In this document: positions 1 through 64,000 of the stretch, one piece after another | Layout of the letters: the number at the start of each line of letters is the position of its first letter | Numbering within the stretch: position 1 is the stretch's first letter | Assembly (NCBI RefSeq): GCF_000758625.1 | Contig: NZ_CP009283.1 | Location: 6,202,501 to 6,266,500 of the forward strand | DNA length: 64,000 nucleotides | DNA from: Paenibacillus sp. FSL R7-0273 | GTDB lineage: Bacteria > Bacillota > Bacilli > Paenibacillales > Paenibacillaceae | Reading direction: 5' to 3' | Made by a program: the position numbers and the translations under genes | The notes under the pieces: generated by a model | The model's input: the letters and a program-made list of their open reading frames with translations, nothing else | What the model was told of the DNA's origin: nothing | Database searches by the model: none

Positions 1-260
1 TTCGCTCGCCGCTACTGACGGAATCACTATTGTTTTCTCTTCCTCAGGGTACTTAGATGTTTCAGTTCCCCTGGTCTGCCTCTACACACCCTATGTATTC
101 AGATGTGAGTAACTGCGAATTACCACAGCTGGGTTTCCCCATTCGGACACCCCCGGATCAAAGCTTGCTTACAGCTCCCCGAGGCAGTTTCGTTGTTCGC
201 CACGTCCTTCGTCGGCTCCTGGCGCCTAGGCATCCTCCGTGTGCTCTTATTAGCTTAACC
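1..260 (-). rRNA. rrl: 23S rRNA, 5' portion (truncated by window edge)
   Basis: The reverse complement begins near position 260 with GGTTAAGCTA and continues into the highly conserved 23S 5' segment (ACACGGAGGATGCCTAGG region). Only about 260 nt are present; the rest lies to the left of the window. It is the second gene of the minus-strand rRNA operon. Confidence 0.95.
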
Positions 261-2092
<1,832 letters not shown>

Positions 2093-2255
2093 GGTATTTA
2101 GAAAGAGCGATTGCTCATTTTGAAACATCTGACGAGAATTTGCATTCTCTACTTTTGGATCTCACCGAAGTGATTTCCGATACTCACTCGTTGTTCAGTT
2201 TTCAAAGATCAAGCTCGTCGTCGCTAACGATCATCTCGTCAGCAGCAACTCTTAT

Positions 2256-2284
2256 ACTATATCACATCCAGCCGTTCGTTGCAA
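2256..2284 (-). promoter_or_regulatory. rRNA operon promoter, proximal
   Basis: On the minus strand a -35 box TTGCAA (2279-2284) and a -10 box TATAGT (2256-2261) are separated by exactly 17 nt. This is about 160 nt upstream of mature 16S, the usual place for an rrn promoter in Bacillales. Confidence 0.75.
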
Positions 2285-2351
2285 GCTCTTTTTTAATTTC
2301 TTTTTTCGAGCTTAGCTACGATGCTTTTCAGCGTTTCGCGGCCAGATATAG

Positions 2352-2380
2352 AATATATCATGTACAGAAAAGTAATGCAA
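2352..2380 (-). promoter_or_regulatory. rRNA operon promoter, distal
   Basis: A second minus-strand promoter has -35 TTGCAT (2375-2380) and -10 TATATT (2352-2357), again spaced 17 nt. Tandem promoters about 95 nt apart are the typical arrangement for Firmicute rrn operons. Confidence 0.65.
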
Positions 2381-2517
2381 GCATTATTTTGAACTACATT
2401 ATAGTTTAATAGAATTGGATCATTATCATTATAAACCAATAACAATATTCTTCTATTATATTACTTTGCTCAATGATTGTTATATTATATTGCTATACAA
2501 AGAAGGAGGCCGGATTA

Positions 2518-3330
2518 ATGAGTGCTGATTTGTTTGTGCCGCATCCTTTATTCTCTATTGAGCGCAGGAAGCACGATGCAGGGCACCGGATGCCTAATCT
2601 CCATTACCATAACTGCTACGAGCTGTATATTCTTGAAGAGGGGCATCACGATATGCTGGTGAATGACTCCATGTGTACCCTGGCTGTGCATGACACGGCA
2701 TTGCTTAAGCCCAATCTGTTTCACCAAAGCTTCCGGAACCACGGCTGCTCCAGAACCTGTATCTACTTCACCGAACGCTTCCTGCAGCTTTATTTTACAG
2801 AGCGTGCCGTTAACTCCTTGCTGGACTGCTTTGACCGGACTGTTGTTTCAATAGATAAGGAAATGTTCCCCCGGCTTAAAAAGCTGCTTTTATTATTAGA
2901 GAAAGAAGATATATCCGACAGCCGTAACCGTATCTTTATTTACCTTGCCGAGATTCTCGATCTTTTAAATCATAGTAAAAGCCCGGCAAAGCCCGTTGAA
3001 ACCCAAACCTCACCCAATAACATTGACCTTATACTTGCCTACATTAATCAGAACTACGACCGTATTCGTAAAATTGAAGAGATCTCCGACCAATTCTTCA
3101 TCTCAAAATACTATCTGTGCCATATATTCAAAGAGGCTACGGGGCTTACCCTTGTGCATTATATCAACAATATAAGAATACAGCATGCATGCAGCATGCT
3201 AGTTAACACCTCTCTGTCTATCCTTGAAATCGGGATGGCCTGCGGCTTCAACTCATCCATGTATTTCTGTAAAATCTTCAAGCAGGCTGTGTCCGTAACG
3301 CCAAGCGAGTTCAGGAGAAATGCGCAGTAA
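2518..3330 (+). CDS. AraC family transcriptional regulator
   Basis: This 270-aa protein has an N-terminal cupin-like sugar-sensing half (HYHNCYELYIL and surrounding residues) and a C-terminal double helix-turn-helix of the AraC family, ending in the characteristic signature VTPSEFRRN. An in-frame ATG lies 45 nt upstream at 2473 but has no ribosome site; the ATG at 2518 follows AAGGAGG with good spacing, so I chose it. It is convergent with the GH2 gene downstream. By analogy to other Paenibacillus AraC-cupin proteins it probably controls a nearby carbohydrate gene, but its target is not visible here. Confidence 0.85.
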   Translation: MSADLFVPHPLFSIERRKHDAGHRMPNLHYHNCYELYILEEGHHDMLVNDSMCTLAVHDTALLKPNLFHQSFRNHGCSRTCIYFTERFLQLYFTERAVNSLLDCFDRTVVSIDKEMFPRLKKLLLLLEKEDISDSRNRIFIYLAEILDLLNHSKSPAKPVETQTSPNNIDLILAYINQNYDRIRKIEEISDQFFISKYYLCHIFKEATGLTLVHYINNIRIQHACSMLVNTSLSILEIGMACGFNSSMYFCKIFKQAVSVTPSEFRRNAQ

Positions 3331-3345
3331 GCATCTTAATACACG

Positions 3346-3376
3346 AAAAAGCCACTCTCCGGAACCGGAGAATGGC
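3346..3376 (-). terminator. Intrinsic terminator of the GH2 gene
   Basis: The arms at 3351-3362 and 3365-3376 pair with one mismatch (stem GCCATTCTCCGG on the minus strand) and are followed on the minus strand by TTTTT. It sits just after the stop codon of the GH2 gene and between two convergent genes. Confidence 0.75.
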
Positions 3377-3400
3377 AGCGCGGAATGTTAAAACAGCCCG

Positions 3401-6400
3401 CTATTGAGACGGAAGCTCGATCCGGAAAACATTAATCTTATCGTCATAATAGGCAACAACATCCCGGATATAAGCAATAACTGCATTGATTTCTACTATA
3501 AAATCCTGCTGATAAAAGTACGGCTCGCCGTTCAGCAGATTTTCTTCCCCGTTGACCAGCAGATGAGTGCGCCCTTTTTCCGCTTTAACGGTAGTGCTGC
3601 CAGAGGTCAGGGTGAGAATACCCCGCTCTGAATCGAAGGTGTATTCAAACAGCTGCGGCCGCATGCCTTTGATCCGGTCAAGAATGTACAGGATCGGGCT
3701 GTAGATGCTGCCCTGATCATAAATGCTCAGGACACCATTAGTGCCGGGCTCCTGGCCGTCCACCAGCACCTTACAATAGATTTTATCCTCCGGCACATAT
3801 TTAGCCGCATCCGCTTCACGAATAGCCTTGAACGGATAACCGCCGGCGGCGGGAATCACCTCATAGTCCGGAGTCAGGTATTGTCCCGGCTCAAGAGAGA
3901 GCGCTGCGGTATCCGCAGGATAACTTTCAATGATCAGGCTCTCCTCCGGAAGCCCCTGCATGGCTGCAGTCAGCCGGATGCTGCCGGCTTGGCCGGTGGA
4001 ACGGATAAAGACCCGGTTATTGCCGCATTCTGCAAACACGTGATTCTGCCGGATAACGCTGTCCTCCCTGCCGAAGCCGTTGAAGCGTCCGCTGTTATAG
4101 CCTCCCAGGAACACGCCCTCCCCTTCCAGCCGGAAATCGATCCGGTCAAAGGCGAGTGGGCAGAGACGGCCCTCCCTATCCAGCACTTCGACATCGGCAT
4201 AGGCAATGTCTGCCCCGTCAGCCAGCAGTCCCCGGTCTCCGGTAAAGGCAGTCAGCTTCAGTCTGGACGGCGGGCCGGCCGTTTCTATCGTATCCTCAGC
4301 CACCAGATTTCCCTGGTAGTCATACGCCTTGGCCGCAATCACTCCGGATCGGGTAATATCGGTATGCTCGAAAGGAAATACAAACGTGTCCACTGGCTTA
4401 CTGCAGACTCCGGCCGGGCTGCCGTTAATGAACAGCTCTACTTTGGCAATAAAATAACTGCCCAGCACATACACCGTCTTGTCCTTGGGATCACGGAAGC
4501 CGCACTCCCCGTTCTTCCTCCAATACGTTCCGTCAAACTCCTTTACCGCATAGCGGTAATTGTCTCCGCCTTCACTGGGATAATTCCAGTGACCGATGAT
4601 CTTGATCATGGGAACCGGAGACTGCAGCGTACGGAACACCTCGAAGCTCTGCTTTTTGATGCGCACGGGATCAACCCGTCCGCTCATTCTGGCATTCTCG
4701 GAAGCCGCCTGCCTTCCGTGCTGGGCAGAATCCGTCCAGCAAAGGGCAGCGGCGGCGGCGTAGAAGTTTTTGCCGGAGGCTCCACCGATCCGGTCATTGA
4801 AAAACTGGGCATACCCTCTGGCCGCATACAGGGCAAGGTCCTCTGAGGTTAAGTCATGGCAGTCGCCTCCGGGCTGCTTCATCCCCCCAAGGCCGAGCCA
4901 GAGATTATCATAATCGTAATCCGGCGGGGAATAGTCATCCCAGACCCGTCTTGGCGCCTCTTCACGCAGATACTCCGTCTCTGTTACTGGCATTCTCTCC
5001 GACTGGAAGCGGGCCGCATGACGGTTAAGCATCGTGCCCACATATTCAGCCTCCTCGACTACCTCCTCCGTATTAAGGGTTCTGCAGCCCATAAATCTGC
5101 CGCCGTGCGGATCAAGCTCCTGCTTCAGCCGGTACATCTCCCGCATGTGCTCCTTATTGATGGAGTTATTGCCAGCCTCCCAGAACAGGATCGAAGGATT
5201 ATTTTTATAATAGATTATGACATCCCGCATTACTTCCATCCGCTGATCCCACTGCCTGCCTGTGTTCTCATGCTCCTTATCGCCTGCCGGCTGGGTGCAC
5301 ACGACCCCGTACCTGTCACAGGAGCGGATATCCGCAGGGCTTGCCGCCACATGCATGAACCGGATATGGTTGGCATTGCTTTCGCGGATCAGCCGGGCAT
5401 CCATATCCTTAAGCCAATCCGGCGCAGTACCGATAGCTGCCCACTCATTGGAGGAGCGCTGTGCATAACCGGTAAGCCAGACCTGCTTATCATTGATGCT
5501 CAGTCCACGCTCCCCGTCATAAGCAACCTTTCTGAAGCCCGTGAGTGTAACGGTTGTGTCTATCACTTCCCCGTCCAAGATGAGCCGGGTGTGGACCGTA
5601 TACAGATACGGATCATCCGGCGACCAGAACCGCATTCCGGATACAGGAGCAGCATTCATCACTTCAGTAACTTCAACGGAGCTGGTGAGGGTCGGCTCCA
5701 CTGCCTCCTCAGACTGCGGCACATACCGCTCCCCCTCTTTAATGTAAGCATCCTGCGGTGTGACCGAGAGCGGCGGAGATCCGGCCAGCCCGGCAGCAGC
5801 GGGAATCAGGGTTAGATCCGAGGACAAACGGCCTGCCTCCGACCCGCGGTGGTCATAGATAATGCTGTCCAGAATGACGGACTGTTCACAGCCGGTTTCA
5901 TTCCTTATTTCTGCCCGGGTATGGATAACCGCTGCCCGCTGTGCGATATCATAGTCCGTCCCGTAGACATACACCCCTTTTGTCCGCAGATTGCTGTAGA
6001 CAGGGAGTGTGATGTACAGCTTCGGCTTAACATGCAGTCTAATATTTTTGGTGAGTCCGCCCACAGAGGGGTTAAAATCATTGCAATTCCAGAAGTAACG
6101 GACACTGCGGTTTGCCTCGGGAATACGCTCCTGCTCTGTCAGGGAATCAATGAACGTACCAGGTACCGCATCCGGATGATTCGGCGTCTCGGACACAAAA
6201 AAATCAAGATCCCTGGTCGAGGTGTTATCCGTAGCCACAGCGATCAGATTATCTCCGTCATAATCGATATAAGAGGTCAGGTCAAAGGCAAAGGGCGTGA
6301 TACCGGCTTCATAATAGCCTGCCAGCTTGCCGTTGATATACAAATAACAGGTCTGCCGGATGCCTTCGAACTCGATCAGCACTTTTTTGCCGGCATGGTA

Positions 6401-6682
6401 CTCCGGGAGCCTAAACCACTTTCTGTAAAAAGCAAAGGTCCGCTTCTGGCCGCTTCCGGCATCCTTGATCCGGGCCACAAACAGGTCCTGATCATTGTAG
6501 GTATGGGGAACGCTTACCGCTGTCCATTGCTGCTCATCATATTCCCGCTCAAAAAACAGCCGTCCCGCCCCGTCTCTCCAGGTCTCCAATGCATCGGCCA
6601 GCGGAAAGGCATCAGCCAGCTTGAACTTCCAACCAAAATTAAAGTTATACATCTCCGATTGGGTAACATTATTATTCATCAT
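3401..6682 (-). CDS. Glycoside hydrolase family 2 protein (beta-galactosidase-like, atypical acid/base)
   Basis: A large cytoplasmic protein of about 1,093 aa with no signal peptide. The N-terminal third is the GH2 jelly-roll sugar-binding domain (LIEFEGIRQTCYLYINGK), followed by an Ig-like domain, a TIM barrel (roughly residues 400-700) and C-terminal beta domains, one resembling DUF4982 (VYVLGSYFIAKVELFINGSP). The nucleophile region reads MPVTETEYL, which fits GH2. The acid/base motif, normally GNE, reads WEAGNNS, so the usual Glu is Asn. The start at 6682 follows GGAGGGGG; a TTG 18 nt upstream overlaps that ribosome site and is less likely. It follows an AraC gene on the same strand, which probably regulates it. 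Substrate is not certain. Confidence 0.8.
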   Translation of the reverse strand: MMNNNVTQSEMYNFNFGWKFKLADAFPLADALETWRDGAGRLFFEREYDEQQWTAVSVPHTYNDQDLFVARIKDAGSGQKRTFAFYRKWFRLPEYHAGKKVLIEFEGIRQTCYLYINGKLAGYYEAGITPFAFDLTSYIDYDGDNLIAVATDNTSTRDLDFFVSETPNHPDAVPGTFIDSLTEQERIPEANRSVRYFWNCNDFNPSVGGLTKNIRLHVKPKLYITLPVYSNLRTKGVYVYGTDYDIAQRAAVIHTRAEIRNETGCEQSVILDSIIYDHRGSEAGRLSSDLTLIPAAAGLAGSPPLSVTPQDAYIKEGERYVPQSEEAVEPTLTSSVEVTEVMNAAPVSGMRFWSPDDPYLYTVHTRLILDGEVIDTTVTLTGFRKVAYDGERGLSINDKQVWLTGYAQRSSNEWAAIGTAPDWLKDMDARLIRESNANHIRFMHVAASPADIRSCDRYGVVCTQPAGDKEHENTGRQWDQRMEVMRDVIIYYKNNPSILFWEAGNNSINKEHMREMYRLKQELDPHGGRFMGCRTLNTEEVVEEAEYVGTMLNRHAARFQSERMPVTETEYLREEAPRRVWDDYSPPDYDYDNLWLGLGGMKQPGGDCHDLTSEDLALYAARGYAQFFNDRIGGASGKNFYAAAAALCWTDSAQHGRQAASENARMSGRVDPVRIKKQSFEVFRTLQSPVPMIKIIGHWNYPSEGGDNYRYAVKEFDGTYWRKNGECGFRDPKDKTVYVLGSYFIAKVELFINGSPAGVCSKPVDTFVFPFEHTDITRSGVIAAKAYDYQGNLVAEDTIETAGPPSRLKLTAFTGDRGLLADGADIAYADVEVLDREGRLCPLAFDRIDFRLEGEGVFLGGYNSGRFNGFGREDSVIRQNHVFAECGNNRVFIRSTGQAGSIRLTAAMQGLPEESLIIESYPADTAALSLEPGQYLTPDYEVIPAAGGYPFKAIREADAAKYVPEDKIYCKVLVDGQEPGTNGVLSIYDQGSIYSPILYILDRIKGMRPQLFEYTFDSERGILTLTSGSTTVKAEKGRTHLLVNGEENLLNGEPYFYQQDFIVEINAVIAYIRDVVAYYDDKINVFRIELPSQ

Positions 6683-6857
6683 TCCAGATTCCCCCTCCAA
6701 AAAATCAACACCAGTAGCATACTTTCCTTTACTGCTTCCGGCAATAAGACTTTCTTGGCACAGCTGTTGGGGGAGATTAGACTTTTTTTACGGCTTTGGA
6801 CAATCTTGCAGCGGCCGGCCAGGAAAGCAGAACCAGCGCACCTTTTCCCCAATACAC

Positions 6858-7733
6858 CTATTGAGCCGAAAGGCTGGAACTGTCCATATTCTGCAGCTCC
6901 TCACGCTTTCGCTTCCGGTATACCGAGGGTGTCTCGCCAAAGGTGTCACGGAACTTGCGTGTAAAATGAATCGCACAATCAAATCCGACATCGGCAGCAA
7001 TCTCTGCCACCTGACGCCGGGTGCCGGCCAGAAGCTGGGCAGCCCTCTCCATTCTAAATTTAGTCAGTGTGTTCAGAATCGTATCACCCACCTGCTCCTT
7101 AAATAGATGGGACAGGCGGGAAATGGAGAGACAGCTGTTCTTGGCAAGCTCAGGCAGGCTGACCTTCTGAGCCGGATTCAGCTGCAGATCACGCAAAATC
7201 TCAGCAATTCTGGGGTCCATGGAAACGGTATGTTCCGGGTCCGCATTTATCTGGGCATGAACAAGTGCTTCTTCCAGTCCGATTTCAGACAGCCTGCGGT
7301 GAAGGATGGAGGTTACGCCCGGAAGCTCATGAGCGACCATCCGCATCAGAGCCTCCTGAATGGACTGGCGCATCTTTATAGAAGAGATATGATGAAAAAT
7401 AAACGGCTCGTCCGGTTCCGGAATCTTCAGCCAGGTGCTCCACTGGGGATCAGGAATAAAATGTGCCCAGATGAACTCCCATTCCTCCTGTTTGGTGCTG
7501 TATTGATGGGGCATTCCAGGCAGCAGAACAGACATATCCCCTGCGGAGCATGTCACGGCCTCCTGACCCAGTTGAATCTGCCCTTCACCGGAGATTGTAT
7601 AAATCAGCAGCCAGTCTCTGCTGCCCGATGGCCGGTGGATCGCGTAATCAGCGGCTACACTGAAATGTCCGGCAATCAGAATGCCATAGGAGCGCTCTCC
7701 GTGAATAGCATAATCCATCGCTTTTTTAGCCAT
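6858..7733 (-). CDS. AraC family transcriptional regulator
   Basis: A 291-aa regulator with an N-terminal cupin (DWLLIYTISGEGQIQLG, then the effector-pocket-like HQYSTKQEEWEFIWAHF) and a C-terminal AraC helix-turn-helix pair ending in GETPSVYRKRKRE. The ATG at 7733 is preceded by GGGGAGG; an upstream in-frame start lacks a site. It lies between the GH2 gene (same strand, 175 nt downstream) and the divergent GH35 gene, with a perfect 10-bp dyad in the shared promoter region, so it likely controls both beta-galactosidase-type genes in response to a galactoside or another sugar. Confidence 0.85.
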   Translation of the reverse strand: MAKKAMDYAIHGERSYGILIAGHFSVAADYAIHRPSGSRDWLLIYTISGEGQIQLGQEAVTCSAGDMSVLLPGMPHQYSTKQEEWEFIWAHFIPDPQWSTWLKIPEPDEPFIFHHISSIKMRQSIQEALMRMVAHELPGVTSILHRRLSEIGLEEALVHAQINADPEHTVSMDPRIAEILRDLQLNPAQKVSLPELAKNSCLSISRLSHLFKEQVGDTILNTLTKFRMERAAQLLAGTRRQVAEIAADVGFDCAIHFTRKFRDTFGETPSVYRKRKREELQNMDSSSLSAQ

Positions 7734-7780
7734 ATCCACTCTACCTCCCCTTCCTATAAATGCCCTACAATACAAGAGAA

Positions 7781-7805
7781 ATCTGATTTACCTATTAAAT
7801 CAGAT
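7781..7805. promoter_or_regulatory. Perfect inverted repeat between divergent AraC and GH35 genes
   Basis: ATCTGATTTA (7781-7790) and its exact reverse complement TAAATCAGAT (7796-7805) are separated by 5 nt. The element sits centrally in the 117-bp intergenic region, where an operator for divergent genes is expected. Its centre-to-centre half-site spacing of 15 bp is compatible with a dimeric regulator. Protein identity is inferred. Confidence 0.6.
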
Positions 7806-7850
7806 AACAATATCCATCACAAGCAACTTATTTGAGGAGGGCTAAACGCA

Positions 7851-10169
7851 ATGACTGCAATAACCACACTTGATCTGACTGATACGCCGCAATTTGAGAT
7901 TGTCCCGGGTAAGCTGGGTGCAAACGGCGGCTCTAACCCTAAAGGTGAAACCTTTGGTTTTACGAACTACTATATGACCCGCAACGGCAAGCCTTTTATT
8001 CCGGTTGTAGGTGAGTTTCATTTTTCCCGCTTCAGTTATCTCCAATGGGAAGAGGAATTGCTTAAGATGAAAGCAGGCGGGGTTCATATTGTGGCCAGCT
8101 ATGTGTTCTGGAACTACCATGAGGAAGAAGAAGGCGTGTTTGACTGGAGCGGCAGCCGCAATTTACGTCACTTTGTTGATCTGTGTGCCAAGCTTGACTA
8201 CCCGCTGATTCTGCGCATCGGGCCTTTCTGTCACGGTGAGGTCAGAAACGGCGGCATTCCGGACTGGGTATTTGCCAAGCCGCTGGAAATCCGTTCAAAC
8301 GATCCGGCTTATCTGGAGCTCTCCAGAAAGCTCTACCGGGAAATTTCCAGACAGATCAGAGGAACCATGTATCAGGAGGGCGGTCCTGTTATTGCTGTCC
8401 AGCTGGAAAATGAATATATGCACTGCAGCGCTCCTAACGATGCCTGGGGCTACACTTCAGGCAAGTTTATGAGTTCAGGCAATGAAGGCACCGCGCATCT
8501 GGCCGAGCTTCGCCGGATTGCAGAAGAAGCCGGAATCCATCCTATGTTCTTTACAGTTACCGCCTGGGGCGGCGCTGCCATTCCAACTGAAGGCTTCCTT
8601 CCGATGCTTGCAGGCTATGCCTACACTTCCTGGCTTCCGGACCAGCCGGCAAGCCGCGAATTTCTGTACCGTGATCTGCATGCCGTCCCGATGGAGGAGG
8701 TCGACTTCAATACCCGCGAATATCCTGTTGCTTATTGTGAGATGGCTGGAGGAATGCAGGTTAGCTATAAAGCCCGTCCCTTTGTCCCTGCCGAGAGTGT
8801 TGAAGCAATGACACTGGTCAAGCTTGCCAGTGGCAGCAATATGCTGGGCTACTATATGTACCATGGCGGCTCCAATCCGGTCGGTAAAAAAACCTACATG
8901 AACGAGTATTCTCTTCCGAAAATCTCGTATGATTATCAGGCGCCGCTCGGGGAATTCGGACGTATCGGCGAGGCCTATGACCGCATCCGTTCCCTTTCAC
9001 TCTTTATGGAGTCCTTTGGCCATATTCTTGCCCCAATGCCAACAGTACTGCCAGAAGGGCAGGCAGACCTTGAGGTTACGGATAGCGAGACTTTGCGCTG
9101 GTGTGTCAGACAGCAGGACGGCAGCGGATTTGTATTCCTGAACAATTTTCAGGACAGTGTTGATATGCCGGACCGCAGCTTCCGGATTGAGCTGGAGACT
9201 ACGCTTGGAAAGCTCTCTTTCCCGCATGAAGGAGAAGCCGTACTGAACAGCGGTACAGGTGCAGTTCTTCCATTTAATCTTGATTTGCATGGAGTATCCC
9301 TAATCAGCGCCACGGCCCAGCTGCTGACAGAAGTTTCAACAGAGGATGAACATGTCATTTTCTTCTATGCTCATGACGGGCTTAACCCGGAATTTGTTAT
9401 CGCCAAATCATCCATTACCGGCATGGCAACAACCGACGGCCAGGTTCAAGACAACGATAAGGAATATGTGATTCATCCTGTTGCCGGTAAAAATAACGGA
9501 GTCGTATTCCGTACTACTGAGGGTAAAGCAATCCGTTTTGTTACACTCACGCGTCAAGAAGCGCTGCAAACCTACCGGTTTGACCTGTGGGGACAGCAGG
9601 TTGTCGCCGTCAGTGATTGTCCGTTAACCGCTCAGAACGATCAGCTGGTCTGCAATTCTCTCGGCTTCCCTTCCTTTAGTGTCTCTCTCGTTCCTGCTCC
9701 GGCACAAGAATTACGCTCTACCTTTGGCCAGCTGGGACCAGTTCAGCAAGAAGGGGTGTTTAGCACCTACTCCCTGCAGCTTCCGGAATACGCACCGGAA
9801 ATCAGTGTAGTGAAGCCTGCAGAAAAATCGGCTGTTATTGAAGTGGATACCGCCTGGCCGTCCCATGTAGAGGATGTATGGCTGGAAATCGATTATGATG
9901 GAGATGTTGCAGAAGCTTTCCTTGGAGACAAGCTGCTGACGGATAACATCCATTTCGGTCAAACCTGGAGCATTGGCCTGAAATCCTCTTACAATCAGCT
10001 GGAGAAGGATAAGCTTCATATTGCCATCACACCACTGCGTAAGGGTACTGTTCATACGTATATCAATCAGGCTCATATCGAAGTTTTTGAGGGTGTTGAA
10101 ATTGCGGTATTCCACCGTATCGAGGCTATTCCTCAATACCGTGTAGCCTTAATGGCCTCAAAAAAATAA
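7851..10169 (+). CDS. Glycoside hydrolase family 35 beta-galactosidase
   Basis: This 772-aa protein releases terminal beta-galactose. The GH35 TIM barrel occupies about the first 340 residues with the family signatures GEFHFSR, ASYVFWNYHE, RIGPFCHGEVRNGG and, for catalysis, the acid/base Glu in VQLENEY and the nucleophile Glu in AYCEMAGGM. Beta-sandwich domains follow. There is no signal peptide, so it probably acts on imported oligosaccharide. The start follows GAGGAGGG. It is divergent from an AraC gene and ends in a strong terminator, so it is a single-gene unit. GH35 members can also act on other beta-galactosides such as rhamnogalacturonan side chains. Confidence 0.92.
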   Translation: MTAITTLDLTDTPQFEIVPGKLGANGGSNPKGETFGFTNYYMTRNGKPFIPVVGEFHFSRFSYLQWEEELLKMKAGGVHIVASYVFWNYHEEEEGVFDWSGSRNLRHFVDLCAKLDYPLILRIGPFCHGEVRNGGIPDWVFAKPLEIRSNDPAYLELSRKLYREISRQIRGTMYQEGGPVIAVQLENEYMHCSAPNDAWGYTSGKFMSSGNEGTAHLAELRRIAEEAGIHPMFFTVTAWGGAAIPTEGFLPMLAGYAYTSWLPDQPASREFLYRDLHAVPMEEVDFNTREYPVAYCEMAGGMQVSYKARPFVPAESVEAMTLVKLASGSNMLGYYMYHGGSNPVGKKTYMNEYSLPKISYDYQAPLGEFGRIGEAYDRIRSLSLFMESFGHILAPMPTVLPEGQADLEVTDSETLRWCVRQQDGSGFVFLNNFQDSVDMPDRSFRIELETTLGKLSFPHEGEAVLNSGTGAVLPFNLDLHGVSLISATAQLLTEVSTEDEHVIFFYAHDGLNPEFVIAKSSITGMATTDGQVQDNDKEYVIHPVAGKNNGVVFRTTEGKAIRFVTLTRQEALQTYRFDLWGQQVVAVSDCPLTAQNDQLVCNSLGFPSFSVSLVPAPAQELRSTFGQLGPVQQEGVFSTYSLQLPEYAPEISVVKPAEKSAVIEVDTAWPSHVEDVWLEIDYDGDVAEAFLGDKLLTDNIHFGQTWSIGLKSSYNQLEKDKLHIAITPLRKGTVHTYINQAHIEVFEGVEIAVFHRIEAIPQYRVALMASKK

Positions 10170-10179
10170 CACCCTTAAC

Positions 10180-10226
10180 AATAAGCGCCCCGCAGCTGAT
10201 TCATAATCAGCTGCGGGGCGCTTATT
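10180..10226. terminator. Strong hairpin terminator after GH35
   Basis: A perfect 22-bp inverted repeat (arms 10180-10201 and 10205-10226) with a 3-nt loop lies directly downstream of the GH35 stop codon. The core is GCGCCCCGCAGCTGATT. The T-tract is weak, but the stem is very stable. Confidence 0.8.
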
Positions 10227-10272
10227 GATTTAGTTCTTTCTCCATCCGGCTTCACCTGGATTGCATTTCGCT

Positions 10273-10527
10273 TCAACTAGATTTCTTTATTCCTCTGCTC
10301 AGCCCAATTATTAATAAAGCCAGTCCAAGTATCAAGAAAATGCCTACGAATACATTATCAAACACACCCGGCATTGCTGGTTCAGCTGGATACGAACCAG
10401 AACCGTTTATTTTTACTGGAGTCGTTTCACCAATCCATTTATAAACGGCAATAAATCTTTCTGCTGTGAACAAAATGCTGCTTAACATAATTAGTCCCAG
10501 GCCAGATATAAAGCTGCTTTTCCCCAT
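10273..10527 (-). CDS. Small two-helix membrane protein, unknown function
   Basis: An 84-aa protein starting MGKSSF after GAGGTGA. It shows two hydrophobic segments, GLGLIMLSSILF near the N terminus and VFVGIFLILGLALLIIGL near the C terminus, joined by a 35-residue polar loop, and ends in a basic tail (RGIKKSS). I do not recognise a family. It stands alone between two terminator-like or non-coding stretches and may follow the disrupted leucine-rich-repeat gene in the same direction, 115 nt away. Confidence 0.6.
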   Translation of the reverse strand: MGKSSFISGLGLIMLSSILFTAERFIAVYKWIGETTPVKINGSGSYPAEPAMPGVFDNVFVGIFLILGLALLIIGLSRGIKKSS

Positions 10528-10641
10528 TTGTTGTTCACCTCGTCTGAAATAAACATTTATATGTAAAGTCGAAAGATTAAGTATGCTGAGGGTCACTGAG
10601 TCCGTAACTTCAAATATTTTTCTGTAATTCCGTTATGCTGC

Positions 10642-11801
10642 TTACTTTTTGAAAATCACGACCATATGCTTGCTTCCCATATATTCAACGGAAGTATTTA
10701 ACTGCTCCGCCACAAAACGAACTGGAACGAACGTACTGCCGTTCTTCAGAAGTAAAGGAGCATCTTGCATCACCGTTTGCTGGTTTACTTTTACCTGCCT
10801 GTTCCCTACAGTCCAACGAATCGTTTTACCATCCTTCTGAATCGTTACCTCTTTGGTGCTCTGGTTCCAATTCACGGTTGCCCCAAGCTTCTCGGAGATG
10901 AAACGGATCGGCACATAGGTACGCCCCGTCTGAATAAATGGTGCTGCGGTAATACGATAAGCACTTTCTCCCACATAAGCTGTCGTGCTGCCGATCACCA
11001 GGCGCTGTGTCTTACGCTGACCAACAGGCAACTCATTTCCTGCAAGTTCCACGAATAATTTATATGTTTTCGATCCTTGGCTTAAATCTAAATAGTTATT
11101 TTGCAGCGCGAGTGGTTCGATGAATGCACCCGTATCATAATACGGAAAAAAACTACGTTGCTGGATCGGCTCTAAATCCCACACCCGGTTGTTGTTCAAA
11201 TATAGGTAACCCAAGCTTTGAAGATTTCTCAACGGCTCCAAATCATAGATTTGGTTAGATGATAAATTCAGAGTAAGCAAGTCAGTTAATTTAGACAAAG
11301 GAGCAAGATCTTTGATGTTATTATTCGCAGCATCGAGTCTCCAAAGATTAGCCAATCCTGCTAGCGGCCTTAGATCTGTGATCTTGTTAGAACTTATGGA
11401 TAACGTATTCAGATTAACTAAACTAATCCCGCTAGCGGTGAAAGATCATTGATTTGGTTCCTTAATATCGATAAATCTGTCAACTTCGTTAACTTCCTGA
11501 GAGGCTTAATATCCTCGATTTGATTGCTATCCAATTCCAAAGTCGTCACATTAACTGCATACTCCAAACCCTGCAAACTCTTAATTTCTTTACCCGATAA
11601 AGGAACGTCGGTCAGTGACTCTAAATCCTCTTTTGTTAGTGATTCATCGTCGTTTTTATTTAATAATGACTTAATCGCTTGTTCTAGTTTGAAATCCTCA
11701 AAAGCCAAAGGCTGCTGGTTAGACGCTTCCATGTAAGCCTGTCCTGGTAAGCCCAAACATATGACAAAAGTAATTAATAATCCGGCAAGGTATTTCTTCA
11801 T
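10642..11801 (-). pseudogene. Secreted leucine-rich-repeat / copper-amine-oxidase-N protein, split by a 5-bp duplication
   Basis: The 5' part (11801-11418) encodes a signal peptide (MKKYLAGLLITFVICLG) and internalin-like 22-residue repeats (LELDSNQIEDIKPLRKLTKL), then stops. The 3' part (to 10642) continues the same repeats and ends in two copper-amine-oxidase-N type stalk motifs (GRTYVPIRFISEKLGATV and GSTFVPVRFVAEQL). Between them the minus strand carries TAGTT twice in tandem (plus strand AACTAAACTA, 11416-11425). Deleting one copy restores an uninterrupted reading frame of about 384 aa with repeats in register. It is either a recent pseudogene, a phase-variable gene or a sequencing error. 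The intact product would be a secreted surface-associated protein. Ribosome site AGAGAGGAA precedes the first ATG. Confidence 0.85.
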
Positions 11802-11934
11802 TGAACCATTCCTCTCTAATCACTGTAAACAATAAGATTAGAGGTTAAACTAAGATTCGCATCAAGTCAAGAGCTTAGCTCTGTTAAACTGCCCGTTAAC
11901 TGAACAAAAGCAGCCAGACTAACGTTCCCTGCAA

Positions 11935-12441
11935 TCATAATCTCTTAACAAAAAACATATTCAGATCGTCATCTACAATTACCTGCTGGCCATATTGTAG
12001 GTACTCGCCGTTTCTAAATATTCCTTTGCCGTCCGGAACATATCCGCGATTAACGTATAAGGTTTGTGCAGCTCCATAATCACTGAATAGGCCTACACCA
12101 AGGCCAGCGGCTTCTGATCTTTCTCTAATTATTTCTTCCGCCTTATCCATCAACAATGTGCCTATTCCGTAACGCCGATACTTAATCAGTACATTAAAAT
12201 CCTGAATTTCAGGTATAGAATGCTTTTTAAAATAAGGATAATCTGATTGCCAAAGTACATTGACATAACCCGCAAAATCACCTTCAACCTCAGCCACCAA
12301 TGTGACCCGCTGTTCTTTTCCCTGCTCATTCAGATATTGTAGAAAAAGCGTTACAGGCTTCTCCCACCCTTGATCATGAAAGGCCTCGGAGATCACCTCG
12401 GGATCACTTTCACTCAAGATACGGATAGTTACTTCATTCAT
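11935..12441 (-). CDS. GNAT family N-acetyltransferase
   Basis: A 168-aa protein of the Gcn5-related acetyltransferase fold, which transfers acetyl from acetyl-CoA to an amine. The acetyl-CoA loop is visible as YRRYGIGTLLMDKAEEII (motif A, R/QxxGxG/A), preceded by strand VAEVEGDFAGYVNV, and followed by the motif-B region LGVGLFSDYGAAQTLYVNRGY. The ATG follows GGAGAGGTGA. Substrate cannot be told from sequence; the tail YVPDGKGIFRNGEYLQYGQ is common in uncharacterised Firmicute members. It is divergent from the NAD(P)H-binding gene. Confidence 0.85.
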   Translation of the reverse strand: MNEVTIRILSESDPEVISEAFHDQGWEKPVTLFLQYLNEQGKEQRVTLVAEVEGDFAGYVNVLWQSDYPYFKKHSIPEIQDFNVLIKYRRYGIGTLLMDKAEEIIRERSEAAGLGVGLFSDYGAAQTLYVNRGYVPDGKGIFRNGEYLQYGQQVIVDDDLNMFFVKRL

Positions 12442-12508
12442 AAAATCACCTCTCCTTTCCTTTATAATAAAATAAAAGAAAGCAGATCAACTAGGAGGTT
12501 CCCCTTAT

Positions 12509-13129
12509 ATGAATATATTGATTCTTGGTGCCACTGGAAGGGTTGGGAGCCACATCGTTAACCATGCTCTTCAGGATGGACATCATGTGACCGTATTAGT
12601 CCGCACTCCGGAGAAGCTCCAGCAGTTTAATCAGAACCTGACGGTTATCCATGGTAACGTGGTAAATAAAGAGGATATCACCCATGCAGTACAAGGAAAT
12701 GATGTAGTGATTAGTGCCCTAAGTACAGATGGTACTACAACTCTATCAGACAGTATGCCTTTCATTATTGAGGCCATGTACAACGAAGGTATACAACGTA
12801 TCATAACCGTAGGAACTGCCGGTATTCTGCAAAGTGAACAGTCCCCTCATCTTCTGCGCTATCAATCAAGCGAATCGAAACGCAGGTCAACCCGTGCAGC
12901 AGAGGAACATCATCAGGTATATCATTTGCTAGAACAATCGGCTCTTAACTGGACTATCGTATGCCCTACCTCCTTGCAGGATGGAGAGCGTTTGCGGATC
13001 TACCGTGTGAAACGCAATATTCTGCCTGAAGATGGTATTGAAATATCGGTGCCGGATACAGCTGAATTTACTTATAGTCAAATACAAGCTGCTAATTTCA
13101 CGAACTCGCGTGTAGGCATTGCTTACTGA
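12509..13129 (+). CDS. NAD(P)H-binding protein, atypical short-chain reductase family
   Basis: A 206-aa single-domain Rossmann protein. The nucleotide loop GATGRVGSHI is at residues 7-16, and the following strand-helix pattern (HHVTVLVRTPEKL, VIHGNVVNKEDI, VVISALSTDGT) matches the NmrA/YwnB-like group of putative oxidoreductases or redox sensors. AGGAGG precedes the ATG. Its last 7 nt overlap the 3' end of the convergent ECF-operon gene, so the two transcripts must overlap. Confidence 0.82.
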   Translation: MNILILGATGRVGSHIVNHALQDGHHVTVLVRTPEKLQQFNQNLTVIHGNVVNKEDITHAVQGNDVVISALSTDGTTTLSDSMPFIIEAMYNEGIQRIITVGTAGILQSEQSPHLLRYQSSESKRRSTRAAEEHHQVYHLLEQSALNWTIVCPTSLQDGERLRIYRVKRNILPEDGIEISVPDTAEFTYSQIQAANFTNSRVGIAY

Positions 13130-13404
13130 TTTCTGTTTTGAATAACCCTAATTCGATCATTTTGCTCTTGCAGCCGGAATGACGCCGTCTGTTCAATTCT
13201 GCGCTGTGAACGCAAGACGGCCCGGTCAATTCGGGTTGAGATCACTTCCAACCACCTTGCACCATACCCGATATCATTCCTGATTATTGAATTCTTAATG
13301 GCCTCTGCTTCATGTTCAGTTAACTTAGCACTATTAATCCAAGCAGAGAGATCAGGTCTTTCTTTCTCGAAGGATCTCCATTCTTCACGAAATTCATCAC
13401 TCAT
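13123..13404 (-). CDS. Small protein coupled to ECF sigma factor, unknown function
   Basis: A 93-aa polar, highly charged protein (N-terminal MSDEFREEWRSFEKERPD, C-terminal RRIEQTASFRLQEQNDR). It has no membrane segment, so it is not a classic membrane anti-sigma factor. Its ATG overlaps the sigma factor stop in an ATGA arrangement, meaning translational coupling at fixed ratio. That position is where anti-sigma or sigma-modulating proteins usually sit, so I infer a role in sigma control; no known domain is recognised. The 3' end overlaps a convergent gene. Confidence 0.7.
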   Translation of the reverse strand: MSDEFREEWRSFEKERPDLSAWINSAKLTEHEAEAIKNSIIRNDIGYGARWLEVISTRIDRAVLRSQRRIEQTASFRLQEQNDRIRVIQNRNQ

Positions 13405-13946
13405 GGCTGTACTCCTTCCCCTTGAAAAGCTTCCAGCTCTTGCCGCAGCTTCTTGCGCGCCATACTGAGTCTATATCTAACGGTTCCCGCCGGTAATTCG
13501 AGAAGCTCACCGATCTCTGAACTGTTCATTTGTCCGATGAACTGGAGTATTAAAACACGGTACAGATTATCGGGAAGCCGCAAAATCGCTTGCTCTACAT
13601 TAAAGATTTGCTCCTTAATTTCAAAGGAGTCCTCAGCCGATTTCGACACTAGCGTCTTGCTGACAGCATCAGCTTTTATCTTATCCTCCGTCCTGTTTTG
13701 TGTTGAACGTTTCCGGTAATGATCAATGACCAGGTTTTTTGCTATACGATAGATCCAGTACCGAGACTCGTCGAGTCCCAGCTCTATACCCACATGGATT
13801 TGATTCCAAATTCTCAGAAAAACCTCTTGCAGCAGATCTTTGCTTGTCTCCCGATGACTAACATGTGACATGATGTAGGCAAAGATAATATGGTGGTATT
13901 TACCGTACAGCTGATTAAAGAATGCCTCCCTCTGAGGGTCATTCAT
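13401..13946 (-). CDS. ECF-type RNA polymerase sigma factor
   Basis: A 181-aa sigma-70 family member with only regions 2 and 4. Region 2 shows KDLLQEVFLRIWNQ (2.2) and SRYWIYRIAKNLVIDHYRKR (2.3-2.4). Region 4 shows ILQFIGQMNSSEIGELLELPAGTVRYRLSMARKKLR, with the helix-turn-helix in the second half. It directs transcription of a limited regulon, most likely including its own operon. It lies 12 nt after the upstream gene and overlaps the downstream small gene by 4 nt. SD is AGGAGG. The signal it responds to is unknown. Confidence 0.9.
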   Translation of the reverse strand: MNDPQREAFFNQLYGKYHHIIFAYIMSHVSHRETSKDLLQEVFLRIWNQIHVGIELGLDESRYWIYRIAKNLVIDHYRKRSTQNRTEDKIKADAVSKTLVSKSAEDSFEIKEQIFNVEQAILRLPDNLYRVLILQFIGQMNSSEIGELLELPAGTVRYRLSMARKKLRQELEAFQGEGVQP

Positions 13947-13958
13947 TGACGTTGCCTC

Positions 13959-14660
13959 CTAGATCTGCACGGCACGAATATCGCCACACTTCAGAGCTGT
14001 AAGCGCCAGTAACAGCGAAGCCTGCTTGCTATCCGCCGTTTGAACGTTTCCCCACAAAAAGACCTCAGATACTTTTTCATGTAACAGCTCTGGAGAAACA
14101 TCAGCCTCAATACTGAATTCCCCCCTCAGGATCAAGGTGACTGGCTTCTTTAAGTAAAAGAAGAAATCATGACCAAATCGTTCTTGCCCAGAGAACATTC
14201 TTGGTTCACTTTGGTAGAAGTGTAGGTCACCGTACAACTGGGAGATTGAGGACGTAAGGACATATTCGCACTCCTTCGGCGCAAAGATTTCACCGGTGAG
14301 GATCAGGGATTTGTACCCGACCTTCCGGAATGGGGATGTAATGATTAGTTCCCCTGTAACAAGAAGAGTCTCCTCGGGATCACCATTTGCGTTCTCCAGA
14401 AAATCTCCGTGAAGCTTCAAATCTCCGTTCAGAACCTTAATCTTCATATCTGACGGTATAGAGATAACGCTTCCAACATAATGCATTGGAATTATATGGA
14501 TACTACTTTCAAGCTGATCCGAAAGTAAAATCGTACCGACATATGAGATTTCCGATACATTTCTAAGCTCATCTACAGAACGCAAATGGCGGAGGTCCAA
14601 TAATCCAAGATATGAGATTTTCCCCTGTTCATTCATGAAGTCCGTTTGAAATTCATTCAT
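13959..14660 (-). CDS. Bactofilin-like / beta-helical repeat protein in ECF operon, unknown function
   Basis: A 233-aa protein with no signal peptide or membrane helix. Its middle consists of regularly spaced short beta strands followed by glycine (KVLNGDLKLHGDF, LLVTGELII, LILTGEIFAP, LILRGEFSIE), the look of a right-handed beta-helix such as bactofilins, though I cannot confirm the family. It is the first gene of a three-gene operon with an ECF sigma factor. I infer a structural or sensory protein whose expression is tied to that sigma factor. Confidence 0.65.
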   Translation of the reverse strand: MNEFQTDFMNEQGKISYLGLLDLRHLRSVDELRNVSEISYVGTILLSDQLESSIHIIPMHYVGSVISIPSDMKIKVLNGDLKLHGDFLENANGDPEETLLVTGELIITSPFRKVGYKSLILTGEIFAPKECEYVLTSSISQLYGDLHFYQSEPRMFSGQERFGHDFFFYLKKPVTLILRGEFSIEADVSPELLHEKVSEVFLWGNVQTADSKQASLLLALTALKCGDIRAVQI

Positions 14661-14741
14661 TGCATATCATCCTCTCGAATGGTTTCACTCTAAAAGACGT
14701 AACAGGTTGCCTAGTGTTGGGTTCCGTAATTAGCGTTTACT

Positions 14742-14781
14742 AAAAAAACAGGACACAAACCCATCCATCCGGCTTGTGTCC
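14742..14781 (-). terminator. Intrinsic terminator of the RidA gene
   Basis: GGACACAA (14751-14758) pairs with TTGTGTCC (14774-14781), and the minus strand continues into a run of seven T. It lies 40 nt after the stop codon of the RidA gene. Confidence 0.75.
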
Positions 14782-14820
14782 AATTTGATCTGCAAATATG
14801 AAATGTTCAGCAGGCCCGCT

Positions 14821-15219
14821 CTAGACTCTGGCAGCCCATACTTCAATTTCTATCTTTAATTCCGGCAGTCCCAGCTCCTTTATATAGCCAATGGTCATTG
14901 CGGGATAATCACTGCTGAACAGCTTTGCCCATTCTTCGTACATGTAATCCCAATCTATTTTCTCAGTAGCCCATATATTTACTTTAATTATATTTTCAGC
15001 TGCCAGCCCTTCAGAGCTCACCAATTTACCGATATTGGCAAAGGTGTTTGTAATCTGATCATTCAAATGCTCCGGAATCCGCCCCTGTTCATCTGCCCCG
15101 ACCTGACCGGAGGTTACGAACAGCTCAGCATTTCTGGGGATTTTGGTGATATGCGTGTAGTTTCCTACGGGGTGATACATACCTGCCGGGTTCTTTCTGG
15201 TGATATACGTCTTTTCCAT
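14821..15219 (-). CDS. RidA/YjgF/YER057c family protein
   Basis: A 132-aa protein of the RidA family, which hydrolyses reactive enamine/imine intermediates (such as 2-aminoacrylate) or has diverged roles. Family features seen are ELFVTSGQVGADEQGRIPEH near residues 30-50, the helix DQITNTFANIGKLVSSEGL, and VNIWATEKIDWDYMYEEW. The canonical Arg that binds the substrate carboxylate (near residue 105) is not obvious, so catalytic deaminase activity is uncertain. It is monocistronic with its own terminator; SD is GAGGTAA. Confidence 0.85.
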   Translation of the reverse strand: MEKTYITRKNPAGMYHPVGNYTHITKIPRNAELFVTSGQVGADEQGRIPEHLNDQITNTFANIGKLVSSEGLAAENIIKVNIWATEKIDWDYMYEEWAKLFSSDYPAMTIGYIKELGLPELKIEIEVWAARV

Positions 15220-15432
15220 GTTTCGTTACCTCGCATTCTAAAGAGTTTTTGTGCTATTTTTATGAGTTCATAATTAGGCAGACTTCACCCGTCAAATGAA
15301 TTCTAGAAAAAAACAGCCGTCGAATATCCATATCCACAAGAGATGAACCTTAAGGATTTTTTCTTCATGGACTGGACACTCCTTTCTCAGTAGAGGCAAA
15401 GTAAGATGATTTCTGATTATTATAGTTTAATA

Positions 15433-16203
15433 TTAATTGAATTGCCAGCAGCTCAAGCTGAGGTTACCGCACTGATAGCTCCGGTGAAGAAGTTTGGCCT
15501 TACGGCTGGCATCACCAGTGCCCATGGCCAGCAGCAGCGGGATGAAATGCTCGTTTGTGGGAACGGCTTCCCTGGCATAAGGGGCCAGCTCGCGGTATTG
15601 AAACAATGCTTCGGTATCCCATGTCTCGAGCTTACCCTGAATCCAGCTGTCAAACTGCTCAGCCCACCCGTCAATCCCCTCGGACGCCCAGTTCAATCCT
15701 CTTAAATTATGCACGGTTCCCCCGCTTCCGATAATGAGCACATCCTGTTCACGAAGCTCAGTCAGCGCCTTGCCGATTTGATACTGCTGTTCATTAGACA
15801 AGTGACGGTTTACGGATAGTGCAACGACCGGGATATCAGCATCCGGATAGAGCAGCTTCAGAACCGCCCATGCCCCGTGATCCAAGCCTCTTGTCTTATT
15901 CCCGGTGCTCTCAATGCCATACTTGGTGAACAAACTTTGGATTTGCTCCACAAGCCCCGGGTCACTCTGCGCCGGATAAGTCATCTGGTACAGCTCGTTC
16001 TGGAATCCGCCAAAATCATAAATCGTTTCATACGCCGCTGCAGCGCCAACCGTCTGGACTGCCTCTTCCCAGTGTGCGGAGAAAAGAACAATCGCCTTCG
16101 GCTTTGGCGTATTCTCTTTAAACTGCTTCAGCAGCCGGGTATAGTCATTATCCTCAAGTACGATTGATGGTGCGCCGTGTGCAAAAAAATAGGAAGGTAT
16201 CAT
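15433..16203 (-). CDS. Extradiol ring-cleavage dioxygenase, DODA/LigB-like
   Basis: A 256-aa protein of the class III extradiol dioxygenase family (YgiD/4,5-DOPA dioxygenase). Predicted metal and catalytic histidines are seen in FFAHGAPS near the N terminus, SAHWEE, LDHGAWAVL and SGGTVHNL. The family opens catechol-type rings with Fe or Zn. I chose the ATG at 16203; the GTG 12 nt upstream overlaps the ribosome site AAGGGG. It is immediately followed upstream by a same-strand esterase 20 nt away, so the two probably form an operon for an aromatic compound, and share regulation with the divergent XRE-cupin gene. Confidence 0.85.
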   Translation of the reverse strand: MIPSYFFAHGAPSIVLEDNDYTRLLKQFKENTPKPKAIVLFSAHWEEAVQTVGAAAAYETIYDFGGFQNELYQMTYPAQSDPGLVEQIQSLFTKYGIESTGNKTRGLDHGAWAVLKLLYPDADIPVVALSVNRHLSNEQQYQIGKALTELREQDVLIIGSGGTVHNLRGLNWASEGIDGWAEQFDSWIQGKLETWDTEALFQYRELAPYAREAVPTNEHFIPLLLAMGTGDASRKAKLLHRSYQCGNLSLSCWQFN

Positions 16204-16222
16204 CTTCTGTTCCACCCCTTGT

Positions 16223-16870
16223 TTAAATTAAATTGGCATCTTCCTTAATCCACTGTAAAAGATCTATTTGGTTCTCTTCGAATACGCCATGATCGGTCGG
16301 ATAGAGCTTGAACGTTACGCGCTCCGTTTGTTCTTGTAGATATGCAGCCGTCTCGTGCCCGATCCGGACCGGAAACACAGAATCATATTCCCCGTGTGAT
16401 GCAAATATAGAGACGTCCTTAATGCTGCGAAGGGAGTACTCCATTTTCACAAAATCAGGAATATACCCGTTGAGCGCTACAATTCCCTTCAATTTCGCCC
16501 CCATCGTAAGAGCAAGCGTCATAGACAGGATCGCCCCCTGGCTGAAGCCGAGCAAATAAAGTCTTTGAGGATCAACCGGATACTTCTCTGTAGCATACTG
16601 AATAAAAGATTCGAGGTCTTTAACCGCCTGGTCGAACATCTCCCGGATCGGGTTACCCAGGCTTTTCAAATCGTAATACTGGTATCCGGCACCGAGCGGC
16701 ATATTACCGCGAATACCTATGATGATGAATGCATCAGCCAGCGGGGCCACCAGACCATACATATTGCGTTCATTCGATCCCTTGCCGTGGAGTGTGAAAA
16801 TCACCGGATATTTCTTGCCCTGCTCCAGATTGGCCGGTAAGTGAATGTCATATGGATAAGCGGAAGTCAT
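16223..16870 (-). CDS. Alpha/beta hydrolase, carboxylesterase/phospholipase-like
   Basis: A 215-aa alpha/beta hydrolase. The nucleophile elbow is GFSQGAI, the acid appears in HGEYDSVFPV, and the His in DHGVFEENQ; the oxyanion strand is VIFTLHGKGSNERN. This matches the YpfH/AB_hydrolase_2 type. The ATG at 16870 follows AAGGAGGAG; a TTG 21 nt upstream lies before that site and is rejected. It is the promoter-proximal gene of a pair with the dioxygenase and is divergent from a XRE-cupin regulator, so it is probably repressed by that protein. Cytoplasmic. Confidence 0.85.
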   Translation of the reverse strand: MTSAYPYDIHLPANLEQGKKYPVIFTLHGKGSNERNMYGLVAPLADAFIIIGIRGNMPLGAGYQYYDLKSLGNPIREMFDQAVKDLESFIQYATEKYPVDPQRLYLLGFSQGAILSMTLALTMGAKLKGIVALNGYIPDFVKMEYSLRSIKDVSIFASHGEYDSVFPVRIGHETAAYLQEQTERVTFKLYPTDHGVFEENQIDLLQWIKEDANLI

Positions 16871-17020
16871 CTTTGACTCCTCCTTGCTCAATAAAATATT
16901 AGTAATAAAAATATATTTTCTATATCAGTAATTTAGCGTATGCTACATTGACTTGTCAACTTAAAAATTGATAATATGAAATTAAGTTTTGTATTACAAA
17001 TATCCCAAGGGTGTGATCAG

Positions 17021-17572
17021 ATGGATATCGGCTCAACGATCCGGGCTATCCGGAAACGTAAAAATATAACGATTGCCCAAATATGTGAATTAACCGGCTT
17101 ATCCCAAGGCTTTATGAGCCAGGTTGAAACGAATAAGACCTCACCGTCCATTTCCACATTGGAAAATATAGCCCAGGCGCTAAAAGTTCCCCTTGCCTAC
17201 CTGCTACTAAAGAAAGAAGACCGGATGCATATTGTCCGTAAGGACGAACGTACTATTACAACCAGCGGCCCGGCGAATCTAAAAGTAGAACACTTGAGTT
17301 CTACCCAGAACGTACGTATGAGCATCGTAGAGATCCCTCCCGGTGCCATGACCGGAGAGGCGCCGCATGCGCACGAAGGGCAGGAAGTGCATGTGGTAAT
17401 TAAGGGGAGAATATACGCAGAGCAAGGTGAGGATGGAGCCGAGTTCACAGAGGGGGACTCCTTTAGCTGGAATGCCTGCACCCCCCATCTGGTGAAAAAT
17501 ATAGGCGAAGACACAGCCATCGTTCTAATCTCCATCTATACCGAGAATGAGAACGGACAGGACCTGTTCTGA
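17021..17572 (+). CDS. XRE-family regulator with C-terminal cupin domain
   Basis: A 183-aa one-component regulator. Residues 5-60 form a Cro/CI helix-turn-helix (TIRAIRKRKNITIAQICELT, then GFMSQVETNKTSPSISTLE). The C-terminal half is a cupin (GEAPHAHEGQEVHVVIKGR, then WNACTPHLVKN) that probably binds a small ligand. This architecture is typical of PuuR/HipB-like local regulators. The ATG at 17021 has GGGTGTGAT ahead of it; an earlier ATG at 16976 has no site. It is divergent from the esterase-dioxygenase pair and likely controls it and itself. Confidence 0.87.
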   Translation: MDIGSTIRAIRKRKNITIAQICELTGLSQGFMSQVETNKTSPSISTLENIAQALKVPLAYLLLKKEDRMHIVRKDERTITTSGPANLKVEHLSSTQNVRMSIVEIPPGAMTGEAPHAHEGQEVHVVIKGRIYAEQGEDGAEFTEGDSFSWNACTPHLVKNIGEDTAIVLISIYTENENGQDLF

Positions 17573-17573
17573 G

Positions 17574-17618
17574 ACAAAAGCCCGCATCCGAGCCATAAGG
17601 CCGGGTGCGGGCTTTTGT
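17574..17618 (+). terminator. Intrinsic terminator after XRE-cupin gene
   Basis: ACAAAAGCCCGCA (17574-17586) pairs with TGCGGGCTTTTGT (17606-17618). The built-in T stretch and position directly after the stop codon fit a terminator. Confidence 0.8.
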
Positions 17619-17649
17619 GATGAGAAATATTCTTGCTTAAATCTAAAAT

Positions 17650-17687
17650 AATCCCGATGGGCCAAGGCTATTGGACACATCGGGATT
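17650..17687. terminator. Second hairpin, probable terminator of the TrmH-family gene
   Basis: Perfect 10-bp arms AATCCCGATG (17650-17659) and CATCGGGATT (17678-17687), with an inner CCAA/TTGG pairing. It lies between two convergent genes. Neither side has a long T run, so efficiency is uncertain. Confidence 0.5.
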
Positions 17688-17755
17688 GATTTTGTTGTGA
17701 TAATCCACATTCCGAACGGTGACAAGATGAATTACAGCTCACAAACACCAATGCG

Positions 17756-18553
17756 TTACTCCGCCCGCAGCCCCCGCTGCCGCATCCCCTCAAACAGCAA
17801 AATCGTAGCCGCCATCGCCGCATTCAACGACTCGGCCCGGCCGGCCATCGGAATGATGATGCTCTTGTCGACGAGCGCGGCCGTCTGCGGGGAGATGCCC
17901 TTACCTTCGCTGCCGATCAGCAGCCACTGGCTGCCGCGGAAGTCATGCGTGTAGCAGGAGTCCTCGCCGGTCAGCGAGGTGCTCACCAGGAGAGCACCGC
18001 GTTCCCGCGCCTGCGGCAGAACAACGCCCAGATCTCCCTCCACTACCGGGAGATGGAACATCGAGCCCATCGTGGAGCGGATGGTCTTAGGGTTGTACAG
18101 ATCGGCGCAGCCCTGGCCGAGGATAACCCCGTCTGCACCTGCAGCATCCGCGCTGCGGATGATCGTACCCACGTTGCCGGGGTCCTGGACGCCGTCCAGC
18201 ACGACCACCAGACTGTCCGGCTTCGCCAGGATCGTCTCTACGCCCTGCTGCTCCTTGCGGACAACCGCAAACACCGGCTGCGGCGTATTGGTGCTGCTGC
18301 ACTTGGCAATTACTGCCCCCGACACGCCGATGACCTCCATGCCCTGCACCGCCTGCAGGTGATCCCGCAGCTCAGACGGCATTCCCTTGTCCAGATCGTA
18401 GGCGAGAATTTCCACATCGGCTTCCGCCAATAGCGCTTCCTGTACGAGATGGATGCCTTCAACAATATATTTGCCGGACCTGTCGCGGTGCTTCTTCTCC
18501 TGCAAGCCGGCCCATTCTTTTACCCGCGTATTCTGCGGTGACAATATTTCCAT
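17756..18553 (-). CDS. ysgA: SpoU/TrmH family RNA 2'-O-methyltransferase
   Basis: A 265-aa RNA ribose methyltransferase of the SPOUT superfamily. The N-terminal substrate-binding region includes KYIVEGIHLVQEALL. The knotted AdoMet domain carries the three SpoU motifs: DPGNVGTIIRSADAAGADG (1), LLIGSEGKGI (2) and IIPMAGRAESLNAAMAATILLFE (3). The size and arrangement match YsgA/RlmB-like proteins that methylate 23S rRNA. In Bacillus ysgA is next to sspI, and sspI is indeed two genes away here, which supports the name. The exact modified nucleotide is not known from sequence. Confidence 0.88.
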   Translation of the reverse strand: MEILSPQNTRVKEWAGLQEKKHRDRSGKYIVEGIHLVQEALLAEADVEILAYDLDKGMPSELRDHLQAVQGMEVIGVSGAVIAKCSSTNTPQPVFAVVRKEQQGVETILAKPDSLVVVLDGVQDPGNVGTIIRSADAAGADGVILGQGCADLYNPKTIRSTMGSMFHLPVVEGDLGVVLPQARERGALLVSTSLTGEDSCYTHDFRGSQWLLIGSEGKGISPQTAALVDKSIIIPMAGRAESLNAAMAATILLFEGMRQRGLRAE

Positions 18554-18577
18554 GAAGTCCTTTCCTTTCGCACTTCG

Positions 18578-19237
18578 TTATTGATAAGCCATCTCCAGCT
18601 TATTCAGATTATCCTTGTGCCCGACGATAACCAGAACATCGCCGTCTGCCAGCCGGTCCTCGGCTCTTGGCGTAATGTTCATTTCATCGCCCCGGCGGAT
18701 GGCCATGACGTTGCAGCCGTATCTGGCACGGATGTCCAGCTCCAGCAGGTTTTTACCTAGCATCTGCTTCGGTACCTTCATGTCCAGGATGCTGTAATCC
18801 GGAGACAGCTCAATATAGTCGAGGATGTTCGGCGAGGCCAGATGATGCGCCACCCGTAAGCCCATGTCCCGTTCCGGATATATGATTTTGTCTGCGCCAA
18901 TCTTGCTCAGCACCTTGCCGTGCAGCTCATTTCTGGCTTTGACCAGAATCGCCGGCACACCCAGATCCTTCAGGATCAGCGTGGTCAGGATGCTGGCCTG
19001 TATATCTTCACCGATCGCCACAACGACAACGTCGAAGTTGCGGATCCCCAGCGCACGCAGCGCTTCCTCATCCGTCGAGTCTGCGGATACGGCATGGGTT
19101 ACAATCCCGGATATTTCCTGGGTCCGCTGTTCGTCGGTATCGATTGCCAGCACATCGTATCCCATGCCGCTGAGCGCCTTGGCTACACTTGAGCCGAAGC
19201 GTCCCATCCCGATAATCGCGTATTGTTTTTTGGCCAT
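18578..19237 (-). CDS. ktrA: Potassium uptake regulatory subunit KtrA/KtrC (RCK domain)
   Basis: A 219-aa cytoplasmic gating subunit of the Ktr potassium channel. The RCK-N Rossmann domain (IIGMGRFGSSVAKALSGMG, then VLAIDTDEQRTQEI) binds ATP/ADP, and the RCK-C domain (residues about 135-219, ending VLVIVGHKDNLNKLE) is the known c-di-AMP-binding module in related proteins. The membrane partner KtrB is not in this window, as is common for the KtrCD arrangement, so ktrA versus ktrC cannot be decided. SD is CAGGAGG. No c-di-AMP riboswitch is seen upstream. Confidence 0.88.
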   Translation of the reverse strand: MAKKQYAIIGMGRFGSSVAKALSGMGYDVLAIDTDEQRTQEISGIVTHAVSADSTDEEALRALGIRNFDVVVVAIGEDIQASILTTLILKDLGVPAILVKARNELHGKVLSKIGADKIIYPERDMGLRVAHHLASPNILDYIELSPDYSILDMKVPKQMLGKNLLELDIRARYGCNVMAIRRGDEMNITPRAEDRLADGDVLVIVGHKDNLNKLEMAYQ

Positions 19238-19299
19238 GTCCGTGTACCTCCTGCAGCATTTTTCATCTCACACAGTATAGCATAAGGGCGGCCAAACTT

Positions 19300-19329
19300 G
19301 AATTTTCACTGCCGCCGCAGGGCACATTA
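19300..19329 (+). promoter_or_regulatory. Candidate sigma-G promoter for sspI
   Basis: A -35-like GAATT (19300-19304) and a -10-like CACATTA (19323-19329) are separated by 18 nt. Each box differs from the forespore sigma-G consensus (GHATR, CATnHTA) by one base. The position about 100 nt upstream of the spore protein gene fits forespore expression. Confidence 0.4.
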
Positions 19330-19428
19330 GTACAGGGCGTTTTGGATAAGGCAGAGGTTTGTTCTGATTGTCTCTTCCAGTATTTCTGCCCCTTGAAGCT
19401 TTCCACACAATTAAAAAGGAGGTGCACA

Positions 19429-19674
19429 ATGCCGGTAACCATCGATTTACGCCAGGCGGTTCTTCATAAGGTGCACGGCCAGTCTGAGGAAGACCTGCGC
19501 TCTATGATCGAAGGCTCTGTAGACGGGCCGGAAGCCGCGCTTCCCGGACTTGGTGTCGTATTTGAAATGGTCTGGAAAGACATCGGCAAGGCCAAGCAGG
19601 ATCATGTCATCGGTCTGCTGCACCGGCATCTGGAGGAAATCACCCCCGGATCCGTGACCACCGAGCAGAGCTAG
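19429..19674 (+). CDS. sspI: Small acid-soluble spore protein SspI
   Basis: An 81-aa minor SASP. The family core is plain: IDLRQAVLHKVHGQSEEDL followed by ALPGLGVVFEMVWKD. Homologues are made in the forespore and found in the spore core. The ATG at 19429 follows AAAAGGAGG; an upstream in-frame ATG at 19342 has no site. The C terminus is a little longer than Bacillus SspI. It is monocistronic, flanked by a candidate sigma-G promoter and a bidirectional terminator. Its presence is direct evidence for a spore-forming host. Confidence 0.92.
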   Translation: MPVTIDLRQAVLHKVHGQSEEDLRSMIEGSVDGPEAALPGLGVVFEMVWKDIGKAKQDHVIGLLHRHLEEITPGSVTTEQS

Positions 19675-19680
19675 ACAGCC

Positions 19681-19735
19681 AAAAACCTCCGCTCTCATAA
19701 CGTGCAGTTTCAACGTTAAAGGCGGAGGTTTTTTT
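19681..19735. terminator. Bidirectional terminator between sspI and prfC
   Basis: AAAAACCTCCGC (19681-19692) pairs with GCGGAGGTTTTT (19722-19733), with T runs on both strands. It serves two convergent genes. Confidence 0.85.
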
Positions 19736-19755
19736 AATCACAAGCATTCATGGCA

Positions 19756-21336
19756 TTAAGGAGCAGTCTCAAGGAACTTCGCAGTCGGGTTCTTCTCCAT
19801 CGCCGTCCGCATCGCATACTCGTTCTCGAACAGCACGACATAATTGCCCTTCTTGTCCGTTACAAGTGTAGAGTTAATGCGGAATTTCGCCGGGTCCGGC
19901 TTGTTCTCATCGACGATCCAGCGCGCGAACTGATAGCTCATGCGCTGCAGCATAACATCTACGCCATATTCGCCCTTCATCCGGTATTCGAACACCTCGA
20001 ACTGCAGCTGTCCGACTACGCCGAGCAGAATATCATCGAAGTTGACTGTGCGGAATACCTGAATCATTCCCTCTTCTGTCAGCTGGTCAATTCCTTTTTG
20101 GAACTGCTTCGACTTAAGTGCATTTTTGATGCTCACTTTGGAGAAAATCTCCGGTGAGAATGTCGGCAGCTCATCGAACTCCATCTCGCCCGCCTGGCTC
20201 AGCGTATCGCCGATCCGGAAAATACCCGGGTCAAACAGACCAATAATGTCGCCCGGATACGCCTCTTCGACAATATCACGGTCCTGGGCCAGGAACTGCT
20301 GCGGCTGGGACAGCTTGATATCCTTACCTGCCCGCACATGCTTCACGCTCATGCCCCGCTCGAACTTGCCGGATACAATCCGCAGGAACGCAATGCGGTC
20401 GCGGTGCGCCGGGTTCATGTTAGCCTGGATTTTGAATACGTAGCCTGTGAACTTCTGATTGGTCGGTTCAATGGCTCCAACAGTACTGCGGCGCGGCTCC
20501 GGCTTCGGTGCCAGCTCCAGGAAGTTGTCGAGGAATGTCTGCACCCCGAAATTGTTGATCGCACTGCCGAAGAAGACCGGAGTCAGCTCGCCGCGCAATA
20601 CTTTTTCATAGTCAAAGGCGTCACCCGCCACATCCAGCAGCTCCAGGTCCTGGCACAGCTGGTCATGCAGATATTCTCCGGCCATCTCGCGGATAATCGG
20701 ATCATGGTAGCCCTCTACCTTCTGGACCTTGATCACAGAGTGGTCATCACCCTGGAACAGCTCCACCTGATTCTTCATCCGGTCGTACACGCCGCACAGC
20801 TCGCGGCCGCTGCCGATCGGCCAGTTCATTGGTACGGAGCGGATGCCCAGAACATTTTCCAGCTCCTCCATCAGATCGAACGGGCTCTGGCCTTCACGGT
20901 CCAGCTTGTTGATAAAGGTAAAGATCGGAATGCCGCGTTTCGCGCAGACCTGGAACAGCTTGATCGTCTGTGCTTCCACACCCTTTGCCACGTCGATCAG
21001 CATGACCGCGCTATCCGCAGCCGTCAGGGTCCGGTAGGTATCCTCACTGAAATCCTGGTGACCCGGGGTATCCAGAATGTTGACCCGGTGATCCAGGTAA
21101 TCAAATTGCATAACGGATGACGTTACCGAGATTCCGCGCTGTTTTTCAATTTCCATCCAGTCACTTGTCGCATGCTTGCTTGCTTTACGGGCTTTAACCG
21201 TTCCCGCCAGCCGGATCGCGCCGCCGAACAGCAGCAGCTTCTCCGTTAGTGTTGTTTTACCCGCATCCGGGTGGGAAATGATCGCAAACGTTCTGCGTTT
21301 GTCCACTTCCTGTTGCAGTTTCTGATCCGGTGTCAT
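19756..21336 (-). CDS. prfC: Peptide chain release factor 3 (RF3)
   Basis: A 526-aa translational GTPase that recycles RF1/RF2 from the ribosome after termination. GTPase motifs are G1 SHPDAGKTTLTEK, switch I GISVTSSVMQF, G3 DTPGHQDFSEDTYRTLTAAD and G4 NKLDRE. The length matches the family (about 529). I chose the ATG at 21336 giving MTPDQKLQQEV, preceded by GAAGGGAT, over an upstream in-frame alternative that would add 23 residues not typical of RF3. It stands alone, with a shared terminator downstream. Confidence 0.95.
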   Translation of the reverse strand: MTPDQKLQQEVDKRRTFAIISHPDAGKTTLTEKLLLFGGAIRLAGTVKARKASKHATSDWMEIEKQRGISVTSSVMQFDYLDHRVNILDTPGHQDFSEDTYRTLTAADSAVMLIDVAKGVEAQTIKLFQVCAKRGIPIFTFINKLDREGQSPFDLMEELENVLGIRSVPMNWPIGSGRELCGVYDRMKNQVELFQGDDHSVIKVQKVEGYHDPIIREMAGEYLHDQLCQDLELLDVAGDAFDYEKVLRGELTPVFFGSAINNFGVQTFLDNFLELAPKPEPRRSTVGAIEPTNQKFTGYVFKIQANMNPAHRDRIAFLRIVSGKFERGMSVKHVRAGKDIKLSQPQQFLAQDRDIVEEAYPGDIIGLFDPGIFRIGDTLSQAGEMEFDELPTFSPEIFSKVSIKNALKSKQFQKGIDQLTEEGMIQVFRTVNFDDILLGVVGQLQFEVFEYRMKGEYGVDVMLQRMSYQFARWIVDENKPDPAKFRINSTLVTDKKGNYVVLFENEYAMRTAMEKNPTAKFLETAP

Positions 21337-21524
21337 TGCACATATCCCTTCATATATAAATTCATGCTTTACGCTCCTAATACCCGTTCCCTTTCCAGAA
21401 AGCATCCTTTAAAGTATATCAAAATTCGGCAGACTTTATCTACAAAAAAGCGGCGGAACTCAAATAAGTTGTTAAAATGGACCGATTCATACAAAGTGAG
21501 GCAGCATCAACCCAATATCAATAC

Positions 21525-21552
21525 AAAAAGACACCGATAAGTTATCAGTGTC
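21525..21552 (-). terminator. Intrinsic terminator closing the RiPP-like operon
   Basis: GACACCGATAA (21530-21540) pairs with TTATCAGTGTC (21542-21552) with one mismatch, and the minus strand then reads TTTTTG. It lies 11 nt past the last gene of the eight-gene operon. Confidence 0.75.
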
Positions 21553-21562
21553 AGTTCTTTTT

Positions 21563-22438
21563 TCAGAATAAGGAATAGCAAGCATTTCTGTAACAAGTGA
21601 CGCCCGATTGATGCAACGCGATAAATTCGCTATGCTTATTTATAATATCTGTAATAGGATCGTCCATTTGCCCCAATGAAGATTTATTATGAAAACACGG
21701 ATAAACCGTTCTGTCGGAATCAATAATTAGTGTTTTTGCTGAAAAGTAACATTTTGGAATCGTCCGCGACTTTTTTTTCAAAGTAAATTCTGCAAGTCTG
21801 TAATGGTACTGACGCTCCTCATACGCATAAAACTCCTTAAAAATCGTCAAAGCCTTTTCTATTACCTCCGGGGAGGCCTTGTTCCAGGACAAAATATCCT
21901 CCGAATCCATAAGATTTAAGTTTACACCAAAGCCCCGTTCGGCGGCATAAGCAATCACTTCGACAATATCCTCCACATTTTCAGGTGAAATCGTTACATT
22001 TAAGTCCACATGATCCGAGTAATGCTGCTCATAAATCATATGCAGAACTTCCATTACCTTTGTGTAGCGTCCGCGATATTGGTCGGTATAAGCTTTATTT
22101 AGACTGTCAAGTGTAATGCCGAGATGTACCCGGTGTGCTATAAGCTGCTGAAGCAGTTCTTCTGTAATGAGCGTCCCATTCGTTAATAGCATAATATCCT
22201 GCACCCGGCTGGCTGCAAAACTAATCAGTTCTATAATATACCCCATGCTGAGTGGCTCACCGCCGGTCAGCAGCAACGACTTAACCGGAGTGACCTCCTT
22301 TACCCGCTGCAGGAATGAGGTAATATCCTCAAGCTTCAAATTATCGTTAAGGGAAGGATAAATATCATTATTATAATAGCAATATTGGCATTTAAGATTA
22401 CATTTGGACGTTAGAATGAATCCAAGCCGATCAATCAT
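21563..22438 (-). CDS. Radical SAM protein with SPASM/twitch-like C terminus
   Basis: A 291-aa radical SAM enzyme. The cluster motif CNLKCQYC places the three Fe-S cysteines at residues 13, 17 and 20, followed by the GGEP motif (LLLTGGEPLSMG). The C-terminal 70 residues hold further cysteines (CYFSAKTLIID, PCFHN, TCYRNACYSLF) that could hold an auxiliary cluster, as in twitch or SPASM domains. It is the last gene of the operon and abuts the preceding gene by 1 nt. It is the second radical SAM enzyme of the pathway and may modify the peptide or a peptide-derived product. Which residue is modified cannot be read. Confidence 0.85.
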   Translation of the reverse strand: MIDRLGFILTSKCNLKCQYCYYNNDIYPSLNDNLKLEDITSFLQRVKEVTPVKSLLLTGGEPLSMGYIIELISFAASRVQDIMLLTNGTLITEELLQQLIAHRVHLGITLDSLNKAYTDQYRGRYTKVMEVLHMIYEQHYSDHVDLNVTISPENVEDIVEVIAYAAERGFGVNLNLMDSEDILSWNKASPEVIEKALTIFKEFYAYEERQYHYRLAEFTLKKKSRTIPKCYFSAKTLIIDSDRTVYPCFHNKSSLGQMDDPITDIINKHSEFIALHQSGVTCYRNACYSLF

Positions 22439-23614
22439 TTACTCCCTCCTGTCAATGGGGCCTATCCACTCACTGACAAAACCAGATAGCTCCCTGCCGG
22501 CGTATTGCCCTAAAAGATCGATAAACAATTCAAGTGAAACCACTTGTCCGCAATCATCAAAGGAATCAATGAGTTGCTTCAGAATGGTCATATTTATTAT
22601 CTTTAACTGGAACAGCAGATTAAACGCCAGAACGCCTTTCCCGCAGATCAGCGCCAAAAACGTTTGTTCCTCCATATGGGGTTCAAATTCAGAAATCGTA
22701 GTGTTGGTACCAGCGATATTTGCCTCATATAAATTCTTATAATATTGAAGTTGCCTGTCAAAAAAAGCCTCTCCAAACCTGGTTTTTAGATAACACAGCT
22801 GCAGATACTCCGTTAAGCTTTCCAGAAGCCAATGCCGTCCCCGGCCAACAAAGACGGTCGTCAGCCCGAGCTCCTGGTGAATGATTTCGTGAAAAAGGTA
22901 CTTATAAAGAAATACAAGAGGCTTGGCACACATGCATCCATCTACCAGGATTAGATTTTTACATGAAATTGCATTAACCTGCAAATTCTCAATATCGACG
23001 ATCCGGCACTCCAGCGGGCGTCCAAAAAGAGAATAATAAAAGTCTAAAAATTGCGATAGCTCCCCTGCCAAATCAGCCCTGCCAAACAAGGAAAGCGTCG
23101 GCTCAGAGACAGACACACTTCTTCCGCTAATCTCAATATTGAGCTTTCGCTCATTGGGGGCATTACAATCAGCAATGACCAAACGGCTTAAATCATTGAT
23201 TGTATACTTTCCGCAAACCTCTTCGGCATTGGTAACAAAGGGCACATCGCTCTTTATGGACAAATATGCGTTATAATTCAGCCCAGGGGAAATGGAGGGA
23301 AAATGGATGCTGCCGGGAAGCAGGCGTAAGAAGTTATCCCCCTGTATTTTACTGTAGGAAACGCTGACCTTATTAAACAGCCTTAACGCTTTAATCCGTA
23401 CTTGAAGTCCTGTTCTCTCAAAATAAACTTCCTCAGCATCAACGCATATTAAATGGATAGTGTAGGAACTGTCCAGCATAAACTCCATTGCAGCCAGACT
23501 CTCCTTAAATACAGCCTCGTACGTAATGGCAAGAAGGGCCGCTCTGCAAATAACCGAAATTCGGATTTCCGGCAGCAGCACCTCTCTCTCCGGAATTTGT
23601 AGATTATGAATCAT
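22439..23614 (-). CDS. M1-like gluzincin-motif protein, putative metallopeptidase
   Basis: A 391-aa protein of unknown family. Residues 242-246 read HEIIH, and a Glu follows after exactly 18 residues (LLESLTEY), which is the HExxH-18-E zinc site of M1 gluzincins. The usual M1 GxMEN motif is not seen; the N-terminal 200 residues look beta-rich, as in M1 proteins. I chose the ATG at 23614, which follows AAAGGG and overlaps the previous gene by 11 nt; an ATG 21 nt upstream has no site. It lies in the RiPP-like operon together with two other peptidase-type proteins, so a role in trimming the peptide is inferred. Confidence 0.65.
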   Translation of the reverse strand: MIHNLQIPEREVLLPEIRISVICRAALLAITYEAVFKESLAAMEFMLDSSYTIHLICVDAEEVYFERTGLQVRIKALRLFNKVSVSYSKIQGDNFLRLLPGSIHFPSISPGLNYNAYLSIKSDVPFVTNAEEVCGKYTINDLSRLVIADCNAPNERKLNIEISGRSVSVSEPTLSLFGRADLAGELSQFLDFYYSLFGRPLECRIVDIENLQVNAISCKNLILVDGCMCAKPLVFLYKYLFHEIIHQELGLTTVFVGRGRHWLLESLTEYLQLCYLKTRFGEAFFDRQLQYYKNLYEANIAGTNTTISEFEPHMEEQTFLALICGKGVLAFNLLFQLKIINMTILKQLIDSFDDCGQVVSLELFIDLLGQYAGRELSGFVSEWIGPIDRRE

Positions 23615-24521
23615 AAAAATCAACCCTTTTCCCATCGATGCTTAAGGTGAACGATTCCAGCACAATATCAAAGTGATAGGGTCTTTCAAATATCCCCTGC
23701 ATATTCCGGTTATGTCCGAATCCGAGATGACAGGTTCCCCAAAGCTTCTCGTAACTGGGCATAAAGCGCAGGTTGGCTAAGTCGGCATTAGTGCCGATGC
23801 CGAACTCTGCCAAGGGAACCGGAATCCCCTTATATTCACCGGAACTGAAAAAGGCCATCCCGTCCTGAATGGATACGCTCCGCAAACCTCCGGCAACTGC
23901 ATAAATAATTTCTCCCTGCGCAGTATAGGGCTGGGGAGCAAAAAACACCTCGCCTCCCGGAAGCTGAAAAAGATGTTCATGCTCGCTAAATTGACAGTTT
24001 TCCATCAGGATTTCATTTTCCCGGTCTCTTGCAAATTTCAAATCGGTTCCCAGGCTGCTGTGGAGCCGGTAGCTGGCCCCCTGTAACAAAATACTTTGAA
24101 CATGGCGGTTTCTCCTGCCTAGCGCAGCATAATCAAAACTGATGGCTTTTTGATATAGCCGGATTACAGCGTCTGCATAATGCTGCGGTACGTACAGCGT
24201 TGGGTCATCCATTAGAATCAGAGGCAGCTTCAGCGCTTCGCAACGGTTAATAAAATGATGTACAGCAGGTGCTGTCGATGAATTTTCAGAGAAGGGAAAT
24301 AGCATAAACAACACTTTCTGCCCTATATATCCTTCCAGAAATTCCGGCTGAATACATTCGGATACAGCGGCTGTCCGGATAGTCCGGATTTCTTCTCCAG
24401 GCTGCATCCGAAGCTCATCCACTACAGAACGTACATACACCGATTCTGGCGGATCAAATAGAATAACAGTCTTCCTGTCACTGAAAAAATCCGGTTCTTG
24501 TCCAAATACCTCTGGCTTCAT
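23604..24521 (-). CDS. M29-like aminopeptidase
   Basis: A 305-aa protein resembling the C-terminal half of M29 (thermophilic aminopeptidase T/AmpS) metallopeptidases. The signatures and likely metal ligands are Glu191 in GGEVFFAP, Glu239 in LAEFGIGTN, His265 in GTCHLGFGHN, and the HFD pair near residues 283-285. Family members of this fold cleave N-terminal residues using two metal ions. The N-terminal third is divergent and the protein is about 100 residues shorter than AmpS. It overlaps both neighbours by a few nucleotides in the RiPP-like operon. A different chemistry on the same fold (as in dihydroxypyridine dioxygenase relatives) is possible. Confidence 0.7.
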   Translation of the reverse strand: MKPEVFGQEPDFFSDRKTVILFDPPESVYVRSVVDELRMQPGEEIRTIRTAAVSECIQPEFLEGYIGQKVLFMLFPFSENSSTAPAVHHFINRCEALKLPLILMDDPTLYVPQHYADAVIRLYQKAISFDYAALGRRNRHVQSILLQGASYRLHSSLGTDLKFARDRENEILMENCQFSEHEHLFQLPGGEVFFAPQPYTAQGEIIYAVAGGLRSVSIQDGMAFFSSGEYKGIPVPLAEFGIGTNADLANLRFMPSYEKLWGTCHLGFGHNRNMQGIFERPYHFDIVLESFTLSIDGKRVDFYDS

Positions 24522-25747
24522 AAAGCCGGCTGCTCTGCCTCAGCCTGATTCACCCCGATCCGTACATGTTTAGCGTTCAAATAAATTAACACGGTAATGG
24601 AAATCAGCAAGCTGGCCGCACCCAAATACCAAATGAAAGAGTATCCCAGCCGTTCGGTAAGCAACCCAAGGACCAAGGTGATAGCAAAACCAGCAAGGGA
24701 TTTCAACGCGGATAGACCTGAGGAGAAGGTGGCACGTTTACTTCTAGGAATAAAATCCTGAACCCAAGCGCCAAAACAGGAGGATTCCATAGCAAGCCCA
24801 AACTCGAATAGAATCAGGCCCCCGACAAATACAACCGGGTTAGGAAACAATCCTACAAGCAGTAGTCCCAGAGCAGAAATTAAGGTGCCACCAGTTATAA
24901 TTTTAACGGGAGAGACTTTCCGTTTAGCCAGATAAGATACAAAAAAGCTGGATACGCTCATGACCGCCATGAAAACGACTAGAATAATTCCCAGATAGCT
25001 TACTGACATATGCAGTTCATTAACACCGTATACCTGCCAGGTGAGCAGGAATGCGAGCAGCCCCGCATGGCTGAATATACTTTTCAGTAATATAAACCGC
25101 ATTAGCTTATTCTTGGCAAAGTCTACTGAGGTATTATATACCTCTTTAAAAATATTCTCTTCCGTTCGTTCCCCATAGTTATCAGTGAACCGGAACCAGG
25201 CGTAGATACCAAGACCGATGGCCACAATCCCTGCTATTGCAACAGGTAGATACAGGTGAACATTGCTGCTTACCGTTGCCAGAAAGGCACCGACAATAGC
25301 AAATGCGGAGATAAAGCCGTTTAAGCGGGGCAGCACCACATTCTTATAATCCAGCATACCGAGATCATCCAGCTTATCAATATACCACGCCTGAGGTGAT
25401 CCGGAGATTAAGGCTACCCCCAATGACATAATGACCGCAGAAACGATGAACAGCATGAGATTAGAGGCAAAAGCAAACAGGCATAAGCCTATGCCCCAAG
25501 TAAAGAAACCGATAGCGGTTAATTTCTTCCGACCGAATAAATCGGATAGATTCCCGCTGGGATAATCAAAAATCGCCAATGACAACGAGGACACTGCAAA
25601 CACAATACTGATTTGCAGCGGATCAATCCCTCTCATACTCATCAGCACGATATACACTGCTCCGTACAGCTTATCCGCCAGATTGTATCCGGAGAGCATG
25701 ACGCCTACAAAAATGCTGTACTGCTTATGAGCTGGTAATGTCTTCAT
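24518..25747 (-). CDS. MFS transporter, probable product exporter
   Basis: A 409-aa polytopic membrane protein of the major facilitator superfamily with about 12 hydrophobic segments. The diagnostic loop 2-3 motif reads YPSGNLSDLFGRKKLTAIG, close to the GxxxDRxGRR consensus. The start at 25747 (MKTLPAHKQ) follows GGGGAG and overlaps the previous gene by 23 nt; the longer frame upstream has no site. Its position inside the RiPP-like operon argues for export of the mature product and self-protection. The transport direction is inferred. Confidence 0.88.
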   Translation of the reverse strand: MKTLPAHKQYSIFVGVMLSGYNLADKLYGAVYIVLMSMRGIDPLQISIVFAVSSLSLAIFDYPSGNLSDLFGRKKLTAIGFFTWGIGLCLFAFASNLMLFIVSAVIMSLGVALISGSPQAWYIDKLDDLGMLDYKNVVLPRLNGFISAFAIVGAFLATVSSNVHLYLPVAIAGIVAIGLGIYAWFRFTDNYGERTEENIFKEVYNTSVDFAKNKLMRFILLKSIFSHAGLLAFLLTWQVYGVNELHMSVSYLGIILVVFMAVMSVSSFFVSYLAKRKVSPVKIITGGTLISALGLLLVGLFPNPVVFVGGLILFEFGLAMESSCFGAWVQDFIPRSKRATFSSGLSALKSLAGFAITLVLGLLTERLGYSFIWYLGAASLLISITVLIYLNAKHVRIGVNQAEAEQPAL

Positions 25748-27200
25748 ATAATTTCTCCCCGTTTCTGAACAAATCCAAAAAATCATCGTCAGTAATATGC
25801 TCATGCTTCTTTAATCCCGCACGAACAGCAGCAAAGCCCAAAGCATAGGAAATACTTTCAATAGGAGCACTGTAGGCCTGCAGGCATATACTCCTTAGCC
25901 GGGAAGCTGACTCACGGCCTTCACAATAGCCGGCGAGCCGGTCGGCAGCCTGATTGAAGCTGTATCCGCAGGAGTGGATAAGTACGGTTGAGATGGCAAG
26001 CAGCAGTGATTTTCTTAAGCCCTGTCTGAACTCCGCGATTAAATCCGCATCCTGAAGAATAAAGTGGCTCAAGCTGTATTCACAATACTTTGCCCAGCCC
26101 TCTTCTATTATCAAATTGTCCATTACCGTGCTTTCAATCATATTCTCCCGTGATTGGACGAATTTGGAGTAATGATGTCCCGGAAAAATCTCATGCACAA
26201 GCCCCAGGGTCATACTAAAATCGTTCAATTTCGCCGGGTCATAGATCAAGGCGCCCTTTACGGCTTTTTCTTTCAGCAAATAGGACCGTAAATACGCCAA
26301 CCGTCCGGGCTGTTTGTATTTCAGATCCTTCATATCGGCAGTGGCCACGTGCTGCAGAAACTCTTCTGTATCAGCCTCCATTAATGCTTTGCCTGCATGG
26401 AACACATGCTCTAGCTGCGCTTCAAGCGACAACACCTTACTGCGCTCCCCGGCAGCATTCCGGCTAATGTCCGTTGTACAATCATACTCATCCATTTCAG
26501 TCTCCATATCCTTTAAAAACCGCTGGAAATCCATCCTGATTCCCGATTCCAGTGCGATATAGGTTCTAAAGCGTTCCTCTCCTATGCCCCGCATAAAGGT
26601 GATGCTCTCCTCTTGCCGGCTGATCAGATATGCCCGGAATTTTTCTGCCTCCTGCTTGAGCATTTCCACCGTTCCGTCCGGGAGGCTAAGCCCACCCGCC
26701 ATTAGCAGAATCTGCTTCAGCTCCTCCTCCAGCTGTCTAAGCCCGAGGATGCAATCCAGCTTAGTGACGGATGCTTCAGATAAATTCCGGACCGCCGCGG
26801 CGTAGAATGGCTGGAGTGAGCGGATGTATGCAGCTAAAAGATCACTTCGGATATCCGCTGAAAAGACAGCTTCATAGGTTCTCCCTAACAACGATATCGT
26901 CCGCAGCGAATGTTGAATATAGAATACCGGAGTCCGCCATGACTGCAATTCTTCAAGCTCGAATATCCGCAGTTTGAGTGTCCTCGTCAAAGACTGTATC
27001 GGCTTCTGGCTACCTTCCTCCAGCAATTCCGCCAGCCCCAGAAGCTTCTTGTATTCAGCCATCACCCTGTGGAGATTGTCCTCTGAAAAGATGAACAGCT
27101 CCTGTCTGTCGATTCCCCATTTAATAGCCATACTTGGGTAAAGGCAGCTGGATAATTGAATGTACTGGTCTACAAGATATTCACGCGTTGGCTTCATCAT
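25725..27200 (-). CDS. DUF885 family protein, putative zinc metallopeptidase
   Basis: A 491-aa mainly helical protein with the DUF885 signatures: a zinc-binding HExxPGHH motif (VHEIFPGHHYSKF) near residue 340, followed about 30 residues later by IIEEGWAKYCE, which supplies a further Glu, and a C-terminal SYALGFAAVR. Members are thought to be peptidases and often carry a signal peptide; none is seen here, so this one is cytoplasmic. The start at 27200 follows GGAG; two other ATGs lie 18 nt and 15 nt upstream. It overlaps the stop of the synthetase-like gene by about 20 nt. Confidence 0.75.
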   Translation of the reverse strand: MMKPTREYLVDQYIQLSSCLYPSMAIKWGIDRQELFIFSEDNLHRVMAEYKKLLGLAELLEEGSQKPIQSLTRTLKLRIFELEELQSWRTPVFYIQHSLRTISLLGRTYEAVFSADIRSDLLAAYIRSLQPFYAAAVRNLSEASVTKLDCILGLRQLEEELKQILLMAGGLSLPDGTVEMLKQEAEKFRAYLISRQEESITFMRGIGEERFRTYIALESGIRMDFQRFLKDMETEMDEYDCTTDISRNAAGERSKVLSLEAQLEHVFHAGKALMEADTEEFLQHVATADMKDLKYKQPGRLAYLRSYLLKEKAVKGALIYDPAKLNDFSMTLGLVHEIFPGHHYSKFVQSRENMIESTVMDNLIIEEGWAKYCEYSLSHFILQDADLIAEFRQGLRKSLLLAISTVLIHSCGYSFNQAADRLAGYCEGRESASRLRSICLQAYSAPIESISYALGFAAVRAGLKKHEHITDDDFLDLFRNGEKLYEDITSS

Positions 27201-28752
27201 ATGCAACCGCTCCATCATTCCGGAATAAATAGCTTTGTCCGTTCTGATCCTTGGGAAAAATCATTACGTCCTGCAGCTCCTGCGTGTCCATAAGCTTCCA
27301 CAACAGCCTCTCCCAGCCGATGCCTATGGTAAAAACCGGAGGTGAACCGCTTTTCAAAGCATCCAGGTAGTAGGTATAATGCTCCTCGCTTACCTGTAAT
27401 AGCTCCAGGGATTGTAAAAACTCCTTCACCCTGTATTCTTTTTCACTGCCGCTGGCAATTTCTACACCATTCAGAATGAGATCAATTCCTTTACTTTCCT
27501 GCCCAAGACGCTTCGTAAAAATATTCTGCCCTATTCCCTCCAGCGGCTCCTGTCCGGGTGTACCTGCTTCAATATACGGATAATTCTCAATCCAGCAAAA
27601 GGAATATTTCTCAGTTGGCCGCCCCCTGTTTAATGAGCGGAGAATGGACGAGAAGAAGGCCGAAACTAGCGGCTCTGATCCCTCCATAAGCAGAATTTCA
27701 CCTGTATCAACTTGAGTAATCCCTTCGAAAAAAGTTTTGAATTGAGCTAGGTCAAGGGTTCTGCCATTTCTATGGGACAGCCGGTTTTCGGCAATCCTCA
27801 ATATTGAATATCCTGAGACCGCCAGCTTCTCGGCTCTGCCCGCAATAAATTGAAGGACTGTTTCGGGCAGGGAATAAGGAATTATTAGTGTTTTATATGT
27901 ATTGCTGCTATCCAAGCTGAATTCCGTATATTTTGGCTGAAGAAATTCCCGGTATCTGAAATCAGGCTTATCAGAGCCATAGAGGCGCATTGATTCCTTA
28001 TAATCCAGCACCGGAAACGGAGTGGAGATTTCAACATCAAAGCATTGCAGGCAAAGGTGCCTGAGCATTTCTTCAATAAGTGCCTTTCCCTCTTCATTTG
28101 TACAAAAGTCGCAATTTATTGCCAGTTGGGTAAACTCTACCAAAGCATCCGTTTTGACCTCGGCACTTTCTTCCGACAGCCGGAAACAGGGGTGGAATTG
28201 AAATATCCGTTCCAGGCCGCCTATATTGTTCAGCAGATTTAGAATATTAGGGGATTGCAGCAGGGTATGTTCGAATTGGCGGGAAAGCACATTGTAAACC
28301 TTGAATTCATTAAAGCCGTATTCTTGCACACTTGTCCAGAGCAGCGGATTTCTTGTCTCAATGAAGTAACGGCCACAGAGAAATTGTCTGATCTGCTGCT
28401 CCATCTCATTTATTTTTTTAGCCAGCCGAATGTTCTTATGTTCAAAAAATTTAAGATAGGTATACTCATTATTGACGTAAGAACCTTTAACAGCCCGTGT
28501 GGACGTATTAAGTACCTCTAGCCTGGTTGCGATTAAAGATAAGCGAGGCTCTTCTGCTTCCTCTTCCAAACTAACCTCAACTGCAACTACATCCCTGATC
28601 TCCAGCTGGTCAGAATTGCAGCAGATCATCATCTCACCCGTCATATCCCACAGCATAAATCCCTGCGGGTTGATTTCCTTCACCCAGCCTGCCAATGAGC
28701 ATTCACCAGAGTGCGCTTGCAGTTCTGCTATAAGGACTCTCTTATGCAGCAT
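27181..28752 (-). CDS. Aspartyl-tRNA synthetase paralogue with altered amino-acid pocket
   Basis: A 523-aa class II aminoacyl-tRNA synthetase-like protein. Residues 1-85 form an OB-fold, as in the AspRS anticodon domain. The catalytic core keeps motif 2 (CFR at 189-191, then VEFTQL), YKESMRLYGSDKP (251-263), FCWIENYP (385-392), LNGVEIASGS (427-436) and motif 3 GIGWERLL (477-484). Amino-acid-recognition positions differ from AspRS: QSPQxxK reads QSPNILN, HHPFT reads QNIFT, and GGGSxR reads ASGSEK. It is shorter than bacterial AspRS (about 590), with a reduced GAD insertion. It is therefore not the housekeeping enzyme. In the operon it sits between the radical SAM maturase and a peptidase. It may activate an amino acid for peptide extension, or be an immunity copy of AspRS. 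Confidence 0.85.
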   Translation of the reverse strand: MLHKRVLIAELQAHSGECSLAGWVKEINPQGFMLWDMTGEMMICCNSDQLEIRDVVAVEVSLEEEAEEPRLSLIATRLEVLNTSTRAVKGSYVNNEYTYLKFFEHKNIRLAKKINEMEQQIRQFLCGRYFIETRNPLLWTSVQEYGFNEFKVYNVLSRQFEHTLLQSPNILNLLNNIGGLERIFQFHPCFRLSEESAEVKTDALVEFTQLAINCDFCTNEEGKALIEEMLRHLCLQCFDVEISTPFPVLDYKESMRLYGSDKPDFRYREFLQPKYTEFSLDSSNTYKTLIIPYSLPETVLQFIAGRAEKLAVSGYSILRIAENRLSHRNGRTLDLAQFKTFFEGITQVDTGEILLMEGSEPLVSAFFSSILRSLNRGRPTEKYSFCWIENYPYIEAGTPGQEPLEGIGQNIFTKRLGQESKGIDLILNGVEIASGSEKEYRVKEFLQSLELLQVSEEHYTYYLDALKSGSPPVFTIGIGWERLLWKLMDTQELQDVMIFPKDQNGQSYLFRNDGAVAYDEANA

Positions 28753-28769
28753 ACAGCTTGTTCCCCCTT

Positions 28770-30077
28770 TTATTTAGTCACTGCCCAAGGGATAACGCTT
28801 TTAAAAAATTTGCACTTTTCTGGATTCAGCTTGCCTTCTCTTACGATCGCTTCGAACGTGCACGGCCCGCCGCAAATGTTATAGCCGACACAATGCAGAC
28901 AGGCCTTACTGCTATGATCATCGAAATGCCAGTCAATAAAGGCCTCATCCAGAGAAAAATCGCTGAAATTGGAGGTGCATCTTTCGTCGCATTCTACAAC
29001 GCACTTGGAGACCTGGCCATCGCTTGTGACATAAACCCCCCAGGAGTTCTCGGCCTGCCCGTAGGTAAGATTCATACATGAATTGGTTTGCGGAAATTGA
29101 TTATTCACGAGAAATACAATGTTGTTTCCGGGGTGGTTAAACGGGACATTTACCTTATCGCAATACATCCAGGCTTTAATAATAGCCTCTCCTAACGCTG
29201 CACCGTCGATATCCCAGCCATGCTCATTCGGCTGCGGCGTATTAACGCTAATCTCGGTGAAACCTATATCCTCTACTAAATGGGTAATAATCTCTGAGAA
29301 AATATCCAGGTTTTCTTTAGTTGGAGTAATGATTCCCGAGAGTCTTCCCCCTGCATTTCTGAAATGATGTACGCCTCTGACAATAGCATCATAGCTGCCG
29401 GTCCCGTTATGATAGATTCTGTTCTTATCATTAATCTCTTTCCATCCGTCAATACTAAAAACAAGCATTATTTTCTTCTCATAAAAGTAACGGGCGTTCT
29501 CCTCGGAAACGAGTGTCCCGTTCGTGACGATTTCTTCGGTAAAACCTGTGATTTGGCCGTTCCTTTGGGCTTCCTCCAGCATTTCATGTCCGCGTTTAAT
29601 CAGATCCATACGAATTAGCGGCTCCCCTCCAAAATACTGCAGAATGGGAGCGGCGTTCTGATTCTGTCCAATAAACCATTTCATGGTATCCTCGAAGGCC
29701 TCAATGCTCATTGAGCCTTTATTCTGGTAAATATCATTCACAAAACAATAGGTACAATTCAGATTGCACAGTTCTGTCAAGGAAATACGCATGTAACCAA
29801 TTCTGTTCTTTCTTATCCGCTTGTTAACGTCTCTGCGGGTGCGCCGCTGGAGCTTTGCCTCTGCAAATTCATCATGCTCACACGGGACAAGAAATTTCTG
29901 CTCCGCCAGATCCAGGCTGTAACTGTCCTCCGCTAATGGACGTGGAGTTTTATAGGCCTGGTATGCCTCATATCCCTCATCTGGGAGCTCAAACAACCCC
30001 ATGGTATGGGCATTAAAAAACACATAATTTTCTTCTTTATCGAAGACATTCGCAAACTTCGACTGTCTGTACAGCAT
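28770..30077 (-). CDS. Radical SAM/SPASM peptide maturase
   Basis: A 435-aa radical SAM enzyme. The Fe-S motif CNLNCTYC holds Cys104, 108 and 111, with GGEP at about residue 150. The C-terminal SPASM domain shows a textbook CLHCVGYNICGGPC (Cx2Cx5Cx3C) plus SCMNLTYG, KCVVECDERC and EKCKFF, enough for two auxiliary 4Fe-4S clusters. The first 90 residues may contain a peptide-recognition (RRE/PqqD-like) domain. Such enzymes form thioether, C-C or other bonds on ribosomal peptides. It follows the 57-aa peptide gene by 63 nt and starts after GGGAGG, so it is the primary maturase of this pathway. Confidence 0.92.
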   Translation of the reverse strand: MLYRQSKFANVFDKEENYVFFNAHTMGLFELPDEGYEAYQAYKTPRPLAEDSYSLDLAEQKFLVPCEHDEFAEAKLQRRTRRDVNKRIRKNRIGYMRISLTELCNLNCTYCFVNDIYQNKGSMSIEAFEDTMKWFIGQNQNAAPILQYFGGEPLIRMDLIKRGHEMLEEAQRNGQITGFTEEIVTNGTLVSEENARYFYEKKIMLVFSIDGWKEINDKNRIYHNGTGSYDAIVRGVHHFRNAGGRLSGIITPTKENLDIFSEIITHLVEDIGFTEISVNTPQPNEHGWDIDGAALGEAIIKAWMYCDKVNVPFNHPGNNIVFLVNNQFPQTNSCMNLTYGQAENSWGVYVTSDGQVSKCVVECDERCTSNFSDFSLDEAFIDWHFDDHSSKACLHCVGYNICGGPCTFEAIVREGKLNPEKCKFFKSVIPWAVTK

Positions 30078-30100
30078 GGTTAATCCTCCCGTTCCGGATG

Positions 30101-30124
30101 GGAGAGGGGAAACCCCCTCTCTCC
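30101..30124 (-). promoter_or_regulatory. GC-rich hairpin between precursor peptide and maturase genes
   Basis: GAGAGGGG (30102-30109) pairs with CCCCTCTC (30114-30121) around a 4-nt loop. No T run follows on the minus strand, so it is more likely a partial attenuator or mRNA-stabilising hairpin than a full terminator. Such elements commonly keep precursor peptide mRNA in excess over the maturase. Confidence 0.55.
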
Positions 30125-30140
30125 TGTGTAAGTACCGGTA

Positions 30141-30314
30141 TTATTTGGCTGAAAGTAGTGCAGTTTCTGACTGTTTTTCTTCCAGTTCGATAGCCGCCAG
30201 GAGCTCTGCCTCGAATTCTTCAAACTCAACATCTAGAGTAGTAGCTGATCTCGATCTTTTGCACACATCTGCATAGTCAGGTGCCTGCAAAGTAATTTTC
30301 TTTTCTTTTAGCAT
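30141..30314 (-). CDS. 57-aa precursor-like peptide of the radical SAM pathway
   Basis: A small gene with a strong AAGGAGG ribosome site 8 nt before the ATG. The peptide begins MLKEKKITLQAPDYADV, then CKRSRSATTLDVE, an acidic helix-like stretch FEEFEAELLAAIELEE, and ends KQSETALLSAK. It has one Cys (18) and one Tyr (14), a basic centre and a strongly acidic second half. The start ...KKITLQAPDY resembles leader segments of small radical SAM substrates, but I cannot name a family. It is the first gene after the promoter and is followed by a hairpin and the maturase. Its role as substrate is inferred from position and size. Core residues are unknown. Confidence 0.75.
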   Translation of the reverse strand: MLKEKKITLQAPDYADVCKRSRSATTLDVEFEEFEAELLAAIELEEKQSETALLSAK

Positions 30315-30345
30315 AATTTCCGCCTCCTTCCCTTCCTTAAATATA

Positions 30346-30368
30346 ATAATATGTAAAAAACATATTAT
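30346..30368. promoter_or_regulatory. Operator-like dyad in the leader of the RiPP-like operon
   Basis: ATAATATG (30346-30353) and CATATTAT (30361-30368) form a perfect 8-bp inverted repeat with a 7-nt A-rich spacer. It lies immediately downstream of the -10 box, where a bound repressor would block transcription. No regulator gene is in the operon. Confidence 0.5.
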
Positions 30369-30376
30369 ATTATGGG

Positions 30377-30404
30377 ATTATATAGGAATTTTCCCATTTG
30401 TAAA
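30377..30404 (-). promoter_or_regulatory. Promoter of the RiPP-like operon
   Basis: On the minus strand, -35 TTTACA (30399-30404) and -10 TATAAT (30377-30382, a perfect consensus) are spaced 16 nt. It is 63 nt upstream of the precursor peptide start. Confidence 0.7.
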
Positions 30405-30483
30405 TAAAACAACAGATGATTCATTTTATATACATATTCAGGAATAAAAACAATCTAAATCCATTTAATCGTGATATTGATTA

Positions 30484-30645
30484 TTGACATTTTTTAGGGT
30501 GATATCCTTTAATAAAGTTGTGCGTCTATTCCGGCTTTTGTAGGAATCATGAGCTTTTAAGCCGGGGTGTGAGGACTCCACCCCGAAGTTGACGCCCGTG
30601 CCGGGCGTACCACAAAAATCCCCCTGCGCTTCTGCGAGGGGGATT
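30484..30645 (+). ncRNA. Candidate structured RNA with two mutually exclusive folds
   Basis: A promoter-like TTGACA (30484-30489) and TTTAAT (30508-30513), 18 nt apart, precede a highly structured stretch. CCGGCTT (30531-30537) pairs with AAGCCGG (30559-30565), and GGGGTG (30564-30569) with CACCCC (30579-30584) as partly competing neighbours. GCGTC (30522-30526) can close both with GACGC (30591-30595). Alternatively ACGCCCG (30592-30598) pairs with CGGGCGT (30602-30608), which excludes the closing stem. A final hairpin at 30617-30645 is the zwf terminator on the other strand. I recognise no known RNA family. No plus-strand gene follows, so a free small RNA is more likely than a riboswitch; the minus strand would place it in the leader of the RiPP-like operon. 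Confidence 0.4.
30617..30645 (-). terminator. Intrinsic terminator of zwf
   Basis: AATCCCCCT (30617-30625) pairs with AGGGGGATT (30637-30645), followed on the minus strand by TTTTTGTGG. It lies 25 nt past the zwf stop codon. Confidence 0.8.
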
Positions 30646-30669
30646 CACTGATTTCAGCTTATACGGGTA

Positions 30670-32220
30670 TTAGCTGTTCACACGCCATACCACATTATCT
30701 TCATCCTGTCCGTTCACCGGCCACCAGTGGAAGCCGTCCTGATCCAGCAGCTGATCTGCTTCTACCGGGCCCCATGAGCCTGCAGGGTAGGAGGCCAGAT
30801 CATTGCTCTCTTCCTTCCACGCTGTGGCGATCCGGTCTACAAATGACCAGGCCGAGGACACTTCATCCCAGCGGGTAAAATAGGTCGAGTCGCCGCGTGC
30901 CGCATCATGCAGCAGACGCTCATAGGCCTCCGGCGAGTTAATGCCAACCATGCAGCTCTGGCAGAAGTCCATTGCGAGCGGCTGGATTTCTGATTCCGAG
31001 CCCGGCTTCTTAGCATTGATCTTCACATAGATGCCTTCCATCGGGTTAACGCGGATAACGAGCAGGTTCGGCTCAAGCTTATGCTTTTGGCCCAGGTATA
31101 CGTTCGTTGGCATACCCTTGAACTCAACCACCACTTCCGTCGTCTTCACCGGCAGGCGTTTGCCTGTACGAATGTAGAATGGAACCCCCGCCCAGCGGAA
31201 ATTGTCTACAAAGATACGTGCTGCAAAATACGTCTCGGTATTGGATTCAGGATCTACCTTATCCTCCTGGCGGTAAGCCGGCAGGCTCTTGCCTTTGTAG
31301 AGGCCCTGGGTATATTGACCGCGCACCACGTTCTCGCGCACTTCCTCTGAGGAAGAATACGGACGCAGCGAACGGAGCACCTTCACCTTCTCATCACGGA
31401 TATCCTCAGCCAGCAGACGGCTTGGCGGCTCCATTGCAATCATCGTCAGCAGCTGCAATATATGGTTCTGCCCCATATCGCGCAATGCTCCGGCATGATC
31501 ATAGTACCCGCCGCGCTCCTCTACCCCGACTGTTTCGCCAAGGGTAATCTGAATGTTGGCAATATGCTTGTTGTTCCACAGCGGCTCAAAGAACGCATTG
31601 GCAAAACGGATAACCTCAATGTTCTGCACCATTTCCTTGCCGAGATAGTGGTCAATCCGGTAGATCTCTTCTTCTTTGAATACCTGGCGGATCTGCTCAT
31701 TCAGCTGCTCGGCAGACTCCAGGTTGTAGCCGAATGGTTTCTCGATAACGAGACGGTTCCAGCCTGCGCCCTGCAGCATGCCTCCTGCCTTGAGGTTGAA
31801 CGAGACGCTGCCGAACAGCTCAGGGGCCAGAGCCAGATAGAACATCCGGTTGCCCGGGATCTGGAACTTCTCTTCAAGCAGCTCCGTCTGAGCATTCAGC
31901 TCACGGAAGCCGTCAACATTGTTGATGTCCAGTGATTTATATTCAAAATGTTGAACAAATTCGTTCCATTCAGCAGCATCGGCTATCTGATAACGGCAGA
32001 ATTCACGGATGGATTCCTTCACATCCTCGTGAAATTCCTCCTGGGTGCGGGGACGCCGAGCCACGCCAATTACCGCAAAATCATGTGTCAGCTTGCCTTC
32101 GCGGTACAAGCTGTATATCGCCGGGAAAAGCTTGCGGCGGGCCAGATCTCCGGTTGCCCCAAAAATAAAGAATACAGCACCGGGTGTGTGCAATGCATCA
32201 AGGGTTTGATTTTCAGCCAT
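30670..32220 (-). CDS. zwf: Glucose-6-phosphate 1-dehydrogenase
   Basis: A 516-aa enzyme that oxidises glucose 6-phosphate to 6-phosphogluconolactone with NADP+, the entry step of the oxidative pentose phosphate pathway. The nucleotide loop FGATGDLARRKLFPA is near residues 19-33, the substrate motif RIDHYLGKEMVQN contains the catalytic DHYLGK, and EKPFGYN is present. Length is typical. The ATG follows GATGAGGAG at short spacing. It is monocistronic with its own terminator and has a Fur-like box overlapping the likely promoter. Confidence 0.97.
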   Translation of the reverse strand: MAENQTLDALHTPGAVFFIFGATGDLARRKLFPAIYSLYREGKLTHDFAVIGVARRPRTQEEFHEDVKESIREFCRYQIADAAEWNEFVQHFEYKSLDINNVDGFRELNAQTELLEEKFQIPGNRMFYLALAPELFGSVSFNLKAGGMLQGAGWNRLVIEKPFGYNLESAEQLNEQIRQVFKEEEIYRIDHYLGKEMVQNIEVIRFANAFFEPLWNNKHIANIQITLGETVGVEERGGYYDHAGALRDMGQNHILQLLTMIAMEPPSRLLAEDIRDEKVKVLRSLRPYSSSEEVRENVVRGQYTQGLYKGKSLPAYRQEDKVDPESNTETYFAARIFVDNFRWAGVPFYIRTGKRLPVKTTEVVVEFKGMPTNVYLGQKHKLEPNLLVIRVNPMEGIYVKINAKKPGSESEIQPLAMDFCQSCMVGINSPEAYERLLHDAARGDSTYFTRWDEVSSAWSFVDRIATAWKEESNDLASYPAGSWGPVEADQLLDQDGFHWWPVNGQDEDNVVWRVNS

Positions 32221-32253
32221 GGCTCCTCATCTCTCTGTATGTAATATAGTTAT

Positions 32254-32268
32254 TGACAATCATTCTCA
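32254..32268. promoter_or_regulatory. Fur-like box in the zwf promoter
   Basis: The sequence TGACAAT C ATTCTCA is an exact fit to the 7-1-7 inverted repeat TGAnAAT-n-ATTnTCA of the Bacillus Fur box. On the minus strand a TTGAGA/TATTAC pair spaced 17 nt overlaps it, 34 nt upstream of the zwf start. PerR and Zur boxes are related, so the regulator is inferred. Confidence 0.55.
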
Positions 32269-32455
32269 ACAAACCGTATAACGGCGTGATGTCATTTTAT
32301 CATATTCGCCGTAAGGATGCTATCACATTCCTGACAGTTTTTCTCGGGTTTTCGCAATTTTCCATTACTCTTTTTTATTCATTTTCATACTGATGCTTAT
32401 AGTCTGCAGCCGGATTTTGGGCTTATGCCCACCTTACCTATTATACCTTCAGCAA

Positions 32456-32493
32456 AAAGCTCCGCAAAGCCGGAGCCCGGTCTGCGGAGCTTT
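32456..32493. terminator. Hairpin terminator after the YwmB-like gene
   Basis: AAAGCTCCGCA (32456-32466) pairs with TGCGGAGCTTT (32483-32493). On the minus strand it is followed by TT only, but the A/T ends of the stem supply a T tract. The 330-nt gap between zwf and the YwmB-like gene otherwise holds only the zwf promoter. Confidence 0.7.
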
Positions 32494-32551
32494 CTGTTAG
32501 GATATGCAGAATTACAGCGGATTATGACGATAATTGTGCAGGATGCATCCG

Positions 32552-33403
32552 TTAATATTCAATCGTAATCAGCGGCAGTCCGATGGTCACGCGGTTACTG
32601 TTGTCATTGCTGTTCTTGTGTACGGCAGCCTGCAGGGCTAATCTATGCTCACCGCTGTTCACATATCTCTGTGCACCAGTGATACCGTACGAACGGCTGC
32701 TGGTTGCGTCATCCTCGTAGCTTTCCATTGCATCTAGCCCATCCAGCCGCTCAGCAATGGCCCCCTCTACCCGTTCAAGCGCTTCACCGGGTGATTCCTC
32801 TACCAGCGATGTACCTTGCAGCGAAGCATTCCACTCCGCTGTGATGCCGGCGGCCAGCAGCTGCACTCCGGCATCTGCTACTGCAGTCTGAAATGCAGCT
32901 GCCTGCAGCAGGTCCTGTGCTTCCACAGTCACAATTACATAGCTTGCGCCCTCGCCCAGCTCACTCCAGAACAATGACATGCTGCTGTGTGAATCCAGCG
33001 TGCGGGAGGCTCTGTAGGTTACGTGACCGTCTTCTTCAGCGGCCTCCGGCATGCCGAGTCCGAGCTGTTCGGCCAGCCGGGCTGCTGCAGCTGCAGGTCC
33101 TTCTTCCTGATCTGCCGCATTAGTAGGAGCCGTAGCTTTACCGCTGTATTCTCCCTGCCATTTTACAACCAGCCGCAGCGGAGAGCCGGCGGCAGTTACC
33201 TCCCGGCCGGCCGAGGTCAGAAGCTCCAGTGAGCGGAGCAGCTGTTCCGGGCTTGCGGACAGATTGGTTTCCGCTGCGGCTTCCTCAGTATTCATGCGGC
33301 CGGCCCCGCTCGCGAACCCCGCAAGCAGCAGCACCAGCAGGCTGAGGCCAATGATGACCAGCGTTAACTTCCCCGTCCCTTGTCCATGTTTCCCCAGCAG
33401 CAT
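32552..33403 (-). CDS. YwmB family protein (TATA-box-binding-like fold), membrane-anchored
   Basis: A 283-aa protein with one N-terminal hydrophobic segment ([21 protein letters not shown], about residues 13-33) and a large extracytoplasmic part. The end [13 protein letters not shown] and the preceding [13 protein letters not shown] match the YwmB (DUF1779) family, whose fold resembles TATA-binding protein although the function is unknown. The middle is Ala/Glu-rich. The ATG at 33403 follows GAGGGAG; an in-frame TTG 24 nt upstream is unlikely. It stands alone. In Bacillus ywmB lies near spore and cell-wall genes, but that context is absent here. Confidence 0.75.
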
Positions 33404-33627
33404 TCCGCATCTCCCTCTCTCATCCAATCTAGCAATCTACTAGAAAGGATAGCCTGATTCGGGAGGAGATATACTTGCTTGCCAGAACCATGCTAAATTT
33501 TAAAACTTACCTTACAGGGTATTACGATTTAGTGTGCATCCATACGCTTCGGGTGTTGAACTTGATTTAGAAGGATTGAAATATGCCTATTACTCGTTCG
33601 CATCAGACGAGACGCCTTCTATGCACA

Positions 33628-33667
33628 AAAGCCAACATAAAGGGAATATTCCCTTTATGTTGGCTTT
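33628..33667. repeat. Perfect 40-bp palindrome with flanking related dyads
   Basis: Positions 33628-33647 and 33648-33667 are exact reverse complements with no loop; the centre is AAAGGGAATATTCCCTTT. Three weaker relatives follow (GGGAAAATTCCCC at about 33694 and 33801, AGGGAATAATCCCT at about 33745). The region 33428-33840 has no convincing gene; a 72-aa frame through the palindrome has no ribosome site and no recognisable content. Confidence 0.8.
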
Positions 33668-33840
33668 AAAAACCTTCGATGAGCTAATTAGAGGGAAAAT
33701 TCCCCTTAAGTCTGCTTATCACCCTCGTTCTCGGCGAATATACAGGGAATAATCCCTCAAATTTGGCTATCTTCAGCCTATGTAGGCTAATTTAGAGGGA
33801 AAATTCCCCTTATGCTAACGAAAAACAGCCTTGTTAACCG

Positions 33841-34130
33841 GAATCAGAGGCACTATTGCCTCTCAATTCGCCCATTTGCCCAACCGAGCCCGAATCAGAG
33901 GCATTTCTGCCTCTCATTTCGCCCATTGAGCCACCGGAGCCCGAATCAGAGGCATTTTTGCCCCTCATTTCGACCATTTGCCCACCCGAGCCCAAATCAG
34001 AGGCATTGTTGCCTCTCATTTCGCACATTTGGCCATCAAAGCCGAAATCAGAGGCATTTCTGCCTCTAATTTCGCACATTTGGCCATCAGAGCCGGAATC
34101 TGAGGCATTTCTGCCTCTCATTTCGCCGCC
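33841..34130. repeat. Six-copy 51-bp tandem repeat with palindromic cores
   Basis: Copies start at about 33841, 33892, 33943, 33994, 34045 and 34096, an exact 51-nt period with a few substitutions. Each unit contains AGAGGCATTTCTGCCTCT, a near-perfect hairpin, followed by CATTTCG. Because 51 is divisible by three, long frames stay open on both strands (a 17-residue repeat MRGRNASDSGSDGQMCE on the minus strand), but none has a ribosome site, so I treat it as non-coding. It abuts the 3' end of liaR. Confidence 0.85.
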
Positions 34131-34182
34131 CAGCCGTGCCAAGCAGGAATGCTCCATCCCGTACGCGACCTGTGGGCCGAAT

Positions 34183-34833
34183 TTACTCCGCCAGCCCGTT
34201 CTTATACGCGTAAATAGCCGCCTGGGTCCGGTCCTCGACTCCCAGCTTGGCTAGAATGTTGGTTACATGGAACTTCACGGTCTTGATCCCGATGATCAGC
34301 TGATCGGCGATATCCTGGTTGGATTTGCCCTGGGCCAGCAGCTTCAGCACTTCCATCTCGCGTTCTGTAAGCTCCTTGTAGGCAGGAGCTTCTACTTTGG
34401 CGTTATTGCGGAAGCGGTTCATCATCTTGGATGCGACCTGGGACTCCAGCACGGATTGTCCTCTGGCAGCAGCGCGGATGGCATCCGCCACTTCACTGGC
34501 GCGCGAGGTTTTCAACAGATAGCTGAACGCTCCGGCTTCAATTACCGGATACATCTTCTCATCATCCAGATAGCTGGTAAGCACGATAACCTTGCAGTCG
34601 GGATACAGCTTAAGCAGCCGTTTGGTGGTCTCAATGCCGTCCATGCCTTCCATGACCAGATCCATCAGCACTACATCCGGATTATATTCCTGGGCCAGCC
34701 GGATGCCTTCCTCACCGCTTCCGGCTTCACCTACTACTTCTATACCATCTTCTGTTCCAAGCACTGCGGCAAGTCCGATCCGTACCATTTCATGATCATC
34801 CACCAGCAGAACCTTGATTTCTTCTGTTTCCAT
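34183..34833 (-). CDS. liaR: Response regulator LiaR (NarL/FixJ family)
   Basis: A 216-aa regulator with an N-terminal receiver domain (acid pocket VLLVDDHEM, phospho-Asp in VVLMDLVMEGMDG, Thr/Lys in VIVLTSY and LLKTS) and a C-terminal LuxR-type helix-turn-helix (LTEREMEVLKLLAQGKSNQDI, then IGIKTVKFHVTNILAKL). With LiaS and LiaF it forms the cell-envelope stress system that responds to lipid II-targeting antibiotics and activates PspA-family genes. It lies 15 nt after liaS, and the likely targets are in the adjacent operon upstream. Confidence 0.92.
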   Translation of the reverse strand: METEEIKVLLVDDHEMVRIGLAAVLGTEDGIEVVGEAGSGEEGIRLAQEYNPDVVLMDLVMEGMDGIETTKRLLKLYPDCKVIVLTSYLDDEKMYPVIEAGAFSYLLKTSRASEVADAIRAAARGQSVLESQVASKMMNRFRNNAKVEAPAYKELTEREMEVLKLLAQGKSNQDIADQLIIGIKTVKFHVTNILAKLGVEDRTQAAIYAYKNGLAE

Positions 34834-34848
34834 GGCTGCCTTGCCTCC

Positions 34849-35883
34849 TTATTCATTGACCATCGGTACAGTAATTTCAATCCGCATCCCTTTGCCTGGC
34901 GCCGTAATAAACTGTATGGAGCCGCCGGTTTCCGCTATCCGCTCCTGCATATTCGACAGCCCGTAAGAGGTCAGCTTGCCGTCATCGATCTCAAAGCCGA
35001 CACCGTCATCACGCAGTGTCAGCCTAACAGCATCGCCGCGCCGATGCAGCCGGATTTCCATTTTCTCCGCCTTGGCATGGCGCAGGGTGTTCGATATCGC
35101 TTCCTGCACAATACGGAACAAATGATTCTCGACACCTTTAAGCAGCTGTACATCCGGATCCATCTCAAAAATAATCTCCATCGGCACCTTGATCTGCAGC
35201 TCTTTGATCAGCTCCTGCAGCCCCTGCTCAAGCCCCTTGCCCTCCAGGTACACCGGGCGCAGATGCAGCAGCAGCGCACGCATCTCCGACTGGGCCACCG
35301 CAGCCATCTCCTCGATCAGGGCAATCTGGCGCTGGGCCTTATCAAAATCCTTCTCCAGCGTCCGGCCCACAGCCGTAGCAGTCATCGAGATGGCGAACAG
35401 CTGCTGGGATACGGCATCATGCAGCTCGCGTGCCAGACGCTGCCGCTCCTCGATAATCGCCGATACCCGGGCCTGCTCGGCCAGCTTGGCATTGTTGGTC
35501 GACAGCCGCTGCAGCGTGTTCACCTGGTTCTCCCACTTGCCGCTGATCCGGCCAAGCTGCTCGCCCAGCCGGCCCAGCTCATCGCTGCCGAGAACCGGCA
35601 TTGCCGGGGTAAGGTTGCCCTTTTCCCAGGCGACCAAGGTTCCGCGCAGCCGCTCCAGCCTGCGCTTGAAGCGGAAGCTCTGAAAGAAGCCGTAGCCCAC
35701 GCCGAAGACCACCGGCAGGAGGATCAGCGTTACTGTGGTGCGTATACCAATCTCCCAATTTTCAAAGGGCTGCAAATAACCATATGTATACATAATGTAC
35801 AAGAAAACCAGCAGCATGACAAAGGAGAACAAAGCCCCTTCACCCATGCTGCGCGTCACCATGCTGCTGTTCTTTTTATCCAC
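34849..35883 (-). CDS. liaS: Sensor histidine kinase LiaS
   Basis: A 344-aa membrane kinase. Two hydrophobic helices (LFSFVMLLVFLYIMYTYG and IRTTVTLILLPVVFGVGYGF) flank a very short outer loop, typical of intramembrane-sensing kinases. The HisKA_3 motif RQRLARELHDAVSQQLFA holds the phospho-accepting His, and the ATPase domain shows LFRIVQEAISNTLRHAKA and LRDDGVGFE. It is held off by LiaF in the known system. Located between liaF (43 nt upstream) and liaR (15 nt downstream). Confidence 0.92.
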   Translation of the reverse strand: MDKKNSSMVTRSMGEGALFSFVMLLVFLYIMYTYGYLQPFENWEIGIRTTVTLILLPVVFGVGYGFFQSFRFKRRLERLRGTLVAWEKGNLTPAMPVLGSDELGRLGEQLGRISGKWENQVNTLQRLSTNNAKLAEQARVSAIIEERQRLARELHDAVSQQLFAISMTATAVGRTLEKDFDKAQRQIALIEEMAAVAQSEMRALLLHLRPVYLEGKGLEQGLQELIKELQIKVPMEIIFEMDPDVQLLKGVENHLFRIVQEAISNTLRHAKAEKMEIRLHRRGDAVRLTLRDDGVGFEIDDGKLTSYGLSNMQERIAETGGSIQFITAPGKGMRIEITVPMVNE

Positions 35884-35926
35884 GTGCAGGAGCCTCCTTC
35901 TCTCTTGTAATCAATACATGCCGCGG

Positions 35927-36574
35927 TCAGGGCTTCGTTATATCCAGATCCCCCATCAGATAGGAAATACTGAACTTCACCTTATTCGGGCTGGTCTCGT
36001 AGTTGGCGGACTTCCAGTTCAGCCGGTTCATCATGCCTGTATCGCGGTGGCTGCCGAACTCAATGGAGCCAAACAGCACGAAGGCTTCAATCTCTACGCC
36101 GTAGTCATCTGACAGATGGATATCCATATCCCCGAATATGCCCTGAAACAGCATGATGGTTTCCTTATCCTCAGCAATTGCCAGCGACAGATCGACATCG
36201 GCTTCCCCAAGCACATGCCAGGCACTCAGGCATCTCATCACCCAGGGTGACAGATCCCAATCGAAACGGGATGAAAAGCCCTGCTTCTGCATGAACACCT
36301 TGCCCTGCTGCAGCCGTTTCGATTTCACATAGAATGCGCCCAGCGAAATCAGACAGATGCCCAGCACCAGCAGCAGATGATCGAGCAGCAGCAGAACTGC
36401 GCCGATCCCCAGCAGCTTATAGCCCTGTTTGACCTTGCCTGAGGTTGTACGGTAAATCCCAAGCAGCAGGAACAGGAGCGCAACAACGGAGAAAAATCCG
36501 ATCCATTTGCCAAATATCATCAAGCAGCCCACGCCAATCAATCCGATGGCAATCAGACGGTTCCGTTTATCCAT
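35927..36574 (-). CDS. liaF: LiaF, inhibitor of the LiaSR system
   Basis: A 215-aa membrane protein. The N-terminal 95 residues contain about four hydrophobic segments in two hairpins (LIAIGLIGVGCLMIFG, FFSVVALLFLLLGIY, LLGIGAVLLLLDHLLLVLGICLISLGAF). The soluble C-terminal part (ETIMLFQGIFGDMDIHLSDDYGVEIEAFVLFGSI) is the cell wall-active antibiotics response domain, which may form a beta-helix. I chose the ATG at 36574 after AGGAGGTG; an upstream extension has no site. It is the first gene of liaFSR. Confidence 0.9.
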   Translation of the reverse strand: MDKRNRLIAIGLIGVGCLMIFGKWIGFFSVVALLFLLLGIYRTTSGKVKQGYKLLGIGAVLLLLDHLLLVLGICLISLGAFYVKSKRLQQGKVFMQKQGFSSRFDWDLSPWVMRCLSAWHVLGEADVDLSLAIAEDKETIMLFQGIFGDMDIHLSDDYGVEIEAFVLFGSIEFGSHRDTGMMNRLNWKSANYETSPNKVKFSISYLMGDLDITKP

Positions 36575-36589
36575 AGCGCACCTCCTAAA

Positions 36590-36646
36590 AGTTTTGCGAA
36601 GCAAAACTATCTTCGTAAGCATTTTCTACGTTTTGCGAAGCAAAAC
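36590..36646. repeat. Twin hairpin repeats just upstream of liaF
   Basis: GTTTTGC-GAA-GCAAAAC occurs at 36591-36607 and 36630-36646, each followed on the plus strand by a similar TATCTTCGTAAG / TGTCATCGTAAG tail, so the whole unit of about 40 nt is a direct repeat. In the liaF mRNA leader these are two tandem hairpins, the second abutting the ribosome site. Confidence 0.75.
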
Positions 36647-36766
36647 TGTCATCGTAAGTCCAAGTATATAGCAATAACAGAGGAATCAGATCCCTCTGCC
36701 TTATTTTCAAAGTTAAAATACATACTACCCGCAAATAAGCCGTTCTTTACAGCAGCGCATCACTAC

Positions 36767-36808
36767 AAAAGCCATACCGGTATGGTGACCCATACCGTAT
36801 GGCTTTTT
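36767..36808. terminator. Terminator of the PspA/PspC operon
   Basis: AAAAGCCATACCGGTATGG (36767-36785) pairs with CCATACCGTATGGCTTTT with one bulged base, giving a long stem with flanking A and T runs. It separates the Psp operon from liaFSR, so liaFSR must have its own promoter in 36575-36766. Confidence 0.8.
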
Positions 36809-36853
36809 ACCTTGTTCAGCATATCATACCTGCCTGCTTTTTAGGAACAGGGC

Positions 36854-37558
36854 TTAGTCTTCTTTTTTGTCCAGGGATGGTGCAGATGTAGGATTCAATT
36901 TATTCTTCAGAGCGGCAAGCTGCTCCTCCACCTTCAGCTGCTTCTCAGCATCAACCGGCTTGTTGTACAGGCCGGAGGACGGGCTGTAAGGGGCACGCAT
37001 AACGTCTGCTTCTGCTTCAAGCTGCATGATCTTTTCTTCCATACGGTGGAAGCCGAGGGATGCGCTGCCGCTTTCAATGGAATGCACGCTGCTGATCTGC
37101 GACATCTGCTTCTTGGCCTTGGCCATCTGAGCGCGGGATACCAGCTCGTTGCGCTTGTTGCGCAGCTTGTAGAATTCATCCTTCATGTCATGGAGCTGCT
37201 GTACCAGTTCCTTAGCCTGCACTTCTGCCTGGGCATGAAGATCGCCGTATTCCACTTGCTTCTGGTCGAAGTAGATTTTTTCTTCCAGCAGCTTGCGGGC
37301 TACCTCTTCCTGTCCGTTCTTGAGGGCCAGCTCAGCCTGGGCTCCGCGCTGTCCGGACATTTTGGCAGCTTCCTCAACACGCTGCTTCATGCGGCGCTCA
37401 TTGGCCATCTGCTTGGCAACCGTAACCTCAGCCTCGTGAATTTCAGCCTCCATATCGCGCAGATACTGGTTCAGCATTACGATTGGGTCCTCTACTTTAT
37501 CCAGCAGGTCGTTTACCGACGCCTTTGTCATATCCTTAATCCGTTGAAATACTCCCAT
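36854..37558 (-). CDS. PspA/IM30 family protein (LiaH-like)
   Basis: A 234-aa, almost entirely helical coiled-coil protein of the PspA/IM30/LiaH family. Typical features are the start [25 protein letters not shown], the helix [23 protein letters not shown] and long Glu/Lys/Gln-rich heptads. Such proteins oligomerise on damaged membranes (ESCRT-III-like) and protect against cell-wall antibiotics. The C terminus ([13 protein letters not shown]) is polar. It is the last gene of a four-gene operon, 3 nt after PspC, and lies next to liaFSR, its likely controller. Confidence 0.9.
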
Positions 37559-37560
37559 GA

Positions 37561-38040
37561 TTAAACTTCTCCCTTCTCGTATTTAGCAAGTTTTTGTTTG
37601 AGCTCTTCCACTTCTTTTTGCAGTGCCTTCTTCTCAATATCCTTCATCATGGCATCCAGGCCGGAATCCTGGCCGGGATAGCTGTTTGCTTTGTTATAAC
37701 CCGGATTCGGGTTATAGCCTGGCTGTCCGCCAGGTCCGCCGTAGCCGCCCTGTCCATGCGGGCCCTGCGGGCCGCTTCCATATCCGGGGCCGCCGTAATG
37801 GCCGCCATAAGGTCCGCCGGGTGCTCCCGGTCCGGGACCGAACGGATTATACTGCGTCGGCTCCTTCGGAATGATCAGTGCTGCAATGAAATATACAAGT
37901 ATGGTTGCGCCTCCGGTAAAGGGAATGCTGACGAGCAGCAGAATCCGGAACAGGGTAGAATCAATGCCGAGTGTCTCGGACAATCCTCCAGCCAGCCCTG
38001 TCATTACCTTGTCGCGGGTTGAACGATACAACCGGGTCAT
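37561..38040 (-). CDS. PspC domain protein with Gly/Pro-rich linker
   Basis: A 159-aa membrane protein. The N-terminal 60 residues are a PspC domain ([38 protein letters not shown], then a membrane segment [13 protein letters not shown]). A 55-residue linker of Gly, Pro and Tyr repeats follows, then a C-terminal coiled coil ([19 protein letters not shown]) that could pair with the PspA proteins. I chose the ATG at 38040 after AAAGGAG; an in-frame ATG 21 nt upstream overlaps the previous gene. It probably anchors or regulates PspA assemblies. Confidence 0.88.
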
Positions 38041-38044
38041 AGCA

Positions 38045-38722
38045 CTACTCCTTTCCGCCATTGTTAAGCTTCTCCTTGAGCTTAGCCATTTCTCTTTCCA
38101 ATACAGTTGCTACTGTCTCGCCGGCCTGCACTGCGTATTCCTGGCCCATGCGGCGTAGATCCCGCAGACTCTTCGCTTCCAGCTCCCAGTCGTTCATCCG
38201 GTCTTCAAGCCGGCCGAACATCTTGGGAACGTCGCTGCCGCTGCCGTAAGCAGTTGCCCTCTGGTTCATGCGCTGCTGAAGTCTCAATGACTCCATCCGT
38301 GCCGCATAATACTGGCGCTTGTTATATACTGTCTGATACTCAACCTTCAGCTCATTCAGCTGGCTTTCCAGTTCATACAGCGATCCCTGGCTTTGTTCCA
38401 GCAGTCCGCTGTACTGCTCCAGCTTCTCTTCGTGAATAATCTTCTCCTGCAGAGCCATCTTCGCCAGATTATCCTCTCCGGCCTTCAGTGCCAGCAGCGC
38501 CTGCTCTTCACGTTTGTTTCTCATGGCTGTAGCCTGATTTACCTGTACCTGAAGCTGCTTCGTATGGGCAGCGTACTGCTGGTACAATCTTTCGGCTTCG
38601 GCGATCTCCTCACGGGTTGAATGTAAGAATTGATCAATCAGCTTCACCGGGTCCTGACTTTGTTCCAGTTTTTCATTTAGATTAGCTACGGTAATATCCC
38701 TCATGCGGCGAAAAACACTCAT
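38045..38722 (-). CDS. PspA/IM30 family protein, second paralogue
   Basis: A 225-aa coiled-coil protein of the PspA/IM30 family (MSVFRRMRDITVANLNEKLEQSQDP, then LIDQFLHSTREEIAEAERLY). It is distinct from the other PspA protein in the operon, with a different hydrophilic face and C terminus. Two PspA proteins separated by one PspC protein suggest mixed polymers. It ends 4 nt before the pspC gene and begins 53 nt after the small membrane protein gene. Confidence 0.9.
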   Translation of the reverse strand: MSVFRRMRDITVANLNEKLEQSQDPVKLIDQFLHSTREEIAEAERLYQQYAAHTKQLQVQVNQATAMRNKREEQALLALKAGEDNLAKMALQEKIIHEEKLEQYSGLLEQSQGSLYELESQLNELKVEYQTVYNKRQYYAARMESLRLQQRMNQRATAYGSGSDVPKMFGRLEDRMNDWELEAKSLRDLRRMGQEYAVQAGETVATVLEREMAKLKEKLNNGGKE

Positions 38723-38775
38723 GATTTCCTGCTCCCTCCCTGCTTCTAATTAAGTAAATTTTACAGCTTCTATGC

Positions 38776-39078
38776 TTAGTATGTTCTGCCGCTTCTGCCC
38801 CTCAGCACCGAGATGCCCCAGACAACCAGCGCAACCCCGAGCAGTGGACCGATGATCCAGGAAAGCTTCGAGATCAAAGCCATGACACCGATGAACAATA
38901 CAATCCAGCCGATAATTTTGCGTCCGCTTTTGATTCCGTAATATCCGAGAGCTACCAGCAATACCGGGAACAGAATTCCGAAAATTCCGTGTATCAGGTG
39001 GGGCAGCACCCCAAGCAGCATAACCGCTCCAATAACAATCAGCGCAATAGCAAGTCCGTTACCTTTTCTATTCTGCAT
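38776..39078 (-). CDS. LiaI/DUF5668-like small membrane protein
   Basis: A 100-aa protein with three to four closely packed hydrophobic segments (GLAIALIVIGAVMLLGVLPHLI, FGILFPVLLVALGYYGIKSG, IIGWIVLFIGVMALI, IIGPLLGVALVVWGISVL) and a basic tail RGRSGRTY. The pattern resembles the transmembrane part of LiaF and the LiaI membrane anchor that recruits LiaH. As the first gene of the operon it likely anchors the PspA proteins to the membrane. SD is AAAGGCGG. Confidence 0.8.
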   Translation of the reverse strand: MQNRKGNGLAIALIVIGAVMLLGVLPHLIHGIFGILFPVLLVALGYYGIKSGRKIIGWIVLFIGVMALISKLSWIIGPLLGVALVVWGISVLRGRSGRTY

Positions 39079-39391
39079 TTTTTCTCACCGCCTTTCGTTG
39101 TCCTCGTTCTTATAGCTTTATTTTAGGGTAATCTGCAGACTTTCAAAACAGACCGCGGACGGTTTTATGAACTGGACCTTAGTCGGGGAGGGCACCGGAC
39201 CGGAGGCTGCCGGGGAAAAAACCTTATCAGCCTGTAAGCTGGTTAAAGCGCAGAAAATTACGCAATGCATAGAGTTTTTTTTAAAAAAAACCTGTATTTC
39301 ATTGATTTTGCTGAATATTGTCGAGTTATTGTTCAGAATTAAATGTTATATTGTGATTAACATCATATTATTCCATTGTTGGAGGGACTAA
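39079..39391. other. 313-bp divergent intergenic region
   Basis: It separates the minus-strand Psp operon from the plus-strand glycosyltransferase gene. A minus-strand TTGAAA (about 39145) followed after 17-18 nt by an A/T-rich AAATAA could be the stress promoter, but the match is poor. A ribosome site TTGGAGGG ends the region. I see no gene or RNA family in it. Confidence 0.5.
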
Positions 39392-43734
<4,343 letters not shown>

Positions 43735-43748
43735 TCATTATCTATCCT

Positions 43749-43792
43749 GAGACCGTCCTGTCTACAGAAATCGCTGTAGACAAGGCGGTCTC
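43749..43792 (+). terminator. Terminator after the collagen-like gene
   Basis: GAGACCG (43749-43755) pairs with CGGTCTC (43786-43792), and inside it TGTCTACAG pairs with CTGTAGACA. A short TTTG follows. Confidence 0.7.
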
Positions 43793-43919
43793 TTTGCTGT
43801 GCCGGCAACAGGAGTGTGACAAAGCCCGCTTGCGCGATCCTATACCACTGTACATAATATTGAAGTGAAGCCTGCCCTTTCCTTTTATACATAAAGCAAA
43901 CCCTAAAGGAGCAACGCCC

Positions 43920-44606
43920 TTGAAAACCTTACTAATCGTCGAAGACGACCGCAGCCTGAACAAAGGCATCGCCCTCTCCCTTGCCCAGACCGGACTGCAA
44001 ATCGAACAAGCCTATACCTTGGCTATGGCCGAGCAAATTTTCAATACTACGAGGATTGATCTGGTCCTGCTGGATATTAACCTGCCCGACGGAAGCGGCC
44101 TGGACTATTGTGAAAAGCTGAGGAGAAGCTCGCAGGTGCCGGTTATTTTTCTGACTGCCAACGACATGGAGCCGGATATTGTTACCGGATTTGCCCTTGG
44201 CGGGGATGATTACATTACGAAGCCGTTCAGCCTGATGGTGCTGCGGGCCCGGGTAATGGCTGTACTCAAACGGGCTGCACCTCAGGCTGATGAGGTCCTC
44301 ACGTTCGGTGCGCTGAGCCTTGATTTCGGAAAGCTGGAATTTTATAAGCACAGGGAGCCATTGGCTTTTAGCAAAACAGAGCTCAAGCTGCTGAATATTC
44401 TGGTCTCGAATCCCGGCAGCATTTTAAGCAGAGAGCAGTTAATCGATAAAATCTGGCTACAGGATGCGGAGTTTGTGGATGAGAACGCCCTGACTGTTGC
44501 CGTAAAGCGGCTGCGCGCCAAGCTTGAGGACGACCCTGCCTCACCCAGATACATCAAAACCGTCTACGGCCTGGGATACACCTGGGCGGAAAGGCCACAC
44601 TTATGA
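43920..44606 (+). CDS. OmpR-family response regulator
   Basis: A 228-aa regulator with a receiver domain (LLIVEDDRSL, phospho-Asp in VLLDINLPDGSGLD, Lys in YITKPFS) and a winged-helix DNA-binding domain (LAFSKTELKLLNILVSNPG, then VDENALTVAVKRLRAKLEDD). The start is a TTG preceded by AAAGGAG; no ATG is available nearby. It overlaps the kinase gene by 4 nt. The pairing with an ABC transporter downstream matches the BceRS-BceAB type of antimicrobial-peptide sensing and detoxification modules. Confidence 0.9.
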   Translation: MKTLLIVEDDRSLNKGIALSLAQTGLQIEQAYTLAMAEQIFNTTRIDLVLLDINLPDGSGLDYCEKLRRSSQVPVIFLTANDMEPDIVTGFALGGDDYITKPFSLMVLRARVMAVLKRAAPQADEVLTFGALSLDFGKLEFYKHREPLAFSKTELKLLNILVSNPGSILSREQLIDKIWLQDAEFVDENALTVAVKRLRAKLEDDPASPRYIKTVYGLGYTWAERPHL

Positions 44607-45634
44607 TTAACAGCACTGTCCGGCATCCCCGCCGACTCCGTTATCTTTTCTCTGCGATATTTTTGCTTCTATTAATAGGCTACACCGGAACTGTCTTTTA
44701 TCTGGAAGGGTTCAGTCCGGCACTTCTGCAGCTTGCCCTGCTCTTCCTGATTGCCGTAATCGGTACGGGGGCTCTGTATAACCATATGCTCCAGCGGCAG
44801 ATTACAGGCTTTATGGATACGGTGGATGAGATGGTCGACCGGGCGATTCACGGACATGAGCAGCTGACCCTTTTTGACGAGACACGTCTGTCTTCTCTTG
44901 AACACAAGCTGCTGCGCTATATTGAGATCAATAAATCAAACGAGCATAACCTTGCCGCCGAGAAGGACAAGATCAAGGAGCTGATCTCCGACATCTCCCA
45001 TCAGACCAAAACGCCGCTCGCAAGCATTCTGCTATACAGCCAGCTGGTTGCCGAGACCCCGGATCTGAGCCCGGACACCCGTCAGCTGCTGCAGCAGATC
45101 GAGGCCCAGTCGGAAAAGCTGGAATGGCTCATAACCTCGCTGATCAAGCTGTCCAGGCTGGAGTCGGGCATGATCCAATTGCAAAGTGAAGTAAGACCGG
45201 TTGCCGCAACCATTACCAGTGCCCTCTCCCACCTGTATACACGCGCCGGCAACAAAAACATCATCATTAACATAGACTGCGCCCCGCTTACGGCAGCCCG
45301 CCACGATTACAAATGGACCAGTGAGGCGCTGTTCAACCTGCTGGAGAATGCAGTGAAATATACGGAGCCGGGCGGCAGTATCCGGATTACAGCGGAGGGC
45401 AATGAAATGTTCACAAGGATTGAGGTAGCGGATACAGGAATCGGAATTCCGGAGGACGGGCTGGAGCATATTTTCAAACGATTCTATAGAGGGCATAACG
45501 CCGGGGAGTATGAGGGGATCGGGATCGGACTTTTTTTGGCGCAAAAAATCATCAGTATCCAGGGCGGCTACATCACAGCGTCATCGCAGCCAGGTCAGGG
45601 AAGCAGGCTTACTATTTACCTCCCCCAGCTCTGA
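44603..45634 (+). CDS. Sensor histidine kinase, intramembrane-sensing type
   Basis: A 343-aa kinase. Two adjacent membrane helices (YLFSAIFLLLLIGYTGTVFYL and LLQLALLFLIAVIGTGALY) leave almost no extracellular sensor domain. The H-box is ISDISHQTKTPLASILLYSQL, the N-box NLLENAVKYTE, and the G-boxes VADTGIGIPEDGLEHIFKRF and GIGIGLFLAQ. Such kinases usually depend on the partner transporter to sense peptide antibiotics. It is cotranslated with the response regulator. Confidence 0.9.
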   Translation: MINSTVRHPRRLRYLFSAIFLLLLIGYTGTVFYLEGFSPALLQLALLFLIAVIGTGALYNHMLQRQITGFMDTVDEMVDRAIHGHEQLTLFDETRLSSLEHKLLRYIEINKSNEHNLAAEKDKIKELISDISHQTKTPLASILLYSQLVAETPDLSPDTRQLLQQIEAQSEKLEWLITSLIKLSRLESGMIQLQSEVRPVAATITSALSHLYTRAGNKNIIINIDCAPLTAARHDYKWTSEALFNLLENAVKYTEPGGSIRITAEGNEMFTRIEVADTGIGIPEDGLEHIFKRFYRGHNAGEYEGIGIGLFLAQKIISIQGGYITASSQPGQGSRLTIYLPQL

Positions 45635-45725
45635 ATGTGTCAATTCCGTCAGATTTCAGACACTGTCACGTTAGAATGGTCTGCTATCTTAAAGGACAAC
45701 CACGAATGATGGAGGAGATAAGCAA

Positions 45726-46427
45726 ATGCCTATTCTAAGCACCCTGCACCTGAAGAAATATTACGGCAAAGATCCGCAGACTACGGTAAAAGCACTGGAT
45801 GATATATCCCTGACGGTAGAAAAAGGTGAATTTGTAGCCATTGTCGGCACAAGCGGCAGCGGAAAAAGCACTCTGCTGCATATGCTGGGCGGTCTGGACC
45901 GGCCGACTGAGGGCAAGGTGACGGTGGACGGGAACGAGCTTTTTGCGATGAGCGATGAGAAGCTGACGATTTTCCGGCGCCGTTCGGTCGGGTTCGTCTT
46001 CCAGAGCTATAATCTGGTGCCGATCCTGAGTGTGCTCGAAAATATTACGCTTCCCATCGAGCTCGACGGAGGAAGAATTGACCAGACGTATCTGGATGAG
46101 GTCATTCAGGCGCTGGGCCTGCAGTCCAAAATTCATTCTCTCCCTTCTAATCTCTCTGGAGGACAGCAGCAGCGGGTCGCTATTGCCAGAGCGCTCGCTA
46201 CCAAGCCGTCGATTATTCTGGCGGACGAGCCGACAGGAAATCTCGACAGCAAAACAAGCCAGGAAGTGCTGATCCTGCTGAAGCAAATGAGCGAAAAGTT
46301 CAACCAGACCATTGTCATGATTACGCATAACGAGTCCATCGCCCAGACAGCCGACCGGATTATCCGTATCGAGGACGGGCGCATTGTATCCGGGAACGCA
46401 GCACCATCTGGAGCTAAGACACTATGA
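45726..46427 (+). CDS. ABC transporter ATP-binding protein (MacB/LolD type)
   Basis: A 233-aa ATPase. Walker A GTSGSGKSTLL, Q-loop FVFQSYNLVPILSV, signature LSGGQQQRVAIARAL and Walker B IILADEPTGNLDSKT are all canonical for the MacB/BceA subfamily. It starts 91 nt after the kinase; the interval contains a possible response-regulator site (a run with TCAGATTTCAGACACTGTCA). Its stop overlaps the permease gene by 4 nt. SD is GGAGGAG. Confidence 0.93.
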   Translation: MPILSTLHLKKYYGKDPQTTVKALDDISLTVEKGEFVAIVGTSGSGKSTLLHMLGGLDRPTEGKVTVDGNELFAMSDEKLTIFRRRSVGFVFQSYNLVPILSVLENITLPIELDGGRIDQTYLDEVIQALGLQSKIHSLPSNLSGGQQQRVAIARALATKPSIILADEPTGNLDSKTSQEVLILLKQMSEKFNQTIVMITHNESIAQTADRIIRIEDGRIVSGNAAPSGAKTL

Positions 46428-48955
46428 TTGCCAACAATAACGGCAAGATTGTAACCCGTCTCTCCATCAAAAGTCTGCGGGCCAATCCGCTGCGCAACCT
46501 GGCTGTTATCTCCGCTGTGGTGCTGACGACACTGCTGATTACATCGATTTTTACGATGGCGCTAAGCCTTAACAAGTCGATGGAATTAACGATGATGAAG
46601 ACGGTCGGCAGTGATTTTCACGGCGGCTTCAAACGGGTGAGTCCTGAGCAGATAGAGATTTTAAAGGAGCATCCCAGCATTAAGGAATACAGCGTTTCGC
46701 TGAATGCCGGGATCTTGCGGAACGAAGTGTTCCGGGACAGTCCGGTAGAGGTTAAGCAGATTGACGAAGCCTATGCCCGGCATGGTTTTATTCATCTTAT
46801 TGAGGGGCGTTTGCCGGAAGCCGAGAATGAGGTTGTGCTGAGCACCTGGGTGCTGGATAAGCTAGGTATAAAACATGCAATTGGTGAGCGGGTACAGCTG
46901 GACATTGATATTACTGAGCGTGTTCTCAAGCAGGATTTTATCGTGTCAGGCTATTATGAAGCGGATAAAAATCTGGCGATCGCGGGACTGGCCTTCGTCT
47001 CCGATGCATGGGTGCAGAATAATCTCTCCGGGATCGATCCGGCAGAGTCCGAAGCCAGCGGCTCCTATGTAAACACCGCAGAGATGAGCGTAATGTTCAA
47101 GAACGCAGTCAATATTGAAAAAAAGCTGGATAAAGTGCTCGCCGATACGGGCGTGGATAGACCCATTGGAATTAACTGGGCCTATACGACCTCTTCCCTA
47201 TCCGACAACCTTATTGAATTTGTGCCTTATATAGCTGTCGTCTTCATTATTATGCTGAGCGGGTATCTGCTGATTTATAATATTTTTTACATATCGGTTG
47301 TGCGTGATGTGAAGTTCTACGGTCTGCTCAAAGCGATCGGGACGACACCAAGGCAGCTCAAACGGATCATCAGAATACAATCACAGATATTGTATCTAAT
47401 CGGGCTGCCCTTCGGGCTTGCTGCAGGCTATGTAATCGGACGGCTGCTCACGCCGATGCTGAACACTTTTTCCAGTGAGCCTATGGAAGCCGCTTATTCA
47501 GCCAGCCCGTGGATTTTCATTGGAGCCGCCCTATTCGCCTATCTGACGGTATGGGTTGCCGCAGGGAAGCCGGGCCGGATGGCCGCACGGATTGCGCCTG
47601 TCGAAGCGGTCAGGTATACGGGAGTTCAGGCAAAGCGGCGGATGCACAAACGCTCGAAGCGCGGAGGCCGGCTGCATGTCATGGCCTTCACGAACCTGTT
47701 CCGCAGCAAAAAGAAGCTCACCCTCATGCTGACCTCCCTCTCCTTGAGCATTGTGCTGTTCAGTATTATTTTTACGATGATAGGTTCGCTTGATGTAAAT
47801 AAGTATCTTAGCACGTTTCTTTCCGGGGATGTGGTGATCCGCAATGAGAAAATTGAAACACGTGAAGGTGAGCGCCCGGGTGATCCTTATAAGCTGTCGG
47901 AAGCATTCAGCAGTGAATTGGAGCGGATCGACGGCGTGGAGAGTGTGGAGAAGGTTTACTTCTATTATGATATTCATGATATGGATGAGAAAATACGTGC
48001 TGTATTGCAGCCTTTGTCAGAAACAGAGCCGCCGGAGCCTTATCTTGCAAACATGCTGGAGCATAATCTTATTCATCTAAAACTGTACGGCATCGATTCT
48101 GGCTGGTATGACCTGATACAGAAGGATGTTATCGAGGGGCATTTCGACCCGCAGAAATTCGCTTCCGGGGACTATGTGCTGGTGACTCAAGCCAACATGT
48201 GGGAGGAAGATACTTATACCTCTTACTATCATCCTGGTGACATTATGGAGTTCAAAAATCTGGGCAAAAGCTATGAGGTCATGGCTGTGATGAATTACGA
48301 TGCGCTCTATGCTGCGACGACACAATCTTTCTCAACGTATGGGTTCAATGCGTTCTTCCCCTCATCCGAATTGACCAGAGAGCTGCCTGCGGAGACCAAC
48401 CCGCCATGGGCGCTGTCAGCAACGCTGCATATTGACTCTAACAAGCTGGACAGTGCGACTGAGGCTGCAAAATCTCTCGCCGCTTCCAGTGATGAGCTTG
48501 TGGTCAAATCAAGGGAGGATTATCGGCAGGAGCTGGGCGGATTTATCCGGGTTTTTCAGATTATCGGCTACGGCCTGAGCTTCGTTATTGCGCTGATCGG
48601 TGTTCTTAATTATATTAATACAGTCGTTACGGGTGTTATTACGCGGAAGAATGAATTCGCCCTGCTGGAGAGCATCGGCATGACCAAGCGCCAGCTCAAG
48701 AAGATGCTGATCTATGAGGGGTTGTACAATGTCCTTCTGACCACAGCCATTACATCCAGCCTCGGCGTGTTCCTGACCTATAACATTGCCAAAAGCATTG
48801 CGGACAACATGGCCTTCACCGTGTTCCGCATGAGCTGGCTGCCCTTTGTGCTGGTCGTTCCGGTGCTCGCAGTCATTGCTTACACGGTAACCCTGAGCTC
48901 TTACAGAATGCTGAGTAAGGATACGCTGATTGAACGGCTGCGGCAGGGGGAATAG
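46424..48955 (+). CDS. FtsX-family ABC transporter permease
   Basis: An 843-aa permease. An N-terminal helix is followed by a large extracellular region (about residues 50-270), three helices (IAVVFIIMLSGYLLIYNIFYISV, then IQSQILYLIGLPFGLAAGYVIG and IFIGAALFAYLTVWVA), a fourth helix (LMLTSLSLSIVLFSIIFTMIG), a second external domain (about 480-700) and a C-terminal FtsX helix bundle (SFVIALIGVLNYINTVVTGVI to SYRMLSKDT). It is longer than BceB (about 650) and has two FtsX-type cores, so it resembles the MacB-like permeases seen with small Bce-type systems. It works with the adjacent ATPase, probably for resistance or lipoprotein/peptide export. Confidence 0.88.
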   Translation: MIANNNGKIVTRLSIKSLRANPLRNLAVISAVVLTTLLITSIFTMALSLNKSMELTMMKTVGSDFHGGFKRVSPEQIEILKEHPSIKEYSVSLNAGILRNEVFRDSPVEVKQIDEAYARHGFIHLIEGRLPEAENEVVLSTWVLDKLGIKHAIGERVQLDIDITERVLKQDFIVSGYYEADKNLAIAGLAFVSDAWVQNNLSGIDPAESEASGSYVNTAEMSVMFKNAVNIEKKLDKVLADTGVDRPIGINWAYTTSSLSDNLIEFVPYIAVVFIIMLSGYLLIYNIFYISVVRDVKFYGLLKAIGTTPRQLKRIIRIQSQILYLIGLPFGLAAGYVIGRLLTPMLNTFSSEPMEAAYSASPWIFIGAALFAYLTVWVAAGKPGRMAARIAPVEAVRYTGVQAKRRMHKRSKRGGRLHVMAFTNLFRSKKKLTLMLTSLSLSIVLFSIIFTMIGSLDVNKYLSTFLSGDVVIRNEKIETREGERPGDPYKLSEAFSSELERIDGVESVEKVYFYYDIHDMDEKIRAVLQPLSETEPPEPYLANMLEHNLIHLKLYGIDSGWYDLIQKDVIEGHFDPQKFASGDYVLVTQANMWEEDTYTSYYHPGDIMEFKNLGKSYEVMAVMNYDALYAATTQSFSTYGFNAFFPSSELTRELPAETNPPWALSATLHIDSNKLDSATEAAKSLAASSDELVVKSREDYRQELGGFIRVFQIIGYGLSFVIALIGVLNYINTVVTGVITRKNEFALLESIGMTKRQLKKMLIYEGLYNVLLTTAITSSLGVFLTYNIAKSIADNMAFTVFRMSWLPFVLVVPVLAVIAYTVTLSSYRMLSKDTLIERLRQGE

Positions 48956-48968
48956 CAGTAATAATGTA

Positions 48969-49008
48969 ACAGGCAGATCCGTATGGTTACGGGTCTGCCT
49001 GTTTTTTT
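48969..49008 (+). terminator. Intrinsic terminator after the ABC permease
   Basis: ACAGGCAGATCC pairs with GGGTCTGCCTGT, followed by a run of seven T. It also separates the convergent XRE gene. Confidence 0.85.
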
Positions 49009-49026
49009 GCTGATTAGCCGGTTATG

Positions 49027-49722
49027 TCATTCGTCCAGCATCTGCAATGCGATTTGATCGGCGGTGTAGCTATCAAGAAAAGGGAGCAACGGAGTCAAGT
49101 CGCTCAGTTTCCCGCTGCTGATCACTTTCCGGGCGCACTTATTCAAGGCCTCTCCGCTCAGGAACGGAGCGAGCGGCACCAGATCACTGAGCTGCCCTTC
49201 ATGCATCGCCTTGAGTGCACATTCATCAAGAGCCCCTTCACTCAGGAAAGGCGCCAGCGGTACGAGATCACTAAGACTTCCTCCCTCCATTGCCTTCCGG
49301 GCACACTCGTCCAGCACCTCTTCACTCAGGAACGGGGCCAGCGGCACTAACCCGCTGAGAGATACCTTGTCCTTTACTTGTTCAAAAACCTCATCCACCT
49401 GCTCCATTTTAAGCAGCGGTGCAATGCCGGAAATATCCTCAGCGGAAACCTCATGCTGCTGCAGGTACTCCCCCGACTTGTTTTCCAGCAGGCTGGATAT
49501 GAGCGTTGTCGCTTTTCCCTCATCGAGAATTTCTTCAATGCTTACTCCAAAAATCTCCGCCAGCTCCGGCAGCTTCGCAATATCCGGCATGCTGTTGCCG
49601 CGCTCCCAGTTGCTGACCGCCTGATAGCTGATGCCCAGCTTGTCCGCCAGTCCCATCTGTGTGATCCCCGCCTGCCCTCTCAGCCTTGCAATGTTACGCC
49701 CTACCTTGATCATATCAAACAT
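49027..49722 (-). CDS. XRE-family regulator with 28-aa helical repeats
   Basis: A 231-aa protein. The N-terminal Cro/CI domain (RLRGQAGITQMGLADKLGISYQAVSNWERG) takes about 65 residues. The rest is four to five copies of a 28-residue repeat, unit LSDLVPLAPFL followed by SEEVLDECARKAMEGG, which looks like a helical-repeat scaffold similar to HEAT-like repeats. Unlike most XRE proteins it therefore has a protein-binding rather than small-molecule-binding tail. I chose the ATG at 49722, spaced 8 nt from AAAGGG; the ATG at 49713 is an alternative. No obvious partner is adjacent; it is convergent with the ABC operon. Confidence 0.85.
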   Translation of the reverse strand: MFDMIKVGRNIARLRGQAGITQMGLADKLGISYQAVSNWERGNSMPDIAKLPELAEIFGVSIEEILDEGKATTLISSLLENKSGEYLQQHEVSAEDISGIAPLLKMEQVDEVFEQVKDKVSLSGLVPLAPFLSEEVLDECARKAMEGGSLSDLVPLAPFLSEGALDECALKAMHEGQLSDLVPLAPFLSGEALNKCARKVISSGKLSDLTPLLPFLDSYTADQIALQMLDE

Positions 49723-49829
49723 GGCCTCCACCCTTTCGCTTGTCATGACCTTAGTGTAGTGGAGCACCCATAAAATGTATATCAAGCGTTGCTTGAGTTG
49801 CTTACTTGGGCATAGCCCATACGCTGAAT

Positions 49830-50015
49830 AAGTGTATTTTGTGCAATTAAAAGTAGCCATGAGCCTTATTCGAACCGTATAACTGCACTTCGTGCAACTA
49901 AAATTGCCCGAAACGGCCGAAACAGAAGAGTTAAGCCCATATAGTTGTACGGAATACACTTAAACCGGAGGTAGGAAGAAAAAATGGCGATATAGTTGTA
50001 TAAAGTGCAGCTAAC
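49830..50015. repeat. Four scattered copies of a 22-bp GTGCA element
   Basis: Similar words occur at 49830-49852, 49881-49903 (forward) and, inverted, at 49941-49963 and 49991-50015: consensus AACTGCACTTCGTGCAACTA in the forward sense. The second copy holds the palindrome TGCAC-TTC-GTGCA-like core. The surrounding 340 bp between the XRE and GbsR genes has no gene that I can support. Confidence 0.6.
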
Positions 50016-50084
50016 CTGCAAAAGCAGACTGGTTAAAGTAAGGTTCCATTTCCCGCAAAAAAAACGGGCACAGCATGCCGTGAC

Positions 50085-50663
50085 TCAACGCTGCTCCGCA
50101 CCCGGCCCGCCGAACATCTCCCCGTTCTTCAGGCCGTCGACAAACTGCTGCAGCCAGCGGTAATACTCCGCCGCATGACGCAGCTTCTCCAGGTCCCGGC
50201 TGCAGGACAGCCGCTCCTCTTCAGGCGTATCCCCCGCCTGCGCCAGCATCTCCAGCTGCGGAATCACCGCCCCCATCGCTTCCTGCATCACATCAATTTC
50301 CCGCTGAAGCTTCAGCGTGAAGAAGTTCCGGAACGCCTGGAAAAAATCCGTCTCCGCCACATACAGGTCCCTCCGCTCCCGTTTCTCCTCAAGCTTGGTC
50401 ACCATCTGTGAGGACATCAGGGAGCGGACGCCGTAGCTCATATTGCTTTTACTCATATTCATCACCTGCTTCATTTCCTCCAGCGTCATCGGCTTGTCCT
50501 CAAAGAACATAATCCCGTACAGCTGTCCAAAGGAATAATTGGCCCCGTACAAATCCATCGTCTGCGCGATTGCATCAATAACCTTGCGCAGCAGCTGCTC
50601 CCGTGGAGATAGCTGCCTGTTGTCTTCACCAAATGCGGCCTGCTTCATTCGCTGCACCTTCAC
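50085..50663 (-). CDS. GbsR/MarR-like transcriptional regulator
   Basis: A 192-aa winged-helix regulator. The helix-turn-helix is YGIMFFEDKPMTLEEMKQVMNMSKSNMSYGVRSL and the wing TKLEEKRERRDLYVA, a good match to the GbsR type, in which a C-terminal helical region senses choline in Bacillus. It is divergent from the Ugp-like ABC operon (207 bp between starts) and is the only regulator nearby, so it very likely controls it. Whether it senses choline here is inferred from the family. Confidence 0.87.
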   Translation of the reverse strand: MKVQRMKQAAFGEDNRQLSPREQLLRKVIDAIAQTMDLYGANYSFGQLYGIMFFEDKPMTLEEMKQVMNMSKSNMSYGVRSLMSSQMVTKLEEKRERRDLYVAETDFFQAFRNFFTLKLQREIDVMQEAMGAVIPQLEMLAQAGDTPEEERLSCSRDLEKLRHAAEYYRWLQQFVDGLKNGEMFGGPGAEQR

Positions 50664-50870
50664 TTTTCATTAGTCTTGTTGCCTTAGCATTACATAAAAC
50701 GGGAATAAGCGGGGTGTATTTCAACAAATTTTACACAATTTCCGAGCCTGCTTTACTTCCGGTTGACCACACGCCGACTTGTCCAGTGTACAATTTTTTT
50801 TGAACAGAGAATGTATTCACCTGCATTATACCGCAAAACTAAGCTGACGGAATGGGGTATCGGAACGAAA

Positions 50871-51752
50871 ATGACACGAAATAAGTTAATAAGCGGTTTA
50901 AAGCCCGTGCTCTTTACGCTGCCGGCGATGATACCCTTTGTGCTGTTCTGGCTGGCACCGCTGATTTATGTGCTCTATCTCAGCTTTACAGAATGGGATT
51001 TCATGAGCCCAACCAAAACCTTTGTCGGACTGCAGAATTATATCGACCTCTTTGGCAATCCGGCTTTTTACAAGGCATTGCGGGTCACTGTGCTGTTCTG
51101 CATCGGCAGCGTGCTGCCGGTTATCGCCCTCGGCCTGGGGCTGGCTCTGCTGATGAACCGCAAGCTGAAGGGCTCCGGCCTCTATCAGGCGCTGCTCTTC
51201 TCGCCTTGGGTTACGCCGACTGTCGCTGTATCGATCGTCTGGTCCTGGATCTACGAGCCTGAAGTCGGACTGGCCAATACGGTGCTGGATTTTCTCGGCC
51301 TTGAACCAATCGGCTGGCTGCAGGACCCCAAGTGGGCACTCGCCGGCGTGCTGCTCGTAACGGTCTGGAAATCGGCGGGCTGGGCGATGATCTTCTATCT
51401 CGTAGCTCTGCGGAATGTTCCTTCCGATCTGCTGGAAGCAGGCGAGCTTGACGGAGCCAGCGCTGTGCAAAAGTTTGTCCGGATTACGCTGCCGATGATC
51501 TCGCCGACCACGCTGTTTCTGTTCGTGGTGCAGATGGTTCAGGCGCTGCAGGCCTACGATCAGATTAACGTGCTGACACAAGGCGGTCCGTCCGGTTCAA
51601 CCCGTACGCTGCTGTATTTGTATTACCAGTCTGCCTTTGAATCCTTCCAGATCGGCGAGGCTTCCAGTGTGGCTGTAGTACTGGTATTCATCTGTATGCT
51701 GCTGTCGGTGCTGTCGCTCAGCATCAGCAGACGGACGACGCACTATCAATAA
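50871..51752 (+). CDS. ABC transporter permease, UgpA-like
   Basis: A 293-aa permease with six membrane segments and the binding-protein-dependent transport motif EAGELDGASAVQKFVRITLPMI near residue 205, which contacts the ATPase. Sequence resembles the sugar / glycerol-3-phosphate permeases of the MalF/UgpA type. Upstream in-frame starts at 50763 and 50811 exist; the ATG at 50871 (MTRNKLISGL) fits the family N terminus best although its ribosome site is weak. First gene of a five-gene operon; no ATP-binding subunit is encoded here, so a shared MsmK/UgpC-type ATPase must serve. Confidence 0.88.
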   Translation: MTRNKLISGLKPVLFTLPAMIPFVLFWLAPLIYVLYLSFTEWDFMSPTKTFVGLQNYIDLFGNPAFYKALRVTVLFCIGSVLPVIALGLGLALLMNRKLKGSGLYQALLFSPWVTPTVAVSIVWSWIYEPEVGLANTVLDFLGLEPIGWLQDPKWALAGVLLVTVWKSAGWAMIFYLVALRNVPSDLLEAGELDGASAVQKFVRITLPMISPTTLFLFVVQMVQALQAYDQINVLTQGGPSGSTRTLLYLYYQSAFESFQIGEASSVAVVLVFICMLLSVLSLSISRRTTHYQ

Positions 51753-51783
51753 ATCGTTACATCTAATAAGGAGGTCATTCCAC

Positions 51784-52632
51784 TTGCGTACGAGTATGCT
51801 CTCACGGCTGGGCGGACCGGCCCGCCATGCTTTTTTCGCCGTACTGGCGCTGCTGATGGCCTTCCCGTTCTACTGGATGGTCACCAGCGCCCTCAAAACC
51901 AATGATGAAATCTGGGCCTCCCCGCCAACGCTCTGGCCTGCGGACCCGCTGTGGGGGAATTTCGCCGAAGCCTGGAATGAGGCGCCGTTCGCCAGATATA
52001 TGGGTAACAGCATTCTGGTCGCCGGAAGCATTGTCATCCTGCAGGTTTTTAATTCCGGCATGATGGCCTATGCGCTGACTCATATGAAATTCCGCCTGAA
52101 GGGTATTTTTGCCGGAGTTATCCTTTTCGGCTATATGGTGCCTGCTACGGCAGTCTACCTGCCCAGCTATCTCGTGCTGTCCGAGCTGAATTTGCTCAAC
52201 AGCTACGGCGGCCTGATTCTCTCCAACTGTGTCAGCGTCTTTGCGATCTTCCTGATCCGGCAGGCCTTCCTGCAGGTATCCCACGAGCTGGTCGAGGCCG
52301 GCGAGGTGGACGGGGCATCGCATATGCGGATTCTGTGGACGGTGCTGGTGCCGGTGACCCGGTCCTCTTTTGCCGTAATGGCACTCATCACCTTCATTGA
52401 TCATTACAACAACTATTTCTGGCCGATGCTGATCACCAAGGACCCTGCCCTGCAGCTGGTCTCAGCCGGACTGCGCAGCTTCTTCGTGGAAGGAGGTGCT
52501 TACGGATTGAAATGGCCGCTAATCATGGCCGCCAGTGCCTTCACCATCGCCCCCCTGCTGCTTGTTTTTGTGCTGGCACAGAAAACGATTATGCAAAGTG
52601 TCAATATGACTGCAGGCTCCAGTAAAGGATAA
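51784..52632 (+). CDS. ABC transporter permease, UgpE-like
   Basis: A 282-aa permease with six membrane segments and the cytoplasmic motif EAGEVDGASHMRILWTVLVPVTR. It is the MalG/UgpE partner of the previous permease. The start is a TTG after AAGGAGG with 9-nt spacing; an ATG 12 nt downstream is possible. It lies 31 nt after the UgpA-like gene. The first helix (HAFFAVLALLMAFPFYWMVTSALK) is typical of the family. Confidence 0.88.
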   Translation: MRTSMLSRLGGPARHAFFAVLALLMAFPFYWMVTSALKTNDEIWASPPTLWPADPLWGNFAEAWNEAPFARYMGNSILVAGSIVILQVFNSGMMAYALTHMKFRLKGIFAGVILFGYMVPATAVYLPSYLVLSELNLLNSYGGLILSNCVSVFAIFLIRQAFLQVSHELVEAGEVDGASHMRILWTVLVPVTRSSFAVMALITFIDHYNNYFWPMLITKDPALQLVSAGLRSFFVEGGAYGLKWPLIMAASAFTIAPLLLVFVLAQKTIMQSVNMTAGSSKG

Positions 52633-52663
52633 ACACTATTTTCTAATAAAGAGGAGAATGATG

Positions 52664-54013
52664 ATGAACGTATCGTTGAAAAGATTGTCGGCACTGTCCG
52701 TGATTGCCGGAATGACTGTCCTTACCGCCTGCGGCGCAAACGGCGCCGCCAATCAGGTTACAGAGGCAAGCGGCGCATCGTCAGCTCCCTCCGCAGCAGC
52801 CCCTGCTGCACAAAGTGAACCGGTAACCATTGAATTCTGGTATGGCCTCGGCGGCAAGCTCGGCGAAAATATGGAAGCACTCATTCAAAAATTCAACGCC
52901 TCCCAGCAGGAGGTTATCGTTAAAGGCATCGTGCAGGCAGATTATACCGAAACCCAGCAGAAGCTTCAGGCGGCGATCGCTACCGGAACGGTTCCTGCAG
53001 CCGTGCTGTCCTCCAATGTGGACTGGGCGCGCAAGGGATATTTCGCCGAATTGGATCAGCTGATTGCGGCACAGCCCGATTTCAACCCGGATGACTTCGT
53101 GCAGACCTTCCTGAACCAGGGCAAGGTTGACGGTAAGCAGTACTTCCTGCCGATGTACGGCACAACGCAGGTGATGTATTACCGTCAGGATGCTTTTGAG
53201 AAGAGCGGCATTGATGCCAGCCAGATCAAGACCTGGGAGGATCTCGCGTCCGCAGCTGAGAAAATGACGGTTAAAGAAGGCGGCAAAACAAGCGTTTACG
53301 GCTGGGAGCCGATGTGGGGCTCCGGCAATATGATCGATGCGGTGCTGAGCAAAGGCGGCAGCATTCTAAGTGAGGACGGCAAGACCGTTACCATTGATTC
53401 AGCGGAGTGGACCGAAACGTGGGATCTGTTCCGCAAATGGATTCATGAAGACCAGATCATGCGCATTCATTCGGGGGGCCAGGGCTGGGAGTACTGGTAT
53501 AAAACGATTGATGACGTAATGAAAGGCCAGGCTGCCGGCTATACCGGCTCCAGCGGTGACCAGGGCGATCTGGACTTCAGCATCGTAGCGGCAATGGAAC
53601 AGCCGGGCTGGGCCGGAGCCGGCGAAGGCAAGCCGGTAGCCGAAGCCATTCAGGCCGGTATTCCTGCCAAGGCAAGTGATGAAGAGAAGCAGGCTGCGCT
53701 GAAATGGCTGGCTTACTTTACAAATTCGGAGAATACTGCCTTCTGGTCGATCAACACCGGATACATTGCGGTCCGCCAGTCTGCCCTGGATGATCCTGCA
53801 TTCATCTCGTTCAGCGAGACTAACCCGCAGATCAAAATCCCGCTGCAGCAGGCCTCCCATGCCTCCGCTCCGTTCCAGGACCCTACGGGCGGCAAAATTA
53901 ATGATGCACTGAAAATCGCTGCGGACAAGGTGCAGATCGAGAACATCCCGGCTGCCGAAGCGCTTAAAGAAGCACAAGCAACTGCACAGGCGGCGCTGGA
54001 TAAGGTGAAATAA
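52664..54013 (+). CDS. Extracellular solute-binding lipoprotein, UgpB-like
   Basis: A 449-aa substrate-binding protein of family 1. The signal peptide ends in lipobox LTAC, with Cys as the lipidation site, then an Ala/Ser-rich linker and the mature domain starting at TIEFWYGLGGKLGENMEAL, which resembles UgpB. The segment FLPMYGTTQVMYYRQDAFEKSG is characteristic. Three ATGs lie in a row; I chose the one at 52664, 7 nt after GAGGAG. The ligand may be glycerol-3-phosphate or a glycerophosphodiester, given the phosphoesterases downstream. Confidence 0.88.
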   Translation: MNVSLKRLSALSVIAGMTVLTACGANGAANQVTEASGASSAPSAAAPAAQSEPVTIEFWYGLGGKLGENMEALIQKFNASQQEVIVKGIVQADYTETQQKLQAAIATGTVPAAVLSSNVDWARKGYFAELDQLIAAQPDFNPDDFVQTFLNQGKVDGKQYFLPMYGTTQVMYYRQDAFEKSGIDASQIKTWEDLASAAEKMTVKEGGKTSVYGWEPMWGSGNMIDAVLSKGGSILSEDGKTVTIDSAEWTETWDLFRKWIHEDQIMRIHSGGQGWEYWYKTIDDVMKGQAAGYTGSSGDQGDLDFSIVAAMEQPGWAGAGEGKPVAEAIQAGIPAKASDEEKQAALKWLAYFTNSENTAFWSINTGYIAVRQSALDDPAFISFSETNPQIKIPLQQASHASAPFQDPTGGKINDALKIAADKVQIENIPAAEALKEAQATAQAALDKVK

Positions 54014-54116
54014 TCCGGGGGAATGGCGGACCCGCCCGACTCACTGATTAATCCCGTAAATATACAACGATATGAATCATAAATGACGTGAAATGAAAAC
54101 GAAGGAGGCCGAGGCC

Positions 54117-54920
54117 GTGCCTGAGCTGATCACCCCGCAGGGAAATTACAGCATATCCGCCATCCTGTTCGACAAGGACGGTACCCTGCTCGACTTTGTC
54201 TCTCTTTGGGGAAGCTGGAGCGAATGCCTGCTTACGCATTTTTCCCGGCAGCTGAAGCTGCGCGGCCTTCCCTTTCCCGATCCCTGCCTGAACAATCTGC
54301 TGGGGACAGTCCATAACGGTGAGGGCCGGATTACCGGCTATGACCGCAACGGTCCGCTTGCGATGGGCACGATGAATGACCTGTATGCGATTCTCGCCTG
54401 GCAGGGCTATCTGCTTGGCCTCTCCTGGGCGGCGTCGATGGAGCTGGTGGAGGCCTGCCGCCGGGAGGCAGACGCCATGCTGGAGCACAGCCGCCCCGTC
54501 CTTCCGCTGCCCGGCCTGCTCCGCTTCCTGGAAGAATGCGCTGCCGGAGGCGTAAAGATGGCCGTGGTGACGGCAGACGAAACCGAAGCCGCGGAGAAGC
54601 ATCTCCGCTGGCTCGGCATCCGTCATTATTTCTCGGCTGTGATCGGCACCGATCAGGTCGAGCGCGGCAAGCCGTTCCCGGATATGGCTCTGCTGGCCTG
54701 CAGACAGCTCGGGGTGCAGCCTTCCGCCGCTGCTGTAATCGGCGATACGAACGGCGATATGCGCATGGCCAAATCGGCAGGCGCGGCGGTTGCCGTTTCC
54801 ATTGCACCGGATGCCGGGGCTGCTGTGCCGGGGGAGCCTTCAGCTGAAGCGCTGCTTGATCATTTGCTGCCTGATGCTGATATCATTGTACAGTCTTATA
54901 AGGATCTGGCTTTTAAATAA
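54117..54920 (+). CDS. HAD-family hydrolase (phosphatase)
   Basis: A 267-aa haloacid dehalogenase-type phosphatase. Motif I is AILFDKDGTLLDF with the nucleophile Asp, motif II VVTADE, motif III Lys in ERGKPFPDMALLA, and motif IV VIGDTNGDMRMAKSAG. The cap domain is helical, as in phosphoglycolate phosphatase-like members. The start is a GTG 8 nt after AAGGAGG; an earlier in-frame ATG at 54093 precedes that site. Within the operon it could dephosphorylate imported glycerol phosphate or a related ester. Confidence 0.87.
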   Translation: MPELITPQGNYSISAILFDKDGTLLDFVSLWGSWSECLLTHFSRQLKLRGLPFPDPCLNNLLGTVHNGEGRITGYDRNGPLAMGTMNDLYAILAWQGYLLGLSWAASMELVEACRREADAMLEHSRPVLPLPGLLRFLEECAAGGVKMAVVTADETEAAEKHLRWLGIRHYFSAVIGTDQVERGKPFPDMALLACRQLGVQPSAAAVIGDTNGDMRMAKSAGAAVAVSIAPDAGAAVPGEPSAEALLDHLLPDADIIVQSYKDLAFK

Positions 54921-54949
54921 GCAGGAAATGATGCTCAAGGAGGCGAGCT

Positions 54950-55876
54950 TTGCAGATGGAGACCAAGTTAACAGGCGGGGAAATGCCGCTGCTCACCTTT
55001 CAGATAATTACCGACACCCATGTCACCGCAGACCCTGCCCATGAGTATAACCGGAACTTTGAGCGTGCCCTGCAGGATCTGGCCGTCCATGCCCGGGGCA
55101 GCAGCGGGATCATGCATATCGGCGATATTACCGACCACGGCTTCCCGGAGGAATATGCCGAGGTTCAGCGGATTCTCGGCCAATACCGGACGGTCCTGCC
55201 GGAAATCCGTTATACGCTGGGCAATCACGATGTCGGCATCGGCCACTGGCAGCCGCAATTGGCGGAGGCCCGGCTGGGCGACTGGGAGTCACGTCTCGGA
55301 ATGTATACCTCCCGCATGGGCCCGCCGGGTCCTTATCATGACCATTGGATCGGCGGATATCATTTTATTTTCCTGGGAACCGAAGAGGGATTACCGATCT
55401 TCTGCAGCCTGTCGGCTGAACAGCTCCAGTGGCTGGAGCTGAAGCTCGGCGAGCGGCCTGACGGCGGACCGGCTGCAGCGGATCAGCCCGTTTTTCTCTT
55501 CCTGCATCAGCCGCTGATGAATACTGTCGCCGGCTCTCTTGAAGAACAGGAATGGTACGGAGTTACGCAAGACAAGGAGCTGCGTGCGATTCTGGACAAA
55601 TACCCGCAGACTCTGCTGTTCACCGGCCATACCCACTGGGAGCTGGAAGCGGAGCATACGATGTTCCCGGGTAACGGGGAGACGGCCACGATGTTCAACG
55701 CAGCCTCGGTTGCGTATCTGTGGAACAATGAGGATGTTCACCTGGACGGCAGCCAGGGGTATTATGTTGAAGTGTACAGCGATAAGGTGGTGGTGCGCGG
55801 GCGCGATTTTACCAGTGGAACGTGGATTGAATCAGCATGCTTCGAGGCTCCTGTGCTGCTTAAAACGCATAAGTAA
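54950..55876 (+). CDS. Calcineurin-like metallophosphoesterase
   Basis: A 308-aa enzyme with all five metallophosphoesterase motifs: DTH (residue about 22), GDITDHG, GNHD, the His in FLFLHQPL and GHTHW. These bind two metals and cleave phosphomono- or diesters, for example glycerophosphodiesters (GpdQ-like) or cyclic nucleotides. The start is a TTG 6 nt after AAGGAGG, or the ATG at 54956. There is no signal peptide. As the last gene of the Ugp-like operon it most likely hydrolyses the imported phosphodiester. Confidence 0.88.
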   Translation: MQMETKLTGGEMPLLTFQIITDTHVTADPAHEYNRNFERALQDLAVHARGSSGIMHIGDITDHGFPEEYAEVQRILGQYRTVLPEIRYTLGNHDVGIGHWQPQLAEARLGDWESRLGMYTSRMGPPGPYHDHWIGGYHFIFLGTEEGLPIFCSLSAEQLQWLELKLGERPDGGPAAADQPVFLFLHQPLMNTVAGSLEEQEWYGVTQDKELRAILDKYPQTLLFTGHTHWELEAEHTMFPGNGETATMFNAASVAYLWNNEDVHLDGSQGYYVEVYSDKVVVRGRDFTSGTWIESACFEAPVLLKTHK

Positions 55877-55919
55877 CAGGGCAGATATTTATCAGCCATT
55901 CAGATATCCGATAAAAGAC

Positions 55920-55958
55920 AAAGCAGCGGCCCCCCACAAGGAGTAACCGCTGCTTTTT
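55920..55958 (+). terminator. Terminator of the Ugp-like operon
   Basis: AAAGCAGCGG (55920-55929) pairs with CCGCTGCTTT (55946-55955), followed by T residues. It is 44 nt after the phosphoesterase stop and also faces the convergent flavin oxidoreductase gene. Confidence 0.8.
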
Positions 55959-56000
55959 GCGCTGTGATTTGCATCCCCCTGCAATGACGGTCAGCAGCAT

Positions 56001-57098
56001 TTAATACAAAACAGCCGCTGCTTCCGGTGTAAACGGCTTAATGTCATCCAGTCTGCCTTCATGCACCTTCTTCGCCCATTCCGGATCACCGAGCAGCGCA
56101 CGGCCTACGGCCACCAGATCAAATTCCTGCTGCTTCAGCCGGCTCATTAGCTCCCGGTAACCGGGTACGCCGGTCTCCCCGTCATCTGCCATACCGACGG
56201 AGCCGACAGCAATCGTGGTCTTGCCGCTGAGCTTCTTCACCCAGCCGGCGAGGCTGAGCTCAGATCCGGCAAATCCCGGCTCATTAAAGCGGCGGGTTGA
56301 GACGTGGAAAATATCCACTCCCGCTTCAACCAATACGCTCAGGAACTGCTCCAGCTGTTCCGGTGTATCCCACAGCTTCGCTGTATAATCCGCCATTTTC
56401 CACTGGGACAGCCGCATCGAAACCGGATAATCCGGCCCGACCGCAGCACGTACAGCCCGCACAGCTTCCGCCGCAAAGGTGGTACGCTGCAGATAATTGC
56501 CGCCGTAACGGTCCGTGCGCCGGTTTGTTTTTGCCCAGAAGAACTGATCGATCAGAAAACCGTGTGCCCCGTGAAGCTCGATTCCGTCAAAGCCGGTCCG
56601 CCGGGCATTCGCCGCTGCGTCCGCATAAGCCTGAATGACTTCAGCAATCTCCTGTTCAGTCATCGGCTCGCCCGCATAGTTGCCTTCAAGGTCCAGCCCT
56701 GAGGGACCCAGTGACTTTGCCTGCGGATGAGGCCCGGTGCCTTCGGGACGGATCATCCCCATATGCACCAGCTGCGGGAAAATAGTGCCCCCTGCTTCAT
56801 GCACCTGCCGCACCACGCTGCTCCAGCCTGCCAAAGCCGCCTCACCGGACAGATCCGGCAATCTGGATTCACTTGCTGCTGCCGGATGGCCGATGACCGC
56901 CCCCTCTGTAATCACAAGTCCGACTTCATTCTGCGCGCGGCGGCTATAGTATGCGGCCACGTCCTCTCCCGGCACACCGTGCGGGGAAAAGGCCCGTGCC
57001 ATGGGTGACATGACAATCCGGTTGGGTATGGTCAATTGCCGGACCTTATACGGCTCAAACAAGGCCTCCAGTGCTTGTGTCTGCTGCTCATTTCTCAA
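56001..57098 (-). CDS. Old Yellow Enzyme family NADH:flavin oxidoreductase
   Basis: A 365-aa FMN-dependent ene-reductase. Characteristic features are LTIPNRIVMSPMARAF near the N terminus (FMN binding), the substrate-binding HGAHGFLIDQFFWAKTNRRTDRYGG (the Tyr and the HxxH/N-type pair in ELHGAH), and the C-terminal LVAVGRALLGDPEWAKKV. It reduces activated alkenes, quinones or nitro compounds. The start codon is TTG, 8 nt after GGGAGG; an ATG nearby is out of frame. It is divergent from a TetR regulator that probably represses it until an electrophile is sensed. Confidence 0.92.
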   Translation of the reverse strand: MRNEQQTQALEALFEPYKVRQLTIPNRIVMSPMARAFSPHGVPGEDVAAYYSRRAQNEVGLVITEGAVIGHPAAASESRLPDLSGEAALAGWSSVVRQVHEAGGTIFPQLVHMGMIRPEGTGPHPQAKSLGPSGLDLEGNYAGEPMTEQEIAEVIQAYADAAANARRTGFDGIELHGAHGFLIDQFFWAKTNRRTDRYGGNYLQRTTFAAEAVRAVRAAVGPDYPVSMRLSQWKMADYTAKLWDTPEQLEQFLSVLVEAGVDIFHVSTRRFNEPGFAGSELSLAGWVKKLSGKTTIAVGSVGMADDGETGVPGYRELMSRLKQQEFDLVAVGRALLGDPEWAKKVHEGRLDDIKPFTPEAAAVLY

Positions 57099-57206
57099 AT
57101 GTAACGCCTCCCTGATATTCCGGATCTTTGCCCGGGCTGTTCTCCCAAGCCGTTCACGGCGGGATATGTAGGCTAGCTTATCAAGCAGACGCTCCTCCTA
57201 CAACCG

Positions 57207-57224
57207 ACAATCCAGCCGGATTGT
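57207..57224. promoter_or_regulatory. Inverted repeat between Old Yellow Enzyme and TetR genes
   Basis: ACAATCC (57207-57213) and GGATTGT (57218-57224) form a perfect 7-bp dyad with a 4-nt spacer. It lies in the 238-bp divergent region and is a fair candidate for the TetR operator. Confidence 0.45.
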
Positions 57225-57270
57225 TGCTTAAGCGAAGCCCCCGGATCATTGTCGGGGAGGAAGAAAACAT

Positions 57271-57299
57271 TTGTTGTCGCATGGGCGCATGATTATAAT
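57271..57299 (+). promoter_or_regulatory. Promoter of the TetR gene
   Basis: TTGTTG (57271-57276) and TATAAT (57294-57299) are spaced exactly 17 nt, 38 nt upstream of the TetR start. The spacer contains two CATG words 4 nt apart that may also be a regulatory site. Confidence 0.65.
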
Positions 57300-57336
57300 T
57301 AGAAGAATCTTTTGACACCAGAAAGGATGTTCATTA

Positions 57337-57930
57337 ATGGCTAATGTACTATCCCCTAACCCAAACGATCCGCGTGTGATCCGGACACGGCAGCTGATTC
57401 TGGACGCCTTCCTCCGGCTGCTGAATACCAAGGACTTCAACCAGATTACGATCAGTGATATAACCAGTAACGCAACAGTTAACCGGGCTACGTTTTATGC
57501 CCATTTTGCCGATAAATATGCGCTGCTGGAAGCCATGCTGTCCGGTGCTTTTACAACCCTGGTCGTTCAAAAGCTTGATACCGAAGCCCTGCTGACGGAG
57601 CAGACTCTTCTGGAGCTAATCGGAGCGCTGTGTGCCTACCACGAATCAAGCCAGCATTGCGTCAAGAAATATGATTCCGTGGCCCTGATGATCGAAGAAA
57701 ATATTAAGCTGCAGCTCGAACAGCTCATTCTCAGGCTGCTTGGCAAAACGGCGGGCACACCCGGTCATTCAAAAGCGTTAGGCTCCGCCGCAACGCTGCT
57801 AAGCTGGTCCATCTATGGCGTAACCTACCGCTGGAATCAGGATGGCCGGACAGAAACGCCTGCCGAGCTGGCCAAGCGCGTTAGCCCGTTTATTATCGGG
57901 GGAATCTCCCATTTGCACAGTATCACATAA
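57337..57930 (+). CDS. TetR/AcrR family transcriptional regulator
   Basis: A 197-aa repressor. The N-terminal helix-turn-helix is seen in TRQLILDAFLRLLNTKDFNQITISDI and TSNATVNRATFYAHFADKYALLEAM, the standard TetR signature. The C-terminal domain is a ligand-binding helical bundle of YbiH/DhaS-like length. GAAAGGA precedes the ATG. It is divergent from the ene-reductase gene and probably controls it and itself. Confidence 0.9.
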   Translation: MANVLSPNPNDPRVIRTRQLILDAFLRLLNTKDFNQITISDITSNATVNRATFYAHFADKYALLEAMLSGAFTTLVVQKLDTEALLTEQTLLELIGALCAYHESSQHCVKKYDSVALMIEENIKLQLEQLILRLLGKTAGTPGHSKALGSAATLLSWSIYGVTYRWNQDGRTETPAELAKRVSPFIIGGISHLHSIT

Positions 57931-57931
57931 A

Positions 57932-57972
57932 AAAGAGGCGCCACGGTGATGATTCACCAGGACGACCTCTTT
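57932..57972. terminator. Bidirectional terminator between TetR and metQ
   Basis: AAAGAGG (57932-57938) pairs with CCTCTTT (57966-57972) and GGTGA with TCACC inside it; the minus strand continues into a run of six T, so it mainly ends the metNIQ transcript. Confidence 0.75.
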
Positions 57973-57981
57973 GATCAATGG

Positions 57982-58836
57982 TTATTCAAAAGCCGGCAGA
58001 GCGATGTCTGCATAATTATCTTCCAGGAACTTCTTCACCTCAGGACCGCTGATGCGCTTCGCCAGCTTCTGGATCGCATCGGAATCCTGATTGTCTTCAC
58101 GGGCAACCATTGTAATGGTAAACTCGGAATCCTCGCGCTCGGTAATCAGCGCATCCTTCTTCGGAGTCAGGCCAAGCGGGCTGGCATAAGCCGGAGTCAT
58201 CGCCACCAGGTCACCGTCATCCAGCATCCGGGCAAGCATCAGCAGGTCAACTTCCTCGATCTTGAAGTTCTTCGGATTTTCCGTAATATCCGCCTGGGTT
58301 GCTGTGATGCCTACTCCATCCTTCAGCTTAATCAGACCGGCATCGGCAAACATCTGCAGCGAACGTCCGATATTCGACGGGTCATTGGCCATTACCAGCG
58401 TCGCACCTTCCGGCAGCTCTTCGATGGATTTGACCTTTTTGGAGTATCCGCCGTAAATCGCATCATATACAGGCTGTACCGGAACGAGATTCGAGCCCTT
58501 GCTCTCATTGAACTGCTTCATGTAAGGCACATGCTGGAAGAAGTTCGCGTCCACTTCCTTGTTCGCCAGCGCCTCGTTCGGCTGCACATTGTCGGACAAC
58601 ACAACGATCTCCATATCCACCCCGTCCTCCAGCAGCAGCGGTTTTACAATATCAAGAATATCGGTCATCGGGGGAATCAGCGTGGCTACCTTGATTTTCA
58701 CGGGTTCGGTACTTGCTGCTGTAGCAGCCGGTGCTTCCGTAGCTTCTGCGGCATTTTGAGCATTGTTAGTGTTGTTACCGCAGCCAGCAGCGACCAGGAC
58801 GAACAGCATCAGCATTGCAATCATGGACTTTTTCAT
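57982..58836 (-). CDS. metQ: MetQ/NlpA-family substrate-binding lipoprotein
   Basis: A 284-aa lipoprotein. The signal peptide (MKKSMIAMLMLFVLVAAGC) ends in lipobox VAAGC. The mature part follows the NlpA/MetQ pattern: VKIKVATLIPPMTDIL, then ANKEVDANFFQHVPYM and TLVMANDPSNIGRSLQMFADAGLIKL. It captures methionine (or a methionine peptide or analogue) for the MetNI transporter encoded upstream. The typical Gly-Ala-Thr start of the binding pocket is changed, so the exact ligand is not certain. Confidence 0.88.
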   Translation of the reverse strand: MKKSMIAMLMLFVLVAAGCGNNTNNAQNAAEATEAPAATAASTEPVKIKVATLIPPMTDILDIVKPLLLEDGVDMEIVVLSDNVQPNEALANKEVDANFFQHVPYMKQFNESKGSNLVPVQPVYDAIYGGYSKKVKSIEELPEGATLVMANDPSNIGRSLQMFADAGLIKLKDGVGITATQADITENPKNFKIEEVDLLMLARMLDDGDLVAMTPAYASPLGLTPKKDALITEREDSEFTITMVAREDNQDSDAIQKLAKRISGPEVKKFLEDNYADIALPAFE

Positions 58837-58918
58837 TGTTTTTCATTAACCCCCAGTATTTATATTCGGATTTCAAAATAGTACAGCCTGCACATTCATT
58901 GCTCAGTCTTCCCTTTAA

Positions 58919-59581
58919 TCAGCGCTTATCCAGCAGTCTTGCCACAGTGCTTCCGGTGAACTGGATCAGCTGCACGAGCGCAATCATGACGACGATGGCG
59001 TAGGCCATCACTTCCGTCTCAAACCGCTGATACCCGTAACGGATGGCAAAATCGCCGACACCCCCGCCTCCAACAACACCCATCACCGTTGAAAAAGAAA
59101 TAAAGCTGATCGTGGAAGCCGTGAGTCCGAGCACCAGCCCCGACCGCGCCTCCACATACAGGAACTTGAAAATCAGCTCCACCTTCGATGCCCCCATGGA
59201 CAGGGCCGCCTCAATCGTACCCTTGGATACCTCCAGCAGGGACTGCTCTACCAGACGCGCATAGTAAGCTATAGCGACTACGGACAGAGGCACCGTCGAG
59301 GCCAAGGTTCCGATAGACGTTCCAACCAGGAAGCGGGTCACCGGAATGAGCGCCACCACCAGCAGCAGGAACGGAAAGGAGCGGACCACATTAACGATGC
59401 TGTTCAGCGTCAGCGACAGGCTCCGGTTCTCATAAAGCTGTCCCTTGCGGCAAAAATACAGCACCGTGCCCAGCGGAAGTCCGACCAGCAGCGCCGCCAG
59501 AATGGATATCCCGACCATGACAAAGGTTTCGCCGATCGACTGCCACATCAGATCCTGGTATTTCAGCATGCTTTCCCACAT
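58919..59581 (-). CDS. metI: Methionine ABC transporter permease MetI
   Basis: A 220-aa permease with five membrane helices and the ATPase-contact loop EAALSMGASKVELIFKFLYVEA. The family features GLPLGTVLYFCRKGQL and NSIVNVVRSFPFLLLVVALIPVTRFLVGTSIGT are clear. Its start overlaps the metN stop by one nucleotide (TAATG), so the two are translationally coupled. Confidence 0.93.
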   Translation of the reverse strand: MWESMLKYQDLMWQSIGETFVMVGISILAALLVGLPLGTVLYFCRKGQLYENRSLSLTLNSIVNVVRSFPFLLLVVALIPVTRFLVGTSIGTLASTVPLSVVAIAYYARLVEQSLLEVSKGTIEAALSMGASKVELIFKFLYVEARSGLVLGLTASTISFISFSTVMGVVGGGGVGDFAIRYGYQRFETEVMAYAIVVMIALVQLIQFTGSTVARLLDKR

Positions 59582-60336
59582 TATCGCCCACCTGCCTTGC
59601 CGGTAATCTGCTCGCGGTAGGAGCCGGAATGCCCCGAAGGCGGAAGGAAACCGTGCTCTTCCCGTGAAAAGGAATCCACGATTCTCCCGTCCTCCATGAC
59701 GGAGACCTCAGTGCAGATGCTGCGCACCACATCCAGCTCATGGGTTACGATCACAATCGTTACGCCGAGCGCAGCGTTGATATGCTTCAGCACGCTAAGG
59801 ATGTCCGCCGTAGTCACCGGGTCCAGCGCGGAGGTCGGCTCATCGCACAGCAGCAGCTGCGGGCTGTTGGCAAGGGCGCGGGCAATCGCTACCCTTTGCC
59901 GCTGGCCGCCGCTGAGCCGGGCGGGATACTGCTCCGCTTTGTCGGTCAGGCCGACGAACTCAAGCACCTCAGCCACCCGCTTCTGGCGCTCTCCCTTCGG
60001 CACACGCGCCAGCTCCAGCGGAATGGACACATTACGGCTGACGGTGGCATTGGCGACCAGATTAAAATGCTGAAAGATCATCCCGATCTTCTGCCGCTCC
60101 CGGCGCAGCTCTTTCTCTGTTAATGCCGTCAGCTCTTTGCCGGCCACAGTCACCGTGCCGTTGTCCGGCCGCTCCAGCAGATTCATCAGACGCAGCAGCG
60201 TCGATTTACCGGCCCCGCTTGCCCCGATGATGCCGTGGATTGAAGCAGGTTTTACTGTAAGCGATACGTCCCGGACCGCGTGATGACTGCCTCCCCTTAG
60301 TTCGAAGCTTTTACTTACTCCGCTCAGCGATAAAAT
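59581..60336 (-). CDS. metN: Methionine ABC transporter ATP-binding protein MetN, ATT start, no NIL domain
   Basis: A 251-aa ATPase. Walker A (GASGAGKSTLLRLMNLLERP), Q-loop GMIFQHFNLV, signature RLSGGQRQRVAIARAL and Walker B LLLCDEPTSALDP are all present. The first ATG in frame (60186) is inside the P-loop and cannot be the start. Upstream the frame is open past the domain edge (LSLSGVSKSFELRGG) but has no ATG, GTG or TTG; an ATT at 60336 lies 9 nt after GGAGAGGGG and is the best start. The usual C-terminal NIL domain (about 90 residues, methionine feedback) is missing. No S-box riboswitch is seen upstream. Confidence 0.85.
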   Translation of the reverse strand: MLSLSGVSKSFELRGGSHHAVRDVSLTVKPASIHGIIGASGAGKSTLLRLMNLLERPDNGTVTVAGKELTALTEKELRRERQKIGMIFQHFNLVANATVSRNVSIPLELARVPKGERQKRVAEVLEFVGLTDKAEQYPARLSGGQRQRVAIARALANSPQLLLCDEPTSALDPVTTADILSVLKHINAALGVTIVIVTHELDVVRSICTEVSVMEDGRIVDSFSREEHGFLPPSGHSGSYREQITGKAGGR

Positions 60337-60667
60337 CGTATTCCGCCCCTCTCCGGACCTGCTGATAATAAAGCTTGTTCCCCCGTGAAGTGTACTACAA
60401 CTATTTTAAAACTGTTTTATTAAAAATCTCTTTAAATAATAAGGCATAACCTTCACTGTGTCATCATTTATTTTTAAAAATATATATCAGACCTGTGAGA
60501 GGATTCCCTTCCTCTAAGGATGTGCGGCCGGAGTTAAAATTATCCTGCTCCTCCGGAAGAAGGGGCTGTTATGTAAGAAATACAGCGCGGCTCGGGGTTT
60601 CCGCGCCGCCCGCGCCTTCCCGTGCGCGGTCGGGAAGCCCCAGGCGGCGGGGCAAACCTCAGTGTGC
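60337..60667. other. 331-bp intergenic region upstream of metN
   Basis: The first 150 bp are A/T-rich and should hold the metN promoter on the minus strand, but I cannot assign clean boxes. The remainder is GC-rich (CCGCGCCGCCCGCGCC) with no gene that I can support. Confidence 0.5.
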
Positions 60668-61150
60668 CGCCCGGCTTTCGGCTCATTAAAGGGATTTTTC
60701 CCTTTAATGATGGGCTTGGGACCCGGCTTTCGGCGCATTAAAGGGATTTTTCCCTTTAATGATGGGCTCGAGGTCCGGCTTTCGGCTCATTAAAGGGATT
60801 TTTCCCTTTAATGATGGGCTCGCGGACCGGCTTTCAGCTCATTAAAGGGATTTTTCCCTTTAAGGGCGGGCTTGGGACCCGGCTTTCAGTTCATTAAAGG
60901 GATTTTTCCCTTTCATGATGGGCTTGGGGCCCGGCTTTCGGCGCATTAAAGGGATTTTTCCCTTTAAGGGCGGGCTTGGGGCCCGGCTTTCGGCGCATTA
61001 AAGGGATTTTTCCCTTTAGTGATGGGCTCGAGGCCCGGCCTTCGGCTCATTAAAGGGATTTTTCCCTTTAAGGGCGGGCTCGCGGCCGGCTTTCAGCTCA
61101 TTAAAGGGATTTTTCCCTTTAAGGGTGGGCTTGGGACCCGGCTTCCGGCC
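60668..61150. repeat. Nine-copy 52-bp tandem repeat with palindromic cores
   Basis: ATTAAAGGGATTTTTCCCTT recurs at 60685, 60737, 60789, 60841, 60893, 60945, 60997, 61049 and 61100: eight intervals, seven of exactly 52 nt and the last of 51. The core TTAAAGGG-ATTTT-TCCCTTTAA is a hairpin; the rest of the unit (GATGGGCTTGGGACCCGGC, then TTTCGGC) is GC-rich and partly self-complementary. Substitutions are few. No reading frame is conserved across units because 52 is not a multiple of three. Confidence 0.9.
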
Positions 61151-61445
61151 GGCGGCCTTAATCTGGAGTTTGACTTCAGTCAAACGCATTTTGCCTCTCA
61201 TTTAGTCCCACGGGCCAGTTTAGGTTACTTAACTACATAAACAAAATAGCGGCCCCCATAAACGGGAGACCGCTGCCCTAACTTGTATAGTTACTTTAAC
61301 TGCATCCAATGAGCCTCACTGAGAGGATAAGCGGAACTTAGATTGAACCTATACGTTTGTTAACAAGTCCGGATCGCCTCTAGTCAGTAAGTCGATAAAC
61401 TCTAACCGGTGACCTTAACAAACCAGCTCTTATTCAACCAGAGAA
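61151..61445. other. Non-coding stretch between repeat array and xylanase terminator
   Basis: About 295 bp with one possible hairpin (AGCGG at about 61251 with CCGCT at about 61271) and no plausible gene, promoter or RNA family that I can support. Confidence 0.5.
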
Positions 61446-61468
61446 AAGCGGAGCTAAGCTAGCTCCGC
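61446..61468 (-). terminator. Intrinsic terminator of the GH43-GH10 operon
   Basis: AGCGGAGCTA (61446-61455) pairs perfectly with TAGCTCCGCT (61459-61468) around a 3-nt loop; the minus strand continues TTTTCTC. It lies 20 nt after the xylanase stop codon. Confidence 0.8.
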
Positions 61469-61487
61469 TCTCTTGTTCTATTACAGC

Positions 61488-62498
61488 TCAGCGGCTGCGC
61501 ACAGCAAGCCGCTCGAATGCGGGCTTCGGCCGGTGCTGTTCGTCGAACAGGAACGGCCAGTTTTTGCGTCCGCGGACAGGGAAGTTGTCCAGCCAGGTGT
61601 AGTCGTCCGCCGCCCCCCAGAAGGTGACGGACGAGATGACCTGCCGGTATTCCTGGAGCAGCCGGAATACCGCGTCATAGCGCTCCGCCTGGAGCTCAAG
61701 CAGCTCCGGCGGCGGGCTTGTCAGGTCCGTCCGCTTATCGTCGAAGCGGAACAGGGACATATCCAGCTCGGTAAGCTGCAGCTGCAGCCCGAGCGAGGCG
61801 TACTTCTCGATCGCTGCCCGGATCTCATCCAGCGCGGGGTCGTACAGATTCCAGTGGGCCTGCAGTCCGACACCGTGGACCGGCACCCCCTGCTCCAGCA
61901 GCGACTTCATTAGAGTATAGATTTTGTCGCGCTTCTGCGGATGACTTTCATTGTAGTCATTGTAGAATAGCAGGGCCTGCGGATCAGCCGCGTGGGCATA
62001 TTCGAACGCCCGCGCAATGAACTCAGGTCCGGCTATCTCCAGCCATTTGGATGGCCGCAGCAGCTCCGGGCCTTCATCAGCGATTACCTCGTTGACGACA
62101 TCCCAGGCATAAATCTGCCCCCGGTAACGTCCGACTACTGTATCAATATGTGACTTCAGGCGTGACAGCAGAAGCTCTTTACTTACCGCTGCGCCTGCTC
62201 CGTCCCTAAACAGCCAATCGCTCGTCTGGTTATGCCACACCAGGGTATGACCGCGCATCGCGAGCCCGTGCTTCCGGGCAAAAGCCGCCAGCTCGTCCGC
62301 ATGATCAAAGGTGTATACCTCCTCCTGCGGATGCATACTCTCAAACTTCATTTCATTCTCGGCAGTAATACTGTTAAAATGATACGCCAGCAGCTGCTCC
62401 TGGGAACGGATCGTCAGCGGGTTTACCGTTGCACCGATTTTGAAATCATCAGTAAATATCTCTTTTAACGAGGGCCCGCTAAAACTGTTATTCTCCAT
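61488..62498 (-). CDS. Intracellular GH10 endo-1,4-beta-xylanase
   Basis: A 336-aa single-domain family 10 xylanase. The acid/base Glu is in WDVVNEV and the nucleophile Glu in LQLTELDMS; substrate residues ENEMKFE, GHTLVWHNQ and VGLQAHWN are conserved. There is no signal peptide, so it hydrolyses imported xylo-oligosaccharides. The ATG at 62498 follows GGGAGG; 22 further in-frame codons upstream are not needed. It lies 43 nt after the GH43 gene and forms an operon with it. Confidence 0.95.
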   Translation of the reverse strand: MENNSFSGPSLKEIFTDDFKIGATVNPLTIRSQEQLLAYHFNSITAENEMKFESMHPQEEVYTFDHADELAAFARKHGLAMRGHTLVWHNQTSDWLFRDGAGAAVSKELLLSRLKSHIDTVVGRYRGQIYAWDVVNEVIADEGPELLRPSKWLEIAGPEFIARAFEYAHAADPQALLFYNDYNESHPQKRDKIYTLMKSLLEQGVPVHGVGLQAHWNLYDPALDEIRAAIEKYASLGLQLQLTELDMSLFRFDDKRTDLTSPPPELLELQAERYDAVFRLLQEYRQVISSVTFWGAADDYTWLDNFPVRGRKNWPFLFDEQHRPKPAFERLAVRSR

Positions 62499-62541
62499 CG
62501 TACTAGCCTCCCGAATTAAGCTGAATTGTGTTGACTGCCGC

Positions 62542-64000
62542 TCAAGCCCTCCACTCAAACCAGTCAAAATAAGCAGCCCCCGGCAGTTCCCGCCCGTTGC
62601 CCGCAGCGTACATGCCGACCACTACTCCGGTAAAAGCATTTCCTTCAGCCGCCTGCGGTGACAGCTCATATGCTGCGCCTGCTGCAAGCTGGATCCACTC
62701 CTCACCGTCCATGGAATACAGCAGACGGTACTCGTGGTAATCTGCGGCAATTTTCAGAAAAACGCTGCCTTCAGACCACTTTACCGGAACCTCCGCCGCC
62801 AGCTCAGTCTGCCCTCTCACCGTCAGCCGTGCAAACACCAGCAGCTGTCCGTTCCTGCGGACCATCCCCGCCTCATAATGGGCACGCTCATTCATTCTGA
62901 CGCACAATCCGGCTTCCGCATCATCTGAATGAACATCCAGCTCGACCAGCGTGCTCCACTCAGCGGTAAAATGCTGCTGTCTGCGGCCGATGAAGGCTGT
63001 CTGCCCGGCATCGCTAAGTCCGGCCGGCTGGCCCTTCAGCGCCAGCCAGCCGGTACGTTCCTCCAGCGACCAGCTGTGTTCAGCTGGATTCCGCAGGAAG
63101 ACCAGATCATACGGAAGCATACTTTGGTCAAAATCGTGCCGACCGCTATAACCACCGTCACTCTCAACTTCCTCATTCCCGTCACTGTAACCAGGCCGCT
63201 CAACACACATCTCCAGTCCTACGGTACCCTCGTTATTATCAATCATCGGCCAGCCGTCTTCGCTCCAGCTCACCGGAGCAAGATACGTCTCCCGGCCAAG
63301 CACCCCGTAGCCCTCTTCTCCAAGACGTACACCAAGAAAGACCGACCACCAGCCGCCATCCGGCCCTTCGATCAGATCGGCATGACCCAGGTACTGGATC
63401 GGATGCTCAAGCTCCCTGTGGGTCAGAATCGGCTCGGCCAGCTCCTCGAACGGACCGTACGGCGAGCTGCTGCGGCCGATAATTTCACGGTGCTCCTTTG
63501 CCGTGCCGCCGGAGGCCGCCATGATATAGTACGTCCCGTTAATCTTATACAGATGCGGCCCCTCCAGCCACGGTCCTCCGTCCCCGGTCCAGATCACCAC
63601 AGGCTCAGTCAGCGCTGCTCCGGTAGCAATATCAATCTCATACTGGATGATATGCGAGTCATAGCCTGCACCCTGCTGGGCGGTTACATAGACTCTGCCA
63701 TCCTCATCAAACATGAGCGATGGATCAATACCGCCGAACGGTACTGAGACCGGGTCAGACCAGGGGCCTGCGGGGTCGGCGGCAGTCACATAGAAATTGC
63801 CCCGGCCCCGCACATCTGTTGTAATCATATAAAACACCCCGTCGTGATAACGGATGGTCGGCGCATAAATCCCGTCAGAGCTGCCGCAATTGCGGATATC
63901 GAGCTGGCTGATCCGGTCCAGCACATGGCCGATTTGCTCCCAGTGAATCAGATCACGGCTGTGAAACAGCGGAACACCGGGGAAATACTCAAAGGTGCTG
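62542..64000 (-). CDS. GH43 beta-xylosidase/arabinofuranosidase (5' end outside window)
   Basis: About 486 residues are visible, with the frame still open at the window edge. The start of the visible part (STFEYFPGVPLFHSRDLIHW) is the first blade of a five-bladed beta-propeller, so only about 30 N-terminal residues are missing, including the catalytic Asp. The middle Asp is in GGIDPSLMFDEDGRVY and the acid Glu in PWLEGPHLYK. The C-terminal 200 residues form a beta-sandwich (DFDQSMLPYDLVFLRNP to FDWFEWRA), as in GH43 xylosidases. It probably converts xylo-oligosaccharides made by the adjacent xylanase into xylose or arabinose. Confidence 0.93.
   Translation of the reverse strand, partial: STFEYFPGVPLFHSRDLIHWEQIGHVLDRISQLDIRNCGSSDGIYAPTIRYHDGVFYMITTDVRGRGNFYVTAADPAGPWSDPVSVPFGGIDPSLMFDEDGRVYVTAQQGAGYDSHIIQYEIDIATGAALTEPVVIWTGDGGPWLEGPHLYKINGTYYIMAASGGTAKEHREIIGRSSSPYGPFEELAEPILTHRELEHPIQYLGHADLIEGPDGGWWSVFLGVRLGEEGYGVLGRETYLAPVSWSEDGWPMIDNNEGTVGLEMCVERPGYSDGNEEVESDGGYSGRHDFDQSMLPYDLVFLRNPAEHSWSLEERTGWLALKGQPAGLSDAGQTAFIGRRQQHFTAEWSTLVELDVHSDDAEAGLCVRMNERAHYEAGMVRRNGQLLVFARLTVRGQTELAAEVPVKWSEGSVFLKIAADYHEYRLLYSMDGEEWIQLAAGAAYELSPQAAEGNAFTGVVVGMYAAGNGRELPGAAYFDWFEWRA

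What the first reader, a model, noticed from the sequence alone, without database searches (positions are those of the whole stretch)
21525..30404. Undescribed eight-gene RiPP-like operon combining two radical SAM enzymes, an AspRS paralogue and three metallopeptidase-type proteins
Seen: one promoter, a 57-aa peptide gene, then seven genes in the same direction with overlaps or gaps of at most 63 nt, and one terminator. Known: SPASM radical SAM enzymes mature ribosomal peptides; MFS proteins export products; DUF885, M29 and M1-type proteins bind zinc and usually cut peptides. Inference: the peptide is modified, possibly extended or conjugated by an activated amino acid, then degraded to a small product that is exported. 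Scaffold-peptide pathways (PQQ, mycofactocin, peptide aminoacyl-tRNA ligase products) share this logic, but I know of no described pathway with this gene set. A second model is a Trojan-horse peptide whose processed form blocks AspRS, with the paralogue as immunity copy, as the microcin C theme would suggest.
Basis: partly seen in the sequence, partly recalled or inferred. Interest (0 to 1): 0.95.

Follow-up and report, generated by a model that had tools for sequence, protein, structure and literature searches.

The report
Radical-SAM peptide pathway with AspRS-like ligase
Nine bacterial genomes from two phyla carry the same seven-gene set, which is predicted to turn a short gene-encoded peptide into an exported small molecule, likely with the help of a copy of a protein-synthesis enzyme that keeps its ATP-site residues but has lost those that hold aspartate in its relatives.

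Summary
In detail: eight minus-strand genes (30314 to 21563), gaps at most 63 nt, inserted between zwf and prfC, which are neighbours in the 11 relatives whose locus was fetched. The set is not a local accident. In 9 of 9 loci read in full (window, Thermoanaerobacter, Sporolactobacillus, Nonomuraea, three Glycomyces, a Streptomyces plasmid, an actinomycete MAG) seven genes stand on one strand: precursor, two radical SAM, AspRS-like, MFS, M29-like, M1-type; DUF885 in 4 of 9. A tenth radical SAM locus, cut by its contig end, shows no precursor. The precursor is not variable: all nine share [DN]-x-C-x-R-S and an FExxL helix. In 21 AspRS-like proteins both ATP-site arginines are kept, while recalled aspartate-pocket residues are lost (kept in 0 to 1 of 21). 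So the paralogue is most likely a biosynthetic adenylating ligase, not an immunity copy. In T. thermocopriae a genuine second aspS, under purifying selection beside a decayed hisS, follows the operon; this single case hints that AspRS is the target. No product is known; chemistry and target are inferred. Nine paper searches (listings only) found no such pathway.

The parts
30377..30404 (-). promoter-like site TTTACA-16-TATAAT
   Evidence: consensus scan, 11 of 12; no experimental evidence
30141..30314 (-). precursor peptide, 57 aa, with A-D-V-C-K-R-S (general form [DN]-x-C-x-R-S) and a C-terminal acidic FEAELLAAIE stretch (general form FExxL)
   Evidence: homologous short ORF in 9 of 9 loci
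28770..30077 (-). rSAM1: radical SAM peptide maturase of SPASM type, 435 aa; CxxxCxxC at C104, C108, C111 and seven C-terminal cysteines invariant in the 21 aligned homologues
   Evidence: the Pfam SPASM model itself does not hit
27181..28752 (-). AspRS-like protein (AspRSL), 523 aa: bacterial AspRS fold, ATP-site arginines kept, Asp and anticodon recognition residues lost
25725..27218 (-). DUF885-like metallopeptidase candidate, 497 aa (HExxPGH...E), accessory: 4 of 9 loci
24518..25804 (-). MFS transporter, 428 aa, predicted exporter
23604..24521 (-). M29-like aminopeptidase candidate, 305 aa; E, E, H, H, D of the M29 metal site as I recall it invariant in 9 of 9
22439..23635 (-). M1-type gluzincin, 398 aa, HExxHQxxG...E invariant in 13 of 13
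21563..22438 (-). rSAM2: short radical SAM enzyme, 291 aa, CxxxCxxC plus four further cysteines invariant in 9 of 9
21530..21552 (-). terminator-like hairpin with T run

Best explanation
This is an eight-gene cluster, seven genes of which recur together in nine genomes, that is predicted to make a small ribosomal-peptide-derived metabolite: the two radical SAM enzymes likely modify the conserved [DN]-x-C-x-R-S core of the 57-aa precursor, the AspRS-like protein would adenylate a carboxylate of that core or of a partner and ligate it, the M29-like and M1-type aminopeptidases would trim the product free, and the MFS protein would export it. Shown by sequence: gene set, order, conserved core, radical SAM cluster cysteines, zinc motifs, ATP-site arginines with lost Asp-pocket residues in the AspRS-like protein, and insertion between zwf and prfC. 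Inferred: one transcript, which residues are modified (my guess is a Cys to Asp/Asn cross-link by rSAM1, after its distant likeness to PapB), the order of steps, what the AspRS-like protein activates, and the export. AspRS as the target of the product is a further, weaker inference.
Against: No product, substrate or activity is known. rSAM1 and rSAM2 are below the cut-off of each NCBIfam model shown (best 25 of 75 and of 87). A tenth rSAM1 locus (L007, Pseudobutyrivibrio MAG, 38%, 78% of the query) has no precursor in the 1 kb upstream that I read and none by profile; its contig ends just downstream, so the rest cannot be checked. AspRSL is frameshifted in the T. thermocopriae draft. In the five actinobacterial loci other than Nonomuraea AspRSL is very divergent (18 to 22% identity) and the M1-type protein is short, and in four of them it matched only weakly before iteration, so roles may differ there. 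AspRSL could still charge a tRNA with another amino acid.
Confidence: 0.55

Rival explanations
1. The cluster makes an inhibitor of aspartyl-tRNA synthetase, and a full-length second AspRS such as the one in T. thermocopriae is a self-resistance copy; the AspRS-like operon protein is biosynthetic.
For: T. thermocopriae is the only one of the 10 genomes of its genus group with two aspS matches (E 1e-60 or better) and the only one with rSAM1. The second aspS lies about 0.9 kb after rSAM2 on the same strand. Between them lies a hisS remnant with many stops (68 to 70% nt identity over about 640 positions), while the long frame of aspS2 is 390 of 403 aa identical to the aspS of another genome of the group with dN/dS 0.037, so aspS was kept while hisS decayed. 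The core motif begins with Asp or Asn.
Against: One case only: the window genome, Sporolactobacillus, Nonomuraea and two Glycomyces have one ordinary AspRS each; Streptomyces, the MAG and the third Glycomyces were not tested. The aspS2 reading frame is broken once in the draft, as is the housekeeping aspS there. It may be a passenger of the hisS-aspS segment.
Confidence: 0.3
2. The AspRS-like protein is itself the immunity copy.
For: It is an AspRS paralogue whose model spans the whole bacterial AspRS fold.
Against: Residues recalled to bind aspartate (K202, H449, R489 in own-AspRS numbering) and the anticodon (R29, Q47) are kept in only 0, 0, 1, 2 and 0 of 21 members, and it travels with the biosynthetic genes in 9 of 9 loci.
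Confidence: 0.07
3. A peptide-pheromone or signalling operon: the processed peptide is an intercellular signal, and the peptidases tune it.
For: Small peptide-derived product predicted; peptidases and transporter present.
Against: None of the eight window proteins hits a regulator or receptor domain in Pfam; neighbours in the other loci were not surveyed for one.
Confidence: 0.12
4. The product is a redox cofactor or metallophore made on a scaffold peptide, as PQQ and mycofactocin are.
For: One conserved core in nine loci, two radical SAM enzymes, peptidases.
Against: A transporter gene is present in 9 of 9, the distribution is sparse (1 of 296, 1 of 100, 1 of 394 genomes, own or centre genome counted) and none of the eight window proteins hits a dehydrogenase family. 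A P450 and an oxidoreductase are annotated after the Streptomyces locus; they were not looked for elsewhere.
Confidence: 0.15
5. An anti-phage system with a viperin-like radical SAM enzyme.
For: rSAM2 and, more weakly, rSAM1 match PADLOC pVip models (5.6e-22 and 1.5e-13).
Against: The NCBIfam viperin model is far below cut-off for rSAM2 (68.7 against 180 bits); the other six proteins have no PADLOC hit; a precursor peptide is conserved.
Confidence: 0.02

Closest known systems
PapB-type ranthipeptide maturation (radical SAM/SPASM)
   Same: rSAM1 has PapB as its best NCBIfam match and a small acidic precursor gene before it
   Different: 140.7 bits against a cut-off of 340; one cysteine in 7 of 9 precursors, in a fixed short motif; the other genes are not part of ranthipeptide clusters as I recall them
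Pearlin / PEARL pathways (3-thiaglutamate, ammosamide)
   Same: small amino-acid-like products built on a scaffold peptide and cut free (start of abstracts seen in the listing: PMC9303977, PMC12715798, PMC11117183)
   Different: no LanB-type gene among the eight proteins (Pfam scan); the core lies in the N-terminal third of the precursor, not added to its C-terminus
Microcin C
   Same: peptide origin, Asp/Asn theme, AspRS as possible target (mechanism of microcin C recalled)
   Different: no ThiF-like MccB among the eight proteins; AspRS paralogue has lost the Asp pocket
PQQ and mycofactocin pathways
   Same: radical SAM on one conserved peptide motif, followed by peptidases (recalled)
   Different: AspRS-like protein, MFS transporter and second radical SAM enzyme here
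Synthetase-derived ligases AsnA and EpmA
   Different: AspRSL of the window aligns with nearly the whole length of bacterial AspRS (506 aligned) and sits in a radical SAM peptide cluster

Membership tests
RiPP biosynthetic gene cluster | short precursor gene conserved beside modifying enzymes | tested here: met
   9 of 9 loci read in full; not seen in L007
RiPP biosynthetic gene cluster | post-translational modification of the precursor shown | not testable with these tools
   needs expression and mass spectrometry
PapB ranthipeptide maturase | score above NCBIfam NF047865 cut-off | tested here: not met
   140.7 against 340 bits
Aspartyl-tRNA synthetase (functional) | score above aspS_bact TIGR00459 cut-off | tested here: not met
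   167.6 against 373.85 bits
Aspartyl-tRNA synthetase (functional) | aspartate-binding residues K202, H449, R489 (own-AspRS numbering; roles recalled) | tested here: not met
   0, 0 and 1 of 21 against 77, 76 and 77 of 77 canonical-length sequences
Class II adenylating enzyme of the AspRS fold | motif 2 and motif 3 arginines and AspRS fold | tested here: met
M1 peptidase | M1 fold with HExxH and downstream Glu | tested here: met
M1 peptidase | Pfam M1 score above cut-off | tested here: not met
   no Pfam hit at E 0.1
M29 aminopeptidase | Pfam PF02073 above cut-off | tested here: not met
   13.7 bits window, 26.5 bits L003, none for Streptomyces; cut-off 27
PEARL pathway | LanB-type peptide aminoacyl-tRNA ligase in the cluster | tested here: not met
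   no such Pfam hit in the eight window proteins
Microcin C pathway | ThiF-like MccB adenylyltransferase | tested here: not met
   no such Pfam hit in the eight window proteins
Prokaryotic viperin | NCBIfam viperin cut-off | tested here: not met
   rSAM2 68.7 against 180 bits

The most novel reading that the evidence does not exclude
A new class of ribosomal-peptide antimetabolite: an AspRS paralogue that has lost aspartate recognition builds, on the Asp or Asn of a radical-SAM-cross-linked [DN]-x-C-x-R-S core, a mimic that poisons AspRS itself, and some carriers protect themselves with a second true AspRS kept beside the operon.
Probability: 0.2. Interest if true: 0.92.

Novelty: new variant of a known kind. 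Interest (0 to 1): 0.74.

Why it matters
It would be a new type of peptide-derived small-molecule pathway, defined by a repurposed aminoacyl-tRNA synthetase acting together with two radical SAM enzymes. The nine-locus set makes it directly testable: the core motif says where to look for the modification, the altered AspRSL pocket says which activity to assay, and the second aspS in one carrier names a candidate target. If AspRS is the target, it would add a natural inhibitor of an essential enzyme.

Tried and rejected
Rejected: AspRSL as immunity AspRS (lost recognition residues). Rejected: known RNA control of the operon; cmscan of 19000-32500 gave only two matches far below gathering score; in T. 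thermocopriae the T-box lies before the native hisS, and none was found before the second aspS. Rejected: defence system (only viperin-model matches of the two radical SAM proteins). No relatives in IMG/VR with the patterns used. A host-variable precursor: not found.

Wider samples found few carriers, own or centre genome counted: 1 of 296 of the order with the M1-type protein; with rSAM1 profiles 1 of 100 of the genus (23), 1 of 10 and 1 of 24 around Thermoanaerobacter (36, 53), 1 of 394 actinobacteria (52), 3 of 22 of the Glycomyces genus (54). Paper searches gave listings with titles and starts of abstracts only (two listed nothing); no paper was read. The library holds open-licence papers only, so a description elsewhere is not excluded.

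Caveats: the canonical set was 73 of the hits P0120 to P0226, chosen by length 560 to 640, plus four from loci; F36 is aligned to gaps and says little. The tree program warned of two long branches, of long branches meeting and of unlike letter make-up; no LysRS or AsnRS was put in it. Profiles were iterated with their own hits, so its E-values are inflated; one search gives the earlier values (themselves from a profile built on the first hits for all but the radical SAM genes). Start codons of relatives were picked by a script. L003 AspRSL was left out and of the tree because its frame is broken; P0109, which looks like its intact form, is in both. GC is also low (0.48 to 0.49) at 15000-18000, outside the operon, so the GC contrast is weak evidence.
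Full report
Observation. The promoter-like site and terminator-like hairpin are there, but such sites are nearly as common in shuffled sequence, so the single transcript is likely, not shown.

The cluster is an insertion. zwf and prfC lie within 1.5 kb of each other in all 11 relatives whose prfC locus was fetched, L114 to L124; one of the 12 relatives searched gave no locus. In the window the cluster separates them. GC is 0.43 to 0.48 across it against 0.54 to 0.56 at 18000-21000 and 0.53 to 0.55 after 33000, but 0.48 to 0.49 also occurs at 15000-18000, so GC adds little. Among 100 genomes of the genus only the window's own has rSAM1 at E 1e-60. Horizontal gain is likely.

Conservation. Profiles were run on the 80 loci of the rSAM1 scan (L003 to L082), a Streptomyces plasmid locus (L084) and the window, and later on a third Glycomyces locus. 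Nine loci could be read in full. In 9 of 9 the precursor, rSAM1, AspRSL, MFS, M29-like, M1-type and rSAM2 genes lie on one strand within about 6.6 to 12 kb. DUF885 is in 4 of 9 (window, Thermoanaerobacter, Sporolactobacillus, Nonomuraea). The window order is repeated in Thermoanaerobacter and in Sporolactobacillus, there with a 2.1 kb stretch between rSAM1 and AspRSL. Nonomuraea has M1-type before M29-like and two extra genes after the precursor. Glycomyces and Streptomyces have precursor, rSAM1, M29-like, M1-type, rSAM2, MFS, AspRSL; the actinomycete MAG has AspRSL after rSAM1 and MFS last. The M1-type match is weak in four actinobacterial loci in the earlier profile (E 0.041 to 2.3e-6); the iterated profile includes them and cannot serve as proof, but the place in the cluster and HExxHQ...E agree. 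A tenth rSAM1 locus, L007 (38%), has no precursor by profile or in the 1 kb upstream and is cut by its contig end. Protein hits for rSAM1 and AspRSL share five further contig lengths (32362, 598226, 12616, 12509, 11001), which suggests five more loci; this rests on lengths only.

Precursor. The nine precursors (50 to 67 aa) align at two places: [GA]-[DN]-x-C-x-R-S with the cysteine at residue 15 to 18, and 13 to 20 residues after it FExxL, the start of an acidic, helix-like stretch. The profile found no such ORF in L010 to L082. Seven of nine have a single cysteine. A conserved core argues for one product type.

A second AspRS. T. thermocopriae holds two ordinary aspS genes: one after hisS as usual (L095) and one about 0.9 kb after rSAM2 on the same strand (L094). 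It is the only one of 10 genomes in the genus group with two and the only one with rSAM1. The gap between rSAM2 and aspS2 holds a hisS remnant, 68 to 70% identical at DNA level over about 640 positions and with many stops, while the long frame of aspS2 is 390 of 403 aa identical to the single aspS of another genome of the group, with dN 0.018, dS 0.49, ratio 0.037; two single-copy aspS genes compared the same way give 0.047. So a hisS-aspS segment arrived or was copied, hisS decayed, and aspS was kept. aspS2 differs at three positions that are the same in the 11 full genes compared, one of them two residues before the R489 equivalent; this could be resistance or chance. Its frame is broken once in this draft, but so is the housekeeping aspS, so draft errors are likely. 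The other five genomes tested have one ordinary AspRS. The link to AspRS as target is therefore suggestive only.

How it most likely works. Shown: genes, conservation, motifs, folds by prediction. Inferred: rSAM1 and rSAM2 modify the core, possibly joining Cys to the Asp or Asn two residues before it; AspRSL adenylates an acid of the core or of a partner and forms an amide or ester; aminopeptidases of the M29 and M1 kinds remove the N-terminal part; the MFS protein exports the product.

Novelty. Nine paper searches found no such gene set (listings seen only). The parts are known kinds; the combination, with an AspRS paralogue that has lost recognition residues as a core member of a radical SAM peptide pathway, is to my knowledge undescribed.

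Noticed in passing
L094 1683-3460 and L003 9780-10690: Second full-length-type aspS directly after the operon in Thermoanaerobacter thermocopriae, with a decayed hisS remnant between them; ORFs that look like transposases (by eye) follow.
   Followed up: yes
L005 7884-9993: Nonomuraea locus carries a HemN-type radical SAM gene and a methyltransferase between precursor and rSAM1.
   Followed up: partly
L084 8485-22614: Streptomyces plasmid locus has a methyltransferase upstream, an oxidoreductase and a cytochrome P450 downstream, and IS6 transposases on both sides.
   Followed up: partly
L004 2818-4917: About 2.1 kb with an ORF that looks like a transposase (by eye) splits rSAM1 from AspRSL in Sporolactobacillus.
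   Followed up: no
L007 10001-11106: Pseudobutyrivibrio MAG rSAM1 relative (38%) without a recognisable precursor upstream, at a contig end.
   Followed up: partly
L014 5765-10990: Paenibacillus faecis contig matches the rSAM2 query at four places within about 5 kb.
   Followed up: no
window 30670-32220 and 19756-21405: zwf and prfC flank the operon and are neighbours in all 11 relatives fetched, so this is an insertion site.
   Followed up: yes
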